A DNA stretch of 64,000 nt from Fulvivirga marina (GTDB lineage Bacteria; Bacteroidota; Bacteroidia; Cytophagales; Cyclobacteriaceae). Below are positions 1 through 64,000 of this stretch, piece by piece. The first letter of the stretch is position 1; the number at the start of each line of letters is the position of its first letter. The position numbers were made by a program, and so were the translations under genes. The notes under the pieces were generated by a model. It did no database searches, was not told where the DNA came from, and saw nothing but the letters and a program-made list of their open reading frames with translations. The stretch covers positions 257,430-321,429 of the forward strand of contig NZ_JAEUGD010000064.1 of the NCBI RefSeq assembly GCF_016775155.1, read 5' to 3'.

Positions 1-204
1 AATCATTACTTTCAACAACTTGAAACAACACTAGATAACAATATTGATTATCAAGAAGTTAAAGAAGAGTGGCGTTTACTCTATCCTTATGCCTGGGCGG
101 ATTTCTACCGGTTTCTTGACGGCTGGAGTCCTGGTCATTGGAAAATGCACGATTATAGTAAACGACTCACCAGGCAGGTGATTGACGAGTTAAAGATCAA
201 ATGA
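1..204 (+). CDS. C-terminal end of a probable kinase/phosphotransferase (partial)
   Basis: An open frame enters from the left edge and ends with TGA at 202-204. Only the last 67 residues are visible. The tail contains [19 protein letters not shown], rich in Trp and aromatic residues, which reminds me of the C-terminal ends of small-molecule kinases of the aminoglycoside-phosphotransferase/choline-kinase fold in Bacteroidota. That is recollection of a pattern, not a domain match. The stop overlaps the next start (ATGA, 201-204), so the two genes are probably translationally coupled, and a kinase beside an inositol-monophosphatase family phosphatase would make sense. Function is tentative because the catalytic part lies outside the window. 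Confidence 0.45.
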
Positions 205-1085
205 TACTCAGAGAAGAAGAATTAAAATCACTTTGTCAGACGGCAACCACCGCTGCATTAGCAGCTGGCGAATATATTCAATCCCAGTTTAATAAACATT
301 ATACTAAAACACACAAAGCAGGTGGTAACTCCCTGGCTTCTCAGGTAGTAACAGACATAGATGTAAGAGCTCAGGAAATCATTCTCAAACATTTGGGTAA
401 TGCCACTCAAAACTATGATTTCGGGTTGTTGACTGAAGAAACTGCTGACGATCAGTCAAGAGGAGAGAAACGTTATTTCTGGTGCATTGACCCAATGGAC
501 GGAACCTTACCCTTTACAGAAAAACGGACGGGCTATGCCGTTTCAATTTCATTGATCACAAATGGGGGAGACCCTGTAATTGGTGTGGTTTACGTGCCCG
601 ACTTAGCAGCGTGTTATACCTCCATTAAAGGATCGGGGGTATGGCTAAACCACAGACCCTATGTTCGGGAGAAAGCAGCTAATGATACAATTCATATATT
701 TATGGATAGAAGTCTCCAATCTGAAGTATATTTTGACCTGGTAAGCAACTGGCTGAGTGAATGGGCAGCAACCCACAAAACCGGAATAAAATACCACTCG
801 GGTTTTGGAGCAGTTCGAAATGCATTAGGTGCAATGACCTCAGGTATTGGATGTTATTTTAAGTTTCCCAAACAGCAAAAAGGAGGCGGGAGTATCTGGG
901 ATTTTGCCGCAACACGATTATTTTTCGAAGAACTGGGGTTGCTGGTGTCCAACGCTCAGGGTAAAAGGCTCCACCTCAATAACCCCAAAACCACTTTTAT
1001 GCACGAAGTAGGTATTCTGTATACTACTCATACTGATTTGTCTGACTTTATCATAAGCGTGGGACAGCAGGTGGGAGATCGCTGA
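201..1085 (+). CDS. Inositol monophosphatase family protein (CysQ/IMPase-like)
   Basis: Mg-dependent phosphatase of the FIG superfamily. The family hydrolyses inositol phosphates, 3'-phosphoadenosine 5'-phosphate or related sugar phosphates. Visible metal-site motifs are Glu79-Glu80 in [10 protein letters not shown], the hallmark DPMDGT (Asp97-Asp100-Gly-Thr) and a late [14 protein letters not shown], which matches the WD motif supplying the third acidic ligand. Its 294 residues are normal to slightly long for the family. It starts inside the stop codon of the preceding gene (ATGA overlap), so the two are probably one transcript. The substrate cannot be read from sequence; 3'(2'),5'-bisphosphate nucleotidase and inositol or sugar phosphatase are both possible. 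Confidence 0.82.
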
Positions 1086-1146
1086 TTTAACACTACCCCC
1101 CATATGGCTCATAGCCATATATTGCTTGGTTCAAACCCATCCTTAA

Positions 1147-1581
1147 TTAAAGCTCTCCAATATCTTCATTCCAAAGCTCAGGTTTATCATGAATAAACTG
1201 CTCCATCATTTGAATACATGTTGGATCATCCACATCGATTACTTCAACGCCATGAGACTCCATGAATTCACGTGCTCCCGGAAATGTGCGTGATTCGCCC
1301 ACAATTACTTTAGGGATGTTGAACTGCACAATGGTTCCTGCACACATATAGCAGGGCATAAGGGTTGAGTAAATCACGGTATTTTTATAACTGCCTATTC
1401 TTCCTGCATTATTCAGGCAGTCCATTTCTCCATGTAAAATAGGGTTAGCTTCCTGAACCCGCTTATTATGCCCTCTGGCAATAATCTTGTTGTCTCTTAC
1501 CAAAACAGAGCCAATCGGAATTCCTCCTTCGTCCAGACTTTTTTTTGCTTGATCTATCGCTGCTTGTAGAAATGGGTCCAT
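1147..1581 (-). CDS. Cytosine deaminase, yeast Fcy1-like
   Basis: Zinc-dependent hydrolytic deaminase of the CDA fold, probably converting cytosine to uracil in pyrimidine salvage. The zinc site is complete: His50-Gly-Glu52 (HGE) and Cys77-x-x-Cys80 (PCYMC). The whole 144-residue chain follows the small fungal cytosine deaminase pattern, including GGIPIGSVLV near the start and the C-terminal KPELWNEDIGEL, which closely resembles the RPQDWFEDIGE end of yeast cytosine deaminase. That tail separates it from TadA or guanine deaminase. It ends convergently with the phosphatase gene and stands alone. Most bacteria use an unrelated amidohydrolase-type cytosine deaminase, so this type is noteworthy. 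Confidence 0.85.
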   Translation of the reverse strand: MDPFLQAAIDQAKKSLDEGGIPIGSVLVRDNKIIARGHNKRVQEANPILHGEMDCLNNAGRIGSYKNTVIYSTLMPCYMCAGTIVQFNIPKVIVGESRTFPGAREFMESHGVEVIDVDDPTCIQMMEQFIHDKPELWNEDIGEL

Positions 1582-1812
1582 AATTTTTAAAATTTTAACC
1601 TAATAAATATATTATTTATTCTTCATATTAATAACAGCGACAAATAAAAAGAATCGGTATCAGAGGTTAAAGTAAACCTTTAGATAACTGCATTATCAGA
1701 CAACTGAATGATAACAAGAGCCGATCATTACCACGTACTCTAAAAAAATTAACTTTTACTACTGATCTGTTCAAGTCTTTAGAGCCGGGATGACTTGGCT
1801 CCATAATACATT

Positions 1813-2721
1813 TCAAGCCTTCGGACTTAAAATGGTTCCAAATTCAAGCCCTTTTGTAAATGATTTTGATTCCGAGAAATACTTTTTGGGCGGGTGTTTA
1901 TAGGGGAATAGCAATCCGCTGGGGCTATTTTCCGGATAAACCTCGGAATGACACTGGATCACAAACTTTTCTCCGGTAGGTAACGTATCATAGGATGTTT
2001 TGAATAGAGGGGTCTTTAGTTCTGCAATGCCATGCATAGCGGTCCACTCAACGGGCCATGAAAGAATTTCCAGCCAAAAGTTGTAAAGTTGTGGGGTCAA
2101 TTGATTTTGAGCAATTTTCAATATTTCATTGCCTAGGGTTACAAACTCTTCTGATTGTAACTTTGGGACACGGAATGGCATAAGGCTAATGCCCCAATCC
2201 TCCCAAAAATAGTTGGTATGAATATCTTGTTGAACCTTTAAGAATTGTTCTTTTTCTTTTATGATATCAGCAAGATATATCCATTTGGGATCTCTAATGT
2301 TCTGTTCACTAAACTCCTGCCAGGCATCCCAGTATGCTTTTGAAAAAGGAAGACCACAATTCCGAATGCCATCATTTAAAAAAGCTCTTACTGCTTTCCG
2401 TTTTCCTGCTACAACACATGTATAGTCTGCACCTCTGACTGTGGTTGTACTGGCTACGTTAAGCATATATGAGGCACTTGAAGCAGGTACTACCTCAGCA
2501 ACAAGACCTGAGCTTTCCAGTATTTTTTTAAACTGATACACACCATGGGTTTCAACATTATGAAACTGAACGGGAAATAGCTTTTGGCCTTCTTCACTTT
2601 GAAACAGCTTTTTAATCGCTACTGCAATTTCAGTAAACCTATATTCCCAGGTTCTTTTAAGTTCAAAGCTAGCCCAGCTTAACCTGCGGAAAGGTGGCAT
2701 TGTAAACTCTAATCGCGTCAT
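1813..2721 (-). CDS. Unknown protein of the radical SAM/HExxH modification cluster
   Basis: A 302-residue soluble protein of no family I recognise; no signal peptide or membrane segment is visible. The N-terminal part is rich in aromatic and basic residues (WASFELKRTWEYRF), and a late conserved-looking stretch reads PVEWTAMHGIAELKTPLFK. It starts 2 nt after the HExxH gene stop, so it is the last gene of the four-gene minus-strand unit, and tight coupling implies a shared job. It could be an accessory or substrate-recognition protein, or a diverged partner enzyme; it has no HExxH or Cys cluster of its own. The role is inferred only from position. Confidence 0.6.
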   Translation of the reverse strand: MTRLEFTMPPFRRLSWASFELKRTWEYRFTEIAVAIKKLFQSEEGQKLFPVQFHNVETHGVYQFKKILESSGLVAEVVPASSASYMLNVASTTTVRGADYTCVVAGKRKAVRAFLNDGIRNCGLPFSKAYWDAWQEFSEQNIRDPKWIYLADIIKEKEQFLKVQQDIHTNYFWEDWGISLMPFRVPKLQSEEFVTLGNEILKIAQNQLTPQLYNFWLEILSWPVEWTAMHGIAELKTPLFKTSYDTLPTGEKFVIQCHSEVYPENSPSGLLFPYKHPPKKYFSESKSFTKGLEFGTILSPKA

Positions 2722-2723
2722 AA

Positions 2724-3524
2724 TTAATGAATAGGTGTAAAGTATGCCCTTCCTTTAGCAATGGTGTCTTTGGACCAGGATAGGAAACTCTCAATAAAGG
2801 GTTCCCCTAGTTTTGTGGGCTTAATATTCCTTTCAAGGACTTCTTGTCCTGTTTGCATTCTTTTCAATGTATCATTGGTTAATATTTTCCAGGTTTCATG
2901 ATCCTGGTGAGTGGGATACTTCTTCAATAAAATTAAGTCAAGGTAGAGTATATGTATAAATGAATATTGAGCATGCAGAACTGCAGCCATAGGGCGTTCA
3001 GTATCCTTGATACTACTATAGTACATTGCTTCCGCAGGGTTACTAATCCATTCAGAAGCAGAATTCATCGTAATTCCTAATGAAAAAAGCTTTAAATGAG
3101 CCATTTCATGCACCATAGCTTCAGCGAGGGGAAAAGGATCATTGGTGGTCAAATAAATTAATCCTGGTTCATCCCAGTGGCACCCTGAAGAAGATCCAAA
3201 AGGATTTGACTCAAAAAATTCTAATTGAATGGGATTGATGAAAGACACAAAGAATGGAAACTGTTCTTTCATTTCAGGCCAATCCAAAAGATAATCGATT
3301 GATTTGGAAATCATTACGTCTTCGGGAGTATGGTTATACATTCCTGAATAGGGACATTCGTGGTGATAATGACCTACTGCAACCCGATTGTCAAAACATG
3401 TAAATAATACCTTTGACGTTGATTTTACTTTTGGTCTTATTAGCGAAGTGTCCTTCAACCTTTTAATCACCTCTAAGTCATAGTGGTCTGGTTGTGGAAA
3501 GGCTATTTTGTCCCAAGCTATCAT
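2724..3524 (-). CDS. HExxH-motif protein, probable alpha-ketoglutarate-dependent peptide beta-hydroxylase
   Basis: A 266-residue protein with the metal-binding motif HEMAH at residues 139-143, inside PLAEAMVHEMAHLKLFSLG, plus a preceding Cys/His/Trp-rich stretch SSSGCHWDEPGLIYLT. HExxH proteins encoded beside radical SAM/SPASM enzymes of the FxsB type are now named aKG-HExxH peptide beta-hydroxylases in protein-family resources, and fused radical SAM-HExxH enzymes have been reported to make cyclophanes and hydroxylate side chains of peptides. Here the two activities are separate genes: the ATG begins directly after the radical SAM stop codon (0 nt gap). A simple metalloprotease is the alternative, but the genetic coupling to a radical SAM maturase favours peptide modification. 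The substrate is inferred to be the 1044-residue protein of this operon. Confidence 0.7.
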   Translation of the reverse strand: MIAWDKIAFPQPDHYDLEVIKRLKDTSLIRPKVKSTSKVLFTCFDNRVAVGHYHHECPYSGMYNHTPEDVMISKSIDYLLDWPEMKEQFPFFVSFINPIQLEFFESNPFGSSSGCHWDEPGLIYLTTNDPFPLAEAMVHEMAHLKLFSLGITMNSASEWISNPAEAMYYSSIKDTERPMAAVLHAQYSFIHILYLDLILLKKYPTHQDHETWKILTNDTLKRMQTGQEVLERNIKPTKLGEPFIESFLSWSKDTIAKGRAYFTPIH

Positions 3525-4679
3525 TTACGTAAAGTTTTGAATTAGATACTGTAGCGTAGGGTTCTGACCATTAGCCCAATGGTTAATCAGTTTCTCCTCA
3601 ATCTGCTTTCTTTGAGGGTGTAGCGAAACTGGAGACAAGCCTTCATTCAACATCTCCTGTTCAGCTTCTTCAAATAGGTATTTCCATAAACCACAATTCT
3701 CACTTTTATTTCTCCACTCACCATCAATTGCTGTTCCGGGACATTGCCCCTTGCAGGACAGAAAGAAACGGCAATTACGACATCCTCCATATTCATCAGG
3801 AGTATGATAAAGGGCTATATAACGCTCATACCCCATATTTGCTGGCTGCTGAAAGTTGATCCCTTCTTTGTCAGTAAGACCACAATTGTGCAAATTCCCC
3901 TCACCATCAATTCCATTGACTGCTTCAGTGGAATAGGGGTCGCATGCTCGCCAGGTACAGGTTCCATGTTCATCTTCAGCAAGAAGCATTTGGTGCACAT
4001 CCCGAAAAATGTCAAACCTGAGATGCTTTAAGGTTTTCTCAAACTTTTTGTATGCTGAAAACACTGTAATATTCTCTTCGGCAGAAAAACTGTAGATTTT
4101 TCGAATAGCAGGATGGTCAATTTCCAGTACATGAAGTCGCGCAGAAGCAATTTCCAATGCATCCATCTCTCTAAGCCATTCAAACATCTTGGGGAGACGA
4201 TCCGGGCTGCTGTTACTCCGAGTAACCTGAATCTGTAATCCTATTGGAATTTTGGCCTGTCTCAATTGATGAATGGCCTTAATTGATCTTTTTGTCGCTT
4301 GACGAGTTTTGTCAATGGTTCCAGCCCATCGCACATCATTCAACTCTTCCGGACCATCAATAGAAATACCAACCTTTGTATTGTACCGCAAAAATAACTC
4401 TATATGTGCCTCATTAATAAGTGCTCCATTGGTCATGACACTTGTTTCTCCAAATTGTTGGTGTCCCCATTGAAGCAGATCTTCCAATGCTGTCATAGAC
4501 ATCAGTAAAGGCTCACCTCCAAATAAATGAAAAGGTTCCCCGTCTTCCAGGATTCTCTGCTTGACCAATTCCGGATGATATTGACTTCCTCCGTTACCAG
4601 CATCACGGTGCATGTTTTGGTAGCAATATTGACACGCTATGTTACATTTCACACCAAATGGTCTAACTTCTAACGCCAT
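3525..4679 (-). CDS. Radical SAM/SPASM peptide maturase (FxsB-like)
   Basis: Radical S-adenosylmethionine enzyme with two further iron-sulfur sites, of the type that modifies ribosomally made peptides. The SAM-cluster motif CNIACQYC (Cys12, Cys16, Cys19) is unusually close to the N-terminus, followed by the SAM-binding GGEP at 54-57. The C-terminal SPASM/twitch region carries Cys241, 246, 266, 300, 303, 309, 313 and 329, including CRNCRFFLSCKGQCPG. The 384 residues are complete. The order is substrate candidate, radical SAM, HExxH protein, unknown protein. FxsB-type enzymes occur with HExxH domains in other phyla. Likely chemistry is crosslinking or another side-chain modification at unactivated carbons; the exact bond cannot be read from sequence. 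Confidence 0.85.
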   Translation of the reverse strand: MALEVRPFGVKCNIACQYCYQNMHRDAGNGGSQYHPELVKQRILEDGEPFHLFGGEPLLMSMTALEDLLQWGHQQFGETSVMTNGALINEAHIELFLRYNTKVGISIDGPEELNDVRWAGTIDKTRQATKRSIKAIHQLRQAKIPIGLQIQVTRSNSSPDRLPKMFEWLREMDALEIASARLHVLEIDHPAIRKIYSFSAEENITVFSAYKKFEKTLKHLRFDIFRDVHQMLLAEDEHGTCTWRACDPYSTEAVNGIDGEGNLHNCGLTDKEGINFQQPANMGYERYIALYHTPDEYGGCRNCRFFLSCKGQCPGTAIDGEWRNKSENCGLWKYLFEEAEQEMLNEGLSPVSLHPQRKQIEEKLINHWANGQNPTLQYLIQNFT

Positions 4680-4704
4680 TGAATATTATTTATGCAGTAA
4701 TTAA

Positions 4705-7700
4705 TCAAAAAACCTTCACATGAGGCAACTTAACGTGCTTAATATGTGGTGCTTTAATGTGTTTGATATGAGGCGCTTTGATATGCTTAAGGTGTGGTAA
4801 TAGATCATCTACGACACTAATAGGAAAGCCTACTACCTTAAGAATATCATTTAAGGCATTGTCACCCAGATCAAAAACACCTTTTAGCACATCCGAAACA
4901 ACATTCACGGGTTCTCCAATTGCTTTTAATGCAGAACCAACTTCTTCGGCTGTTTTTCCAATGCCTTTTAAAATTTCTGCAACAGCCCTTATGGGTTGAG
5001 CAAGTACTACTTTAAGAACATTAGCGATTTCAGCGGCAGTATATCCGATTGCATTGAGTATTCCTGCAATAACTTGCTCTGACATTTCAAACAACTCGCT
5101 AAGAACTTCACCAACTTCTTCCGCCAGGTATCCGGCCTCTTTCATGGCATTAGCAATTTCTTGTGCAGATTTTTCAAATCCCGCCTTAAGCGCTTTCCCC
5201 GTGTCGATTGCGATGTAGCCTACATTCTTCATCAATTTAGCTGAAGCTTCCAGTGTTTCTTCGAAGTGGTGAGCCAGCGCTTTTCCAACCTTTTCCATAA
5301 CTTCGCCAACAAATTCAATGGCTTTGTCCAGTACGGCCTCCAACCACTCCAGGGCATTCTGAAGAAGATCTTCAAATATCTTAGCAACGTTTTCAAGTAT
5401 ATATTGAACCAGATATTCTGGTAATTTACGTACATCAGTAACCTCAACAGTCAAGGTTCCCAGGTTGAATGTTTTTCCATTCCATTCAAACTTTGCGGAT
5501 ATATAGCTACTGAAGCTATTATCTTTAAAGCTGGCTCCAAAGCCTCCAAAAACGGCTGTATTCAGCTTTATATTACCTAAATCCAAAGGAAGGGCTATGG
5601 AGATCCCAGTCAATTGTATATCCAGTTCCGAGTTTGCTTCAAAATCAGTAATACTCTTAAACGATACTTTTAAAGACTGACTAAACAATCCGGCAATGTT
5701 TTCTCTGAGCTCGAACATGATGCCGTCATTGCCTATCTCCGCATCAAGACCTGCTTCAACAAGGCCTAAAACAGAAACATTTGCCGAGCAGGTGAAATAT
5801 GGACTCTGTTGCGTGTCGAATTGCATCATAGCACCCCCTGGAGAAACCGTTGCAGCACCTTGATAACCGGTAGGCGTTCCCTTACCATTACCAGTGATCT
5901 CCAGGAGGTTACCACCTACCCGAATAGGGTCTAGAATAAAGGCCCCACTTATGTTTTTTTCAGATGTGATTTTTAATTCTGAGTAAACATGAGTCCCAAA
6001 AATTTGCATTATTCCACTTAGACCCAAGCCAGGATAGGCCAGTGCCCCGTTGGCCTGTTGAAGTGGAGTAGGGGATCCACACCAATAAAGCATAACCTGA
6101 TGGAAACTAATGGCATTGAGGAAATCGGGTAAATCCAGATTTTTATTCGTCACTGCCGTTATGCAAGTATCCAGGCTCAATTCATCAAGGTACATGGATA
6201 GAAGAATTGGAGCGGTGGCGCCTCCCTGCGTTGTAAATATAATCGAAAACTCATTGTTGCCCGGAATTTCTTCCGGACTCAGCGGAGTTACACTTTCTGG
6301 CAAATTAGAAGGCTTATCCGGACCAATGTAGAACGCACCGCTGGCACCAATATTAATATTAAATGGATTCAATTGGGCTTGAATCATAAGTTGGAGCGTG
6401 GATAAATGTATACCGGGAAAACCAAAAGGTGGCGGAAAGCTTTCAAGTTCTTTCTCCACAGAAAAACTACCGGAAATACTGTTTGCCCCTAAACGGATAC
6501 TACCTGGAAGCGCTATGTTTAATGGCGGCAAACTAAAATTAATCAAACCACTCACTTCCACACTTGGTGGAATCGCGCTTAGACTTACCTCAGGGTCTAT
6601 CAAACCAAATATATTTATACCTCCGATAGAAAGATCAATATCTTTCGGAATCCTGATATCCAGTGAAAAATCCGGGGTTGTATCTCTTATATTCCACACA
6701 ATGAAATGAGTACCATCACCTATGATGCCCTCTACTACGGACAGTAAATCACCCAAAACCCCATCGCTATCAGAAAGTTGAGAGAGCAATGCAATGTTCA
6801 AGCCTGGCTTCAAAATCATTTTGTCGTCTGCCGCTTGGCCGAAGTGTATAAGTTCCTTACCGGGAATAAAGTCATTGCTCAGAATAATTCCGTATTGCTG
6901 GATGGTGAGGAAATTGAAGGGAGTCAATAACTGCCCTAATATACCTGGGAGGTCTCCCGGGTGATGACCTTCAGACTTGGGGACACCCACCAACAAAACC
7001 CTGAGGCGACCATTTTCTTCCGTTATCAAACCACTCACGTTTAAATTCTCAAAGGGAAACCCCAATGCTGATGAGGTAAACTTTAAAGAATTTTGATTTA
7101 ACAAGGTAAAAGCAAAGTCCTGAAGCGTAAGGTTAAATTCCGGAGCTATATTCGCCATAGATGGTGATAAACTATCTTGCAGAGTACTGGCTACTAACTG
7201 CCTAATTTCATCTTCGCTATTGATTTGATGATATGATTCAAAAAACTGTGAAGTTTCAGGACTGGCCGACCCATCTAATTGGATATAGTGTTTCAAGGGC
7301 GGTCTGGATGCTTTTTTATAGGTGATCTCCATCTGTTGGGAGGAGCCAATTGTATTAAGCTTAGCCGAACGATCATTGCCTGGTGCACCTCCAAGCCTAA
7401 TCATCAGATTATTAAACTTTTCAAATCCTTTCACACCACAAATTTCGATACAGCCTACAGAAGCATAAGCGCCATTACTTTGAGAGAGAGGAACATCCGG
7501 ACCATCATGAATCAAAAAATTACCATATACCTGCCATGCTCCATCCTCTGTTGATGGAGCGCTATGCACTGAATATTCAGGAAGCCACGCTTTGATAATA
7601 TGAGTTTGTTCATCCGCAAGTCCCACTACTCGGGGAGACGACGTTGTAGTTCTTTGTTGAACCCCAAACCGGAAGACTTCAAAGGTTTCTTCAATGTTCT

Positions 7701-7839
7701 TCCCGGAATCGTCAGTGCCACGAACATGGAGTTCATAAGTGGGAATTAAAAAGAGTTTTTTGCCATCTCCGGCGGGGTAGGCCCAGGTAAGTGCTTCCCC
7801 AACCGGAGTATTACCTACAGTAAGTTTTATTTTTCTCAT
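4705..7839 (-). CDS. Giant protein with L,D-transpeptidase-like N-terminus and His/Lys/Pro repeat tail; candidate modification substrate
   Basis: A 1044-residue protein and the first gene of the radical SAM operon (25 nt before the maturase). No signal peptide or membrane segment is seen. Residues about 60-160 hold a YkuD-like signature: His111, then 15 residues, then S127-V-G-C130, fitting the L,D-transpeptidase pattern H-x(14-17)-[S/T]-x-G-C. Residues about 230-800 are beta-rich, Gly/Pro-spaced and of unknown fold. Residues about 800-1010 are amphipathic helices with repeats of the kind LKxxGYxAxEVxxAL. The last 30 residues (1015-1044) repeat PH(I/L/V)KH(I/V)K(A/L) about three and a half times. 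Length, repeat tail and neighbours suggest that the tail is the region modified by the two downstream enzymes (inference). A lipid-binding or effector role is equally open. Confidence 0.7.
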   Translation of the reverse strand: MRKIKLTVGNTPVGEALTWAYPAGDGKKLFLIPTYELHVRGTDDSGKNIEETFEVFRFGVQQRTTTSSPRVVGLADEQTHIIKAWLPEYSVHSAPSTEDGAWQVYGNFLIHDGPDVPLSQSNGAYASVGCIEICGVKGFEKFNNLMIRLGGAPGNDRSAKLNTIGSSQQMEITYKKASRPPLKHYIQLDGSASPETSQFFESYHQINSEDEIRQLVASTLQDSLSPSMANIAPEFNLTLQDFAFTLLNQNSLKFTSSALGFPFENLNVSGLITEENGRLRVLLVGVPKSEGHHPGDLPGILGQLLTPFNFLTIQQYGIILSNDFIPGKELIHFGQAADDKMILKPGLNIALLSQLSDSDGVLGDLLSVVEGIIGDGTHFIVWNIRDTTPDFSLDIRIPKDIDLSIGGINIFGLIDPEVSLSAIPPSVEVSGLINFSLPPLNIALPGSIRLGANSISGSFSVEKELESFPPPFGFPGIHLSTLQLMIQAQLNPFNINIGASGAFYIGPDKPSNLPESVTPLSPEEIPGNNEFSIIFTTQGGATAPILLSMYLDELSLDTCITAVTNKNLDLPDFLNAISFHQVMLYWCGSPTPLQQANGALAYPGLGLSGIMQIFGTHVYSELKITSEKNISGAFILDPIRVGGNLLEITGNGKGTPTGYQGAATVSPGGAMMQFDTQQSPYFTCSANVSVLGLVEAGLDAEIGNDGIMFELRENIAGLFSQSLKVSFKSITDFEANSELDIQLTGISIALPLDLGNIKLNTAVFGGFGASFKDNSFSSYISAKFEWNGKTFNLGTLTVEVTDVRKLPEYLVQYILENVAKIFEDLLQNALEWLEAVLDKAIEFVGEVMEKVGKALAHHFEETLEASAKLMKNVGYIAIDTGKALKAGFEKSAQEIANAMKEAGYLAEEVGEVLSELFEMSEQVIAGILNAIGYTAAEIANVLKVVLAQPIRAVAEILKGIGKTAEEVGSALKAIGEPVNVVSDVLKGVFDLGDNALNDILKVVGFPISVVDDLLPHLKHIKAPHIKHIKAPHIKHVKLPHVKVF
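4708..4797 (-). repeat. 24-nt tandem repeats encoding PH(I/L/V)KH(I/V)K(A/L)
   Basis: Imperfect 24-nt direct repeats encode the last 30 residues of the giant protein: PHLKHIKA, PHIKHIKA, PHIKHVKL, then PHVKVF. Each unit has two His and two Lys at fixed spacing and one Pro. The DNA copies differ mainly at codon third positions and in conservative Ile/Val/Leu changes, so the peptide pattern appears maintained by selection rather than by recent duplication alone. Confidence 0.85.
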
Positions 7840-8101
7840 AAAAGAAATTCACATGAAACTTTATCAGCTTTGAATATAGCTTTAAAATAGAGATATCTTT
7901 AACATGATTAAGTTAATTGATGTGAAAATTTCAATTAACATGAGGCGGACCTGACAGCTGATCTACAACCTCTTACTTAAAAAACCTGGAAAAAGGGAAG
8001 ACGGACATAAAGCTTCAAAGAGCAAGAGGCGATAGGGAGGTTTACAACCTGCAACATATTTCCTTCATATACCATTACTCTTCAAATGTTATTGAAAAAT
8101 G

Positions 8102-8121
8102 CCCAAGGTTGGGTATTGATT
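8102..8121 (+). promoter_or_regulatory. Quasi-palindromic element, copy 1
   Basis: CCCAAGGTTGGGTATTGATT lies 43 nt before the start chosen for the membrane-protein gene. It matches a second copy at 8926-8945 in 18 of 20 positions; only the two central bases of the CCCAA/TTGGG inverted repeat are swapped (GG here, CC there). Both copies sit shortly upstream of a gene, which suggests a shared operator or promoter part. No other copy was noticed. The rest of the gap from 7840 to here shows no gene. Confidence 0.5.
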
Positions 8122-8163
8122 CAATTGATGCAAATGATTAATTTCTATAAAAGAAAAGAAATC

Positions 8164-8811
8164 ATGGACAGACTTAACCTTAACAATCTATCGTATAGAA
8201 AATTGAGAAGACTAATAGGGTACCTGGGTATAGCCCTGCCAGTATTACTATTTTTATACAGTCAATTTTTCGATCATGAAAAAGCATTTTTTGAAGTCGA
8301 GCATTCCATAAGCTTCTACTACTATACAAAAATGAGTACCATTTTTACAGGTATTTTAATCAGCTACGGGTTGATTTTATTTACCTACAGAGGTAAGTGG
8401 GAGTTGGAAAACAAATTAACAAATATTGCAGGTGTATTAGCCCTGGTTGTGGCAATAGTTCCAACCATGTTTACCGGTAGCACCACCTTATACGCTCACA
8501 ACAGCTTACTTTGGAGAGGTGTAATACATAACCTTTCCGCCGCAGTTTTTATCTTTATACTGGGCTACATAGTGCTAAAATTCTTCGCACAGGAAGATAT
8601 GTTTCGGTCCCTTTATCTATTTCTGGGAGTTATGGTTATGGTAGGTCTGACACTCGCTATATTCTCAGTCTTTTATGAAATTATTAAAGAGGGCAAAGAG
8701 CTATTTAAAGGAGCCATTTTTTGGGGAGAAACCATTAGCCTCTTTGCCTATGGGGCAGCGTGGATAAGGAGAGGTGTTCACGTTAACACCAATTCAGTTG
8801 ATAATGAATGA
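8164..8811 (+). CDS. Multi-pass membrane protein (DUF998-like)
   Basis: About 215 residues with roughly six hydrophobic segments (LIGYLGIALPVLLFLYSQFF, TIFTGILISYGLILF, IAGVLALVVAIVPTMF, LSAAVFIFILGYIVL, LYLFLGVMVMVGLTLAIF and a final one). The layout, an early FF-D-H stretch after TM1 and charged HxN/H turns, resembles the small DUF998/Frag1-like membrane proteins. The reading frame is open upstream to 8086, but I choose the ATG at 8164 (MDRLNLNN) because the upstream extension overlaps the quasi-palindromic element at 8102 and reads as poor coding sequence. No function can be assigned. It stands alone between the modification cluster and the RHS toxin. Confidence 0.6.
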   Translation: MDRLNLNNLSYRKLRRLIGYLGIALPVLLFLYSQFFDHEKAFFEVEHSISFYYYTKMSTIFTGILISYGLILFTYRGKWELENKLTNIAGVLALVVAIVPTMFTGSTTLYAHNSLLWRGVIHNLSAAVFIFILGYIVLKFFAQEDMFRSLYLFLGVMVMVGLTLAIFSVFYEIIKEGKELFKGAIFWGETISLFAYGAAWIRRGVHVNTNSVDNE

Positions 8812-8925
8812 TTTACACATCATGAGATAGAAAGTAATTTTCAATTTAGGCCACCATAACAACCGCAAGCTATAACCATTTGACTCATTTGACAGAGCAT
8901 GGTATACATACGATTGGATAAAATA

Positions 8926-8945
8926 CCCAACCTTGGGTATTGATT
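8926..8945 (+). promoter_or_regulatory. Quasi-palindromic element, copy 2, upstream of the RHS gene
   Basis: CCCAACCTTGGGTATTGATT sits 84 nt before the RHS start. The extended inverted repeat TACCCAA-CC-TTGGGTA spans 8924-8939. The sequence after it (TTTATAATATC) is A+T-rich and could hold the promoter. It matches copy 1 at 8102 except for the two central bases, so the membrane-protein gene and the RHS toxin may answer to the same regulator (inference). Confidence 0.5.
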
Positions 8946-9029
8946 TTATAATATCTAAGACCTAATTTAAGTTCAGGCCGTTGAGCCGTTGAAATGACTC
9001 TGTAGGATTAAAACTAAACCAGTAAGCCT

Positions 9030-12000
9030 ATGAAAGAGCAACCGACTACACCCGGGGAGGGTGATAATGCTCGTGATCTAAACGAAAGTAACTCCTCTAA
9101 TAATGTATCCAACCTGCAAAGGGCTTACGAAAGTGCTATTCTTAAAACTCCCTTAGATATAAAAACCGGGGAAGCACCCAGTCTAAACCGTTCTCCTTTC
9201 AACAGCATAGGGACATTCTGGCATAACATCATCAAGCTGCTTCGTAAGCTTCTGAAACAGAAGGAAGAAACGGAGACAACTGAATCTACTGAAGAAACAG
9301 GGGGGACAGGAGAGACAGAAACAATGGAAAACACAGAAGAGACTGAGGAAACAACGGAAGATACTGAGACTACTGATGCTACTGAAGAAACCGAACAAAC
9401 GGAGGAAACCTCTGAAGAAACTACAGAAACAACAACCTATGAACCATGTACAGCCAAACTGGTAGGTCCTGAATGTGTTTGCGTTGACGAGATACACACA
9501 TACAAAGTAATTTCTCAAAACTGCCCGGATGGCAAATGCAGGAATTGGAAGATTGATAATCCTTCGATTGCCAAAATAACTTTTGAAGACAATTGTCAGG
9601 TTAAGGTTCTTGCTTTAAGCGTGGGTGTTTTTAAAATCAGCGTACAATACCTCAATTATGGCCAGGTTATAAAATTAGAAAAACAGGTACATGTCTACAA
9701 AGTAGAGCATGTAAAAGGCGGCACAACCAGTGGTCCGGTCACAACCACTCCACTCATTCAACCCCATCCGTTTATTAAAATCACTTCACCTGACCCAACA
9801 GTCGATCATTGTTTGGATGCCGACCATTATAAAGTGCACCTCCGTAAGCTGGAACAAGGCTATAATCAATATGTATCGGATTCTATAGAACTGGATGAAT
9901 TCATAAACCAATACTTCGAAGTTGAAGTACAATTCAAAGGGTCACAACTTGACTTTTTTAAGGAGACAGAAGCTTTACAGTGGCAGATCAATAATGACGC
10001 CCCGGTTAGTCTTTTAAAAAACCAGGAATTTACTGACACAACCTTTGAGACCAAAATTCCAGGTGAAGATAACTTTAACAACCGAGTGGTTCTCTTTAAA
10101 GGTATAGGAGAATTCATCATCAAATTTATTGCCCTTAATGCCATTCACCGAGCAGGAACTGATTGGGCCAATGTTTTCATTTCGTTTACCAAAGATCAAT
10201 GGGATGCTATAACGAAGTTAAAGGAAGAACTGGCCGTTTTGATCTTCAATGCGAGCCATAACCCTCACGGGGGCCATGCTTCAGCCATTTTGAACAAGCA
10301 AAAGGAGATTAAAGCTGCTTATTACAATGCGCTGAAAAACCCTTGTATAAAAATAGCTGAAAACCACCAGGAAAATCAGGTTTTTGCACTGGGAATGACT
10401 TGTAAAACCAGAACCAAAGTCGAGAATGATGACCGGGCAGGCACTACCATTCAGGCTACAGTAACGTCTAACTATCCGGGAGGACAAGACATCAGGTCTA
10501 CAGACCTCGAGAAGCAGGGTGCAACTACATTTCTCACCGACAAACCTGTAAAAAATTACTGGGTCACAAAACACTACTACGGTGGCAATGAATATGACTG
10601 GGATAATGATGGCTTATTAAAAGGCGAACATGATGAGATATTGAATTCTACATATCAATGCTGTGGAAATGATATCGATATCTTCGGCGTGGAGATTGAC
10701 AGTGATGATTGTGTTACTATAAATAAAAATGAGACAATCACCCTAAAAGCGATAGGGTTGCCTGACTCTACACCTACAGCAGGGCCAGGCTATTACCAAT
10801 GGTCTGTCATCGCCAAACCCAATAGAGATGCACAGGCCGATATAACACCTGTTGCATGGAACACCAGTCCCACAGCTCAACTAAAAGTAGATACATCCGG
10901 AATTTATACGGTTAAAGTAGAATATATGCTTGGCGGACGGTCCTGTCCGCTTACCTACGCTTTGCATGATATTAAGGTGTTCTTCAAAACTGCTGATCAA
11001 CTTCAGTGGAAAATCAGGAGATTAGGGTCCTATAGCAGTGGACTGGAAAAACACGTGGATAGACCTTACTATCAGTTACGGGAGCAAAAACCCCAGTTAG
11101 CTGCAGAAATGTTGATCGAGCCCGCTCTCGGAGCTTCTGGCGGTTCTTCAGCAACTGTCATAGGCAAAAAGTTCGCAGGTAGCTTTCTTATTCCCCTGGA
11201 GTTGGCATTTTCAAAAGACCTTACACTAAGAGCCTATTATAAGGACTTTTCGCCTGGCCTGGGGTCGGACGATTATGATGATTTCAGCGGACCTCCATAT
11301 GTGAAGATTGATCCGCAGAGCCCTATGGAAGCTAAAGTTGAGCTTAATACGGAAAAGGATATTCATGCCATACACCTGATCAACATCAACTATGAAAATC
11401 TAATGCGTCTCAAAGGTCAGGCTGTTCCTATACATTTTGTAAACAAACCTCCTGATACCCTTTCTTGTCCTGACGACACAGATACTACTGAAGAATCGGA
11501 GGAAACAACCACAGAAGTGGAACGTCAGGACCTTTCTCCTTTGGTCAATTTACTGGTTTATAATCGTGATTTGGGCAACGCCAAGGCATCTAATGGATTT
11601 CAGCTTATCAGCAATGCCGGTGACATGCATAATATCCCAAACGGCAACGTCTATTTAAATATTCCTGTATTTGAAACGCGAGGTCATGGCGAAAACCTTA
11701 TTATCAGCCTTTCATACAACAGTTTGCAAGCCAGCTATCAGGACAGTCTGGGAATGCTGAAAGTGTTGAATGGCCTTACCGAAAGTCAGGTCCGGGATTA
11801 CTACTGCGAAAATACGATAGGCAAAGGTTGGAGCCATGAATACGGTATTTACATTAAAGAATATATTAAACCCAGAACGCCCAACGGCCTGGTTCTCGAT
11901 CAATATGCCGAACTCGTTTGTCCTGATGGTAATCGCATTCAGTTTGTAGCCTATTCCTCGGTTGAAGATACAAATGATAATAATTTACCACCAGCGAGCC

Positions 12001-15000
12001 AGCCCGACAGTAATGCTCCGGTTACTTATCAACTGGTGTATCCGGGCGAGCACTGGATGGGTAATGCCGAAATCGGGCATTCACTTAAATTAAAGAGGGA
12101 GACAGACAGCCATGGAGATGTCACCTATGAATTGAAAGCCATTAACGGTAAGCAATGGCATTTTGACAAAAATGGAGCACTCATAAAAATCACCACGCCA
12201 CATATTGAAGGCAGTTCCGGAATGAACCCGCTAACACTTGATAAAGCCGGAAGCCACCTTACCGTGAAAGATTCAAGTGGCCGGGAGACCATTATTCGTG
12301 AAATTCCTGATAACTCAACATATAGCGGCTATGCTACCATATTACACCCTGACAATAACCGCACTTATATTGACTTGGCCCAGGGTCGCGTACAACAGGT
12401 GAGTGTTGCCAGTAACCCGGCCTGGAAGTTTGAGTATTACGACAAAATGGGTGAATTATACTTAACAGACCCCGGGACATTTCTGCGATCGATCAAAGAC
12501 CCTAATGACGTAGCAAACCTTTATGAATACTACGATGGAAACTGGTTCCACCGGATTCCCCAAAATGTAGCAGAATGGTTTTGGGGGCGTCTTGGGCGAA
12601 ACCAGAAGGCCCAGGCAGATGACGCCCGAGAGCATTTATGGAGATACAAACCTCTGAGCGCTGATAAACAAGAGGTAGTATACCGAAACCCCGGAAACGT
12701 TGAGTTCGTCTATGAATTTCATTTTGAAGAGATGGCCGTTATTGCGCTTGCCTATGTACCCCAGCACAAAGACCCCGTCAGCTACAAATTGTTGGGAGTG
12801 CCTAACTATGATCAGGTGCTGGCCTCAGGAATATCACTCCCAACGCTGCCGGTCGGCCGGTATGGGTATCATATGAAAACAAAACTGATTGCCCGGGTAG
12901 AAGATATACATAAGAATATAACCACTTTTGAATACGAAGGGCGTGATAATAACACTACATTTCTGATGTCCAAACGGATAGAGCCGGATGAAATTGAATT
13001 AAAATTCGAATACAATTCAAACTATCAGTTATGGAAAAAGTACAACCCAAAAAAGACCAGCGATACCAACACCCCGGCATATATTGAATATAAATATGAC
13101 TCCAGGCTATTGTTTGAAGAGGTAATTTACCCAGCTCCCGAGGCCAATGGCCAACCCGTCAAGGAAACATGGATTTTTAATGCTAATTCAGGCTTACTGG
13201 AAAAGCAAACCAACATGCGCGGAATTGTCACTTCCTTTAAATATGGTGAAGGTCAGCGAGATCTTCATGGGCTAAAACTACCAACAAGCAAGTCCATTGA
13301 AAAGACCATCGAACCTACCCAACAAACAACACTCACCTGGGAAATGACTTATGACAAAATGGGCAGGACCACAAAATCGTATGATCCTGTTCATGGAAGC
13401 GAAACTGACTATGAATACAATTCAATAGGGTTATGTAGCAAAGTCAAAGAGATCGCCATTATAACCTATCTGGGCAGTGCATACGGTGCAGAAACAACCA
13501 GGCATTATGACGGACTGCATAACCTTACAAGTCTCTATGGTCAGGGAGGTTATGAAGAGTGGAAGTACAACAAACATGGAGAAATCATTGAATACCGCGA
13601 CAAATCTGCTCATAAAACATTTAGCCAGTACCATAAAACAGGTGCCCTGAGCAAGAAAACCAACCCCGATGGTACCGTCACCGAGCTGGTTATAGATGAG
13701 CTTAACCGTATTGTAAGGGCTGATTATCCTGAACCAGATACAAGGGCTGCTCGCTATCGTTCACATATATTCACCGATATTTACAGCTATGATGACCCCA
13801 ATGGCAAAGCCTACGAGCAACGATATACTATTCCCGCAGTAAAATCTCCGATTTTTGACCCTCAGGCATATTTGGTAAAAACCATAGAACAAACCTATAC
13901 CAAGGGAAGGGTTTCGGAGAAAAAAGAAAGCTTCGGAGCAAGTCTCAGCCCTCTAACAGCCAAGTATTACTATGACATTTGGGGAGAACGCTCACGGTTA
14001 GAAACCTATGATGGCACAACGCTGGTTCATACCGAATCTTACAAAAGAGACCAGTGGGGCAGAGAGTATAAAGTCACTGAAAAAGCGGGAAGTAAAGAAC
14101 GGTCTGAGAAAATTACCCTGGATAGCAACGGCAATATACTGGAGAATTACCCGGCTTCATTTAGTACTTTCAACCCTGGCGAAACTCCTAAATCAGTTTT
14201 TATCTACGATGAACTCGACCGCCAGATAGAAGCTAAAGATAGCTACGGTAACACCACGAAAAAAGTAGTCTTTCAGGATTTTGGAAACAATGATGCATCC
14301 TCAAGTTTGTCCAGCAGGACCTCCAAAATCGTTGAATCCAGTCAGGATCCATCAAAAGCAGTGAATCAAGGAGGGCTGATCATCACCTCAGAGATCATTC
14401 TTAATAGGAGAGGGCTTGTAACCGAAAAATATGTAGGGGAGATGCAGGCAGACCTGAAGCAAGTCAACAAATACGATAGTTATGGAAGAAATGTTGGTCA
14501 AATTGATCTGAATGGCACAAAAACTAACCTCACCCTGGATAGCTCCGGCAAACCTATTGCCATTACGATATATAACCGACAGCAAAAGTCAAATATTCAG
14601 TGGAGTCAGTTTCAGGCTTCCAACGCTGCTCATATTGAAGAAAAACAATTTAATTCACTAATAGATTATAGCTGGCACGGTCAGGTGAGTAAGCAGCGGG
14701 ATGCAGATGGCTGGGAAGAGAAAAAATATGATGCATTCAAACGACTTATAACCCATAGAAGAAGAGATGGAGTTATGGAACAGGTCACCTATGATGCATT
14801 GGGCAGAATTATCGCAAAATCCATAGGTTCACGTATTACTCATTCCTTTGTTTACGATGATAACAACAGACAAATAACGGCTACATACATCAGTAGCCAA
14901 TCGAACACCCGTATACTCTTCACCTACGATTGGGATCATAAGCTACTGGAATATAAATATCTTCGAAACGACAGTGTAGCGGGGCCTTTTGAGAACAACT

Positions 15001-17639
15001 TCAGCGTAACGCAGGAATATTCAGATTTCGGCAAGTTAAAATTGAAAAAATACTTCCGTGGAAACCGGGAGATTGCCAGACAGGAATATGAATACAATGA
15101 TGCGGACCTGCGAACAAAATTTAAAGTGAAGCTTTCTCCGGTAGGTCGCACTCCGTTTGAAACTACCCAGGAATATCAATACGATGCCAATAAACTTCTT
15201 AGAAAGATTGAGGGAGGCGTTTACGAAAGCTACCTGTTTGCTTATAATCATGGGCGAACGCTTAAAAAAGTAGGACGCCCTATGCTGGGTGTTGCTGGCA
15301 ATGATTTCGCCAATACAACTTCATATGATCATGACCCGCAAGGTAATCTTACCGGCATCATAGAAAAGTCCGGAAAGGAAGGGCAGGATGAGATATTGTC
15401 TCACCAGCGGTTATTCTACAATACTCGCCAGAAGGAAAGCTGGGAGCAGGCTACTCCATGGAGTGCTAATGACAAAGATTTACTTCCTGATAAGGTACCC
15501 ATGCTAAGAGGGATGACCTTGAAAAGGCATTTTGCAGAAGACCCTGTCAATAACCCCATCGACATGTTTGCCCAGGATCTCGCCTACGACGGAGTAGGGC
15601 AACAGATCGCTTCTGTAACCCAATTTAAGTCTGTTCCCGAATTGCTCATGGACAGCCGGTACGCTGTTACAAATTCGCTGCGAACAGCCAGGAATTCTTA
15701 TCGAAATATCAGGGATTACAATTATGACGGGGGAGCTATTCAATCAGAAAGTAACTTTACTGTAACGCAAACCATGCCATTCGGATCTCCGGGAATGGTT
15801 ATCCAACGCTCAGGAGTCAGAACACCCGTTAGCCCCAAAGATGATCCTGTCGGTTTTGTAGAGACCAATACTTATTTTGGCCCTGAAGGTGCCCTTACCG
15901 AAAGGAAGTTTGTGCAGGAAAATATTCATGGATCAGGCACAGATGTCGTTTCCCAAAACTTCCAGAACCGCAGAAGGTTCGCCCATGATGCTATGGGAAG
16001 AATGACTGTGTTGGGAGAACGCACAGAAATAAGGACCAGCACCAACCGCATGACCCCCGAAGATACGCCCGCAGCCAACCATAGTTTTGAATTTTTAACC
16101 CGGTTTATTTATGGACCTGAAGGAGAGGAGTTATTCAGAATGTCACAGGGTACGGGGCTTCCTTCCACACTTTATGGAATCACGCTGTATGATGGCGCTC
16201 AAAAAGTGGCAGAATATGAAAGCGACGGTAATATTGTCCGGTATTTCAGTGGCATTCCAGGAATAAATACAAGGTTATCTGCCACCTCCTATGACGAAAA
16301 CAACATGGTTATCGGTCATGCTTATTACCGCTCAGACTACAAAGGCACAACACTTTTTACCACAGATTTTGAGGGTAAGGTTGTCATCGATTATTGGCTT
16401 AGCGCTCCTGAAGGAGACCGTGACCTGTTTGGGAGAACCATTGGTCCGGGAGCAGTTAGATCATCAGAACGTGACCAACAGCGCATCAAAGAGTTATGGT
16501 CATTCTTTGTACCAGCAGGCCCGCGCATAGATATGATGATGATTACCAGCCATGAGCTGGAACAAAGGGCAGAAAGAATAGCGTCTCAGGGGCTGAACCC
16601 GGTCTTTCCGTCAGGTGGCCGTAATAATTATGGCTTTTCCATTGGCTATCCGCACAAATGGAATGTCAACCAGGTTGAATCAAACACGGCCCGCTCTATT
16701 GCACAGGGCACTGTGGATTTCCTCCGGGGTATGGGCGATACCATTTCCTTTGGACTTACTAAACCGCTACGTGAAGCCATCCATGGAAAAGATGGAGAGA
16801 TTATCAATGCTGAAGCTTACCTCGGAGGCTCTGTTGCGGGCATTGCCGTATCGGTTACACTTGGTTTTGGGGTAGGCTCAACGGCAACCGCAGCCAAGGC
16901 CTCTGCGTGGGCAGTAACGGCAGGAAGAGCCTACATTATCGGGGGCGACATTATTGGTGTAGCTCAAAGTTCATTCAACATTTATAGAGGCAAACACACC
17001 GCCCTGGATTATTTGGGCTTCTTACCCCTTGTAGGGTTTGCTGCCTCCAAAGCATTTCAGGGTGTAAAAAAGGCTGCATCCCTCTATGCAGATCCGGTCT
17101 GGCGAGCCAACTTTCATTACGCCAGTAACCTACACAGCTGGCAACGTGAAGGATTCCAGTATGCTGCTGATCCGTTGATGTTTTTGCTCTTTCTGATTGA
17201 TGATCTCAGGGCTGGTGCATATCAGGCCAACCGGTATAAAATGATGGCACTAAGAGAAGCCATCGAGACAGGAGAACTCACTCAGCGTTTCAAAAAATAT
17301 GGCCACATGAGTGAAAATGTAAGGCAGAAGCACCACATTGCAACGGACAAAAACAGCGAGTTTACCGGAATGTTTGAAGAGCTTTTTGAGCGCGCAGGCA
17401 TGACACTTAACGACCCCGCCAATAAAGTAAGACTAATCGGTCATCATCAATTCAGTCTTTTCGGCCATTCGCCTCACTATCATGAATGGGTATACAAAGT
17501 ACTGAGTAGAGGAACTTATTTCATGTATGGAGATGATCTGGCGCAAGTTTTACGTTCCCGGTTGTCGGATATAGGCCAGGTCCTTCACGGAAATCAGGCA
17601 CTGCTCAAAAGTAATCAACCCATTACTCTACTCTTATAA
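9030..17639 (+). CDS. Giant RHS-repeat polymorphic toxin with C-terminal AHH-type nuclease
   Basis: A 2869-residue protein. The N-terminus has no signal peptide; residues 78-136 are a Thr/Glu low-complexity linker, and a second such tract lies near residues 814-830. Ig-like segments with Cys pairs follow (from about 139). From about residue 850 onward the chain enters an RHS shell with dozens of YD-type repeats (YDxxGR). The end of the shell lacks the canonical DPxGL cut motif. Residues about 2560-2700 are a hydrophobic pretoxin helix region (GDTISFGLTKPLREA), and the tip contains KHHIATDKN (His2768-His2769) and GHSPHYHEW (His2813, 2816, 2818), fitting the AHH class of HNH/EndoVII nucleases. 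Role: contact- or injection-delivered DNase against competitors. A Fic gene follows after 11 nt; no ordinary immunity gene is obvious. Confidence 0.85.
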   Translation: MKEQPTTPGEGDNARDLNESNSSNNVSNLQRAYESAILKTPLDIKTGEAPSLNRSPFNSIGTFWHNIIKLLRKLLKQKEETETTESTEETGGTGETETMENTEETEETTEDTETTDATEETEQTEETSEETTETTTYEPCTAKLVGPECVCVDEIHTYKVISQNCPDGKCRNWKIDNPSIAKITFEDNCQVKVLALSVGVFKISVQYLNYGQVIKLEKQVHVYKVEHVKGGTTSGPVTTTPLIQPHPFIKITSPDPTVDHCLDADHYKVHLRKLEQGYNQYVSDSIELDEFINQYFEVEVQFKGSQLDFFKETEALQWQINNDAPVSLLKNQEFTDTTFETKIPGEDNFNNRVVLFKGIGEFIIKFIALNAIHRAGTDWANVFISFTKDQWDAITKLKEELAVLIFNASHNPHGGHASAILNKQKEIKAAYYNALKNPCIKIAENHQENQVFALGMTCKTRTKVENDDRAGTTIQATVTSNYPGGQDIRSTDLEKQGATTFLTDKPVKNYWVTKHYYGGNEYDWDNDGLLKGEHDEILNSTYQCCGNDIDIFGVEIDSDDCVTINKNETITLKAIGLPDSTPTAGPGYYQWSVIAKPNRDAQADITPVAWNTSPTAQLKVDTSGIYTVKVEYMLGGRSCPLTYALHDIKVFFKTADQLQWKIRRLGSYSSGLEKHVDRPYYQLREQKPQLAAEMLIEPALGASGGSSATVIGKKFAGSFLIPLELAFSKDLTLRAYYKDFSPGLGSDDYDDFSGPPYVKIDPQSPMEAKVELNTEKDIHAIHLININYENLMRLKGQAVPIHFVNKPPDTLSCPDDTDTTEESEETTTEVERQDLSPLVNLLVYNRDLGNAKASNGFQLISNAGDMHNIPNGNVYLNIPVFETRGHGENLIISLSYNSLQASYQDSLGMLKVLNGLTESQVRDYYCENTIGKGWSHEYGIYIKEYIKPRTPNGLVLDQYAELVCPDGNRIQFVAYSSVEDTNDNNLPPASQPDSNAPVTYQLVYPGEHWMGNAEIGHSLKLKRETDSHGDVTYELKAINGKQWHFDKNGALIKITTPHIEGSSGMNPLTLDKAGSHLTVKDSSGRETIIREIPDNSTYSGYATILHPDNNRTYIDLAQGRVQQVSVASNPAWKFEYYDKMGELYLTDPGTFLRSIKDPNDVANLYEYYDGNWFHRIPQNVAEWFWGRLGRNQKAQADDAREHLWRYKPLSADKQEVVYRNPGNVEFVYEFHFEEMAVIALAYVPQHKDPVSYKLLGVPNYDQVLASGISLPTLPVGRYGYHMKTKLIARVEDIHKNITTFEYEGRDNNTTFLMSKRIEPDEIELKFEYNSNYQLWKKYNPKKTSDTNTPAYIEYKYDSRLLFEEVIYPAPEANGQPVKETWIFNANSGLLEKQTNMRGIVTSFKYGEGQRDLHGLKLPTSKSIEKTIEPTQQTTLTWEMTYDKMGRTTKSYDPVHGSETDYEYNSIGLCSKVKEIAIITYLGSAYGAETTRHYDGLHNLTSLYGQGGYEEWKYNKHGEIIEYRDKSAHKTFSQYHKTGALSKKTNPDGTVTELVIDELNRIVRADYPEPDTRAARYRSHIFTDIYSYDDPNGKAYEQRYTIPAVKSPIFDPQAYLVKTIEQTYTKGRVSEKKESFGASLSPLTAKYYYDIWGERSRLETYDGTTLVHTESYKRDQWGREYKVTEKAGSKERSEKITLDSNGNILENYPASFSTFNPGETPKSVFIYDELDRQIEAKDSYGNTTKKVVFQDFGNNDASSSLSSRTSKIVESSQDPSKAVNQGGLIITSEIILNRRGLVTEKYVGEMQADLKQVNKYDSYGRNVGQIDLNGTKTNLTLDSSGKPIAITIYNRQQKSNIQWSQFQASNAAHIEEKQFNSLIDYSWHGQVSKQRDADGWEEKKYDAFKRLITHRRRDGVMEQVTYDALGRIIAKSIGSRITHSFVYDDNNRQITATYISSQSNTRILFTYDWDHKLLEYKYLRNDSVAGPFENNFSVTQEYSDFGKLKLKKYFRGNREIARQEYEYNDADLRTKFKVKLSPVGRTPFETTQEYQYDANKLLRKIEGGVYESYLFAYNHGRTLKKVGRPMLGVAGNDFANTTSYDHDPQGNLTGIIEKSGKEGQDEILSHQRLFYNTRQKESWEQATPWSANDKDLLPDKVPMLRGMTLKRHFAEDPVNNPIDMFAQDLAYDGVGQQIASVTQFKSVPELLMDSRYAVTNSLRTARNSYRNIRDYNYDGGAIQSESNFTVTQTMPFGSPGMVIQRSGVRTPVSPKDDPVGFVETNTYFGPEGALTERKFVQENIHGSGTDVVSQNFQNRRRFAHDAMGRMTVLGERTEIRTSTNRMTPEDTPAANHSFEFLTRFIYGPEGEELFRMSQGTGLPSTLYGITLYDGAQKVAEYESDGNIVRYFSGIPGINTRLSATSYDENNMVIGHAYYRSDYKGTTLFTTDFEGKVVIDYWLSAPEGDRDLFGRTIGPGAVRSSERDQQRIKELWSFFVPAGPRIDMMMITSHELEQRAERIASQGLNPVFPSGGRNNYGFSIGYPHKWNVNQVESNTARSIAQGTVDFLRGMGDTISFGLTKPLREAIHGKDGEIINAEAYLGGSVAGIAVSVTLGFGVGSTATAAKASAWAVTAGRAYIIGGDIIGVAQSSFNIYRGKHTALDYLGFLPLVGFAASKAFQGVKKAASLYADPVWRANFHYASNLHSWQREGFQYAADPLMFLLFLIDDLRAGAYQANRYKMMALREAIETGELTQRFKKYGHMSENVRQKHHIATDKNSEFTGMFEELFERAGMTLNDPANKVRLIGHHQFSLFGHSPHYHEWVYKVLSRGTYFMYGDDLAQVLRSRLSDIGQVLHGNQALLKSNQPITLLL

Positions 17640-17650
17640 ACCTGAGAGCC

Positions 17651-18589
17651 TTGGATATACCACCGCAAGAAGACCTGCCCCTTGAAGAAGCCATCTCAAG
17701 GCTACATGAGCACCGGAAATTCATAGACCAGTACAGTTTGCAGCCAGGATTATTTTCCGGACCGATACACCGGGAGTACAAGCACCATAATGCTTCTTTT
17801 CCCATAGAAAACACATTATATAAAAAAGTATTTGACTACCTCGTATATCATCATCATGAAATGATCAATTACCCCGGCCGTGAAGTGCTTTTAACCATCC
17901 ATACGCTGCTGGCAGGAGAAGGATTCTTTCGCCAGAAAGGTGTCAAGATAGGTCGGTTTCGTCACTTTCCTCACTCTTCTGAAGTTCCTTCCGCGATAGA
18001 CCGCATGTTTGAAGATATCAGCAATGAGCAGGATGCAATACTACAATCCATCAAGGCACATGTTGAAATTCTACTTATTCACCCATTTGCAGATGGAAAT
18101 GGTCGATCTGCCAGACTAATGGCCGCCTTTATACTCTTGAAAGCGGGCTTCAAGTCCACATTATTCACTGCAGTAGAGCAACATTTCTACCATAATCCAC
18201 GGCAGTATATCCAATGGCTTGTGAAATACAGAACAGGGGAAATTAACAAGGAGGACGTGTGGCGGGGCTTTGCCAATGCCATGTATCTCCACAGCTATTA
18301 CGGCTATTATATAAGAAAGCGTGCCTCTGAAATAGTTGATCAACTTACCGGTAGTGGCATGGCATATGAAGAGGCATGGAAACAACTTTATGAATACGAT
18401 GCTAAACCAGAATTTAACGGTAGAAAACCTGGTTGGCCTAGCCAATACCTTAAACCCATGGCCTTACAAAAACAGGCACTATTCCATAAAGACGAAGCAG
18501 CATACCGGAATTTTGAATTTCAGTTAAGGCAGTTAACAGGTGCGTATATAAACACCCCAAAAACAGGGACGATTAGAACTGTAAAATAA
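17651..18589 (+). CDS. Fic domain protein (probable AMP transferase)
   Basis: Complete Fic active site HPFADGNGRSAR, the HPFx(D/E)GNGRxxR motif whose His transfers AMP or another group to target hydroxyls. Upstream, GEGFFRQKGVKIGRFRHFPHSSEVP fits the Fic flap region. The 312-residue length uses a TTG start at 17651, since no ATG occurs in frame before about residue 58; the TTG lies 11 nt after the RHS stop. I see no clear inhibitory (S/T)xxxE(G/N) helix in either terminus, so it may lack autoinhibition. Position directly behind a nuclease toxin suggests a second effector, a regulator of the toxin, or an unusual immunity factor; none can be chosen from sequence. Confidence 0.8.
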   Translation: MDIPPQEDLPLEEAISRLHEHRKFIDQYSLQPGLFSGPIHREYKHHNASFPIENTLYKKVFDYLVYHHHEMINYPGREVLLTIHTLLAGEGFFRQKGVKIGRFRHFPHSSEVPSAIDRMFEDISNEQDAILQSIKAHVEILLIHPFADGNGRSARLMAAFILLKAGFKSTLFTAVEQHFYHNPRQYIQWLVKYRTGEINKEDVWRGFANAMYLHSYYGYYIRKRASEIVDQLTGSGMAYEEAWKQLYEYDAKPEFNGRKPGWPSQYLKPMALQKQALFHKDEAAYRNFEFQLRQLTGAYINTPKTGTIRTVK

Positions 18590-18941
18590 TCGTAAATATT
18601 AAGGGGTGCAAACTCAATAACCAATGCAGAGAATATGCACCAGCTCAGTATAAGAAGGTACCTGGTAAGCATATACTTAGCTATCAAAATTATTTTACGA
18701 GATGTAAGTTTATCAGCAATAATGGTCTTTTATGATAAACTATTATCGATAGCTTTGTAAATCATTTAAATCATGTAAGAAATCACTTTAGTGCAATTTA
18801 TCTGCACTGCCTTAAGCACGCTTACGACCTGACTTAATTAGCCCCATAACATATTAATTAATCAATAAGCTTGAAAAAGCTCTGGCATAGCCTTGCTTTT
18901 AAAGTCAAAGTGCTGGTCAACCAAGGGTACAAACGATAAAG
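18590..18941. other. Gene-free stretch with an inverted repeat
   Basis: This 352-nt A+T-rich gap separates the Fic gene from the next toxin. It holds an exact 9-bp inverted repeat, AGTTTATCA at 18707-18715 and TGATAAACT at 18733-18741, with a 17-nt loop and no T-run, so it is not a typical terminator. A 41-codon frame at 18636-18761 shows no recognisable protein features. I see nothing else. Confidence 0.5.
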
Positions 18942-21900
18942 ATGAAAAGCCAAACATTCAGCTATCAATACTCCTTTGCCATAGCCTTATTTATGGCTGT
19001 TTATATGCTCATGGGAGTAGCTCATAGTACATTTTCCCAGGTCTATCCCATAAATGCTACCACACAGATAACACCTCCATACTCCGTATTCATCAGTGAC
19101 TATGTAGCGCCTGGGTCGGAACAGCTTAAACTTAACCTTTTCCTTCGTGACCTTACCGAACCGGTCTATGATGTCAGGATCAGGCTGGTGATTGAAGGGC
19201 AGGGGGTCAGGATAGAAACTTCACCAACCTATAACCCTCCGCCCATAACCATCGAAGGGGGACTTTCCACCTGGCTGGATGCTACTGATCTGGCACCGTT
19301 GTTCGAGAGCAGAAACCTCATTTTCAGTGGCTACAGCAAATCGGAGTTTGAAAGATATGGCAGGTTACCCGAAGGATTTTACCAGTTCTGTTTTACCGTT
19401 TACGACTACCGCCACCCTGAAATACAGCTCTCTCAGCAAAGCTGTCAGAACCTCTGGCTGGTTCGCCCTGACCCACCCATGCTCAACCAGCCCGCATGTG
19501 CCGCTGAGCTTGAGCTGAACGAGATGCAGCAATCGGTGATATTCCAATGGACTCCAATGGCCATTTCCCCTAATTCCAGCTTCACAACGGATTATATTTT
19601 CAGGTTGTATGAAATCCGTTCTGAAGACCGAAACCCTGCGGACATTGTGCTCAGTACCAACCCGATCTATGAATTACAAACGGCGGAAACGAGCCTGCTC
19701 TACGGTGTTGCAGAACCACCCTTGGTGCCGGGCATGGAATATGTCTGGCAGGTTCAGGCGGTAGACCTTGGTGGGAGAGATCGCTTCAAAAACAATGGTT
19801 ACAGTAAGATCAGTACTTACAGTATAGCCGAAAATGAAGAGCCGCTCCCTGAACCGGGTGAGTTTAAGGCTTGGGGGCTTAATGAGAGCATGGGGATGGC
19901 TTCATGGGTTCCTTCGCTGGAACCGGACGGTTACACGGTAGAATACAGGCTGGCGGACAATCCTCAGGCAGAATGGTTTGTGGAAGAACTACAGCTCCCG
20001 CCGGATGCACAACTGGCTGACAGCATGTATGTGGTACTACAAGACCTGATGGCTCAAACGGCCTACGAGGTTCGTGTTGGGAGCAAACGGGGAGCCTTTG
20101 TCAGCTCATGGACAGAAACCAAAAGGTTTACCACCTATCCACCCCGGGAATTTGCCTGCGGTGATCCTCAGGAGGTTCAGCAGCCTTTAAATACCACACC
20201 GCTTATTTCTGCCATTCGTGGTGAGGTGTTTACCGTGGGGGGCTTCAATATGAGGCTCACCAAAGTAACCGGTGGTGACGGGGTATTCTCGGGCTATGGC
20301 TCCGTTGAAACCCCTTTCCTCGGCGTCAATCTCGCGGTGAAGTTTGACAATATTAGGGTCAATGAACTGTACCAGGTAGTGGATGGGGAAGTGATTGCTC
20401 TTTCGGATGGTATTGATGGTTTCGTTGAGGCTTGGGAAGATGACGAGGATACTCACTCTGATAATGGCGAGAATGACGCTGATGGTGAGAGTAGCGATAC
20501 CAACGATGACTTTGATGGTGTAGATATTGATTATGACGGGAAGATCAGTGATGTAACTGTTGGCGATGACGGTGTAATTGTGGTTACCGATGAAGATGGT
20601 ATGCAGACCACCTATGAGCAGGAAACTGATGAAGAGACCGGAGAAAAGAAATCAGTGAAAATCACAGACTCAAGTGGAGATATTTTCCTGGTCGATAGTG
20701 ACGGGAATGTAACAAAAGGTGGCCAAAATAACGGAAGTAACACTCCTGATGAAGGTAGCCAACAGCAGCTTACCATAGAAGAAAAGATAGTAATAGCGGT
20801 GCTTGAAGACTTCAAAACCAGCATGGAAGCATGGCTTGAAGTACACGGAAAGGGGCCACTCTCTGACTATGAAATGATGTGGGCGGAAGGGCTGCCGGGC
20901 TGCCTTCCGGAAGAGCCGGAAACCGTAGGAGGGGCACAAGAATATGTAACCTACCTGCTGGAAGATAAAGAAAGCCTCATACCTGAATTTACCGCTAAAA
21001 TGAAAGACAGCCCTGAATGGGAAACCATTACGGGCATAGGCGAAAACATCAGCGATGCTTCCGAAATGACCGCAGAAAACATGGACAATGCCGGTGAAGC
21101 TGTTTGTCCTTACATCCTTGATGAAGCCATCAACGTGGCACAATGTACCCGTTGCCCTAAGCCTGATTATGTGGGCATTGAAGGAGAGGAAGCGGTGACC
21201 TTTGACCCTGATCCTGTCAATGTGAGGCGCAGAGGCGCAAAAAGGTGGTGTTACTTTGAGGGTTATTCACAAAGCCTGTATTACACTGCTCCGGAAAGCA
21301 TCAGCGAAACCGGTGCAGGCTGGTATGCCTGGGATGATTATGTGAAGCATGTTGAGCTGATCATTGAGAGTGTGGCCATTATTTCGGGAGATGTAGCCCT
21401 GCATCCTTCCAATGCAGATGGTATTATTGAGTATCGAGAGCATATTTTAGAAGCATTCAATGCAGGGCGCCAGATCAGCGACAATTTTAAAGCACTCATA
21501 GCCAAAGAATATGGCAGGGTAAGCAAGGAAGCTTTTAACAAATACAGCGGCAGCGGCTATTTGGAGCCGGTATATCCCATCTATGAAGTACTCAGCCTGT
21601 TTAGCGGCAAGCAACTGGTTCGGGGCTTGGTGAAGTTTGGGAATGCCTTCAGGGCTTTAAAGAACGCTCGCGGTTTGTTGAGTTACAATTTTGGTAACGA
21701 TGTACTGAAGATATTCAGCAAGCAGGGCGATGAAATAGCCAAAGTAATGGATGGGGCTATTGGTCCGGTAAAGTTCCTTGACGAAGGAGAAGAAATTGCC
21801 GAAATTGGTGGGTATAAGCTGTTGAAGCAGGGTGATGAGATTGGGTTTAAGGCTTTAAAAAGTCTGGCAGACCAATTTAAGCAGTTCAGGAATATTAGCA

Positions 21901-22700
21901 GGTTGTCAGATGATGTGCTTAAGAAACTGGATGTAGAAGGCTGGACAGATGATTTGCTGAAAAAGCTGGATGATGATCTGGCAGAACCGAAGCTCTTCAA
22001 AGCTTTTAATGAACAAGGGTTAGATTTAGATCCTTGGAAGTTGTTATCAAATGGAAAAGCATCTTTACGAAGTGTTGATAATGTTAAGGCTGTGGATGCT
22101 TTTAAGAAAGCGAACCCAAACATTACAGATGATGCCATCCAGTCTGCTTTTGATGAATTGAAAGCCAGCAGGAAACAATCTTTTATGAATGGACTTAAAA
22201 ATGTTGCTGACAATGATTTAGGGTTGACAAAAGCTAGAAAAGCAAGGCCTAATGAAGTAAAAGATGCAATAAACAATTTACGCGATTTCAGAAAAAGTAG
22301 ACCAGATGTTTTAAGTAATAGCAATGTGGCTCGTTTGGAAGGTTCAATAGATGGTAAGACAGTGTCTAAATTCTCAGAGCATCGAACTTGGGTAGGTGGA
22401 GAGCAAAATGTATTGACCCCCAGGCCTTCTGGGCAATCAAGGATATGGCAGGCTTCTGAAGTCCAAACGAGCAGTGGTTATACATACCTTGCGGATATTG
22501 ATAGTGAATATAATATGCTTACAGATTTAGCTAGAAAGTTGGAGCCGAATGCAAGGGTAGGCGATGTTTTTTATAATCATACTGGACAGTTACAGATAGT
22601 CTCTGAAATTGCCTATTGTAAATCCTGTCAGGGAATAATACAGAAATTTAATAATATGTTTCCCGGGATCGAAATTATTTTAATAGATGGAATTAAATAA
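18942..22700 (+). CDS. Secreted TANFOR-like polymorphic toxin with C-terminal deaminase tip
   Basis: A 1252-residue protein with a Sec signal peptide (hydrophobic FAIALFMAVYMLMGVAHS, cleavage near FSQ-VYP). The N-terminal region and following fibronectin-like segments (about 170-400) match the style of TANFOR proteins, large Bacteroidota surface proteins. An Asp-rich linker lies at about 496-535. The last 100 residues form a deaminase-fold toxin: D1187-S-E1189 in place of HxE, and Cys1226-x-x-Cys1229 in EIAYCKSC, followed by IIQKFNNMFPGIEI. This resembles the BURPS668_1122-type toxin deaminases (PF14424), which act on nucleic acid bases. Base composition turns more A+T-rich from about 22,050, as expected of an exchangeable toxin tip. 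The stop overlaps the next gene by 14 nt. Confidence 0.75.
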   Translation: MKSQTFSYQYSFAIALFMAVYMLMGVAHSTFSQVYPINATTQITPPYSVFISDYVAPGSEQLKLNLFLRDLTEPVYDVRIRLVIEGQGVRIETSPTYNPPPITIEGGLSTWLDATDLAPLFESRNLIFSGYSKSEFERYGRLPEGFYQFCFTVYDYRHPEIQLSQQSCQNLWLVRPDPPMLNQPACAAELELNEMQQSVIFQWTPMAISPNSSFTTDYIFRLYEIRSEDRNPADIVLSTNPIYELQTAETSLLYGVAEPPLVPGMEYVWQVQAVDLGGRDRFKNNGYSKISTYSIAENEEPLPEPGEFKAWGLNESMGMASWVPSLEPDGYTVEYRLADNPQAEWFVEELQLPPDAQLADSMYVVLQDLMAQTAYEVRVGSKRGAFVSSWTETKRFTTYPPREFACGDPQEVQQPLNTTPLISAIRGEVFTVGGFNMRLTKVTGGDGVFSGYGSVETPFLGVNLAVKFDNIRVNELYQVVDGEVIALSDGIDGFVEAWEDDEDTHSDNGENDADGESSDTNDDFDGVDIDYDGKISDVTVGDDGVIVVTDEDGMQTTYEQETDEETGEKKSVKITDSSGDIFLVDSDGNVTKGGQNNGSNTPDEGSQQQLTIEEKIVIAVLEDFKTSMEAWLEVHGKGPLSDYEMMWAEGLPGCLPEEPETVGGAQEYVTYLLEDKESLIPEFTAKMKDSPEWETITGIGENISDASEMTAENMDNAGEAVCPYILDEAINVAQCTRCPKPDYVGIEGEEAVTFDPDPVNVRRRGAKRWCYFEGYSQSLYYTAPESISETGAGWYAWDDYVKHVELIIESVAIISGDVALHPSNADGIIEYREHILEAFNAGRQISDNFKALIAKEYGRVSKEAFNKYSGSGYLEPVYPIYEVLSLFSGKQLVRGLVKFGNAFRALKNARGLLSYNFGNDVLKIFSKQGDEIAKVMDGAIGPVKFLDEGEEIAEIGGYKLLKQGDEIGFKALKSLADQFKQFRNISRLSDDVLKKLDVEGWTDDLLKKLDDDLAEPKLFKAFNEQGLDLDPWKLLSNGKASLRSVDNVKAVDAFKKANPNITDDAIQSAFDELKASRKQSFMNGLKNVADNDLGLTKARKARPNEVKDAINNLRDFRKSRPDVLSNSNVARLEGSIDGKTVSKFSEHRTWVGGEQNVLTPRPSGQSRIWQASEVQTSSGYTYLADIDSEYNMLTDLARKLEPNARVGDVFYNHTGQLQIVSEIAYCKSCQGIIQKFNNMFPGIEIILIDGIK

Positions 22701-22941
22701 AAAAACACGACTTACAATAGTAGGTCGAAAGGAATTATTAGAAGTATGTATTTATGAAATCAATACCGTGGCAGGAACTGATTTTAAACTTGTTGAATAT
22801 GATGATTCAGAGATAAGTATTGGTGTTGTTGAATCTGCCAATTGTACCCCAGATCAAATTTTTAAGTTTGGCTCCATTTATCAAGAATGGAGGTTACTAC
22901 CTTCAGAAAAATGGATAGTACCTAAAGGAGGATCAACTTAA
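22687..22941 (+). CDS. Putative immunity protein to the deaminase toxin
   Basis: An 84-residue small, soluble, acidic protein (MELNKKTRLTIVGRKELLEV at the start, ending EWRLLPSEKWIVPKGG). It matches no family I recognise. It starts 14 nt inside the end of the toxin gene, the classical arrangement of a toxin tip and its immunity gene. A broken relative with the same 14-nt overlap to a broken deaminase tip lies just downstream (23106-23324), which strongly supports the pairing. The expected role is to bind and block the deaminase in the producing cell. Confidence 0.7.
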   Translation: MELNKKTRLTIVGRKELLEVCIYEINTVAGTDFKLVEYDDSEISIGVVESANCTPDQIFKFGSIYQEWRLLPSEKWIVPKGGST

Positions 22942-22997
22942 AGCGTTTCAAAATGTGGATTGTTAAAGATATCATATCCATGTTTCTATTTTCTTGA

Positions 22998-23119
22998 GAT
23001 GACAAGATAATGGGAACATTAAAGATAATCCTTATTGTACCTCCTGCTAGGGCGTAATACAACGGTTTAGTGATATGTTCCCGAATATTGAAATAACATT
23101 GATAGATGGAGTCAAATAA
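22998..23119 (+). pseudogene. Decayed second deaminase toxin tip
   Basis: In the frame ending at TAA 23117-23119 the translation reads YCTSC, a TAG stop (23048-23050), then GVIQRFSDMFPNIEITLID, a close relative of the live toxin end at 22620-22700 including the Cys-x-x-Cys pair. Upstream, DDKIMGTLKII (the counterpart of GQLQIVSE) is in another frame, so the copy carries a frameshift and a nonsense change. It lacks the DxE motif and any shell, so it is an orphan tip remnant. Confidence 0.7.
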
Positions 23120-23324
23120 GAAATTAGAGCTTAGGATTATGGTGACTTAACCTCATTTATTAGAAAAAGAGGTTAAGGGTTTTAATGAATTTTACGGGAC
23201 TGATTTTACGATTATTGAAATCATATATGACGAAGTTCCATTTTGCAAGTTAAAGGTCACAAAATTTGAACCTTCTCATGTTTTAGACTTAGGCCATAGA
23301 TTAGCAAGCAGCCTTACAATATAA
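23106..23324 (+). pseudogene. Decayed second immunity gene
   Basis: ATG at 23106 overlaps the broken toxin tip by 14 nt exactly as in the live pair. It starts MESNKKLELRIMVT, stops at TAA 23148-23150, and the same frame continues PHLLEKEVKGFNEFYGTDF to TAA 23322-23324. GTDF aligns with GTDF of the live 84-residue immunity protein. Apart from the internal stop, the frame is intact, so the decay may be recent. Confidence 0.65.
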
Positions 23325-23372
23325 AATGCGGGAAGAACGTAGGCTTGATTGATAATCAAATTAATTGTTTTG

Positions 23373-23426
23373 TTAGATTTTTTGTAGCAACTCCAATGCC
23401 CTTTCTTTGTGTGCGTCAGCATCATA
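23373..23426 (-). pseudogene. Short gene-end relic
   Basis: Minus-strand reading gives YDADAHKERALELLQKI and a stop at 23373-23375, with an in-frame TAA just before it (23427-23429). The composition looks like the helical end of a real protein, but nothing remains upstream. It lies in the 289-nt gap between the decayed immunity gene and the L,D-transpeptidase, where I see no other gene. It could be chance. Confidence 0.25.
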
Positions 23427-23613
23427 TTATCTCCAAAGTCTATAGTGAGAAGTATGCGAAATACTTAAGGTATTTAGGGGTATACATAGAATGTTTATCC
23501 AGTATTTTTTAAAATATTTCACCTAACGGAAATTTTTTTTATTCCGCAACCGTTGCAGTCAAGGTTGGTGGATCGTTTCAACCTAATAAACAATTGAAAA
23601 GTCTTATTCCTTT

Positions 23614-24348
23614 ATGAAGAAAGTTTTAGTTATTGCAGGGGTGGTAATTCTTCTTGCTAGCAATTCATTTTCAGACAGCATCAAATTTAACGAAAACATT
23701 TCTTTAAGCAGCTTCATACAAAATAGCTACAGTAAGCTACAATTTGTTGGCAAAAAACCTGATTTCGATATTTATAAAAAGGGTCTTGTAGGGTATCTGA
23801 ATTTAAAAAAGCAAAACAGGCTTTCCAGGTCAGGCTTGCTTACTCTTATTGATTTTCGACTGTCCTCCAATAAAAAACGTCTTTGGATCATTGACCTGAA
23901 ACAAAACAAGGTGGTCCATCACTCGCTTGTTGCTCATGGGCGCAATACAGGCAATGAGTATGCTACAAAATTTTCTAATGTACCTAACTCCAATAGCAGT
24001 AGTCTGGGTTTTTATATAACCGGAGAAACATATTATGGTAAGCATGGGTTGTCTTTAAGGTTAGACGGAATTGAGCATGGGTTTAATAATAATGCGCGTT
24101 CAAGAGCAATAGTGATGCATGGTGCTGATTATGTAGACGCTTCATTTACCAAATTGTATGGTAGAATAGGAAGAAGCTTCGGCTGCCCGTCTATACCCAT
24201 GAATGGTCACAAGGAGATCATAAAAAAACTCGCTAACAAGAGTTGCATGTTTATTTATTATCCAGATGAATATTACCTGACGAACTCCAAACTGGCTAAT
24301 GAAGTTTCTGCTTATGAGGTGTTGACTCAGGCTGATTTTTCATTGTAG
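23614..24348 (+). CDS. L,D-transpeptidase catalytic domain protein (YkuD_2 type)
   Basis: A 244-residue exported protein with signal peptide MKKVLVIAGVVILLASNSFS. The catalytic region reads IVMHGADYV ... IGRSFGCPSIPM, giving the His and the nucleophilic Cys of murein L,D-transpeptidases in the PF13645 variant common in Bacteroidota. Such enzymes make 3-3 crosslinks or anchor proteins to peptidoglycan in the periplasm. The N-terminal part (YLNLKKQNRLSRSGLLTLID followed by DLKQNKVVHHSLVAHGRNTG) fits the family. Transcribed alone, after a gap of decayed toxin genes. Substrate preference is unknown. Confidence 0.82.
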   Translation: MKKVLVIAGVVILLASNSFSDSIKFNENISLSSFIQNSYSKLQFVGKKPDFDIYKKGLVGYLNLKKQNRLSRSGLLTLIDFRLSSNKKRLWIIDLKQNKVVHHSLVAHGRNTGNEYATKFSNVPNSNSSSLGFYITGETYYGKHGLSLRLDGIEHGFNNNARSRAIVMHGADYVDASFTKLYGRIGRSFGCPSIPMNGHKEIIKKLANKSCMFIYYPDEYYLTNSKLANEVSAYEVLTQADFSL

Positions 24349-24386
24349 AAATAGGGACCTCATTGCGTGCTGAAGGGTTAACAATA

Positions 24387-25487
24387 CTACAGCCATTTTT
24401 TTCGCTTGAAATAAACGATCATACCAATGCAGGTTATTATCATAACACCCCATACTGTTGGGTATCCATACTTCCAGTTTAGCTCCGGCATATGCTGAAA
24501 GTTCATACCATAAACACCAGCTATGAAAGTGAGAGGTATGAAAATAGTGGCCATAATGGTTAATACTTTCATTACTTCATTCATTTTATTACTGATGCTG
24601 GTCATGTACATATCCGTAAGGCCCGTTACCAGGTCTCTGTAAGTTTCCAGAGTTTCTATGACATGAATAGTGTGGTCGTATACATCCGAAAAGAAGGGCA
24701 AGGTGTCTTTTTTGATAAAGTGATACTCTCCTTTTGTTACCTTACTTAACGCCTCTCGAAGGGGGTATACTGTTTTTCTTAAGAAAATGAGTTCTCTTTT
24801 TAACTGTTGTATGCTATGCAGAGTTTCTTTGCTTGGGTTATCATATACCTCTTCCTCAAGAGCGTCTACCCGTTCACCTACCCTTTCCAGGATGATATAA
24901 TAGCTGTCTACTATTGTATCAATGAGTCTGTAAAATAAATAGTCTGTGCCTCTCCCTCGAGCTCTGTTTTTAGCCGTGCTTGTTTGTCTTAAGCGTTCAC
25001 GTAAACTTTCGAAAAGATCACCCTCCTTCTCCTGAAAGGAGAGGAGGTAGTCACTACCAAGCACAAAACTGATCTGCTCATAAGTAATTTCCTGATCAGT
25101 CAGGTTATATAATGTTTTGAGCGTGAAAAATATCTGATGCTCGTATTCTTCAGATTTAGGGCGGTGTTCTGTGTTCAGTATATCCTCCATTAAAAGAGGG
25201 TGTAGATTGAAATGTTCACCTATTTCCTCTATTAATTTTATGTTGTGCAGGCCATCAATATTTATCCAGTTTACCCGGTCAGGGGAGAGCTGTTTAATTA
25301 CATCTTCAGAGCTTTTGCTACAAAACTCAATAACGTCCTGACTGTTGTACGAAATCAGGTCTACTTGAGACTTTTCCGTCAGCTTATCACCCATAAAAAT
25401 AAGGGTGCCAGGAGGCATGCCTGCTTTTGCTTTGGGGTTTTTTACACCTAAAAGTTTAGAGAGATTCTTTATTTGAGGTAGTTGCAT
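24387..25487 (-). CDS. corA: CorA family magnesium/cobalt transporter
   Basis: A 366-residue protein of the pentameric Mg2+/Co2+ channel family. It has a long soluble N-terminal domain, a long stalk helix with DALEEEVYDNPSKETLHSIQ, and two C-terminal membrane helices. The signature YGMNF closes the first helix (TIFIPLTFIAGVYGMNF), and a short positively charged tail (FKRKKWL) follows the second. Its start lies 32 nt inside the end of the upstream mscS-type gene, so the two are translationally coupled along with the hydrolase gene before them. Confidence 0.92.
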   Translation of the reverse strand: MQLPQIKNLSKLLGVKNPKAKAGMPPGTLIFMGDKLTEKSQVDLISYNSQDVIEFCSKSSEDVIKQLSPDRVNWINIDGLHNIKLIEEIGEHFNLHPLLMEDILNTEHRPKSEEYEHQIFFTLKTLYNLTDQEITYEQISFVLGSDYLLSFQEKEGDLFESLRERLRQTSTAKNRARGRGTDYLFYRLIDTIVDSYYIILERVGERVDALEEEVYDNPSKETLHSIQQLKRELIFLRKTVYPLREALSKVTKGEYHFIKKDTLPFFSDVYDHTIHVIETLETYRDLVTGLTDMYMTSISNKMNEVMKVLTIMATIFIPLTFIAGVYGMNFQHMPELNWKYGYPTVWGVMIITCIGMIVYFKRKKWL

Positions 25488-26358
25488 CAGCTATCTTTTT
25501 CTCTTTGTAAATAATGGTCCGATAGGGGAATGGTATTTCTATTCCCTCTTTGTCAAATCGTTCCTTAATAGATTTGTGCAGGTCGCACTTCATCGCAAAC
25601 CCGTCAGTAGGATGATTTGCCCATACGGAAGCTCTAAGGTTGACAGAACTGTCACCGAAACTGACCAGTCTGACAATAACATCCGGAGTACCCTTATCAA
25701 TATCTTCCTGCGTGCGATTGTCGATGTGGAAAGGATGAGCCATGGCTTCTTCCTGCATTATACGTATAGCCAGTTCGATATCAGAATCATAACTGATACT
25801 CATAATGACAAACATGCAGGTCTTGTCGTCGGTAAGTGTTGAATTCGTTATTGTTTGCTCACTGATAATAGAGTTGGGTATTACTATTCTGCGGTTTTCA
25901 AAATTCCTGATTATGGTATGCCTCAGAGTAATGTCTTCCACTGTTCCTGAGTGTGTCTCACCAATGTTAATGAGATCGCCAACACGGAAAGGCTTGAAGA
26001 TAACTATAAATATGCCGCTGATAATATTTGAAAAAGCCGATTGAGAGGCAAAACCAACAATAGCCGCCAATATACCGGCACTGGCGAAGAGTGTAACTCC
26101 ATAGGCACGTAAAGAGGGAATGGTTTGAAAAATGACTACAATTGCGAGGGTAAAGATTACAAAGCTGACTGCGTTTTTGAGAAAGTTATATTTTGTTGGA
26201 TCAACATTCAGTTTGGAAGAAGCTCCAGTAACAAATTTGTTTAATATCGCTCTCAGTACTTTTGATAGAATGAAAGCGATAACCAGGATCAAAAAGGGGA
26301 TAACAATATATTCTATTAATTTGGAATTGCTATCCAGTAGTAGTGTTTTTATATTCAT
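25456..26358 (-). CDS. Small-conductance mechanosensitive channel (MscS family)
   Basis: A 300-residue inner-membrane channel that opens under membrane tension after osmotic downshift. Three N-terminal hydrophobic segments are visible; the pore helix region reads LFASAGILAAIVGFASQSAF and is followed by the beta domain IFIVIFKPFRVGDLINIGETHSGTVEDITLRHT, the typical MscS core. The C-terminal domain is standard in length. Its ATG overlaps the stop of the upstream hydrolase by 4 nt, and its end overlaps corA by 32 nt. A second MscS-type gene occurs at 48282-49100. Confidence 0.9.
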   Translation of the reverse strand: MNIKTLLLDSNSKLIEYIVIPFLILVIAFILSKVLRAILNKFVTGASSKLNVDPTKYNFLKNAVSFVIFTLAIVVIFQTIPSLRAYGVTLFASAGILAAIVGFASQSAFSNIISGIFIVIFKPFRVGDLINIGETHSGTVEDITLRHTIIRNFENRRIVIPNSIISEQTITNSTLTDDKTCMFVIMSISYDSDIELAIRIMQEEAMAHPFHIDNRTQEDIDKGTPDVIVRLVSFGDSSVNLRASVWANHPTDGFAMKCDLHKSIKERFDKEGIEIPFPYRTIIYKEKKIADATTSNKESL

Positions 26359-27224
26359 ATACTTCTTAAAGATTCAAAAAAATCATATGTACGATCAAAA
26401 GCCAGTTGAGCATGAGCGGGCAGCTTACATCCCTTGTATGGATGACTAGCTCCGAAAACATGGTTTGCCTTATCAATCAGAAGTAGAGCAGAGTCTCTGG
26501 CCAGCTCATGAATTTTTTGAGCATCGTTGCTGCTAACAGTTTCATCTTCTGTACCATGCACAACGAGTACAGGCTTTGCCAGGCTACTTACAGCCTTACT
26601 TATGCTTAGTCTATCCTGATTCTTTTCAAGATCTTCCACAATCTGATACTTCATAGGCATTTTTTGTCCCGTGCGCCCATTCAGAATATATATAACTTCA
26701 TCCTGCTGCCATTCATTTAATAAGGCTTTGGTCCATCTGTTAAAATCTGCCACTGCTGCCCAGGTGGCTACAGCCTTTACCCTGTCATCTTCAGCAGTTT
26801 TTAGTAGGGCTAAACCACCACCTCTGCTATGCCCCATCAAAAATAGATTATCGGTATTCATTTCAGAAGAGGATATGACACATTCTTCAGAAAATAAATA
26901 ATCTATTACAGTTCCCGTGTCGTCCAGCTCTATGCTAAAATTATTTTCACTAAAAGCATCAAGATCAACAAAATCTACAGGATGTTCGGGCGTAGTGCCA
27001 TTATGTGAAAGGTTAAACTTTATAAAAACATAGCCTGCTTTGGCCATCTCATCGGCCAGGACATTGAAGTGCCCCCAGTCTTTGAATCCCTTGAAACCGT
27101 GAATAAAAATTATTACAGGTTTCTTATGCTGGTTGCTGATATACCGGGCATCAACAAGTATCTTTTTTTTATGATGTTTACTGTTTAAAACTATATCATC
27201 ATGTATTTTCAGTGAGTTAGTCAT
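26355..27224 (-). CDS. Alpha/beta hydrolase
   Basis: A 289-residue serine hydrolase of the alpha/beta fold. The oxyanion region IIFIHGFKGFKDWG, the nucleophile elbow GHSRGGGLAL, the acid strand VLVVHGTEDETVS and the late His (DKANHVFG) make a full Ser-Asp-His triad. No signal peptide is seen, so it is cytoplasmic. It resembles the dienelactone hydrolase/acyl-peptidase-like esterases; the substrate is unknown. It is the first gene of a minus-strand unit with mscS and corA, overlapping mscS by 4 nt (ATGA). Confidence 0.82.
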   Translation of the reverse strand: MTNSLKIHDDIVLNSKHHKKKILVDARYISNQHKKPVIIFIHGFKGFKDWGHFNVLADEMAKAGYVFIKFNLSHNGTTPEHPVDFVDLDAFSENNFSIELDDTGTVIDYLFSEECVISSSEMNTDNLFLMGHSRGGGLALLKTAEDDRVKAVATWAAVADFNRWTKALLNEWQQDEVIYILNGRTGQKMPMKYQIVEDLEKNQDRLSISKAVSSLAKPVLVVHGTEDETVSSNDAQKIHELARDSALLLIDKANHVFGASHPYKGCKLPAHAQLAFDRTYDFFESLRSI

Positions 27225-27279
27225 TTTAATATTTTGATTAGGGTTAATTCGTCAGTATAATTGTACCTCATTTGTCCAT

Positions 27280-28254
27280 ATGGCTTTAAAACTACGAGAT
27301 ATCAAGGCCCCAATAGCTTCAGAGATGGAGGAGTTCGAAAAGAAATTCCGAGCATCTATGAAGACTAAAGTATTGTTGCTTGACAAAATAATGAGTTATA
27401 TCGTAAAGCGCAAAGGAAAGCAAATGCGGCCTATGTTTGTTTTTCTAAGTGCTGGTACGTGTGGCAATATATCAGAATCCACTTACCGTGGGGCTTCATT
27501 AATAGAACTTTTACATACGGCAACGCTCGTGCATGACGATGTGGTTGACGATGCCAATTATCGCAGAGGGTTTTTCTCAGTAAATGCACTGTGGAAAAAT
27601 AAAATAGCTGTATTGGTTGGTGATTATCTGCTCAGCAGAGGGTTATTATTGTCTGTGGATAACGGTGACTATGATCTTCTGAAGATAGTTTCTGATGCAG
27701 TAAAACACATGAGTGAGGGAGAATTACTTCAGATGGAGAAGGCTCGCCGCCTGGATATTACCGAAGATGTATATTATGAGATTATCAGGCAAAAAACAGC
27801 ATCCCTGATTGCTTCTTGTTGTGGAGTAGGTGCAGCTTCAGCAGGGAATCAGAATGGTACTGTTCAGAAAATGGAGCTTTTTGGTGAAAAGGTAGGTATG
27901 GCTTTTCAAATTAAGGATGACCTGTTTGATTACGGAGAAACTGAAGTAGGGAAGCCACTTGGAATTGATATCCGTGAAAAGAAAATGACTCTTCCGCTGA
28001 TTAAAGCCTTGGAGCGTGCATCGTGGATGGAGAAGCGCAGGATATTGAACCTGGTTAAAAATCATAATGATAATACACGGAAGATCAACGAGATCATAGA
28101 CTTTGTTAAAGCTTCAGGAGGGTTGGAGTATGCACAGGAAGTAATGCAGAGGTATTATCAGGAAGCCATGGACATTCTGAAAGGTTTTGAGGACTCTCAG
28201 TATAAGACATCGTTGAGTCAGCTAGTTCAATTCACTATTGAAAGAAATAAGTAA
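27280..28254 (+). CDS. Polyprenyl diphosphate synthase (trans-type)
   Basis: Chain-elongating prenyltransferase that condenses isopentenyl diphosphate with allylic diphosphates, in Bacteroidota usually making the side chain of menaquinone. The first Asp-rich motif is DDVVDD (from Asp86) in LVHDDVVDDANYRRG, the second is KDDLFDYGETEVGKP. KRKGKQMRPMFVF is the conserved Lys/Arg region binding IPP. The 324-residue length matches octaprenyl/solanesyl synthases rather than the roughly 290-residue farnesyl type. The stop overlaps the SDR start by 1 nt. Confidence 0.9.
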   Translation: MALKLRDIKAPIASEMEEFEKKFRASMKTKVLLLDKIMSYIVKRKGKQMRPMFVFLSAGTCGNISESTYRGASLIELLHTATLVHDDVVDDANYRRGFFSVNALWKNKIAVLVGDYLLSRGLLLSVDNGDYDLLKIVSDAVKHMSEGELLQMEKARRLDITEDVYYEIIRQKTASLIASCCGVGAASAGNQNGTVQKMELFGEKVGMAFQIKDDLFDYGETEVGKPLGIDIREKKMTLPLIKALERASWMEKRRILNLVKNHNDNTRKINEIIDFVKASGGLEYAQEVMQRYYQEAMDILKGFEDSQYKTSLSQLVQFTIERNK

Positions 28255-28946
28255 TGAGGTTGGAAAATAAGGTAGCTATAGTTACAGGAGTAAGTAAAGG
28301 AATAGGGTTCGCGACTGTAAAAATGCTATTGAATAAGGGCTGCAAGGTGGCAGGCTGGGGAAGAACGGCTCCAGATATTGCGGATAATAACTTCTATTTT
28401 TATAAAACTGATGTTAGGGATATTGAGGAGGTTAATTTAGCCTATGAAAATACGGTTAAAGATCTCGGTGAGGATATTGCCATACTGGTCAATAATGCTG
28501 GCTTGGGCTATGAAGGGGGGATCGAAGATCTCGACCCAAAGCTTTGGCGACAGATGTTTGAAACCAACGTGGATGGTATATTTTACTGTAGCAGACTGGT
28601 TATCCCTAAAATGAAAAGAAATGATGAAGGGCATATTATTAATATCTCTTCCATTGCAGGAAATACAGGTATACCCAGTATGTCTGCCTATTGCGCTACA
28701 AAGCACGCAGTTACTGGCCTGTCTCACTCCATGTACAAAGAGTTAAGAAGCTTTGGTATCAAAGTAACTTGCATTTACCCAGGATCCGTTAAGACCAATT
28801 TCTTTGATGAAATTGATTCTGTTGAGGTTAATGATAGTATGATGATGCCTGAGGATATTGCCAGTACTATTATTCACTGCCTCGAGTCTCAGGCCAATTA
28901 TCATCATGTGGACATTGAGGTAAGGCCGCTAAAACCCAAAAAATAA
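28254..28946 (+). CDS. Short-chain dehydrogenase/reductase
   Basis: A 230-residue classical SDR with the nucleotide-binding TGVSKGIG (TGxxxGIG), the structural NNAG, the catalytic Ser in NISSIAG and the YCATK motif (YxxxK). Substrate unknown; such enzymes reduce ketones or oxidise alcohols with NAD(P)H. It is translationally coupled to the polyprenyl synthase (TAATG, 1-nt overlap). The 226-nt gap to the next, converging gene shows no feature. Confidence 0.88.
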   Translation: MRLENKVAIVTGVSKGIGFATVKMLLNKGCKVAGWGRTAPDIADNNFYFYKTDVRDIEEVNLAYENTVKDLGEDIAILVNNAGLGYEGGIEDLDPKLWRQMFETNVDGIFYCSRLVIPKMKRNDEGHIINISSIAGNTGIPSMSAYCATKHAVTGLSHSMYKELRSFGIKVTCIYPGSVKTNFFDEIDSVEVNDSMMMPEDIASTIIHCLESQANYHHVDIEVRPLKPKK

Positions 28947-29172
28947 GCTCATGATTTCTTGTGCTGTTGAAAACTTGTTAAATAAAACAACGACTTATGG
29001 CTATTGAAATAGGGCTGGCTAACCTTTCAATAGGGAAATAAGTGGCTTAGAACGCTGTTCTTTATGGCCAATATCGACACAAGGTTTCGGGCTTTAATCG
29101 TTAGCTAGGTCTGAGATGCTAAGGGGGACATTGATCAGTACATCCCCGATTTGTTTCTTGAAATCAGAATTG

Positions 29173-29751
29173 CTATTTTAATTTAACTCCAAGTTGGTGC
29201 ACCTTTTTTAACCACTTATTGCGCTGAGCCTGATCAGCTGTTTTGACGATTCCAATGGAGGATACAGCTACTGGCTTTACTCCACAAAATTCCAAGGTAC
29301 TTTTCTTTAGCATGTTGATACTTGGGCGACCATATACTAACCAGTAGTACCAGCTGGGTTGATCCATTGTGGTAATAATCCTTGCCGTTTTTCCTTTGAG
29401 TAGTTTGTCCCACCAGACAGACCCTTCTTTAGGTTGGAAAGCCATTCCCGGTAGAAATAATCGGTCGATGAAGCCCTTTAATATAGCCGGTAGCCCTCCC
29501 CACCATACCGGGTGAACCCAAACTAAGTGATCAGCCTTTTTAATTTTCAGCCAGGCTTCCATGAGGTCTGGCTCTAGCTCCATTCTTTTCCGGTATCCAT
29601 GCTGTAGGTTGGGGTTGAAATTTAAACCCGAAAGGGTTATCTCCTCTACATGGGCATGTGTCTGAAGCGCTCCCTGTTTATAGCTTTCCACCAATGCCTT
29701 GTTAAAACTTTCCTTATCGGGGTGCCCGTTGATAATTAGAATATTTTTCAT
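29173..29751 (-). CDS. NAD(P)H-dependent oxidoreductase, flavodoxin fold (KefF/MdaB-like)
   Basis: A 192-residue FMN or FAD quinone/azo reductase. The N-terminus MKNILIINGHPDKESFNKAL is the phosphate-binding loop of the family, and HPVWWGGLPAILKGFIDRLFLPGMAF is the flavin and dimer-contact stretch of the NQO1/KefF/MdaB group. The protein probably carries out two-electron reduction of quinones or electrophiles in the cytoplasm. A Crp/Fnr-type regulator is encoded 63 nt upstream on the same strand and may control it. Confidence 0.85.
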   Translation of the reverse strand: MKNILIINGHPDKESFNKALVESYKQGALQTHAHVEEITLSGLNFNPNLQHGYRKRMELEPDLMEAWLKIKKADHLVWVHPVWWGGLPAILKGFIDRLFLPGMAFQPKEGSVWWDKLLKGKTARIITTMDQPSWYYWLVYGRPSINMLKKSTLEFCGVKPVAVSSIGIVKTADQAQRNKWLKKVHQLGVKLK

Positions 29752-29814
29752 TTTACCTGTTTGTTTTTGCAGGCAAAAATATGGACGAGCTTACTCTTTC
29801 TTCAGGACATATGT

Positions 29815-30378
29815 CTATAAACTCAACTCTTTGCGAATTCGGCTCAAATGCCGTGGGGTAATCCCTAAGTAGGATGCCAGGTATTGCAGAGGTATATTTT
29901 GAATATAATCAGGATGGTTTTTTACCAATTCCAGATATCTTTCGTTGGCACTTTCCTTTTGATAGGAAAAAATCCTTTTTTCCATCTCCACGTACTGCTG
30001 TTCTGCTAAAAACTTTAGAAGTTTAACCCAGTTAGTGCTGTTTGCAGCCATTGTTTCGATGTCTCTCTTTTTTAGAATGAGGAGTTCTGCATGACTCAGC
30101 GCTTGTATGCTTTCAGGAGTTTTTTCACCCGTTATATAAGAAGAGTATGCGGTTGTAAAATTACCGGCAAAAGTGATACAATAAGTGACCTCTTCACCAT
30201 TATCTTTTGTGTAGAACGATCTCAATGTGCCATTTTCAACATACGCAATCTCCTGGCATACCTTGCCTTCTGTGATGAGGTATTCCCCTTTTTGGATAGT
30301 CCTTGAGGTTAGGTATTGCTTTACCTGATTGACTTCACTATCAGTAAGTATTCCAAATGTGCTGAGGTGGTTTAACAT
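29815..30378 (-). CDS. Crp/Fnr family transcriptional regulator
   Basis: A 187-residue one-component regulator. Residues about 10-120 form a cyclic-nucleotide-binding-like beta barrel (GEYLITEGKVCQEIAYVENG, FTTAYSSYITGEKTPESIQ), and the end is a winged helix with LQYLASYLGITPRHLSRIRK. There are no Cys clusters, so it is not an oxygen-sensing Fnr. This short form is widespread in Bacteroidota, often next to a single oxidoreductase gene as here. The ligand is unknown. Confidence 0.85.
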   Translation of the reverse strand: MLNHLSTFGILTDSEVNQVKQYLTSRTIQKGEYLITEGKVCQEIAYVENGTLRSFYTKDNGEEVTYCITFAGNFTTAYSSYITGEKTPESIQALSHAELLILKKRDIETMAANSTNWVKLLKFLAEQQYVEMEKRIFSYQKESANERYLELVKNHPDYIQNIPLQYLASYLGITPRHLSRIRKELSL

Positions 30379-30420
30379 TAATCTATTTGGCTTTATGGTT
30401 CTATGGGTTATCGTGAGTGC

Positions 30421-31773
30421 TTAGTTGCGAATCAATTGTATCAAAGCATTGATGTCTTCATTGTTTAACAACAGCTGCCCCTTGATACTAACGGCCTTCC
30501 CTACTCTTGATGCTTGTATATTTAAAGTATTTAGATTTTTGAGATATTTATGTTGCACAAACAGCGAATTTTGAAGACCCAGCCTTTGAAAATTGGTGTG
30601 GAGCATGAAGAAGTCCGGTGAGTTAGTATAACGCGGGGCTGGGACGCTATCCAAGTTGGTCAAAAACAGTTCTGAAGAGTCATTTTCTATGATACTTAAG
30701 TCCAGCAACGGGAGAATAGTTCTGTTGAGTTTATTGTTGATCGCTATTCTGTTCTTCCTTAAAAGGTCCAGCATATGGTTTGCTTTTCCCTTGATCAATA
30801 CCCTAACGCCGGGCACTTTTGTTTTATTAACAGTTTTGACTTCTACTTTCTCGAAATCATCATTGTAGTCATAGGTAATGATAGTATCATGCTGTATTGT
30901 GTTACCCGTGACTTTTAGATCAAAGTACCCTCCATAATCCCTGGCGAGACTATCTAAAGGAATGGTTATGCTGTTGATGTTGTAGCTTTTTAAGAACTGG
31001 GCGGGTACATTACCCGAAAAACCTAAATGTAGCGAAGTACCGGTATCCGGTAGCGCTACGGGTGCTGTAGTTGGAAACTCAATCCCCACATCAGGATTCC
31101 AGATTCCTGATAAAACAATCTTGCCATTATCAAAGTCAATGTCTGCAAGGTTGTCCCTCTGCAGAATGACTACGTCGCCACTTGCTTCTCTTAAAGTAGA
31201 AATCGTTTCGCTATCGGTAGCTACGGCTTCATTTTGAGAAAGTATTTGTTCCAGTGTCTTTTTTATGTCCTGACCATTGAAAGTATATGCAAGCGCTAAC
31301 CTTTGGTCATTATATGCAATCTGTATTTTATTGTCTTCAGAGGAAGCATAGCTATACTTTCTCAATACTTTAAAATTGCTTACATCCAGCTTGCTTTGAA
31401 TGTATGTTTTTAATGCTGAAGAGTCATTTACTTTCAGGGAAGTATAGTAAGTTTTTATATCACCTTTAAGGGAATAAATAAAAAGGTTTGCAGGTAAAGT
31501 GAAGCCCTTGGAGATAACATCAACGTCTTCGGCGGAGGTACTGTCTTCTTCTGAGGGGCTGAAGTAAAAGGAGGGGTTGGATATGGAGTTTAAGGCTATC
31601 TTTTGAATTAGTTGATCACTGTTGATCTTAATGATAAGATCCGCATTTTTATGGATCATACCCTGGTATGAGTCGTATTGACGATATTTAAGAAAGCCAT
31701 AGAAAACAAAGAGCAGCAGTAGGACCACTACTGCTGCTCTTGTAATAAATTTTATAAAACCTGACCTATTCAT
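30421..31773 (-). CDS. Unknown envelope protein with one membrane anchor
   Basis: A 450-residue protein with an N-terminal hydrophobic helix (AAVVVLLLLFVFYGFLKY) that is either an uncleaved signal or a membrane anchor, leaving the rest outside the cytoplasm. The body is beta-rich with no motif I recognise. It starts within the stop codon of the upstream DUF4836-like gene (1-nt overlap) and is the last gene of a three-gene envelope operon. It may be a distant relative of its neighbour, since both include an early NADLIIKIN/NATFVGSID-like strand. Confidence 0.65.
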   Translation of the reverse strand: MNRSGFIKFITRAAVVVLLLLFVFYGFLKYRQYDSYQGMIHKNADLIIKINSDQLIQKIALNSISNPSFYFSPSEEDSTSAEDVDVISKGFTLPANLFIYSLKGDIKTYYTSLKVNDSSALKTYIQSKLDVSNFKVLRKYSYASSEDNKIQIAYNDQRLALAYTFNGQDIKKTLEQILSQNEAVATDSETISTLREASGDVVILQRDNLADIDFDNGKIVLSGIWNPDVGIEFPTTAPVALPDTGTSLHLGFSGNVPAQFLKSYNINSITIPLDSLARDYGGYFDLKVTGNTIQHDTIITYDYNDDFEKVEVKTVNKTKVPGVRVLIKGKANHMLDLLRKNRIAINNKLNRTILPLLDLSIIENDSSELFLTNLDSVPAPRYTNSPDFFMLHTNFQRLGLQNSLFVQHKYLKNLNTLNIQASRVGKAVSIKGQLLLNNEDINALIQLIRN

Positions 31774-33917
31774 TAATCTATATGTTCAATAAAATCCAGC
31801 AGGTACGAAATCGTACTTTTATGATTTGCCGGAACCTCCATTATTAACTCACCATGCATCGTTTTATTTTTGATCTTAGATGATTTTAAATAGAAATCAG
31901 ATGCATTCTTCACGGCATATTCTGCTATTTTCTTGTTAGGCATATTAGTCTCTACAGGAAACGCTTCCCCAAACCTTTTACCATTAAAAAAGGCTGAAAA
32001 ATTACCTTGTTTAATGACTTTCTTATGTTTTCCTGATAGTTTGGCAGTATACCTGTCGTTAATAATATCTGAGATATCACTAGCTGAAGTGGTAAGGAAA
32101 AAGATATCATTTTTAATAGCAAAATAAACTTCCAAAGGTAGTTCACTTTTTTTATCCTTTATTTTATAGTAACCATTTTCAGCTTCTACAAGTTGCTTTT
32201 TCACCAAATAGGCTATGATGTTCTTCGTGAGACTCATTTCCTCTGTTGAAGCCATTAGGATGAAGTCCGGAAGTTTCTCCGTTTTGGTTTTTTCTACAGC
32301 AGTGTAGTTATAGTCTTCATCATATTCATAATCCGTATAAGTTACTTCTTTTTCATTAATACCCGTAAATGCAAGTAAAGCATCTCCTTTAATTAATTTA
32401 GCTACAGCTTCTTCGTCTAGTAATAGCGAGAAGAGATCGGCACCTATGGCTATTTCATCCTGCATTTTTCCCTCCATTAGCGGACCATAAGTCTTAGCTA
32501 AAAGCCTAGGGTATTCTTCCAATGTATTTTTGAAATTCACATTGTAACTCATATATCCCAAAAGCTTATCTTCATTGAGGTATTTGAAGAAGTTTGAGTT
32601 GATCTTTTGATTTCCCATACGCTGATAAATATCAGCAAACTCATCACTTAGCTCCATATCTACACTGATTCGAGCCTCCGGGCCTTCAAGGTAAAGATTA
32701 GCAGAAAATTCACCATATCCTCCCATCATCTCATCTAAGCTTTTGGGATATCCCTGAAGCGCATTGTACATACCTGAATATATTTCAGACATAGTGTTTC
32801 CTAAATGGCTATTCCAGATGTTAATTACCGCCTTTGAGTCAAACTGAGCAGTGTACTGCTTGTTTTTCATTATTGACTTTTGAGCAGGGACCATGGTTTT
32901 ATGTAACATGTACGCTGTCCATTTAGATTCTAATACCCTCTTCTCATCATAATGATCCAGGTAACTGGTGTCATCATAATTGTACGGGCTTTCATAGACC
33001 TTGAAAGAATCACTATAGTAGGTGGCCTCATCAATTAGCTTTTGCGCATATTCTCTATCCGATGGGTCTTCAAAACTCAAAGCAGCTTGTTTTAAGAAAT
33101 AAGCTCTGTTTGAAATGAAGTTATCCAGATTTTCCGGATCAGGGTTGCTTATACTGTCAATCTCAGCAATGTACCCTTTAAGTTGCTCTACCTGCTCTTC
33201 CAGTTGTTCAAGGAAATCTGAATTATTATTCTTAGCAGCCTGCTTAAGATCTTCAGAGAAGTAGTAGTAGTTACTCGCATATAGGTGTAGTGAATAATTA
33301 TAAAGGTATGGAAGGTCATCGTATGTCAGTTCTTGCTCAGGTTGCTCAGTAGCCTCCATCACTTCTTCCACCTCCGATACCTGACCTTCAGCTGATTCTT
33401 CGGATACTTCTTTCAGCTCAGTTTCTATGGTTGAAAAATCGTAGTCAGTAAAATATTCATCATTACTATACCCTATAACAAAGACCATCTTATTGTTATC
33501 CCAAGCTACATATGAATTATTGTCTGCCTGAACATATTTGTAGTTGTTATTTTGCATTATTTTAGCCTTATCATGGATAAAGGCCTGTTCGAGGAATTGA
33601 GGCTCCTTAAGTGGCACTAGTAGAACTGTATACGACAGACTGTCGTTTTTTTCAAAGTAGAAATATGTTGTAGCGTTGGTGTTGATCCCAATATCTTCAA
33701 TGGAGGAAAGCTCTTGGCCTGACTCTTTTGAAAAGGCCTTCAGCATTTCTTTACCAAGTTTCGAATTGTCAAGTTCAGATATTGTAACAGATTCTAATAT
33801 TTTGCTGCCATCAATGCTCCCAACAAAGGTTGCATTATAGGGGATATGCTCCCTGAGATCCTGCGCCTGGTTGAATGTGAAAGAGAAAAGGGCACAGATG
33901 AGTAAAAGGTATTTCAT
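31773..33917 (-). CDS. DUF4836-like exported protein
   Basis: A 714-residue protein with cleavable signal peptide MKYLLLICALFSFTFNQAQ. The mature start DLREHIPYNATFVGSIDGSKIL resembles DUF4836 proteins of Bacteroidota, which begin with a Pro-x-x-Ala-x-x-Val strand after the signal. An acidic Glu-rich insert lies around residues 165-200 (EVSEESAEGQVSEVEEVMEA). The C-terminal part has repeated beta strands. Function unknown. It follows the lipoprotein gene by 4 nt and overlaps the next gene by 1 nt, so the three are co-expressed and probably act together at the envelope. Confidence 0.6.
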   Translation of the reverse strand: MKYLLLICALFSFTFNQAQDLREHIPYNATFVGSIDGSKILESVTISELDNSKLGKEMLKAFSKESGQELSSIEDIGINTNATTYFYFEKNDSLSYTVLLVPLKEPQFLEQAFIHDKAKIMQNNNYKYVQADNNSYVAWDNNKMVFVIGYSNDEYFTDYDFSTIETELKEVSEESAEGQVSEVEEVMEATEQPEQELTYDDLPYLYNYSLHLYASNYYYFSEDLKQAAKNNNSDFLEQLEEQVEQLKGYIAEIDSISNPDPENLDNFISNRAYFLKQAALSFEDPSDREYAQKLIDEATYYSDSFKVYESPYNYDDTSYLDHYDEKRVLESKWTAYMLHKTMVPAQKSIMKNKQYTAQFDSKAVINIWNSHLGNTMSEIYSGMYNALQGYPKSLDEMMGGYGEFSANLYLEGPEARISVDMELSDEFADIYQRMGNQKINSNFFKYLNEDKLLGYMSYNVNFKNTLEEYPRLLAKTYGPLMEGKMQDEIAIGADLFSLLLDEEAVAKLIKGDALLAFTGINEKEVTYTDYEYDEDYNYTAVEKTKTEKLPDFILMASTEEMSLTKNIIAYLVKKQLVEAENGYYKIKDKKSELPLEVYFAIKNDIFFLTTSASDISDIINDRYTAKLSGKHKKVIKQGNFSAFFNGKRFGEAFPVETNMPNKKIAEYAVKNASDFYLKSSKIKNKTMHGELIMEVPANHKSTISYLLDFIEHID

Positions 33918-33921
33918 GTTG

Positions 33922-34605
33922 TTATTTTAATTGTATTTTGTTAGTAAGATTGATATTTCCGTTAATCACATCCAAAGCAGAAGCTCGCATCATTACTGCT
34001 CGTTTTGATTTTGATATCTTGGCTTTAGCATTGGAGGAGGCTGTTATTTCATGTTCAAACCTGAAAATTGATGTATAAGAAGCTTCATCAAACACTTTTT
34101 TGTCGTCTTCTTTTAACTTTTCGTATTCGGTTTTCACTTCAGTATCATAGGAGTAGTTTTTTGAAAACACTTTTTTTGTTGCATCGAAGTTATAAGAGAA
34201 AAGCAATGGTTTAACCTTTAGGTTTTTAGTTACTTCCTGTAGAATGTCATCAATGTTATTTACAGATCTGAAATGGCAGCTTAAAGAGAAAATGTAATTG
34301 TCAAAATCTACTTTTTTACTGACGTTTGAAATGCCTTCAGTGTTTTGAAGAAAGGTAACAGCTTTATTTAGTGCATGATTGATGTCTTCTCTGGCAGGCA
34401 CTTTATAGCCATTAACAGTGTCTAATAGCATGATTGAGGCTAGTTTTGTTTTGCTTTTGCTCAAGTTTGCCGTCAGCGTTATTTCACCAGATCCATCAGC
34501 ATTAAGGGTGATCTCATCTATGATATCAAAACAAGAAGTAAGTGGGCATAGAAATGCTAAAATGAATATGAATGATAACGTTCTTTTAAAATTAATACCT
34601 ATCAT
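33922..34605 (-). CDS. Lipoprotein of unknown function
   Basis: A 227-residue protein with a type II signal peptide: hydrophobic TLSFIFILAFLCP followed by lipobox LTSC with the acylated Cys at residue 25. The mature part begins FDIIDEITLNADGSGEITLTANL, reminiscent of LppM-like beta proteins in which a DGSG turn follows the first strand. First gene of the three-gene envelope operon with the DUF4836-like protein. No promoter of the TAnnTTTG type was found directly upstream. Confidence 0.7.
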   Translation of the reverse strand: MIGINFKRTLSFIFILAFLCPLTSCFDIIDEITLNADGSGEITLTANLSKSKTKLASIMLLDTVNGYKVPAREDINHALNKAVTFLQNTEGISNVSKKVDFDNYIFSLSCHFRSVNNIDDILQEVTKNLKVKPLLFSYNFDATKKVFSKNYSYDTEVKTEYEKLKEDDKKVFDEASYTSIFRFEHEITASSNAKAKISKSKRAVMMRASALDVINGNINLTNKIQLK

Positions 34606-34872
34606 GAAGCGTAGTTTTGTGCATAGATGTTAGAAAATCAGCCGTTTATACACAAAGAGCCAAAAGGGTAAACGCTCTTATTTCGACTCTTTATTAATCG
34701 GGCACAAATTTATAATAGATATTTTATTATCGAACAATAATATACGGTAATTTTACAATTTTTCGTGTCTTTGTGTGCGAAGCATCATACTTGTTTCAGC
34801 ATGGCTGTAATTTAAGGTAGCCTTCATCTAATGTAAAAGAGTAAATGAAGGCAATGGTTCTGTAGTCTTTTG

Positions 34873-35037
34873 TTATTTTGACTTATTAGCGCCAATAGTC
34901 CAGAGTACAATGCCCGTCCCAGTCATACCTATGCCGGTGACCAGAATAATCGCACCAAAAGCTCCCTGTGCATCACTCTCTCAGTTTCCATTGGTACAAT
35001 TATAATAAGTAGCATCGGCGTTTGATACCGGAAGGTC
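34873..35037 (-). pseudogene. Remnant of a small membrane protein gene
   Basis: Within the 555-nt gap 34606-35160 the minus strand reads PVSNADATYYNCTNGN, a TGA (34981-34983), then ESDAQGAFGAIILVTGIGMT and on to a natural stop at 34873-34875 after IGANKSK. The frame on both sides of the TGA is coherent, with a hydrophobic helix after it. One base change (TGT or TGC to TGA) would explain the break. No start is visible upstream, where another stop occurs. Nothing else was seen in the gap. Confidence 0.5.
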
Positions 35038-35160
35038 GATTGATCAAAAATTTAAAGCCTACTTGAGTTTTGGAATTCGCTTAACGAATTGATTTAAGGC
35101 ATGCTAAAAATGACACAGGACTCATACATAGTTTGAATTGTAAGTATTGGGAGGATGATT

Positions 35161-35793
35161 TTACCTTTCGGATAGGGCGAGTTTGATACCTAACAGAATA
35201 AATAAACCACCAGCTATTTTGTCCAGCCACAGTTTTATTTTGTAATTTTTCCTTATTCTATCAGATAATCTGGAAGCAAATATTGCTAAGGTTAGACACC
35301 ATATGGTCGCCGTAGATAAAAAGGTAAGGCCAAGGATGAGAAATGAGACGGAGCTTTGACTGTAATTTGGATCAATAAATTGAGGTAAAAAAGCAAGGAA
35401 GAATAAGGCTACCTTAGGGTTGAGTACATTAGTCAGAATGCCTGACATGTAAATTTTCATGATACCCGTATTTTCTTGTTTTACTTCCAACTCTAATTTT
35501 CCTTTTGATTTTACTCCCAGGGATCGGGCACCAAGGTATATCAGGTATGCTGCTCCTAGGTACTTGACAACCTCAAAAGCTATTGCCGATTTTGCCAGGA
35601 TTATAGATAAACCTAATGTGGCAAGAATGATGTGAAAAATTGCCCCTGTACAGATTCCTAAAGCGGATAAAATGCCGGCTTTCTTTCCTTGTGATATGGC
35701 TCTTCCAAGAATAAACATGGTGTCTGCTCCAGGTGTTAAATTTAATATTATACCTGCGATTAAGAATGTTTCAAAGTTTACAATTCCGAACAT
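35161..35793 (-). CDS. LysE/RhtB family amino acid exporter
   Basis: A 210-residue membrane protein with about six hydrophobic segments. The family signature near the start reads AGIILNLTPGADTMFILGRAI, including the NLTPGPD-like motif, and KYLGAAYLIYLGARSL follows the third segment. LysE/RhtB proteins export amino acids such as lysine, homoserine or threonine by proton exchange; the substrate cannot be predicted. It is transcribed alone. Confidence 0.9.
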   Translation of the reverse strand: MFGIVNFETFLIAGIILNLTPGADTMFILGRAISQGKKAGILSALGICTGAIFHIILATLGLSIILAKSAIAFEVVKYLGAAYLIYLGARSLGVKSKGKLELEVKQENTGIMKIYMSGILTNVLNPKVALFFLAFLPQFIDPNYSQSSVSFLILGLTFLSTATIWCLTLAIFASRLSDRIRKNYKIKLWLDKIAGGLFILLGIKLALSER

Positions 35794-36017
35794 GGTTATG
35801 GGGCTTGCTTTAAAGCCGACGATCTGGGGATATGTTAAGTGTATGTGTTTTTAACTTCGTTAGCCTAGATCGAAGGCCGGATTCATAATTGGTGAATCTA
35901 ATATAATCTGACGAAGAATGGAACGAGGGACGGTATTTTTTACTTAATTCATGATGAAAATGACATAAATAATAGCGGTGAAAGAGGGGGGAGGGGGTAA
36001 ATATTGGAGGGGAGAAA

Positions 36018-36046
36018 CAAAAAACCGGGAATATGACTATCCCGGC
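36018..36046 (-). terminator. Rho-independent terminator after the 153-residue gene
   Basis: On the minus strand CCGGGA, a 9-nt loop and TCCCGG (36025-36030 with 36040-36045) are followed by six T. It lies 34 nt past the stop of the 36080-36541 gene. Confidence 0.75.
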
Positions 36047-36079
36047 TATTACATTTATTGCTTTTAAGTTGGTCAGGAC

Positions 36080-36541
36080 TTATGCTACTTTTTCCCTGCC
36101 AGCTTCCATTACAGCATAGTGCTTCATGTTCTTGAAGTCTTCTTCACTCATAGTTTCTATTGCTGTGCCGCTGGTTTCCAGTGAATAGTTGCCCTCGTTT
36201 TCCCACCAGGTACGAGCGTGCTCGCGAGCCTCTTCTTTATTTACTTCAAAAAGCTGAATGTATGAATCAGATATTATCCATGATTTATCTTGCGTGCTGT
36301 ATTTCTCAAAAATCATGCTTCGCATTTGAGTTGCAGTTTTGTCCTGATTTTTGAAATGAGAAATAGTATATGACATAGTCTCTGGCTCTGTCATAACGTT
36401 GTCCCAGAATTTCTTGGAAGAAACAATCTGAGAAGTAGTAAGTAGGTATCCAAAACCTTTTTCTACTGGCTCCTTGCTAAGGTCGCAGTTAGCTTTGAAA
36501 GCTTTCTTCTTTTTGCCAAATAGATTGGATATGAAAGACAT
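36080..36541 (-). CDS. Unknown small protein
   Basis: A 153-residue soluble protein that begins MSFISNLFGKKKKAFKANCD, a basic start without signal peptide. I recognise no family. It has an acidic helical end (EEAREHARTWWENEG and MSEEDFKNMKHYAVMEAG). A clear terminator follows and a 61-nt gap precedes it, so it is probably transcribed alone or by read-through from a promoter before it. Confidence 0.6.
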   Translation of the reverse strand: MSFISNLFGKKKKAFKANCDLSKEPVEKGFGYLLTTSQIVSSKKFWDNVMTEPETMSYTISHFKNQDKTATQMRSMIFEKYSTQDKSWIISDSYIQLFEVNKEEAREHARTWWENEGNYSLETSGTAIETMSEEDFKNMKHYAVMEAGREKVA

Positions 36542-36602
36542 AGTGTTGTTTATTTAAGTTGTTGACCTAATTTTTTGAACGTGTATACTTATAAAAAGTT
36601 TT

Positions 36603-38039
36603 TTAATTTTTCTCTTTTCTCAAAGCTTCCATCTTCTCATATCGTGTTAGAAAATCTTCAAGTTTTTCTGCTGGTACCTTTTTCGCTATGATTTTCTTTT
36701 TTTCATCTAGCACGTAAATAGTAGGAGTGGTAAGAGCGTCATAGAGTTTTTGGTAGTGCTCGGTATAAGTTCTAGGGCCATTGACGGTAACCCAAGACTC
36801 CAGGTGCATATCTTTAATGTAATTCTTCATTTTTAACATAGAAGTATCGGCTGATACAGCAAACACATTGACGTCAAAGGAGGTGCCTTCGCTAAACTTT
36901 TTTAACTTCGGAGTTTCCTTTTTGCAGTGCCCGCAGTCTGGGTCGTAGAAGTAAATGACTGTATATTTATTCTTTTGGTCATAAAGTGATCGTGATTTCA
37001 GGTTTTCATCTAGCATGATAAGGTTGGGAGCTTTCATGCCTATCAAGCTTAACCGAAGCTGTTCAGCACGTTCTTTAAGGTTTTTCTTTAGCTGATCGTT
37101 AGCCCAATAATCCATTTCGCCTGTTGCAAAGTAGCGATAGTATATGTTTACAAACACCTCATCAAGCCCCATGATTTCAGGGTTTTGATATTTTATAGTT
37201 ACAGTCCATACCAAATATTTGTAGGTATCCTGATTAGTTTTAGCCAGATCGGCGAGGTGTTGTATAGCATTAGTTATTGTATCAGGGTGCTGGATCAGTA
37301 GCTTGTCAAGGTAGTCTTCAACTTTTTTTCTGTAAAGGGGCTCTGAAAGCCTAATCATAGCAGGGTCAGCAAGGTTGAAATTATCCCAGTAGTGCTTTTT
37401 ATAATAGCGATAGCTGAAGGTTGAGTCGACTTTTCCATTGTCCAATATTGGCGCCTCGGGGATTTCTATTCTTTTATTCGCATTTAAAATTTTAGTCAGC
37501 AGGCTTTCAGGATATTTATTCATTAACTCATCCTGATGCCCCATTACTTTTTTGTTGAGCTTTTCCAGTTCAGACCGAGCGACGGACTTGGAGGCTTCAG
37601 TGCTGGTGCTATCGCGCATTACCTTGACATAAGGTTGAGCCTCTTCATTGCGGGCACTATTGTATAGCAGGTTAGCAAAAAACACCTCGTTTTCAATATC
37701 ACCCGTTACTTTCATGTGAGTTACATACTCAGGGTGCTTTGTGTGCAGACTAAATTGCTGGTCATTACTAATGAGGATATCAAATAATCTGGTTTTATTT
37801 AACACAACAAAGTATACTCCTGATTCTAATGGCTTGCTACCCGAAAAAGCAAACTCCCCAATTTTGTTGATGTGAGCGGTATCTTTAACGTAGGTGCTCT
37901 CTCCAAAAAAGTTGCCCAGGTAAACGGTAGTGTCGGCCAGACCCTCTATTTTGAAGTTGAGCTTATACCCTTTTTGAGCATGAGCATAACTACAAGTTAG
38001 AAGGAGTAGAGTGTAAAGTAGAATTTTTTTCATCTGCAT
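36603..38039 (-). CDS. Exported thioredoxin-domain protein (TlpA-like, DUF4369/DUF5106 type)
   Basis: A 478-residue protein with signal peptide (KKILLYTLLLLTCSYAHAQ). An N-terminal beta domain (KLNFKIEGLADTTVYLGNFF) is of the DUF4369 kind, then a helical central part, then a C-terminal thioredoxin fold with active site DCGHCKKE and cis-Pro in TTPTIYVLDE. Family role: periplasmic disulfide reduction or thiol redox partner, frequent in Bacteroidota. The start could also be the second Met, 6 nt later. Transcribed divergently from gldA. Confidence 0.85.
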   Translation of the reverse strand: MQMKKILLYTLLLLTCSYAHAQKGYKLNFKIEGLADTTVYLGNFFGESTYVKDTAHINKIGEFAFSGSKPLESGVYFVVLNKTRLFDILISNDQQFSLHTKHPEYVTHMKVTGDIENEVFFANLLYNSARNEEAQPYVKVMRDSTSTEASKSVARSELEKLNKKVMGHQDELMNKYPESLLTKILNANKRIEIPEAPILDNGKVDSTFSYRYYKKHYWDNFNLADPAMIRLSEPLYRKKVEDYLDKLLIQHPDTITNAIQHLADLAKTNQDTYKYLVWTVTIKYQNPEIMGLDEVFVNIYYRYFATGEMDYWANDQLKKNLKERAEQLRLSLIGMKAPNLIMLDENLKSRSLYDQKNKYTVIYFYDPDCGHCKKETPKLKKFSEGTSFDVNVFAVSADTSMLKMKNYIKDMHLESWVTVNGPRTYTEHYQKLYDALTTPTIYVLDEKKKIIAKKVPAEKLEDFLTRYEKMEALRKEKN

Positions 38040-38242
38040 CTTTTTTCAAACCGTCGCAAAAATTATCAACATATGCTTATGGTACAAAGTTCTTTAATAA
38101 AAAATTGCCTTTTCATGTTTCTTGCTACCTTGATTTTAATTATAAATGGGAGCATTTTGCCAGTGATTTTCAAAGAGGATTTACAGAAAAACAATACTTT
38201 AGTTGATTGCAATGGATAAAACTTCCTTTCAACTAAAAAATG

Positions 38243-38273
38243 TTGTCATAGTTGCATCAACTTGATAGTTTTG
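38243..38273 (+). promoter_or_regulatory. Bacteroidota-type promoter of the gld operon
   Basis: TTG at 38243-38245, 20 nt, then TAGTTTTG at 38266-38273, an exact match to the TAnnTTTG -7 element with the usual -33 spacing. Transcription would start close to 38279-38281, about 10 nt before the gldA ATG at 38290. Confidence 0.7.
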
Positions 38274-38289
38274 CCGTTCAATAAAAGCT

Positions 38290-39216
38290 ATGTCGATAAG
38301 GGTCAAAAATTTAACCAAGGTATTCGGGACGCAAAAGGCCATCGATAATATCTCGTTCAATGTTCAGGAAGGCGAAATCCTCGGTTTTCTGGGGCCTAAT
38401 GGTGCCGGGAAATCTACCACTATGAAAATAGCCACTTGTTACCTGCCACCTGATGATGGTATGGTGGAGATTAGTGGGTATGATGTGGTAGAGCAATCTA
38501 TGGAAGTAAGAAAGCAGATTGGCTATCTTCCGGAACATAATCCGCTATACCTTGAAATGTATGTAAGGGAATATCTGGGGTTCATGGGGAAACTTCATGG
38601 TTTAAAGGGAGGTAATCTAAAGTCCAAAATTGACGATATGGTGCAACTGACTGGGCTTACCCGAGAGCAAAATAAAAAAATTGAAGCTTTGTCAAAAGGA
38701 TACAGACAGCGCGTAGGGCTTGCTCAAGCTTTGATCCATGATCCTAAAGTGCTTATACTTGATGAGCCCACAACTGGCCTCGATCCCAATCAGATCATTG
38801 AGATTAGGAATCTGATCAAAAATATAAGCAAAAACAAGACGGTTATATTTTCAACACACATCATGCAGGAAGTTCAAGCGCTTTGCGACCGTGTGGTGGT
38901 GATCAATAAAGGCAAAATTGTAGCTGATGATGCTATTGGTCAACTCAAAACATCAAAAACAAAGGTACGGATTGTTACTGCTGAGTTCTCCGAAAAGGTA
39001 GATGTAGAAAGAATTAAATCCATCGAAGGGGTGTTGAGCGTAGAAACAGATGCTGGCAATAAATACAAAATTAAGACCGATGCCGCTATAGATGCGCGTC
39101 CGGCTATATTTAAGTTCGCTTCCGAGACGGGCCTTACACTATTGGGCTTACATCAGGAGGAAGTTACTATGGAAAATGTTTTTCAGGAGCTTACCAGAAA
39201 GGAGCAAGGCGAATGA
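38290..39216 (+). CDS. gldA: Gliding motility ABC transporter ATP-binding protein GldA
   Basis: ATPase of the GldA-GldF-GldG transporter needed for gliding in Bacteroidota. Walker A GPNGAGKST, signature LSKGYRQRVGLAQAL, Walker B VLILDEPTTGLDPNQ and the H-loop STHIMQE are all present. The C-terminal 80 residues form the extra domain of the GldA/NosF type. It overlaps gldF by 4 nt. The gene order gldA-gldF-gldG contiguous in one operon is seen in Cytophagales, while Flavobacterium keeps gldA apart. Confidence 0.88.
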   Translation: MSIRVKNLTKVFGTQKAIDNISFNVQEGEILGFLGPNGAGKSTTMKIATCYLPPDDGMVEISGYDVVEQSMEVRKQIGYLPEHNPLYLEMYVREYLGFMGKLHGLKGGNLKSKIDDMVQLTGLTREQNKKIEALSKGYRQRVGLAQALIHDPKVLILDEPTTGLDPNQIIEIRNLIKNISKNKTVIFSTHIMQEVQALCDRVVVINKGKIVADDAIGQLKTSKTKVRIVTAEFSEKVDVERIKSIEGVLSVETDAGNKYKIKTDAAIDARPAIFKFASETGLTLLGLHQEEVTMENVFQELTRKEQGE

Positions 39217-39941
39217 TACAGATATTTGTTAAGGAACTCAACAGTTTCCTCAATTCCCTGATCGCTTATATTGTTATTAGCGTATTCCTTACCGGGATTG
39301 GACTCCTAATGTGGGTTTTCCCGGAAACATCTGTTCTGGAATATGGCTATGCTGATATGGAGACCTTGTTTTCCATGGGGCCATATGTTTTTATGTTTTT
39401 GATACCCGCCATTACCATGCGTATGTTTGCAGAAGAAAAGAAAGCGGGTACCATCGAGTTGTTGATCACCAAGCCGTTAACAGATTGGGATATTATTTTT
39501 GGTAAATATTTATCAGGGTTTGCTCTGGTAATATTCTCTATCGTACCTACACTTATTTATTACTGGTCAGTTTACCAATTGGGTAACCCTACAGGAAATA
39601 TTGATACGGCGGGCGTTATAGGGTCTTATATTGGGCTAATCTTGCTCGGAGGGGTATTTACTTCAATAGGTGTTTTCTCTTCAGCTATCAGTACAAACCA
39701 GATCGTGTCATTCATAATAGCAGTCTTTTTTTGCTTTATGGTATACTCTGGCTTGGGGTCTATAGCTTTAATAAACGACTGGGGAGCGTTCTCTTCATTC
39801 ATTGAACAGATGGGTATAATTTATCACTACGATGCCATGAGTAAAGGACTGATAGATACCCGCGATGTGATTTACTTTCTGAGTGTGATCACGGTCATGT
39901 TATTGTCTACAAAATTGATGCTGAGTAGTAGAAAATGGTAA
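39213..39941 (+). CDS. gldF: Gliding motility ABC transporter permease GldF
   Basis: A 242-residue membrane protein with about six hydrophobic helices; MFLIPAITMRMFAEEKKAGTIELLITKPLTDW is the conserved ABC-2 permease stretch that contacts the ATPase. It sits between gldA and gldG with overlaps of 4 and 7 nt, so the three are made together and form the inner-membrane transporter. Confidence 0.9.
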   Translation: MIQIFVKELNSFLNSLIAYIVISVFLTGIGLLMWVFPETSVLEYGYADMETLFSMGPYVFMFLIPAITMRMFAEEKKAGTIELLITKPLTDWDIIFGKYLSGFALVIFSIVPTLIYYWSVYQLGNPTGNIDTAGVIGSYIGLILLGGVFTSIGVFSSAISTNQIVSFIIAVFFCFMVYSGLGSIALINDWGAFSSFIEQMGIIYHYDAMSKGLIDTRDVIYFLSVITVMLLSTKLMLSSRKW

Positions 39942-41653
39942 ATCTGAAAAGCAGAAAATTAGAATCGGTTCTTCGGTTCCTAATTGGGATGGTTGCTGTA
40001 TTGCTATTCAATATATTGGCGTCATCCTATTTCCATAGATTTGACCTTACCGAAGAGGAGAGGTACTCCATAAAACAACCAACAAAAGACATGCTTCGGG
40101 AATTGGATGATGTGGTTTATGTTGAAGTGTATCTGGATGGAGAGCTCAACTCTGGGTTTAAAAGGTTGCAACGTGCAATTCGGGAGACGTTGGAAGAATT
40201 TCGCGTGTATTCTGGTGATAATATTCAATATACTTTTAATGATCCAAGTGCTGCTATGAGCGAAAAGGCTCGTGGCGAGTTCATGCGGGCACTTATGGCC
40301 AAGGGAATTCAGCCAACTAATATTATTGATGAAAAAAATGGAAACAGGGTAGAAAAACTTGTATTCCCAGGAGCGATTGTGTCTTATGGTGGAGTTGAGG
40401 CAGGAGTAATGTTGCTAAAGGGAAACAAGGCAGCAACGGCAGAAGAAAAACTCAACCAATCTATCGAAGGTGTTGAGTACGAACTGGCATCAACAATCAG
40501 AGGCTTGACAAGCCTGGATAGAAAAAAAATAGCCTTGGTAAAAGGGCATAATGAACTTGATTCACTTGAAATGGCCAGTTTTGCTACTGCTCTGGCGGAA
40601 TTGTATGATCTTGGTGTTGAAAACCTGAAAACTGTACCAACCGGCTACGATGCTCTTGTGATAGCCAAACCAACCAAAGCGTTTTCTGAACAGGAAAAAT
40701 ACCATTTGGATCAATATTTAATGAATGGTGGTAAGGTGCTCATGCTTATTGATAAGCTACAGGCAAACATGGATAGCGCATCAGCAGCATTTAACTATGC
40801 ATTTCCTTATGAACTCAATATTGATGATCAGTTATTTAAATATGGTGTTCGTATCAATAGCGATCTTATGATGGATAACAGTGCTGCTGGTTATCCTGTA
40901 GTTGTGGGGAATATGGGAGACCAACCGCAAATAAAGCTACAGAACTGGCCTTTCTACCCCATTATTAACCGATTTTCTGATCACGCTATTACTAGAAACA
41001 TGGATGCTGTTCTGCTTAGGTTTGGCAGTACCATAGATACAATTAAAACTCCTGGGGTGAAAAAGACACCACTAATGTACACCTCTCAGTATACACGGGT
41101 AGTGGCGGCTCCGGTTAATGTATCAGTGCAGGATTTGAGAGCTAATTTAACAGCCGAAAAGTTTGATAAAAGGTATTTGCCGGTGGCATATTTACTAGAG
41201 GGACGTTTTGAGTCTCTTTACAAAAATCGCTTCAAGCCTGAAAATATTGATGAGACCAATTTTGTTGAACGTGCCGAGGAGGGTGCTAAACTTTTAGTGG
41301 TCAGTGATGGTGATATTGCACGTAATGAAATCAATACCAGGAATAGTACCCCGCAGCCGTTGGGATTTTATCCGTTTTCTCAAAACACCTTTGCCAATCA
41401 AGATTTTTTGATGAACGTGATAGCTTATCTTATAGATGACGAAGGTATAATTACGGCAAGGAATAAGGAAATAAAAATAAGGCCTTTAGATAAGGTTAAG
41501 GTAAGCAACGAAAAGACGACATGGCAAGTCATTAATATGGTGATACCCGTTTTGTTGCTCATTGTCTATGGTATGTTAAGGTTCTATTGGAGAAAAAAGA
41601 AGTATACCGGGTTTGGTACAGAAGAGACTCATGCAAAAAAAGAGAAATATTAA
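39935..41653 (+). CDS. gldG: Gliding motility-associated ABC transporter protein GldG
   Basis: A 572-residue protein with one membrane helix at each end (about residues 11-30 and 535-555, VINMVIPVLLLIVYGMLRFYW) and a large periplasmic part, as in GldG/DUF4350-type proteins. HRFDLTEEERYSIKQPTKDML right after the first helix is the familiar GldG start. The stop lies inside the following DUF4340-like gene. Confidence 0.9.
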   Translation: MVNLKSRKLESVLRFLIGMVAVLLFNILASSYFHRFDLTEEERYSIKQPTKDMLRELDDVVYVEVYLDGELNSGFKRLQRAIRETLEEFRVYSGDNIQYTFNDPSAAMSEKARGEFMRALMAKGIQPTNIIDEKNGNRVEKLVFPGAIVSYGGVEAGVMLLKGNKAATAEEKLNQSIEGVEYELASTIRGLTSLDRKKIALVKGHNELDSLEMASFATALAELYDLGVENLKTVPTGYDALVIAKPTKAFSEQEKYHLDQYLMNGGKVLMLIDKLQANMDSASAAFNYAFPYELNIDDQLFKYGVRINSDLMMDNSAAGYPVVVGNMGDQPQIKLQNWPFYPIINRFSDHAITRNMDAVLLRFGSTIDTIKTPGVKKTPLMYTSQYTRVVAAPVNVSVQDLRANLTAEKFDKRYLPVAYLLEGRFESLYKNRFKPENIDETNFVERAEEGAKLLVVSDGDIARNEINTRNSTPQPLGFYPFSQNTFANQDFLMNVIAYLIDDEGIITARNKEIKIRPLDKVKVSNEKTTWQVINMVIPVLLLIVYGMLRFYWRKKKYTGFGTEETHAKKEKY

Positions 41654-42590
41654 ACTTATCCTTGTTCTGATAGTCCTTATACTTTCAGCAATATCTGCAT
41701 ACTTTATAACGAGACCTGCAGATAAGCTAAAAGTAAGCAGGGACATTTTTTCATATGAAGATCCTTCATCTATTGATAAAGTAGTGTTTACGGATGTATC
41801 TGGAGAGCATCAATTGACGTTTGAAGGAAGTCAATGGAAAATAGGAAGGGAGTATAAAGCTGATCCACAGCGTGTAAGTGTACTGTTTGCTATACTGAAG
41901 CAAATGCGTGTGAGAAGAAAGGTGTCGAAGCAGCAAGAGGAAACTATTGAACAAAAATTTAAAGAAGCCGGTACTAGGGTAGCCTTTTATGAAGGAGACC
42001 AGATTGTTCACAGTTTTTATGTCTGGGGGGATAAGGATAGCGGATTAACTTATTTGACAAGAGATGAGAAAGGACAGGCATATATTGTTGAGATACCTGG
42101 TTACAGAAGTTTTTTAGCGGGTATTTACCAACTAGATAAAAATGGGTGGCGTGATCCCCTTGTATTTACGATTAACTGGTCTAATTTGAGTAGTGTACAA
42201 GTAGTGTATCCTGATAAAGAGGACCTTGGATTTTCGGTGAAGTATGCTGACAGGTTTTATGCCATTCCTGAAATACAGGAAACAGACACTACAAAACTGA
42301 CTGATTTTTTGGATAATGTGTCGCTTTTATTTGTCAATGACTTCCTTAGCAAAGATGAGGAGAAAGAATATAGTGAAATTATCAATACTGGACCTCAGGC
42401 CCTCTTTAAAATTGAAGATGTCGGAAGAAATGTATACACACTAGAAGTATATGGGATGTTGCCGGGAGGAAAGGAGGTCGTAGGTAGAATTGACTCTGCT
42501 GACTATGCAGTTTTTGATGCTGAAAAGGTCAAAAAGATCATGAGACCAAAAAGTTTCTTTATTAAAAAAGAAACTGCGGATATAAAGTAG
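41631..42590 (+). CDS. DUF4340-like membrane-anchored protein
   Basis: A protein of 319 residues with a single N-terminal anchor (LILVLIVLILSAISAYFI) and a beta-rich outside part with internal repeats of the DUF4340 kind (SIDKVVFTDVSGEHQLTFEG, LSSVQVVYPDKEDLGFSV). I choose the ATG at 41631 over one 18 nt earlier because AGAAGAG precedes it; it overlaps gldG by 23 nt. Such proteins often follow gldG-type genes, so it probably assists the same transporter. Confidence 0.7.
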   Translation: MQKKRNIKLILVLIVLILSAISAYFITRPADKLKVSRDIFSYEDPSSIDKVVFTDVSGEHQLTFEGSQWKIGREYKADPQRVSVLFAILKQMRVRRKVSKQQEETIEQKFKEAGTRVAFYEGDQIVHSFYVWGDKDSGLTYLTRDEKGQAYIVEIPGYRSFLAGIYQLDKNGWRDPLVFTINWSNLSSVQVVYPDKEDLGFSVKYADRFYAIPEIQETDTTKLTDFLDNVSLLFVNDFLSKDEEKEYSEIINTGPQALFKIEDVGRNVYTLEVYGMLPGGKEVVGRIDSADYAVFDAEKVKKIMRPKSFFIKKETADIK

Positions 42591-42666
42591 GATCACGTTT
42601 CCTAAAAATGATTTTATTTTTAACTTTACCGAGTTTTAAACTTAACCATCGTAATCATTATTTGTA

Positions 42667-43791
42667 ATGAAATTTATCGTCTCTTCATCAGCACTTTTAA
42701 AGCAACTTTCCGGTATTAACGGTGTAATTACTACTAATCCGGTAGTGCCAATTCTAGAAAATTTTCTATTTGAAATAAGTGAGGGCAAGTTGACGGTGAC
42801 AGCTTCTGACCTGCAAACCTCTATGATTACAGAACTTGAGGTGGAGTCTAAAGAAGATGGAAGCATAGCGGTACCGGCAAGAATATTGCTCGAAACCCTT
42901 AAAAACCTTCCAGAACAGCCCGTGACCTTCACAATAGATGAGGAGACCTATAGTGTTGAGATCAGTTCTGATAATGGTCGTTATAAGCTTGCCGGTGAAA
43001 ATGCTACGGATTTTCCAAAAGTCCCGGCGGTATCCGATGATTTCTCAGTGGATATGTCAACCTCAGTATTAAGTGCGGCGATAAATAATACCATATTTGC
43101 TACCAGCAATGATGAGCTTCGTCCAGCCATGACAGGTGTTTATATGAACCTGACAGATACAAATACTACATTTGTTTCTACCGATGGACACCGTTTAATA
43201 CGTTACCGAAGGGTAGATGTGGCTTCCGATAATGGTAATGCTATTATCATCCCTAGAAAGGCACTGAACTTATTAAAGTCTACGTTGCCAACAGAAAATA
43301 CCAATGTGACTGTTGAGTTTAATGTATCCAACGCTTTTTTTAAGTTCAACAATATCAAAATGATTTGTAGGTTGATCGATGAGCGTTTTCCTGATTATGA
43401 AAATGTGATCCCTTCCGGCAATGACAATAAAATGACCATTGACCGTGTTGAGCTTTTAAGCTCCTTAAAAAGGATTGCGATTTATGCTAATAAAACAACC
43501 CACCAGGTAAGATTGAAAATTACCGGCAGTGAGCTTCAAATCTCAGCAGAGGATCTTGACTTTGCTAATGAGGCTAATGAAAGACTTTCTTGTGAGCATG
43601 ATGGAGGGGATATAGAGATCGGCTTCAATGCTAAATTTTTGATAGAGATGCTTAATAATGTTGACTCTGATAAAGTGGAACTTCATCTGTCTGAGCCAAA
43701 TAAAGCTGGTTTATTGATACCCACTGATAAGGATGATAACGAAGATATTCTGATGCTGGTAATGCCGGTTATGCTGAATAACTACGTTTAG
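42667..43791 (+). CDS. dnaN: DNA polymerase III sliding clamp (beta subunit)
   Basis: A 374-residue ring-forming clamp that tethers DNA polymerase III to DNA. Start MKFIVSSSALLKQLSGINGV, internal SNDELRPAMTGVYMNL and end EDILMLVMPVMLNNYV are typical, with the three-domain length. It has its own 76-nt gap behind the gld operon and a strong terminator after it. The location away from dnaA is usual for Bacteroidota. Confidence 0.96.
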   Translation: MKFIVSSSALLKQLSGINGVITTNPVVPILENFLFEISEGKLTVTASDLQTSMITELEVESKEDGSIAVPARILLETLKNLPEQPVTFTIDEETYSVEISSDNGRYKLAGENATDFPKVPAVSDDFSVDMSTSVLSAAINNTIFATSNDELRPAMTGVYMNLTDTNTTFVSTDGHRLIRYRRVDVASDNGNAIIIPRKALNLLKSTLPTENTNVTVEFNVSNAFFKFNNIKMICRLIDERFPDYENVIPSGNDNKMTIDRVELLSSLKRIAIYANKTTHQVRLKITGSELQISAEDLDFANEANERLSCEHDGGDIEIGFNAKFLIEMLNNVDSDKVELHLSEPNKAGLLIPTDKDDNEDILMLVMPVMLNNYV

Positions 43792-43815
43792 AAAACCTAA
43801 ATGTGAAAATAATTT

Positions 43816-43849
43816 AAAAGAGGCAGTACCAACGGTACTGCCTCTTTTT
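43816..43849. terminator. Bidirectional terminator between dnaN and the aromatic operon
   Basis: AAAAGAGGCAGTACC, loop AAC, GGTACTGCCTCTTTTT: a near-perfect 15-bp hairpin with T-runs on both strands, placed between the dnaN end and the convergent end of the DAHP synthase gene. Confidence 0.9.
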
Positions 43850-43938
43850 GTTTTGACTTAATCAAGATTCGTCAAGCCTTCTGGCTATCCTAAGATGGGA
43901 AAATGCCTCCTTGGTGCTTTGAGATAGAGTTCAAAAGT

Positions 43939-45051
43939 TTATGACTTAACCAAAGGGGACTCATTCATAATCTTAGTTTGTTGACTGATCGACTCTTTAT
44001 GGATAATCCTTAAAAGCTTTTCTGTAAACTCTTCGCTTAGCCCAAGTGCAGAGGCAAGACTCTTTCTTTGTTTAATGATAGTGTCCCATCTACTCACCTG
44101 TAGGATCGTTACCTGGTTATCTCGTTTGTATTTACCAATTTCTACAGCAATTTTCATCCTGTTACCCAACTTTTGGAATATCTCCTCATCGATTTCATCG
44201 ATCTGATGTCTTAGTTCGTCTAGTCTTGACATGAACTCTTGATTTTCAGTAGTCTTGCTGCGTACAATCAACTCACTGAGCAAACGGTTGAGTGTGGCGG
44301 GAGTAACTTGTTGCTTCGCATCACTCCATGCGCTGTCAGGTGACATGTGACTTTCGATCATCAATCCATCCATTTCCAGATCAAGTGCTTTTTGAGCGAT
44401 CATACCTAGTAGATCTCTATTACCAGAAATATGGCTAGGGTCGCAAATAATAGGTAGTTCAGGGAATCTACGTTTCAGTTCGATAGGGAACTCCCATTTG
44501 GGAACATTACGGTAAGAAGTTTTTTCAAAAGAAGAGAATCCACGATGGATAGCTGCCAGACGCTTTATCCCTGCCTGGTTGATGCGTTCAAGCGCTCCAA
44601 TCCACAGTTCGAGGTCTGGATTTAGCGGATTTTTTACCATTACAGGTATATCCACACCATTAAGAGCATCGGCAATTTCCTGTACGGAGAATGGGTTTAC
44701 TGTAGTACGGGCACCAATCCATAAGATGTCAACACCATGCTTTAAGGCTTCTTCGGTATGCTTGGCATTGGCAACTTCTGTTGAAACAGGGAGGCCAGTC
44801 TCTTTTCCAGCGGCTTTGATCCACTTTAGCCCCTCTTCTCCAACACCTTCAAAGGAATTTGGCCTGGTGCGTGGTTTCCAGATTCCCGCTCTGAGTACAT
44901 CTACTTTACCGGTAGCTGCTAGTGAAGTGGCGGTAGAGATTACCTGTTCTTCAGTTTCGGCACTGCAAGGCCCACTGATTATGGCCGGTCGATTGCCTTT
45001 AGATAGCCAAGATAGATCGCTGGAGATGTCAAGTTGCTTTTTCATGTTCAA
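43939..45051 (-). CDS. Bifunctional DAHP synthase / chorismate mutase
   Basis: First enzyme of the shikimate pathway (erythrose 4-phosphate plus PEP) fused to the enzyme turning chorismate into prephenate. Residues about 1-260 form a KdsA-like class I synthase with AIISGPCSAETEEQ, WKPRTRPNSFEGVG and CDPSHISGNRDL; residues about 275-360 are a type II chorismate mutase (LDELRHQIDEIDEEIFQKLG, KYKRDN, WDTIIKQR). The fusion is standard in Bacteroidota. Its start lies 23 nt inside tyrA; a second Met 6 nt later is possible. Last gene of an attenuated operon, so expression should follow Phe/Tyr supply. Confidence 0.92.
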   Translation of the reverse strand: MNMKKQLDISSDLSWLSKGNRPAIISGPCSAETEEQVISTATSLAATGKVDVLRAGIWKPRTRPNSFEGVGEEGLKWIKAAGKETGLPVSTEVANAKHTEEALKHGVDILWIGARTTVNPFSVQEIADALNGVDIPVMVKNPLNPDLELWIGALERINQAGIKRLAAIHRGFSSFEKTSYRNVPKWEFPIELKRRFPELPIICDPSHISGNRDLLGMIAQKALDLEMDGLMIESHMSPDSAWSDAKQQVTPATLNRLLSELIVRSKTTENQEFMSRLDELRHQIDEIDEEIFQKLGNRMKIAVEIGKYKRDNQVTILQVSRWDTIIKQRKSLASALGLSEEFTEKLLRIIHKESISQQTKIMNESPLVKS

Positions 45052-45922
45052 TAGTGTTTTTGTTTTCTTCTTTTACTTTACCGTCTAAAATTCTTCTGAT
45101 ATCGTTAGCTTTTGTCATCAGCATATGGATATCTTCTTGTTTGTTATGCTTTAAAAATGTCTTAAAGTCGTGAAGCTGATCAATGTATTCGTCCAATGCG
45201 CGTTCGAGATATGCCGAATTGTGCTGGAATATTGGTTTCCACATATCTGGAGAGCTTTTTGCCAGTCTGACTGTTGAACTGAAACCTGACCCTGCCATAT
45301 CAAATATGTTTTTTTCACTCTCTTCAATATTGAGCACTGTCAGGGCGAGTGCAAATGAACTGATGTGGGAGAGATGAGAAACATAAGCAATGTGTTTGTC
45401 ATGCTCATCTGCATCCATGTAGTTAAGGTTCATGCCCAGGAGCTTGTATACATTTTCAACTACTATCAGGGCATCACTATCAGACTCATTCTTATTGCAA
45501 ATAATGCCTGTCTTGTTTTGAAATAACCCTTCTATGGCTGCTTCTGGTCCACTGTTTTCCGTTCCGGCTATGGGGTGTCCTGCTACAAACCGGCCTCTCA
45601 TTTTATGGTTCTTAACCACTTCACATATTCCTCCCTTGGTAGAGCCAACATCAGTTACTATTTGCGTTTTATCAATATTTTCTAAAATGTCTAAGACAAC
45701 ATGCTTTGCCGAATCTACCGGTATCGAAATAATTATCAGATCCGCTTTGGCCAATGCGACATCCAGCGCTACAATTTCATCTACTAATCCGGACCTTAAG
45801 GCCTCTTTGCTATGGACGGGGTTAAGGTCCACACCAAATACCTTTCCGATATAATTCGTCTTTCTGAGGTCTTTAACCATACTTCCGCCAATAAGGCCTA
45901 TTCCTATTACTGCCATATTCAT
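45029..45922 (-). CDS. tyrA: Prephenate dehydrogenase
   Basis: A 297-residue NAD-dependent enzyme making 4-hydroxyphenylpyruvate for tyrosine. It begins with the Rossmann motif VIGIGLIGGSM and has the prephenate-site stretch GHPIAGTENSGPEAA and YVSHLSHISSFALAL. There is no ACT domain. It overlaps the aminotransferase stop by 4 nt upstream and DAHP synthase by 23 nt downstream, so all are co-translated. Confidence 0.92.
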   Translation of the reverse strand: MNMAVIGIGLIGGSMVKDLRKTNYIGKVFGVDLNPVHSKEALRSGLVDEIVALDVALAKADLIIISIPVDSAKHVVLDILENIDKTQIVTDVGSTKGGICEVVKNHKMRGRFVAGHPIAGTENSGPEAAIEGLFQNKTGIICNKNESDSDALIVVENVYKLLGMNLNYMDADEHDKHIAYVSHLSHISSFALALTVLNIEESEKNIFDMAGSGFSSTVRLAKSSPDMWKPIFQHNSAYLERALDEYIDQLHDFKTFLKHNKQEDIHMLMTKANDIRRILDGKVKEENKNTIEHEKAT

Positions 45923-47109
45923 ATCGCTTCTTCCTTTTCCTTTTGCGCTATTTTAAAGGCTTTGATTCTGGTTAATGCCAGGTCTATATTTTGTTCGTTG
46001 CTACAAAGTGATGCTCTCAGGTAGCGTTCTCCGTTTTTCCCAAATATCTTTCCGGGAGTAATAAATACTTCTGCATTAAAGATCAGATCGTCTACCAGCT
46101 CTTCTACATTGGCTATATGATCGGGGATTCTCGCCCATACAAAGAGTCCTACCTGCTCAGGGTTGTATGTGCATTCCAATAAATCAAATAATTTAAAGAT
46201 CAGACTTTGTCTTTTTTTGTATTGTTCATTTAGTTCTCTGAACCACTCCTCACCCAAAAGCAAGGCTTTCGCTGCTGCCATTTGAAGAGGGTAGAACATG
46301 CCCGAATCTGCATTTGACTTTATACCTAGGATAGTCTCGATATATGATGATTTACCACATACCCAGCCTAGTCTCCAACCAGCCATATTATGTGACTTGC
46401 TGAGGGAATTTAATTCCAGAGCCACATCTTCTGCACCTTCTACCTGAAATATGCTAAATGGCTTGTCGATCAGTATTCTGCTATATGGGTTGTCGTTAAT
46501 GATCAGAAATTTATGTGCTTTGGCAAGTTTTATCAATGCTCTAATTACTTCCATATCTGGTTCCGCTCCTGTTGGCATGTGTGGAAAGTTAATCCACATC
46601 AGTTTTACCTTACTCAGGTCCATCTTTTCAATACTTTCGATATTAAGCTGATAGTTATTATCTTCAAGTAAATCATAAACTTCAGTTTTTGCACCCGCTA
46701 GCTCTGAAACTGAACTATAGGTGGGGTATCCAGGGTCTGGTATCAAAACGGTATCTCCAGGGTTAATAAAAGCCTGAGTTATATGTGTTATCCCTTCTTT
46801 TGAGCCCATTAAGGGCAGTATCTCCTGTTTAGGGTCAAATGATACATCATAAGCAGATTGATAATAGGAACTAATGGCCTCCCTTAGTGTATCAATGCCT
46901 TTATAGCTTTGATAACCATGGATTCCCTTGTTGATTGCACCTTGAGTTAGCGTTTCTACAACAGTTTCATGAGGAGCCAGGTCAGGACTTCCGATAGCCA
47001 TATTAAGGATATCCATGCCCTTATCATTCAGTTCCTTGATCTGACGTAACTTAGAGGAAAAGTAGTATTCCTTTACGCTGTTTAGTCTTTCTGCTTTACT
47101 GATGATCAT
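45919..47109 (-). CDS. Class I/II pyridoxal-phosphate aminotransferase
   Basis: A 396-residue fold-type I aminotransferase. The PLP lysine is in SLSKSHNMAGWRLGW; NMAIGSPDLAPHE near the start, YPTYSSVSELAGA and NDNPYSRILID are family landmarks. Its place between pheA and tyrA indicates the last step to phenylalanine or tyrosine, or prephenate transamination, although the sequence type is also seen in LL-diaminopimelate-like enzymes. Confidence 0.87.
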   Translation of the reverse strand: MIISKAERLNSVKEYYFSSKLRQIKELNDKGMDILNMAIGSPDLAPHETVVETLTQGAINKGIHGYQSYKGIDTLREAISSYYQSAYDVSFDPKQEILPLMGSKEGITHITQAFINPGDTVLIPDPGYPTYSSVSELAGAKTEVYDLLEDNNYQLNIESIEKMDLSKVKLMWINFPHMPTGAEPDMEVIRALIKLAKAHKFLIINDNPYSRILIDKPFSIFQVEGAEDVALELNSLSKSHNMAGWRLGWVCGKSSYIETILGIKSNADSGMFYPLQMAAAKALLLGEEWFRELNEQYKKRQSLIFKLFDLLECTYNPEQVGLFVWARIPDHIANVEELVDDLIFNAEVFITPGKIFGKNGERYLRASLCSNEQNIDLALTRIKAFKIAQKEKEEAI

Positions 47110-47118
47110 GATTATATG

Positions 47119-47946
47119 TTATTGATTTAATTCAAATGATGACTTTTTGTATTCTCCGAGCAGGCTAAGTGCGCGGGTTTTTGTCTCCACTTCGGCAAGT
47201 GCACTTTGGTACCTGTCATAGTCGGCCCACTCTACATCTATATGGAAGTCGTATTCATATGGGGCCCCAATGATTGGAATGCTTTGGATTTTGGTAAGGT
47301 TGACCTCGTTTTCTTTGAAAGCAACCAACACATTAGCCAAACTTCCTACTTCATTTCCAAGTTGAAGCCGGAGAGAGGCCTTATTATTACCCAGGCTTTT
47401 ATCATCTTCTCTTCCTAGTATCAGAAACCGTGTAAAATTCTGCTTATGGGTCTCAATACCTTCTTGCTTAATTTCCAGATTGTAGAGTTCTGAGCAAATT
47501 TTTGATGCGATGATGGCCTTAGAAGTGTCAGATGAAAGTGACAGGTTACGGGCACTTTCAGCGGTATCATTAGACTCTTTACAAGTGGCGTTTAAGTTTT
47601 TGTGGATGTATTCCTGACATTGTTGAAGTGCAATTGGATGAGACTCCACAACAGAAATATCTGATATAGCTACTCCCGGGATAGTCATCAGATTCATTTT
47701 GATGTTAAGGTAAACCTCCCCAATTACATAAAACCCGTATTCGTGAATTAATGTGTAGTTGCCGAGAATACTACCTGCGATTGAGTTTTCAATAGCCATT
47801 AAGGCCTTGTCGGCAATACTGCTCTTTAGAGTATCGCAGAGGCTTTTAAATGTATCACACTCAACGATTTCTATGGTGTCACCAAAATGCTTTAGAGCTG
47901 CTGCCTCGTGGAATGCTCCTCTTATGCCTTGTATTGCTATTTTCAT
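47119..47946 (-). CDS. pheA: Prephenate dehydratase
   Basis: Converts prephenate to phenylpyruvate. The N-terminal two-lobed domain shows MKIAIQGIRGAFHEAAALKH, ENSIAGSI and SHPIALQQCQEY, and residues about 190-270 form the ACT regulatory domain (LGNEVGSLANVLVAF, NLTKIQSIP) that normally binds Phe. I choose the ATG at 47946 instead of an upstream one at 47979, because the earlier start would lie in the T-run of the attenuator. First structural gene of the aromatic operon, preceded by leader peptide and terminator. Confidence 0.9.
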   Translation of the reverse strand: MKIAIQGIRGAFHEAAALKHFGDTIEIVECDTFKSLCDTLKSSIADKALMAIENSIAGSILGNYTLIHEYGFYVIGEVYLNIKMNLMTIPGVAISDISVVESHPIALQQCQEYIHKNLNATCKESNDTAESARNLSLSSDTSKAIIASKICSELYNLEIKQEGIETHKQNFTRFLILGREDDKSLGNNKASLRLQLGNEVGSLANVLVAFKENEVNLTKIQSIPIIGAPYEYDFHIDVEWADYDRYQSALAEVETKTRALSLLGEYKKSSFELNQ

Positions 47947-47977
47947 TTTCGTTTTGTTGTCGTGTTTAAAACCAGGC

Positions 47978-48010
47978 AAAAAAAAAGCCCTTCGGTTAAG
48001 AAGGGCTTTT
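47978..48010 (-). terminator. Attenuator terminator before pheA
   Basis: Minus strand: AAAAGCCCTTC, loop TTAACC, GAAGGGCTTTT and further T (9 in all). The 5' arm AGCCCTTCTT is also the exact complement of AAGAAGGGCT inside the end of the leader peptide frame (about 48048-48057), so an antiterminator can form instead. It lies 31 nt before the pheA start. Confidence 0.88.
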
Positions 48011-48033
48011 AGATGCTATATGTCATTTAGAGT

Positions 48034-48108
48034 TTACATATACCTCCAGCCCTTCTTCTGTAGATAGAAAAAGAAATAGCTAAAGTATATGGTAAATATG
48101 TTGTTCAT
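48034..48108 (-). CDS. Leader peptide of the aromatic operon (24 residues)
   Basis: A 24-codon frame, ATG at 48108 and TAA at 48034-48036, reads MNNIFTIYFSYFFFYLQKK and ends GWRYM. It holds five Phe, four Tyr and one Trp, with a run of three Phe codons, the classic composition of an attenuation leader. A promoter stands 18 nt before it and the competing terminator is 24 nt after it. Ribosome stalling at Phe or Tyr codons would favour the antiterminator pairing and let transcription enter pheA. Too short to be noticed by usual gene finding; no known function of its own product. Confidence 0.85.
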   Translation of the reverse strand: MNNIFTIYFSYFFFYLQKKGWRYM

Positions 48109-48125
48109 TTTTTCTCTTGTTGAAA

Positions 48126-48157
48126 CAAATGTAGTTAGATTATTTTCTTAAATGCAA
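48126..48157 (-). promoter_or_regulatory. Bacteroidota-type promoter of the aromatic amino acid operon
   Basis: Minus strand: TTG at 48157-48155, 21 nt, then TACATTTG at 48133-48126, an exact TAnnTTTG. Transcription would start at about 48119, roughly 12 nt before the leader peptide ATG. Confidence 0.75.
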
Positions 48158-48218
48158 ATGAAATTTCAAAAAACAGGAGAAAATTTTTCTGCAACCGTTT
48201 GAAATGATAAAAAAATAC

Positions 48219-48268
48219 AAAACAGAAAAAGGCCTCAAAATTTAAATTTTGAGGCCTTTTTCTGTTTT
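48219..48268. terminator. Perfect 50-nt palindromic bidirectional terminator
   Basis: AAAACAGAAAAAGGCCTCAA continues through a TTTAAA centre (48241-48246) to the exact reverse complement, with no mismatch over 50 nt. A-rich and T-rich flanks give T-runs in either direction. It lies directly after the MscS-type gene (14 nt past its stop) and ahead of the promoter of the aromatic operon, insulating the two. Confidence 0.85.
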
Positions 48269-48281
48269 TCCGACTTTCGCC

Positions 48282-49100
48282 TTATTTTTCGTTGTAAATA
48301 TGTACATCTCTTTGGGGGAACGGAATAGAGATTCCGTTTTTATCGAATTCAAGTTTTACTCGCTCCTGGAAGTCCCAGTACAGAGCCCAATAGTCGGCTT
48401 TGTTTACCCAAGGTCGTACATTGATGTTAACGGCACTGTCACCAAGGCCCGCTACAGATATTACAGGCTCAGGTTCGCTCAGTATTCGTTTATCGCCTTT
48501 AACCATGTTTTCTAGTATTTCCTTAGCCTTTTTGATGTCGTCACCATAACCAATTCCAAATACGAGATCGACCCTCCTGGTGTCATTGGCGGAGTAATTT
48601 TTAATCGAGTTGTTGGAAAGAGACCCATTAGGAATCACAATCTGAACATTATCCGGCGTAGCCATAACTGTGTTAAAGATCTGTATTTCTTTAACGGTAC
48701 CAGCGTGTCCGGCGCCTTCGATAAAATCTCCAACCTTGAATGGCTTGAGTGTTAGTATAATTACACCGCCTGCAAAGTTTTGTAGTGTGCCCTGAAGGGC
48801 AAGTCCAACGGCAAGACCTGCGGCACCAATGATGGCAACAAATGAGGTCATCTGTATACCCAGAGTAGCTAGAGCACTGAGAATTAGTAGTATGAATAGC
48901 AGGTTATGAAATAAGCTTTTAAGAAATGGAGTCAGGGAAGGGTCTGTGTTCCTTTTTTCTAAAAACTTGTTAAAGCTTCTGGTAAGAAACCTGATTACCT
49001 GAAGCCCTATTAAAAGAACAAGAACCCCCTTAATAATTGACAAACCTATTTCTGTACCTTGCGTGGCCAGAAACAACTTAAGTTGCTCTATGTATTCCAT
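48282..49100 (-). CDS. Small-conductance mechanosensitive channel (MscS family)
   Basis: A 272-residue channel with three N-terminal membrane helices; the pore helix and following barrel read FVAIIGAAGLAVGLALQGTLQNFAGG then LTLKPFKVGDFIEGAGHAGTVKEI, very close to the canonical MscS core (Gly/Ala-packed TM3 and the FKVGD entry). The length of 272 is that of E. coli MscS (286). It is separate from the 25456-26358 copy, which is more diverged. Single gene with its own terminator. Confidence 0.93.
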   Translation of the reverse strand: MEYIEQLKLFLATQGTEIGLSIIKGVLVLLIGLQVIRFLTRSFNKFLEKRNTDPSLTPFLKSLFHNLLFILLILSALATLGIQMTSFVAIIGAAGLAVGLALQGTLQNFAGGVIILTLKPFKVGDFIEGAGHAGTVKEIQIFNTVMATPDNVQIVIPNGSLSNNSIKNYSANDTRRVDLVFGIGYGDDIKKAKEILENMVKGDKRILSEPEPVISVAGLGDSAVNINVRPWVNKADYWALYWDFQERVKLEFDKNGISIPFPQRDVHIYNEK

Positions 49101-49159
49101 TTTTGATAAGGTTGATTTGATTAATAAGCTAATTATTCTCTGATAACAAACTTATTTTT

Positions 49160-50470
49160 CTATTGTTCAAGCCTTTGAATATCTGCGCCTAAACGTTTTA
49201 ACCTTTCATCAATATTCTGATAACCGCGATCGATCTGCTCAACATTTGATATAACACTTTCTCCATCTGCGGAAAGGGCTGCTATGAGCAATGAAACGCC
49301 TGCTCTGATATCTGGAGAAGACATTTTTATACCTTTCAGCTGCTGCTTTCGGTCTAAGCCTATAACGGTAGCACGGTGAGGGTCACATAGAATGATCTGA
49401 GCACCCATATCAATCAACTTGTCAACGAAGAATAACCGGCTTTCAAACATTTTTTGATGGATAAGAACAGTGCCTTTTGCCTGAATAGCAGTGACCAGTA
49501 CGATACTTAAGAGGTCGGGCGTGAACCCTGGCCATGGAGCGTCTGCAACGGTAAGAATGGAACCGTCAATGAATGTATCAATCTCGTAATTTTTTTGCTC
49601 AGGAATCAGTATGTCGCCGCCATTGATTTCGAGCTTTATCCCTAGTCTTTTAAATACATCAGGAATAAGTCCGAGATGTTCTACGCCCGCATTTTTAACT
49701 GTAATTTCTGATTGGGTCATTGCTGCGAGGCCTATAAAGCTTCCCACCTCGATCATATCCGGAAGAAGCGTATGCACGGTACCTCCCAGAGATTCAACGC
49801 CCTCAATAGTCAGTAAGTTAGACCCTATGCCATTGATGTTAGCACCCATTCGAACCAACATTTTGCATAGTTGTTGAATATACGGCTCACATGCAGCGTT
49901 ATAAATGGTTGTTTTACCTTTAGCTAGCACTGCTGCCATTAATATGTTGGCGGTACCAGTAACGGAAGCCTCGTCAAGATGAATATAGCAACCTTGAAGG
50001 TTGGATGCATCAATTTTATAAAAACTGTCCTTTGAAGAGTAGTGGAATTTTGCACCAAGTTTTTCAAAACCCAGGAAGTGTGTATCCAGCCTGCGTCTGC
50101 CTATTTTATCGCCTCCCGGTCTGGGAATTTTTGCTGCCCCATAACGGGCCAATAACGGGCCAAGGATCATGATCGAGCCTCTGAGTGAGGCTGCCTTTGT
50201 CTTGAATTCATCTGATTCCAGGTAAGATACATCAATTTCTTTTGCTGTAAACCTATATGAATCTGAGTCGAGTTTTTCAACAGAAGCCCCAAGGTCTCCT
50301 ATAAGCTCGATTAATTTGTTAACATCTCTGATGTCAGGAATCCTGTTTATCGTTACAGGTTCAGGAGTAAGTAGCGTTGCTGCTATAATTTGTAAAGCTT
50401 CATTTTTTGCGCCCTGAGGTGTAATTTCGCCTTTGAGCTTCTTTCCTCCTTGGATCTTAAAAGAACTCAT
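49160..50470 (-). CDS. murA: UDP-N-acetylglucosamine 1-carboxyvinyltransferase, Asp-type
   Basis: First committed enzyme of peptidoglycan synthesis, transferring enolpyruvate from PEP to UDP-GlcNAc in the cytoplasm. Typical elements are FKIQGGKKLKGEITPQGAKN and the end QIDRGYQNIDERLKRLGADI; 436 residues is normal. The loop that carries the catalytic Cys in most bacteria (PGGCxIG) reads PRPGGDKIGRR, so Asp121 replaces Cys. By family knowledge a Cys-to-Asp change keeps activity but removes the target of fosfomycin. It overlaps the DUF4290 gene by 1 nt. Confidence 0.94.
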   Translation of the reverse strand: MSSFKIQGGKKLKGEITPQGAKNEALQIIAATLLTPEPVTINRIPDIRDVNKLIELIGDLGASVEKLDSDSYRFTAKEIDVSYLESDEFKTKAASLRGSIMILGPLLARYGAAKIPRPGGDKIGRRRLDTHFLGFEKLGAKFHYSSKDSFYKIDASNLQGCYIHLDEASVTGTANILMAAVLAKGKTTIYNAACEPYIQQLCKMLVRMGANINGIGSNLLTIEGVESLGGTVHTLLPDMIEVGSFIGLAAMTQSEITVKNAGVEHLGLIPDVFKRLGIKLEINGGDILIPEQKNYEIDTFIDGSILTVADAPWPGFTPDLLSIVLVTAIQAKGTVLIHQKMFESRLFFVDKLIDMGAQIILCDPHRATVIGLDRKQQLKGIKMSSPDIRAGVSLLIAALSADGESVISNVEQIDRGYQNIDERLKRLGADIQRLEQ

Positions 50471-51111
50471 TAATTTCTTTTTCTTCTATTTCGGTTGCTA
50501 CTTTTTCTATCGCTGGGTTTTCCTGATGACGATCTGGTGTTTCGTCGTTTGTTGGAGTAAAGTTTTTCAAACAGGTTATCTTCTTTAACCTTATCCAAGT
50601 CAATAGTCAGCTCCCCTTTTGAAATAGATTTAATGTTTTCCAGGATAACTGAATCATCAATGACTTCCTTATTCCAGCTACTGTAGAAGCTTTTCATGAG
50701 CTTTCCGATGTAAATGATGGCATCTTCACGTTCGGTAGGGTCCTCTTTTTTAATAGCCTCTTTAATTAATAGCTCGATGTTTTTGCCGTAGTGCTTAAAT
50801 TTCACATTATGTTTAGAGTAGTCGAGCCTTTTTGGCTTTTTGTTGAGCACTTCCTTTTCGGGTATTGGATAGGGAGCATCTATGTCAAGGTCAAAGTTTG
50901 ACATGATATATAGGTCATCCCACAATTTTTGGCTTGTTTCAGGTGTTTCCTTAACTGTAGGGGTGACTTGCTTCATCAACTCGATAAGTGTCTCTGCACT
51001 TTCACTACGTTTGCTTTTATCCGGAATGGTTCTTATATATTCAACGAGTTTCTGAACGTTCCTTCCGTATTCTCTTAAGATCAAAGGAGGCTGGCTTGTG
51101 TTATATTCCAT
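50470..51111 (-). CDS. DUF4290 family protein
   Basis: A 213-residue protein of the Bacteroidota-only DUF4290 family, recognisable by LILREYGRNVQKLVEYIRTI and YSKHNVKFKHYGKNIELLIK. Helical, soluble, with a basic Ser/Arg/Asn-rich tail (RRNTRSSSGKPSDRKSSNRN). Located between uvrD/pcrA (19 nt before) and murA (1-nt overlap), the usual murA partner position in this phylum. Function unknown. Confidence 0.85.
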   Translation of the reverse strand: MEYNTSQPPLILREYGRNVQKLVEYIRTIPDKSKRSESAETLIELMKQVTPTVKETPETSQKLWDDLYIMSNFDLDIDAPYPIPEKEVLNKKPKRLDYSKHNVKFKHYGKNIELLIKEAIKKEDPTEREDAIIYIGKLMKSFYSSWNKEVIDDSVILENIKSISKGELTIDLDKVKEDNLFEKLYSNKRRNTRSSSGKPSDRKSSNRNRRKRN

Positions 51112-51130
51112 ATAATGGTAGTTTATACTC

Positions 51131-53386
51131 CTAATTAGAGTGTATCTTTAATTTAGCAAAACTAAGTAATAAAGTCTTTTCTCCAAAGTCATTAAAATTT
51201 ACTTTAGCTTTTCGGTTTGCTCCGCTTTCATCCATTTCCATGACCATGCCATACCCGAATTTGGGATGTTCTACCTTCATTCCTGCTTGTAACCCTGAGG
51301 TATCGCTGGGTTCAAAATCAGCAGAAGGTTTGTAACTTGTCTTTCTTACAACAGGCTGTGAAGTGGTTGTCTTCCTCATTCCACTAACAAAGCTTTTGGT
51401 GTAATTATTTGTGTCAACCGTGGGTTCTTTCTTGGTGTATTTTTTACTGACTTTGATAAACATGGGGTCTATTTCATCAATAAAGCGGCTTGGCTCGCAG
51501 TTCTTTAATCGCCCGAAGCGATACCTTGATAAAGCATATGACATGAATAACTTGTTTTCCGCCCGTGTGATAGCTACATAAAACAATCGCCTTTCTTCTT
51601 CGAGGTCGGCACGGCTGCTTAGCATCATTTGAGAAGGGAAAAGGTCTTCTTCCAAGCCAACGATATAAACATTTTTAAACTCTAGTCCCTTGGCCATATG
51701 TATGGTCATTAAGGTTACTTTCTCTTCATCGTCGTCTTTGTCATTATCTACTCCGGTGATGAGAGCTATTTCCTGAAGGAATGCGCCTAGAGATTTATCT
51801 TCTTTTTCGGGGTCGTCAACATATTCTTTTACAGCATTGAGTAATTCCTGAACGTTTTCATATCGGCTTAGGCCTTCAACCGTTTTATCAGCATATAACT
51901 CTTTGAGTATGCCTGAACCTTTGGCTATAAGCGAGGCGGCCTCGTATGCATCTTTGCTTTCAATATCGTATTTAAACCTTTTGATAAGCGCTACAAAATC
52001 AATTACAGCGTTAGCTGCCCTTCCGGGGAGAAATGAGCTGATGTTATTTAAAACATCCCAAAGCCCCATGTTGTGATCATTAGCAGCTACTATTATTTTA
52101 TCTACACTGCTATCACCAATACCTCGCTTGGGGTAATTGATGATCCTTCTTAATGATTGCTCATCATTATGGTTGATTGCAAAACGCAAATAGGCCATCA
52201 GGTCTTTGATCTCCTTTCGCTGATAGAAGGAAAGACCACCCACTATTTTGTATTTGATATTCATGCGCCTTAGCGCTTCTTCCATTGCCCTAGACTGGCT
52301 GTTAGTACGGTACAGGATGGCGAAATCACTGTTTTTTAATTGATTTTGCATTTTTTCTTCGAAAATCGAAGATGCAACCAGTTTGCCCTCCTCGTTATCC
52401 GAAGTGGCTTTTAGCAATTCTATTAAAGTACCATCTTCATTATCTGTCCATACATTTTTTTTAAGTTGAGCTCGGTTTTTATCGATGATGGAGTTAGCTG
52501 CGTTTACAATGGTCTTTGTGGATCTGTAGTTCTGTTCCAGTTTAATTACCCGTAGGTCCGAGTAATCCTTTTCGAAATTCAGGATGTTTTGGATATCAGC
52601 TCCACGGAAAGCATAAATACTTTGTGCATCATCGCCTACAACGCAAATGTTTTGTCTGACGGCAGATAGTTTTTTTGTGATGAGGTATTGAGAGATGTTG
52701 GTATCCTGAAACTCATCTACCATTACATAGTGAAAGCGTTGCTGGTACTTGTTCAATACATCCAGATGGTCTTTGAATAGTACATTGGTGTTAAACAACA
52801 GGTCGTCAAAATCCATAGCACCGGCTTTGAAGCACCTTTCGGAATAGATTTTATATATCCGGCCAAGCTCCGGTTTCATGTTGCTTTCATCATCCGCCTT
52901 GTATACTGGGTTTCTTAGATACTCTTTCCAAGAAATCAGTCTGTTCTTCGCACCGGAAATTCTATTAAAAACCACATTGGGCTTGTATACTTTATCATCG
53001 AGGTTTAGTTCCTTAACAATTGTTTTGATCAATTGCTTGGAATCATCCGCATCATAGATCGTAAAGTTGCTCGGGTAGCCCAGTTTGTCTGCTTCAGCCC
53101 TTAGAATACGGGCAAAAACGGAGTGGAATGTACCCATCCAGAGGTTACGGGCTTCAGTACCTACCACTTTTTCAATCCTATCACGCATTTCCTTGGCAGC
53201 TTTATTGGTAAAGGTTAATGCCAGGATATTAAAAGGATCAACACCTTTTTTTTCAATCAGATAGGCAATGCGAAAAGTAAGTACTCTTGTTTTTCCTGAG
53301 CCGGCACCTGCAATGATCATGGTAGGTCCGTCAGTATTTACTACCCCCTCATACTGCGGCTCGTTAAGGCTTTTAAGATAATCCAT
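51131..53386 (-). CDS. UvrD/PcrA-type ATP-dependent DNA helicase
   Basis: A 751-residue superfamily 1A 3'-5' helicase for repair and replication restart. Motifs in order: Walker A IAGAGSGKTRVL, LTFTNKAAKEM (Ia), DEFQDTN (II), GDDAQSIYAFRGAD (III), LEQNYRST (IV), VTLMTIHMAKGLEFKNVY (V) and VAITRAENKLF (VI). The C-terminal 70 residues hold the Tudor-like VEHPKFGYGMVMEM domain that binds RNA polymerase in PcrA. First gene of the unit with DUF4290 and murA. Confidence 0.94.
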   Translation of the reverse strand: MDYLKSLNEPQYEGVVNTDGPTMIIAGAGSGKTRVLTFRIAYLIEKKGVDPFNILALTFTNKAAKEMRDRIEKVVGTEARNLWMGTFHSVFARILRAEADKLGYPSNFTIYDADDSKQLIKTIVKELNLDDKVYKPNVVFNRISGAKNRLISWKEYLRNPVYKADDESNMKPELGRIYKIYSERCFKAGAMDFDDLLFNTNVLFKDHLDVLNKYQQRFHYVMVDEFQDTNISQYLITKKLSAVRQNICVVGDDAQSIYAFRGADIQNILNFEKDYSDLRVIKLEQNYRSTKTIVNAANSIIDKNRAQLKKNVWTDNEDGTLIELLKATSDNEEGKLVASSIFEEKMQNQLKNSDFAILYRTNSQSRAMEEALRRMNIKYKIVGGLSFYQRKEIKDLMAYLRFAINHNDEQSLRRIINYPKRGIGDSSVDKIIVAANDHNMGLWDVLNNISSFLPGRAANAVIDFVALIKRFKYDIESKDAYEAASLIAKGSGILKELYADKTVEGLSRYENVQELLNAVKEYVDDPEKEDKSLGAFLQEIALITGVDNDKDDDEEKVTLMTIHMAKGLEFKNVYIVGLEEDLFPSQMMLSSRADLEEERRLFYVAITRAENKLFMSYALSRYRFGRLKNCEPSRFIDEIDPMFIKVSKKYTKKEPTVDTNNYTKSFVSGMRKTTTSQPVVRKTSYKPSADFEPSDTSGLQAGMKVEHPKFGYGMVMEMDESGANRKAKVNFNDFGEKTLLLSFAKLKIHSN

Positions 53387-53574
53387 TCTCGAACTTTAAT
53401 CGACACACAATGTAATCCGCAAAGGTCAGAAATAAAATCAATAACCAAACAATTAAACGTCCTCTAATCTGTTAAAAATTCCTCAATATGTATAAAATAC
53501 CTCCTGAGCTTGATTCTGCCTGATTTTAAATAAGATTAATAAGGCATTGGTGATCTTTTTATTGATAATATATG

Positions 53575-53602
53575 TTGAAGCACTTTAATGATTTTATCTT
53601 TG
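53575..53602 (+). promoter_or_regulatory. Bacteroidota-type promoter before the DUF3109 gene, possibly leaderless
   Basis: TTG at 53575-53577, 17 nt, TATCTTTG at 53595-53602, an exact TAnnTTTG. The ATG of the gene follows only 4 nt later (53607), so transcription would begin at or next to the start codon. Confidence 0.55.
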
Positions 53603-53606
53603 CAGA

Positions 53607-54173
53607 ATGATTGAACTGGGAAAAGTGTTACTGTCGGATGATATTAAAGATAAGTTCTTTGTATGTAATCTGGAGAAGTGTAAAGGAGCTTGTTGTGTTG
53701 AAGGGGACCTCGGGGCTCCATTAGAAGAGGGTGAACTAGATAAACTGACCGAGATATACGAGCATGTGGAACCTTACTTATCTGAGGCTGGAAAGAAAGC
53801 CATTGAAGAGCAGGGGAAGTATTTGCTGGATGAGGATAATGAATATTCAACGCCTACAATAGGAGGGAAGGAATGTGCCTATGCTATTTATGATGATCAG
53901 GGTATTTTAAAGTGCGGGATAGAACAGGCTTATTTGGAGGGGAAAATAAACTTTAAAAAGCCGATTAGCTGTCATTTATATCCGATACGAGCTGCTAAAT
54001 ATGATGAGTTTGAGGCTCTGAATTATGACAGGTGGAGCATCTGTAACCCAGCTTGTAGCCTTGGGGAAGAACTTCAGGTACCCGTGTACAAATTTTTAAA
54101 AGATGCCCTGATAAGGAAATATGGAGAACAGTGGTACAGCGATCTTGTTCAGCTTATTGAAGAAGAACAGTAG
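53607..54173 (+). CDS. DUF3109 family Cys-rich protein
   Basis: A 188-residue soluble protein of the DUF3109 family, widespread in Bacteroidota. It has Cys in [22 protein letters not shown] and CNPACSLG, a pattern fitting a metal or iron-sulfur site, comparable to the YkgJ-type zinc/iron chelators (inference). Function unknown. An exact promoter lies just upstream with almost no leader. Confidence 0.85.
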
Positions 54174-54191
54174 TTATACCAGCCACTTTGA

Positions 54192-54842
54192 TCATTTAAT
54201 AGGAGCATAGAATGCAAACCTAACGGCCAGTATATTGTCATTGTTGCCACTATCCCCGAGAGAAGAGATGTTGTCCAGATAGTCCGTAAGTGTATTGTAA
54301 AATCCGGTTTGTAGTGATACCCCATACTGGTTTGGGAGCAGATAAATCACTCCAATGTTGGTAGGGAGCATGAGTGACTCTTGCCGGTAGGTTTCCTGAC
54401 CTGCCCTCGTCTCAGGCAGGTCAGCTAGATTGTTGCCTTCACTATCTTTAGGAGTGAATCGAATCATACCAATGCCCTGGCTAATATATGCTATAAGATT
54501 CTTCTTTTTTATGATGTTATACTGCAGGTCGTAGTTAATGTAGAAGAAATTAGTCTTGACAAACCTGTTAGGGGTAGGGAGGGGTGTTTGGTTGGAGTCA
54601 AAAGTAAAATTACGATCTTCTCCATTAAGAGTTCCTCCTCCAATATTAATGTTTCCGTTTAGCTTTTTCTTTTTGTTAAGTCTTAAGCCTACATGGATTG
54701 ATGAGGTATATTTCTTTTTACCCTCAAGGTCCCCATGATATGCATTTACACTTGTGCCTATGTGGAACCACATACTGGTAGTGTCCTGGGCATTGCAATA
54801 TACCGTACTTATTAGTAATAAGGTGAGAGCGAAGTATTTCAT
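54192..54842 (-). CDS. Outer membrane beta-barrel protein (small)
   Basis: A 216-residue exported protein with signal peptide MKYFALTLLLISTVYCNAQ. Alternating strands with aromatic ends (NFFYINYDLQYNIIKKKNLI) and a final strand ILAVRFAFYAPIK are those of an outer-membrane barrel of 8 or so strands in Bacteroidota. Converges on the DUF3109 gene with an 18-nt gap. No partner gene and no specific function can be named. Confidence 0.7.
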   Translation of the reverse strand: MKYFALTLLLISTVYCNAQDTTSMWFHIGTSVNAYHGDLEGKKKYTSSIHVGLRLNKKKKLNGNINIGGGTLNGEDRNFTFDSNQTPLPTPNRFVKTNFFYINYDLQYNIIKKKNLIAYISQGIGMIRFTPKDSEGNNLADLPETRAGQETYRQESLMLPTNIGVIYLLPNQYGVSLQTGFYNTLTDYLDNISSLGDSGNNDNILAVRFAFYAPIK

Positions 54843-54935
54843 GCTACATTATTATTCCAATGTCAAAGTAACGCCAATCGAATTAAAAAGCTACTTGATA
54901 ACAGTATTTAGATGAAAAAGATAGGGACGGACAAC

Positions 54936-54970
54936 AAAAAAAAGCTACCCAAATTCAATTGAGTAGCTTT
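54936..54970 (-). terminator. Terminator after accC
   Basis: Minus strand: AAAGCTAC, 14-nt loop, GTAGCTTT with a run of eight T (54941-54948 paired with 54963-54970). It ends the long lipid-synthesis operon 23 nt past the accC stop. Confidence 0.85.
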
Positions 54971-54992
54971 ATATTTTTCTTATGAGCTATGA

Positions 54993-56336
54993 TCACAGAT
55001 CAGAGAAGTCGAAAGTCTCGAGGAATTTTGTGGTGAATTGACCTTCCTGAAACTGTTTGTCATCCATAAGTTTTAAATGAAAAGGAATGGTTGTTTTTAT
55101 TCCTTCGATGACAAATTCTGACAATGCACGTTTCATCCTGGTAATTACTTCTTCTCTTGATTGGCCGCTTACAATGAGTTTGGCAATCATAGAGTCGTAG
55201 TTAGGAGGAATGGTATAGCCAGCGTATACATGACTATCCACACGAACACCATGTCCACCAGGCATGTGCAGGTTAGTGATCTTACCAGGAGAAGGACGGA
55301 ATCCATTTGCAGGATCTTCTGCATTGATCCTACACTCCATGGCATACAGGTTAGGGAAATAATTCTTTCCTGATATTTCTATACCTGCAGCAACTTTGAT
55401 CTGCTCTTTGATAAGATCGTAATCTGTTACTTCTTCTGTAATTGGATGCTCAACTTGAATCCTTGTATTCATTTCCATGAAGTAGAAATCTCCATGCTTG
55501 TCTACAAGGAACTCAACGGTACCGGCACCTTCGTATTTAATGGCTTCAGCGCCTTTAATGGCAGCAACACCCATTTTTTCACGAAGTTTTTGGGTCACAA
55601 TAGGAGAAGGTGTTTCTTCTACGAGTTTTTGGTGTCTTCTTTGGATAGAACAATCACGTTCTGACAAGTGACAAACTTTTCCATTCTTATCTCCTACAAC
55701 CTGGATTTCAATATGTCGAGGTTCTTCAACAAATTTTTCAAGGTAAAGACCATTGTTACCGAAAGCTGCTGCAGACTCTTGTCTTGCGTCATCCCATGCC
55801 TTTTTAAATCCTGCTTCATCGTTCACGATACGCATACCACGGCCACCACCACCAGCGGTTGCTTTAAGTATTACAGGATATTTAATTTTTTTGGCAATTT
55901 TCATTCCCTCTTCCACGCTTTTTAAAAGCCCTTCAGAACCTGGAATAGTGGGTACGCCAGCTTTTTTCATGGTAGCCTTTGCTGTGGCCTTATCACCCAT
56001 TTTATTGATCATGTCTGGAGATGCACCAATAAATTTGATACCATATTCCTGGCAGACAGCACTGAATTCAGCGTTTTCTGCCAAAAATCCGTAACCAGGG
56101 TGGATAGCGTCAGCGTTGGTAATTTCTGCTGCGGCTATTAGGTTAGGAATGTTCAAATATGATTCACTACTTGGTGCTTTTCCGATGCAGACGGCTTCGT
56201 CTGCAAATCGCACGTGAAGGCTGTCTTTGTCAGCAAGAGAATAAACTGCAACGGTTCTAATATTCATCTCCCTGCAGGTCCTGATTATTCTCAGTGCGAT
56301 CTCTCCTCTGTTGGCTATTAATATTTTTTTAAACAC
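54993..56336 (-). CDS. accC: Acetyl-CoA carboxylase, biotin carboxylase subunit
   Basis: A 447-residue ATP-grasp enzyme that carboxylates the biotin of AccB. Visible are [20 protein letters not shown], the Gly-rich ATP loop [13 protein letters not shown], and the catalytic [17 protein letters not shown]. It is 73 nt after accB, with which it works in the first step of fatty-acid synthesis. Full length. Confidence 0.96.
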
Positions 56337-56409
56337 AGTAATCTTGTTTAGATTTACGATTAATTATTAAAGCTGTCCGTTAAGGATTCTCTCTTAGAAT
56401 CGTAAATTA

Positions 56410-56898
56410 TCAGGACGGATCAACAAGGAATAGTACCTGGTCGTATTCTACCGGAGAAGCATTGTCTACCATTACTTTCACAATAGTACCTGATACTTCT
56501 GATTCGATTTCATTGAAAAGCTTCATGGCCTCAATGATACAAACAGGTTGTCCTTTTTCAATTTTGTCACCTACGGCAACAAATGCAGGAGAGTCTGGGT
56601 TAGGTGACCTATAGAATGTTCCGATCATGGGTGACTTTACTTCAACATAGTTAGAAGTATTTTCCGCCTTTGGAGCTTCACTACCTCCTGCTGATGGAGC
56701 TGGTGCCGCTTGTTGAACAGGGGCAGCTACAGGCACTGGTTGAGGAGCAATTGCCGGAGCACTGGCTTCTACTATGCGTGTCTGTACTTCAGCATCTCTT
56801 TTTACAGAAAGCTTTAGCTCTTCGGTTTCTATGTTTACCTCATTAAGTCCCGTTTGGGAAATAAAGTCAATAAGGTCTCTGATTTCTTTTGTCTTCAT
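56410..56898 (-). CDS. accB: Acetyl-CoA carboxylase, biotin carboxyl carrier protein
   Basis: A 162-residue protein. Ala/Pro-rich hinge at about residues 45-85 (PAIAPQPVPVAAPVQQAAPA) and a C-terminal biotinyl domain with EAMKLFNEIE, whose Lys carries biotin. Immediately before accC and 23 nt after efp in the transcript. Confidence 0.95.
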   Translation of the reverse strand: MKTKEIRDLIDFISQTGLNEVNIETEELKLSVKRDAEVQTRIVEASAPAIAPQPVPVAAPVQQAAPAPSAGGSEAPKAENTSNYVEVKSPMIGTFYRSPNPDSPAFVAVGDKIEKGQPVCIIEAMKLFNEIESEVSGTIVKVMVDNASPVEYDQVLFLVDPS

Positions 56899-56921
56899 AT
56901 GGAGAAATTTTCTTCAGTTGT

Positions 56922-57488
56922 TTATTCCTTTACTCTTTCTGAGTATGAGTTGGTTCTTGTGTCAATTTTAATTTTATCACCTTCATTGATAAATAGCGGC
57001 ACTTGAATTTCAGCTCCTGTTTCTAGTGTTGCAGGTTTTGTTGCGTTGGTTGCAGTATCTCCTTTTATGCCAGGCTCAGTGTAAGTAATTACTAACTCTA
57101 CAAAAGCAGGTAATTCTAGTCCGATGATTTTTTCCTCTTCAGCATGGTATAGGATGTCTACTTCCTGACCGTCTTTAATAAGGCCCGTGTTTTCGATCAA
57201 GTCTTCATTAACTACCGCTTGTTCAAAGGTACTGCTATCCATGAAGTGATAACCAAGATCATCCTTATATAGGAATTGGTGTGGTCTTCTTTCAATTCTT
57301 GCAGTAGTGATCTTATGTCCGGCAGAAAACGTATTTTCTACCACCTTGCCAGTAGTAAGGCTTTTTAACTTTGTTCTTACGAAAGCTGGTCCTTTACCTG
57401 GTTTAACATGTTGAAACTCTACAATTGTGTAGAGTCCATTGTTATACTCCAAGCATAAACCGTTTTTAAAATCGGCGGTTGTTGCCAT
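56922..57488 (-). CDS. efp: Elongation factor P
   Basis: A 188-residue three-domain factor that rescues ribosomes at proline stretches. The exposed loop reads HVKPGKGPAFVRTKLK, with the Lys at the tip that may be modified. YLYKDDLGYHFMDSSTFEQ-like sequence and the C-terminal VPLFINEGDKIKIDTRT are typical. In the operon between fabH and accB. Confidence 0.95.
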   Translation of the reverse strand: MATTADFKNGLCLEYNNGLYTIVEFQHVKPGKGPAFVRTKLKSLTTGKVVENTFSAGHKITTARIERRPHQFLYKDDLGYHFMDSSTFEQAVVNEDLIENTGLIKDGQEVDILYHAEEEKIIGLELPAFVELVITYTEPGIKGDTATNATKPATLETGAEIQVPLFINEGDKIKIDTRTNSYSERVKE

Positions 57489-57543
57489 GTTAGAATAAAT
57501 TTTTGTCTAATTTACGAATCAACTTAAGAATAACAAGAAAGAA

Positions 57544-58542
57544 TTACTTAGGATCGTAAGCCCACTTCAAATAAATAGCCCCCCAGGTGAATCCACCACC
57601 AAAAGCAGCCAGTATAAGGTTATCTCCTTTCTTTAATTGAGATTCATAATCCCACAATAATAAGGGAATTGTTCCAGATGTTGTATTACCGTATCTGGCA
57701 ATATTCATCATAACCTTGTCATCAGTGATGCCCATCCTTTGGGCAGTAGCATCAATAATTCTTTTATTAGCTTGGTGAGCAACCAGCCAGTCTACGCTTT
57801 CAGAGGTTAGATCATTTCTCTCCATGATCTTGGCAGCATAGTCAGCCATGTTTGTTACCGCAAACTTAAATACTGTTGCTCCGTCCTGTCGTGCATAGTG
57901 CTCTTTAGCGGTTACGGTTTCGACAGTTGCCGGGTACTTGCTACCTCCAGCTTTCATATTTAAGAATTCTGCACCTTTTCCGTCAGATTTGTGAATGGAG
58001 TCCATTATTCCCACTTCATCAGTGGTTGGTTCTAGTAAAACAGCTCCGGCTCCATCACCAAAAATGATACAAGTTGTTCTGTCGGTATAATCAATAATAG
58101 ATGACATTTTATCCGCACCTATTACCAGTACCTTCTTGTATTTTCCGGTTTCTATAAACTGACTACCAGTGGTCAATGCATAAAGAAACCCTGAGCATGC
58201 AGCTCCTATGTCGTAGCTAAATGCATTCACTGCCCCGATTTCAGCGGAGATAAGGTTGGCTGTAGCAGGGAATACCATGTCGGGTGTTACCGTGGCACAA
58301 ATGACCAAGTCTATATCCTCAGGGTTCGTTCCTGTTTTTTCAAGAAGGCCTTTAGCAGCGGCAGTTGCCATCACAGATGTTCCCTGACCCTCGCCTTTCA
58401 AAATTCTTCTTTCTTTTATTCCAGTTCGGCTGGTTATCCATTCATCACTGGTCTCCACGATAGTTTCAAGTTCTTTATTGGTTAGTACATAGTCAGGTAC
58501 ATAACCTTGAACTCCTGTTATAGCGGCTCTAATGTTGGCCAT
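57544..58542 (-). CDS. fabH: 3-oxoacyl-ACP synthase III
   Basis: A 332-residue condensing enzyme starting fatty acids from acyl-CoA and malonyl-ACP. Catalytic Cys in GAACSGFLYAL, His in VAHQANKRII and Asn in RYGNTTSGTIP make the C-H-N triad. It follows plsX by 11 nt. Confidence 0.95.
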   Translation of the reverse strand: MANIRAAITGVQGYVPDYVLTNKELETIVETSDEWITSRTGIKERRILKGEGQGTSVMATAAAKGLLEKTGTNPEDIDLVICATVTPDMVFPATANLISAEIGAVNAFSYDIGAACSGFLYALTTGSQFIETGKYKKVLVIGADKMSSIIDYTDRTTCIIFGDGAGAVLLEPTTDEVGIMDSIHKSDGKGAEFLNMKAGGSKYPATVETVTAKEHYARQDGATVFKFAVTNMADYAAKIMERNDLTSESVDWLVAHQANKRIIDATAQRMGITDDKVMMNIARYGNTTSGTIPLLLWDYESQLKKGDNLILAAFGGGFTWGAIYLKWAYDPK

Positions 58543-58553
58543 ATTTTTTTTGT

Positions 58554-59501
58554 TTATTCTCCTAAGTGCTCTTTAATTTTTGTGTGAATATTGGATTCAG
58601 CCATCTTAACCGACAGTAGAATCATATTCTTTATGGCTTCTGGGCTGGAAACTCCATGACCTATCACCACATTGCCATTAATGCCTAGGATGGGGCTTCC
58701 ACCAATGGCTTCATAATTAAACCTATCAAAGTAATCGTCTTTAATACTACGTTTTTGCAGTAGATCAAAGAATGACTCAGCCATTTTGAGGATTACATTT
58801 CCGGTAAAACCATCGCAGACAATAACGTCGGCTTTATCATTAAAGAGGTCTCGACCTTCTATGTTCCCTACGAAATTTAGGGTTTTGCTGATTTTAAATA
58901 GTTGATAGGCTGCTTGGGTAAGCAGTGTTCCTTTTTGTTCTTCCTCGCCCAGGTTCATCAATCCCACTTTAGGGGTGGCTATATTAAATACATGCTGTGC
59001 ATATAACGACCCCATTTCACCGAATTGATATAAAACATCCGGTTTGCAGTCGGCATTTGCTCCAACATCCATTATTACACCAAAATCTCCTGATTCTTTG
59101 GGGATAAAACCTGCTATGCCAGGTCTGATAATACCTTCGATAGCTTTTATAGTAAACATGGCGCCAACGTGCATGGCTCCAGTGTTTCCTGCGCTGCAAA
59201 AAGCCTTAACAGCCCCGGATTTTAGTAATCCGTAGCCTACAGGTATACTGGCTTTTGGCTTTTGAGAGAGGGCTTTTGTTGGGTGCTCACCCATTTCAAT
59301 CACATCATCCGCATGAAAAACCTCAATGCTCGGATTATTAACATTGTGCTCGCGAAGTTTGGATTGAATAATGTCTTCCTTACCTACCAGAACGATTTTG
59401 ATGTCGTCTGATATCTCTTGTGAGGCTAATTCTGCTCCCTTGACAGTGCAGTCGGGAGCAAAATCACCGCCCATTGCATCTAATGCAATTTTCACAAGCA
59501 A
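58554..59501 (-). CDS. plsX: Phosphate acyltransferase
   Basis: A 315-residue enzyme converting acyl-ACP to acyl-phosphate for phospholipid synthesis. Start [20 protein letters not shown], the [13 protein letters not shown] stretch and [14 protein letters not shown] are conserved. It follows rpmF by 4 nt. Confidence 0.95.
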
Positions 59502-59505
59502 AAAC

Positions 59506-59697
59506 TTAAGCTAATACTTCCTTCTCCATTACAACTTTACCCTTATAGTAAAGTTTACCTTCATGCCAGAAGGCTCTGTGGGGTAGGTGAAACTCTCCAG
59601 TTGTAGGACATACAGCAAGGTTTTTAGCCTCTGCTTTATAGTGTGTCCTTCTCTTGTCTCTTCTCGTTTTTGATATCTTTCTTTTAGGATGAGCCAT
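59506..59697 (-). CDS. rpmF: 50S ribosomal protein L32
   Basis: A 63-residue basic protein, [20 protein letters not shown] at the start. Only one of the usual four zinc-ligand Cys remains ([16 protein letters not shown]), so it is a Cys-poor form without the zinc site. Placed yceD-rpmF-plsX as in most bacteria. Confidence 0.96.
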
Positions 59698-59722
59698 TTT
59701 ACAAATATTTAAATTTAAATTC

Positions 59723-60265
59723 TTATTTCAAGTTTTTAAGCTTTTGCCACCTGGGGTCTATATCGTCATCACTATCCTGATCCTTATTATCAGTTGATTC
59801 AGCATCAGAACTTTCAGATGAATATATCAACTCGTCATCTTCGTTTTCATCACTGTATCTTGGATGCAACTTTTTCATCGGAATTGATAACCCAATGAAT
59901 TCGTAAATATGTTGCGCCAGGTTTATACGCTGTTTGTCTCGAGGAATAATAATGATCTCCTCATTTATTTCTTCCTCACTATCTCCAAACTTCAACACTA
60001 GACTGTTTTCGGTGCTTAGTGCGTAGTCAAATAAATCAAGACTACGGTCGCATTCTAGTTCTACTGTCGTGTTAATTCGGAAATTTAACTTAATAAAGGT
60101 CTCGGTTTTTTCTAATTCTATATCAACCGTACCTCTACCTTTTTCTACAATACTATTTTCAAAAGCTTCAAAAAACGAATTACCAATTTCAAATTGGTAA
60201 TTATGTGTCCCGTTGGGAAGCTTATATATATCAATGTTATACTTATCTAACTCATGCACGGCCAT
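59723..60265 (-). CDS. YceD/DUF177 family protein
   Basis: A protein of about 180 residues from the DUF177 family, linked to 23S rRNA maturation and always near rpmF. Middle part includes [14 protein letters not shown], where the family often has CxRCL; ends acidic ([20 protein letters not shown]) with RWQKLKNLK. The frame begins with a GTG at 60271, but ATG at 60265 leaves a 14-nt leader behind the likely promoter and is preferred. Confidence 0.82.
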
Positions 60266-60284
60266 TCCCACTAATTTAAGGTCG

Positions 60285-60292
60285 CAAAGTTA
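60285..60292 (-). promoter_or_regulatory. -7 promoter element before the yceD-rpmF-plsX operon
   Basis: Minus strand TAACTTTG is an exact TAnnTTTG, about 20 nt ahead of the chosen ATG. No clean TTG is found at the -33 position; the area there is T-rich. Confidence 0.45.
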
Positions 60293-60344
60293 AGAAGATA
60301 ATTCTAATAATTAAAAAAGAAGTGTAAACGTTTTTGTGTATAAA

Positions 60345-60737
60345 TTATGTATACCGGTCAAAAACTATTTGTTTAAGTGTTGCCGCAGGGTGATTGTGAA
60401 TTTCATCCTTGAGAAATGTGACAACATCTTTTTTGAAGCCTAGCTTAATGGCTATATCAATGCAAAAGATTAACTCACTATCAAAAATTTTTTCATCAAT
60501 GAGCATTAAATCTATACAACTATATAGATAGTCAAATTTTTGATCATTGGATAATGCGCCAAAAGATCCAATCGGTTCAGGGTTTTGGATTAACTCTTTG
60601 ACCCCTTCTATAGGATAGTTTCGTTTGGCTGCAATTTCATAAATGCGATCACGCTCGAGGACTGAAAAATGCTTGTCCGCCTCTGCGAGTTGAATGAGTA
60701 TATTTAGCTGTTTCCGTGTGACGATATCCATCAGCAT
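60345..60737 (-). CDS. TerB-like protein
   Basis: A 130-residue helical soluble protein. LIQLAEADKHFSVLERDRIYEIAAKRNY and LMLIDEKIFDSELIFCIDIAIKLG are two copies of the acidic pattern (DxxFxxxE) of the TerB fold, a metal-binding helical domain. Function unknown. Lies between pdxA and yceD, with 73 and 112 nt gaps. Confidence 0.65.
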   Translation of the reverse strand: MLMDIVTRKQLNILIQLAEADKHFSVLERDRIYEIAAKRNYPIEGVKELIQNPEPIGSFGALSNDQKFDYLYSCIDLMLIDEKIFDSELIFCIDIAIKLGFKKDVVTFLKDEIHNHPAATLKQIVFDRYT

Positions 60738-60849
60738 TTTTATAATTCTCTGAAAGTTAATTGTTTTCAGTGAATAAACATAGGTAGGCCTCAGATAGTT
60801 ATAAAGTTGATACCGTTAAATAGCCATTCAGAAGCAATAAACTGAGATA

Positions 60850-61878
60850 TTATTCTGTTAATTGTTCTTTTCTGTTTTTGTATATATCTCTGGCAAGATA
60901 TATTGCCTGGCGCATAGAAGTTTCCTGAGCTTCATTTTTACCTGCAATGTCATAAGCGGTGCCATGGTCAGGTGAGGTTCTTATAATAGAAAGCCCTGCG
61001 GTATAATTTACTCCGTTTTCAAATGCCAGTGTTTTAAAGGGAATAAGTCCTTGGTCATGGTACATAGCCAAAATGCCATCAAACTTCTTATAATCTCCTT
61101 TGCCAAAGAAGCCATCTGCAGGGAAGGGGCCAAAAACTAGTTTGCCCTTCTGTTTAAACTCCTTTATTGCGGGGTTAATCACTTCAATATCTTCTTTTCC
61201 GAGTAACCCCCCCTCTCCTGCATGAGGGTTAAGACCTAAAACGGCGATTTTTGGTTTTTTTATACCAAAGTCAACCCTCAGAGACTCTTCCATAATTCCA
61301 ATCTTACGAGAGATCAGCTCTTTAGTAAGCACTTCACTAATATGCTTGACTGGAATATGTCCTGTGGCCACACCAATTTTAAGGTCATCTGACGTCATGA
61401 ACATGAGGCTGTCCTTTGCATCAAAATTTTGAGTGAAATATTCAGTGTGACCTGCAAATTTAAAGTCGTCATTTTGAATATTATTTTTATTGATAGGTGC
61501 CGTTACGATTGCATCTATTAGGCCGGCCTTTAGGTCTTTGGTGGCTTTCAATAAAGCCTGGAAAGACGCCTTTCCTGCTTCAGGGGTTACTGCACCGGTA
61601 TTTATTTCTACCATTTCATCCCAGCAGTTAACTACATTTACTTTTTTTAAATGAAACTGACCGGGCTCTTTTACATGACTATAGTTAAAATCGTCCATGC
61701 GTAAAGCTTTTCTATAATATGAGAGGGTTTTGGAAGAACCGTAGATGACCGGAGTTATGAAATTAAGAACCCTGCTATCTCGTAAGGCTTTAATAGTTAC
61801 CTCTGGTCCTATGCCGTTTATATCTCCTATTGTAATGCCAATTACAGGTTTATCTTCGCGTTTTGAATTACTGCTCAT
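60850..61878 (-). CDS. pdxA: 4-hydroxythreonine-4-phosphate dehydrogenase
   Basis: A 342-residue NAD-dependent enzyme of pyridoxal phosphate synthesis (DXP-dependent route). Markers: GITIGDINGIGPEV at the start, VTAPINKNNI, metal His in AGHTEYF and MYHDQGLIPFK, and the end region RTSPDHGTAYDIAGK. Divergent from rsmA. Confidence 0.95.
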   Translation of the reverse strand: MSSNSKREDKPVIGITIGDINGIGPEVTIKALRDSRVLNFITPVIYGSSKTLSYYRKALRMDDFNYSHVKEPGQFHLKKVNVVNCWDEMVEINTGAVTPEAGKASFQALLKATKDLKAGLIDAIVTAPINKNNIQNDDFKFAGHTEYFTQNFDAKDSLMFMTSDDLKIGVATGHIPVKHISEVLTKELISRKIGIMEESLRVDFGIKKPKIAVLGLNPHAGEGGLLGKEDIEVINPAIKEFKQKGKLVFGPFPADGFFGKGDYKKFDGILAMYHDQGLIPFKTLAFENGVNYTAGLSIIRTSPDHGTAYDIAGKNEAQETSMRQAIYLARDIYKNRKEQLTE

Positions 61879-61970
61879 TATATTTTAATAACTTTACCCA
61901 CCCGGATATTTGCCGGGGTTTTTACTTTTCTGAATGCAAGTTAAAGTATTTTCTAATCATTGAAAAAAGC

Positions 61971-62756
61971 ATGGTTAAACCAAAGAAGCATCTTGGTCAA
62001 CATTTTTTAAAGGATCAGAATATTGCAAAGGACATAGTTGATGCGTTGAGCGCTGACAATGAGGGGCGTAGGATATTAGAGATTGGTCCTGGAACAGGTG
62101 TGCTTACGCGCTTTTTAATAGGAAAGTATGCTGATAATCTGGTGCTTATTGATATTGATACGGAGTCTGTAAAATATCTGAAAAAGCATTTTTTGGATTT
62201 AAATGATAGGATTGTTGAAGGAGATTTCCTGAAAATGAACCTCAGGGCTGTTCTGGGCGATGAGTATGCGGTAATTGGTAATTTTCCATATAACATTTCT
62301 TCGCAAATATTCTTTAGGATATTGGAGGAGAGAGATAAGGTGATCGAAGTGGTATGTATGTTACAAGAGGAGGTGGCCCGGAGACTGGTCTCACCCCCTG
62401 GTAATAAAGACTATGGTATATTAAGTGTATTGCTTCAGGCCTATTATGATATGGAATATCTTTTTACGGTTGATGCATCCGTATTTGATCCACCTCCGAA
62501 AGTACAGTCAGGAGTGATCAAGCTCAGGCGCAATAACCAAGTGAAGCTAGGGTGTGACGAGGTGCTTTTTAAAAAGGTGGTAAAGCAGGGCTTTCAAAAC
62601 CGTAGAAAAACATTACGCAACGCTCTAAAGCCACTAAATTTACCTGAAGAGGTCAAGGCACAGGAAATATTAAATCGGCGCGCCGAGACGCTCTCAGTAA
62701 ATGAATTTGTAAAACTTACAAATGATATAGCCAGTGGAGGAAATATTAAAGTTTGA
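61971..62756 (+). CDS. rsmA: 16S rRNA dimethyladenosine transferase (RsmA/KsgA)
   Basis: A 261-residue SAM-dependent enzyme that dimethylates two adenines in helix 45 of 16S rRNA. Start MVKPKKHLGQHFLKDQNIAK, SAM motif LEIGPGTGVLT, catalytic NFPYNISSQIFF and C-terminal FQNRRKTLRNAL. The frame is open to 61863, but the ATG at 61971 gives the standard N-terminus. The end overlaps the mgtE start by 23 nt. Confidence 0.95.
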   Translation: MVKPKKHLGQHFLKDQNIAKDIVDALSADNEGRRILEIGPGTGVLTRFLIGKYADNLVLIDIDTESVKYLKKHFLDLNDRIVEGDFLKMNLRAVLGDEYAVIGNFPYNISSQIFFRILEERDKVIEVVCMLQEEVARRLVSPPGNKDYGILSVLLQAYYDMEYLFTVDASVFDPPPKVQSGVIKLRRNNQVKLGCDEVLFKKVVKQGFQNRRKTLRNALKPLNLPEEVKAQEILNRRAETLSVNEFVKLTNDIASGGNIKV

Positions 62757-64000
62757 GCTATCTAATGAATTTAGAGAACGCTTTCAGCATGCAGTTGATG
62801 AAAGGGATGAAGACTTTATTAAGGAAAGCCTGGAAGGGGTTAATCCTGCTGATATTTCTGCACTTTTGCATGAATTTGATGCGGAAGACTCAAAGTATGT
62901 CATAGACTTACTGCCTTCTGAAACTCGGGCAGAGATTATAAACGATCTTGATGAAGATATAAGAGAGAGGTTTTTGAAGGTTTTTCAGCCGGATGAAATC
63001 ACGGAGATTGTCAATCATCTTGACTCTGATGATGCAGTTGATATACTCAATGAGTTGCCAATCAAAGAACGTGAGGAGATTATTGCCAAGTTGGATAATG
63101 AAGAGAAGGAAGCAAATATACTTGATCTACTAAGGTACGAGGAAGATGTGGCTGGCGGGTTGATGGCCAAAGAGCTGATCAAAGCCAATGTCAATTGGTC
63201 AGTGGTTCAATGTATAGAAGAAATTCGAAGGCAGGCTGAAAATGTTCAGAAACTCTATTCTGTATATGTCGTCGACGATAATGACAGACTTATAGGAAGG
63301 GTATCTTTGAAGAGAATTATTCTGGCTGGGGACAAAACTCAAATAGCGGATATCTATGAGCCTGAGCTTATTTCAGTAGAGACCTATATGTCTGAAGAAG
63401 AAGTGGCTCAGGTGATGATGAAATATGACCTTGAAGCAGTGCCGGTTGTCAACATGCAAGGGAAATTGCTAGGGCGCATAACCATAGACGATGTGGTGGA
63501 TGTGATTACAGATCAGGCAGAAGAAGAGAGGCAAATCATGTCGGGTATATCCGGTGACGTGGAGGAAGATGATAGTATTTGGATGCTGACCAAGGCCAGG
63601 TTGCCTTGGCTTATTATTGGAGTAGTAGGTGGTTTCATAAGCGCAATGCTTATAGGTGTGTTTGAAGATGAACTGCTAAGGATAACAGCTATTGCTTTTT
63701 TCATACCTTTGATACAGGCTACCGGAGGAAATGTAGGCATTCAGTCTTCATCAATTGTAGTGCAAAGTTTGGCTAACCCATCGGCATTCAGTGATAGCCT
63801 GGCAAAAAGACTCGTGAAAGTTTTTATTGTTGCGGCCTTAAATGGAGCAGTACTTGCTACACTCGTTTATGGCGGGAACCTGATTTCCGGCGGAACTCAA
63901 AACCTTGCTATGGTGGTGTCGATAGCTCTTTTTGGAGTTGTACTTATTGCTTCATTTATGGGGACTATTACACCACTGGTATTAAATAGATTTGGTTTTA
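62734..64000 (+). CDS. mgtE: Magnesium transporter MgtE (partial, right edge)
   Basis: Cytoplasmic Mg-sensing N domain (DAVDILNELPIKEREEIIAKL), two CBS domains (AVPVVNMQGKLLGRITIDDVVDVI) and the first membrane helices, including the pore motif GGNVGIQSSSIV of this Mg2+ channel. About 422 residues lie in the window; the end is outside. The only plausible start in frame is GTG at 62734 (VEEILKFELSNEF), because a TAG precedes it at 62728, and this makes a 23-nt overlap with rsmA. Confidence 0.88.
   Translation, partial: MEEILKFELSNEFRERFQHAVDERDEDFIKESLEGVNPADISALLHEFDAEDSKYVIDLLPSETRAEIINDLDEDIRERFLKVFQPDEITEIVNHLDSDDAVDILNELPIKEREEIIAKLDNEEKEANILDLLRYEEDVAGGLMAKELIKANVNWSVVQCIEEIRRQAENVQKLYSVYVVDDNDRLIGRVSLKRIILAGDKTQIADIYEPELISVETYMSEEEVAQVMMKYDLEAVPVVNMQGKLLGRITIDDVVDVITDQAEEERQIMSGISGDVEEDDSIWMLTKARLPWLIIGVVGGFISAMLIGVFEDELLRITAIAFFIPLIQATGGNVGIQSSSIVVQSLANPSAFSDSLAKRLVKVFIVAALNGAVLATLVYGGNLISGGTQNLAMVVSIALFGVVLIASFMGTITPLVLNRFGF

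What the first reader, a model, noticed from the sequence alone, without database searches (positions are those of the whole stretch)
1813..7839. Four-gene radical SAM / HExxH system acting on a very large protein
Seen: a 1044-residue gene, a radical SAM/SPASM gene, an HExxH gene and an unknown gene on one strand with gaps of 25, 0 and 2 nt. Known: radical SAM and HExxH domains occur together as RiPP maturases (FxsB-type, aKG-HExxH). Inference: there is no small precursor gene, so the giant protein itself is the substrate. A full-sized multidomain protein modified at its tail, in Bacteroidota, would be an unusual system.
Basis: partly seen in the sequence, partly recalled or inferred. Interest (0 to 1): 0.88.

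Follow-up and report, generated by a model that had tools for sequence, protein, structure and literature searches.

The report
Tail-stapling enzymes shared with phages
A bacterium encodes enzymes that probably staple a repeated His-x-Lys tail on its own very large protein, and relatives of these enzymes sit beside proteins full of similar repeats in many phages, which points to an undescribed way of hardening structural proteins.

Summary
B (384 aa) is a radical SAM/SPASM enzyme, C (266 aa) an aKG-HExxH hydroxylase by profile (TIGR04267, over cut-off), A the 1044-aa protein. A ends in seven His-x-Lys triplets within 27 residues (0 of 20000 shuffles reach this); no small precursor-like ORF lies in the gaps. 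The same ordered set, with a differently spaced HxK tail (5 copies), occurs in a Chitinophagaceae MAG (L009).
The unexpected part: in the collections searched, B's next closest relatives are phage enzymes (Thermus phages phiLo, Cumys, phiMa, 45-49% identity; 202 relatives in viral contigs, best 80 kept). Near them lie proteins packed with His-x-Asp, His-x-Asn or Phe-x-Asn (73 of 80 loci), several recognisable as tail proteins, with a D homologue in 67 of 80 and a C homologue in 5 of 80. Aromatic-x-X is the substrate rule of three-residue-cyclophane synthases. Best reading: B, helped by D, makes His-Lys rings on the tail of A, and C hydroxylates it. No chemistry is shown. A 2024 paper described the phage gene module and suggested DNA modification.

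The parts
4705..7839 (-). A: 1044-aa protein, proposed substrate
   Evidence: homologue of 872 aa in L009 next to B
4714..4794 (-). A residues 1016-1042: tail with seven HxK triplets (HLK HIK HIK HIK HIK HVK HVK), proposed core
   Evidence: seven in 40 aa, 0 of 20000 shuffles of the last 60 residues; highest of 350 control ORFs
4801..5433 (-). A residues 803-1013: long helical repeats, weakly like tape-measure/minor tail proteins
   Evidence: PHROG 305 E 2e-6; may be coiled-coil similarity only; helices in a poor model
7282..7839 (-). A residues 1-186: separate N-terminal domain (HxGP...GCxEI), absent from L009, stand-alone elsewhere
3525..4679 (-). B: radical SAM/SPASM enzyme, proposed cyclophane synthase
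   Evidence: (ChlB 50.0 bits, sulfatase maturase 48.7 bits)
4623..4646 (-). B CxxxCxxC, radical SAM cluster ligands
3693..3944 (-). B SPASM cysteines (residues 246-329)
2724..3524 (-). C: aKG-HExxH-type peptide beta-hydroxylase
   Evidence: TIGR04267, 57.7 bits, cut-off 40; ChlH at E 0.46 only
3096..3110 (-). C HEMAH motif
1813..2721 (-). D: partner of the B family, homologue of phage DUF483-type proteins; shorter than most of them, keeps 1 of 4 conserved Cys columns
   Evidence: fold model

Best explanation
B, probably helped by D, is a three-residue-cyclophane synthase that joins the His ring to the beta-carbon of Lys in each HxK triplet at the C-terminus of the 1044-aa protein A, turning the tail into a stiff chain of up to seven small rings. 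C then beta-hydroxylates tail residues. A is not a leader to be removed: the modified protein is the product. The enzyme set belongs to a family found here mostly in phages, where it would act on tail and fibre proteins with many HxD, HxN or FxN triplets. Shown: genes, homologies, motif, neighbourhoods. Inferred: that A is the substrate, the ring chemistry, the order B before C, the role of D, and the stiffening.
For: Seven HxK at the end of A, no other HxK in A; five HxK in L009 with another spacing, so the triplet is kept rather than the sequence. B's profile matches ChlB, a cyclophane synthase, best in the PDB, though a sulfatase maturase is nearly tied (50.0 and 48.7 bits); NCBIfam near-hits after the sulfatase maturase are AmcB and YhhB, and for the Cumys relative AmcB comes first. 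73 of 80 viral B loci hold another ORF rich in aromatic-x-X (71 with HxD+HxN >= 8; plus L044 and L059 of FxN type). By 40-aa density 82 of 2398 ORFs reach six like triplets against 0 of 2398 shuffled. In 70 loci with an upstream one, 48 end within 66 nt of B. Of 1940 His in the repeat zones, +2 is Asp in 82% and Asn in 13%, Gly 6 times, Pro 2 (zones were chosen by these motifs). Reciprocal: 30 of 38 diverse HxD ORFs have B in the DNA held. Mostly Phe-x-Asn/Gln proteins (L044, L059) argue against metal binding. L030 has repeat protein, C, B and D together, and the repeat protein is a tail protein J relative. Literature: i to i+2 links from His C2 and Phe C4 to Cbeta (PMC11002830, passages); a HExxH enzyme hydroxylating His and Asp of a cyclophane peptide (PMC12636437, passages).
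Against: No product has been measured. In the passages read, His-to-Arg and His-to-Ala rings are reported, neither His-to-Lys nor His-to-Asp. B's best NCBIfam score is a sulfatase-maturase model, and all 25 models listed are below cut-off; the ChlB match is hardly better than the sulfatase maturase. The HxK form rests on two loci. C matches ChlH only at E 0.46. 7 of 80 viral loci show no rich ORF besides B: six hold at most 3453 nt upstream, but L026 holds 4246 nt and has repeats only at the end of B. By the stricter density test 15 of 80 loci fail, and 59 of the 67 with at least 3500 nt upstream pass. 8 of 38 diverse HxD ORFs have no B in the DNA held. Of seven repeat proteins scanned against PHROGs, two matched tail families, two unknown families, three none.
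Confidence: 0.63

Rival explanations
1. B acts on the same His-x-X triplets of A but with another radical chemistry (for example epimerisation, dehydrogenation, or a C-N link), so A is the substrate but the product is not a cyclophane.
For: The sulfatase-maturase model is B's best NCBIfam hit and a sulfatase maturase is nearly tied with ChlB in the PDB; the radical SAM/SPASM fold serves many reactions (recalled).
Against: The aromatic-x-X rule with both His and Phe, and the near absence of Gly at +2 of His, suit a ring-to-Cbeta link; the Cumys relative scores best with a cyclophane maturase model.
Confidence: 0.22
2. B and D modify something else (DNA, as suggested for the Cumys module, or a small molecule), and the His-rich repeats are metal-binding or structural on their own.
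For: PMC11437467 section 3.4 points to cyanobacterial homologues near deazapurine DNA-modification genes (passage); four of five phage D proteins scanned have a methyltransferase-like stretch, one over cut-off.
Against: Repeat proteins and B occur together in both directions; Phe-x-Asn repeats cannot bind metal through Phe (L044, L059). I did not scan the whole window for DNA-modification genes; none was among the seven proteins.
Confidence: 0.1
3. A is an oversized RiPP precursor: the HxK tail is modified, then cut off as a small peptide product.
For: Tail at the extreme C-terminus, as in RiPP cores.
Against: No protease or exporter recognised in the operon (D is of unknown family); in the phage locus L030 the repeats lie inside a tail protein, with 282 residues after them.
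Confidence: 0.08

Closest known systems
Triceptides and three-residue-cyclophane-forming enzymes (XncB, OscB, YhhB, HaaB)
   Same: Radical SAM/SPASM enzyme; aromatic-x-X substrate triplet; His as ring donor is known (YhhB, HaaB; PMC11002830 passages)
   Different: Known substrates are small precursor peptides; here a 1044-aa protein, and in phages large proteins; B is below cut-off for all 25 NCBIfam models listed; Lys as acceptor not seen in the passages read
ChlB/ChlH (fused radical SAM and aKG-HExxH)
   Same: Cyclophane synthase plus aKG-HExxH hydroxylase; ChlB is B's best PDB profile match, by a small margin
   Different: Separate genes here; C and ChlH match only at E 0.46; a RiPP precursor peptide there
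rSAM module of Thermus phages Cumys and phiMa (PMC11437467)
   Same: B 45% identical, D homologous, repeat-rich protein upstream
   Different: HxD instead of HxK; no C seen; the paper suggests DNA modification and the term 'HxD' does not occur in its held text (passages read)
FxsB-type systems
   Same: Radical SAM enzymes that can occur with HExxH domains (recalled)
   Different: B scores 39 bits against a cut-off of 370

Membership tests
Three-residue-cyclophane synthase / triceptide system | CxxxCxxC radical SAM motif and SPASM cysteines | tested here: met
   invariant in the 7 aligned B proteins
Three-residue-cyclophane synthase / triceptide system | Substrate with aromatic-x-X triplets encoded next door | tested here: met
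Three-residue-cyclophane synthase / triceptide system | Small precursor peptide | tested here: not met
   no such ORF seen; candidate substrate is 1044 aa
Three-residue-cyclophane synthase / triceptide system | Ring carbon to Cbeta link between i and i+2 | not testable with these tools
   needs MS and NMR
aKG-HExxH peptide beta-hydroxylase (TIGR04267) | Profile score over the curated cut-off | tested here: met
   57.7 bits, cut-off 40
aKG-HExxH peptide beta-hydroxylase (TIGR04267) | HExxH motif | tested here: met
   HEMAH 139-143; HExxH in all 6 aligned proteins
aKG-HExxH peptide beta-hydroxylase (TIGR04267) | aKG-dependent hydroxylation | not testable with these tools
   needs an assay
FxsB family (TIGR04269) | Profile score over the curated cut-off | tested here: not met
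   39 bits, cut-off 370
Phage rSAM module (Cumys type) | Homologous radical SAM gene | tested here: met
   45-49% over 98%; the window pair lies inside a supported group otherwise of viral contigs (deep forks open, midpoint root)
Phage rSAM module (Cumys type) | DUF483 partner | tested here: inconclusive
   D aligns with the phage partners but itself matches no Pfam model up to E 0.1 and keeps 1 of 4 conserved Cys columns
Phage rSAM module (Cumys type) | Neighbouring protein with HxD/HxN/FxN repeats among tail genes | tested here: not met
   the window has HxK on A; no tail genes were recognised in the ORF lists by eye (not all were family-scanned)

The most novel reading that the evidence does not exclude
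There is a widespread, undescribed protein-hardening system: radical SAM enzymes of phages carve tens of three-residue cyclophanes into tail and fibre proteins, giving rigid poly-cyclophane rods on virions. A few Bacteroidota have taken over the enzymes, changed the acceptor from Asp to Lys, use a hydroxylase as well, and apply them to the tail of a giant cellular protein.
Probability: 0.53. Interest if true: 0.93.

Novelty: new variant of a known kind. Interest (0 to 1): 0.85.

Why it matters
Cyclophane chemistry is known from small peptide products. Here the same logic appears to be written into full-length proteins, in cultured phages among others, where a single mass spectrum could show it. 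It would explain the phage rSAM module, give a natural route to chemically stiffened protein fibres, and suggest a role for the DUF483-type partner family.

Tried and rejected
Structure of A: two-sequence alignment gave mean pLDDT 33, not usable; its PHROG tape-measure hits may be coiled-coil similarity, so no tail role for A is claimed. Structure of D: good model (pLDDT 82) but no PDB or BFVD match at E <= 0.001. FxsB filing rejected. Coliphage N4 paper checked by passages and found unrelated beyond an HExxH mention; PMC12494034 passages gave nothing used. A delivery idea (A as cargo of the genome's own contractile injection system) was left as a remark only. HxK patterns in viral contigs: 11 stretches, B in none. 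More relatives of B in cells: 1 of 395 genomes of the window's phylum at E <= 1e-40 (own only), 1 of 294 in the family of the L009 genome at E <= 1e-30 (itself), 0 of 2 A-bearing relatives G047 and G102 (no positive control). TIGR04267: 1 of 395 (own). C in the phylum of the Armatimonadetes locus: 2 of 149; around the one read further (L020, ORFs up to 7 kb, by eye) I saw no A- or B-like gene, but a radical SAM gene of another type lies upstream of C (looks like AmmeMemoRadiSam, recalled); the other (L010) starts at a contig end. Two haloarchaeal plasmid relatives of B were looked at: one lies after a 206-aa HxD-rich protein in a cluster with a baseplate J gene, the other (L021) shows no repeat protein among the four stretches translated. 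PHROG profiles did not recognise most repeat proteins as tail proteins. For the tree, B rows were thinned to 53 viral representatives plus 6 others. The 57 non-redundant repeat proteins include one doubtful minus-strand ORF (L045), and ORF starts are mechanical, so lengths may be too long. Odds: after checking, confidence was lowered from 0.66 to 0.63 (and the first rival raised from 0.20 to 0.22, the novel case lowered from 0.55 to 0.53), because ChlB and a sulfatase maturase are nearly tied as PDB matches of B.
Full report
OBSERVATION. The four genes are present as described, on the minus strand with gaps of 25, 0 and 2 nt. I call them A (1044 aa), B (radical SAM), C (HExxH) and D. B carries the CxxxCxxC motif and a SPASM-type cysteine pattern. 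C passes the NCBIfam cut-off for aKG-HExxH peptide beta-hydroxylases (57.7 against 40 bits). D has no family. The window lies in a 6.8-Mb genome; C, A and B each match it once at the thresholds used.

THE TAIL. A ends ...LPHLKHIKAPHIKHIKAPHIKHVKLPHVKVF: seven HxK triplets, each with Leu, Ile or Val in the middle. None of the other 15 His residues of A is followed by Lys at +2. No shuffle of the last 60 residues out of 20000 reached seven. Among 350 ORFs of the window and eight other loci, only A (7) and its L009 homologue (5) reached five like triplets in 40 residues. In the whole genome an HxKxxHxK DNA pattern (T in the middle of the second codon) matched five times, three of them in this tail; the backward control pattern matched three times.

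THE SAME SET ELSEWHERE. One of three loci from the genome-contig scan with C is a Chitinophagaceae MAG, L009, with all four genes in the same order: A 34% (872 aa, without the N-terminal domain), B 61%, D 31%, C 48% over the matched part but out of frame there. Its A ends LPHIKIPLPHIKVSLPHVKAPHLKHIKLF: five HxK, differently spaced. Relatives of A without such a tail exist (L140, L136, L137); no B, C or D homologue was found in the DNA read around them. The set is rare in what was searched: B in 1 of 395 genomes of the phylum, the own one, and in 1 of 294 of the L009 family, itself.

THE PHAGE FAMILY. B's best matches in the phage collection are Thermus phages phiLo, Cumys and phiMa (48.9, 45.2 and 44.7% over 98%); seven further records match weakly. 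In Cumys the gene follows annotated baseplate and collar-fibre genes and a 343-aa protein that is mostly HxD repeats, and is followed by a gene annotated DUF483 and homologous to D; phiMa has the same layout. In phiLo two HxD-rich proteins lie further on, on the other strand. A profile of B found 202 relatives in viral contigs, of which the tool kept 80. In 71 of these 80 loci an ORF other than B has at least eight HxD or HxN, and two more have FxN-type proteins, so 73 of 80. Six of the seven misses hold at most 3453 nt upstream; the seventh, L026, holds 4246 nt and has repeats only at the end of B itself. The count of eight is lenient for very long ORFs: 26 shuffled ORFs and 2 of 313 control ORFs also pass. 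The stricter density test (six like triplets in 40 residues) is met by 82 of 2398 ORFs (B ORFs included), in 65 of 80 loci, and by 0 of 2398 shuffled; of 67 loci with at least 3500 nt upstream, 59 have such an ORF upstream. In 70 loci with an upstream HxD/HxN-rich ORF, the nearest ends within 66 nt of B in 48. D homologues are in 67 of 80 loci, C homologues in 5 of 80; of three distinct C proteins scanned, two pass the TIGR04267 cut-off and one (L031, 31.7 bits) does not.

WHAT THE REPEATS SAY. In 57 non-redundant repeat proteins (ORF lengths 169 to 1471 aa, median 306), 1585 of 1940 His have Asp at +2 and 252 Asn; Gly occurs 6 times and Pro twice. The zones were delimited by these motifs, so the percentages are inflated, but the near absence of Gly and Pro is informative. 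L059 and L044 mostly use Phe instead of His: 66 of 105 and 37 of 43 Phe have Asn or Gln at +2. This is the aromatic-x-X rule of three-residue-cyclophane synthases, which link a ring carbon to Cbeta of i+2 (His C2 to Arg or Ala, Phe C4 to Asn; passages of PMC11002830). Tail context: L030's 1186-aa ORF matches central tail fibre J (PHROG 31, E 4e-47) and Phage-tail_3; L039's is fibre/collagen-like. Of seven repeat proteins scanned with PHROGs, these two matched tail families, two matched unknown families and three nothing. Of ten neighbouring ORFs in five loci, five matched a tail family (L066 twice, L101, L059, L085), one ribonucleotide reductase, one an unknown family, three nothing.

RECIPROCAL TEST. 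64 have an in-frame ORF. Of 38 with at least ten and diverse HxD/HxN, 30 have a B homologue in the DNA held; of the 26 simple or short ones, 2, where the ORF is B itself. Among the 8 without B, L217 lies on the same contig as L039, which has B.

HISTORY. In a tree of 59 B proteins the window and L009 form one supported pair, inside a supported group of 49 otherwise made of viral contigs; the deeper forks there are unresolved and the root is a midpoint. Sampling is biased, since the wide scan covered viral contigs only. A phage origin of the cellular set is therefore likely but not shown. D of the window and of L009 each keep one of four Cys columns that hold Cys in 32-34 of 35 aligned D proteins. 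Four of five phage D proteins scanned have a methyltransferase-like C-terminal stretch (one over cut-off); the 302-aa D of the window has no room for it, nor have the 312-aa proteins of Cumys and phiMa.

MECHANISM. B most likely makes a His-Lys ring in each HxK, giving up to seven rings (about -14.1 Da), and C adds hydroxyl groups afterwards, as ChlH does on a cyclophane peptide (passages of PMC12636437). Other radical chemistry on the same triplets is not excluded: ChlB and a sulfatase maturase are nearly tied as PDB matches of B (50.0 and 48.7 bits), although for the Cumys relative a cyclophane maturase model scores best. D is likely the substrate-binding or accessory subunit; that is inference. 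What A does is unknown: its N-terminal domain is mobile, its helical part resembles tail proteins weakly, and no model was usable.

LITERATURE. PMC11437467 (passages) describes the phage module as rSAM, DUF483 and an unknown protein and suggests DNA modification. Searches of the open-access library: radical SAM with tail fiber and cyclophane, 0 papers; Thermus phage terms, 6 listed of 6; DUF483 with radical SAM, 1 of 1, the paper above; triceptide, phage, tail, 15 listed of 30,661, too broad; radical SAM, phage tail, RiPP, 15 listed of 108; cyclophane with bacteriophage terms, 15 listed of 36. From titles and abstract starts I saw none that links these enzymes to tail proteins; the last three lists were seen in part only, and subscription papers are not covered.

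Noticed in passing
window 9030-17639 and 17651-18589: Divergent 2869-aa RHS-repeat protein with a C-terminal AHH nuclease-type domain, followed by a Fic-domain protein. One A relative (L136) also lies near an ORF that looks like YD repeats (by eye).
   Followed up: partly
L278 (own genome, contig C11), 4610-13566: A cluster that looks like an extracellular contractile injection system: sheath-like 530-aa protein (PF04984 28 bits, below cut-off 31.4), tube-like and baseplate-like ORFs (by eye).
   Followed up: partly
L023, L024, L025, L026, L165, L207: Several phage B enzymes carry their own short HxD tail, as if they might modify themselves.
   Followed up: no
L077: Two B and two D genes in tandem with one HxD/HxN-rich protein downstream instead of upstream.
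   Followed up: no
window 8098-8117 and 8922-8941: Two similar inverted-repeat elements (AATGCCCAAGGTTGGGTATT and AATACCCAACCTTGGGTATT) at the start of and beyond the end of the 241-aa gene 8086-8811.
   Followed up: no
L133 (G357 contig C61): Match of A's helical part (E 1.7e-10) inside an open frame of 24709 aa.
   Followed up: no
L138 4304-4663 and L139 3753-4346: Small proteins matching A's N-terminal domain with an HxGP...GCxEI pattern, somewhat like L,D-transpeptidase signatures (recalled); no Pfam match.
   Followed up: partly
L020 47-1120: A radical SAM gene of another type (looks like AmmeMemoRadiSam, recalled) upstream of the Armatimonadota C homologue.
   Followed up: no
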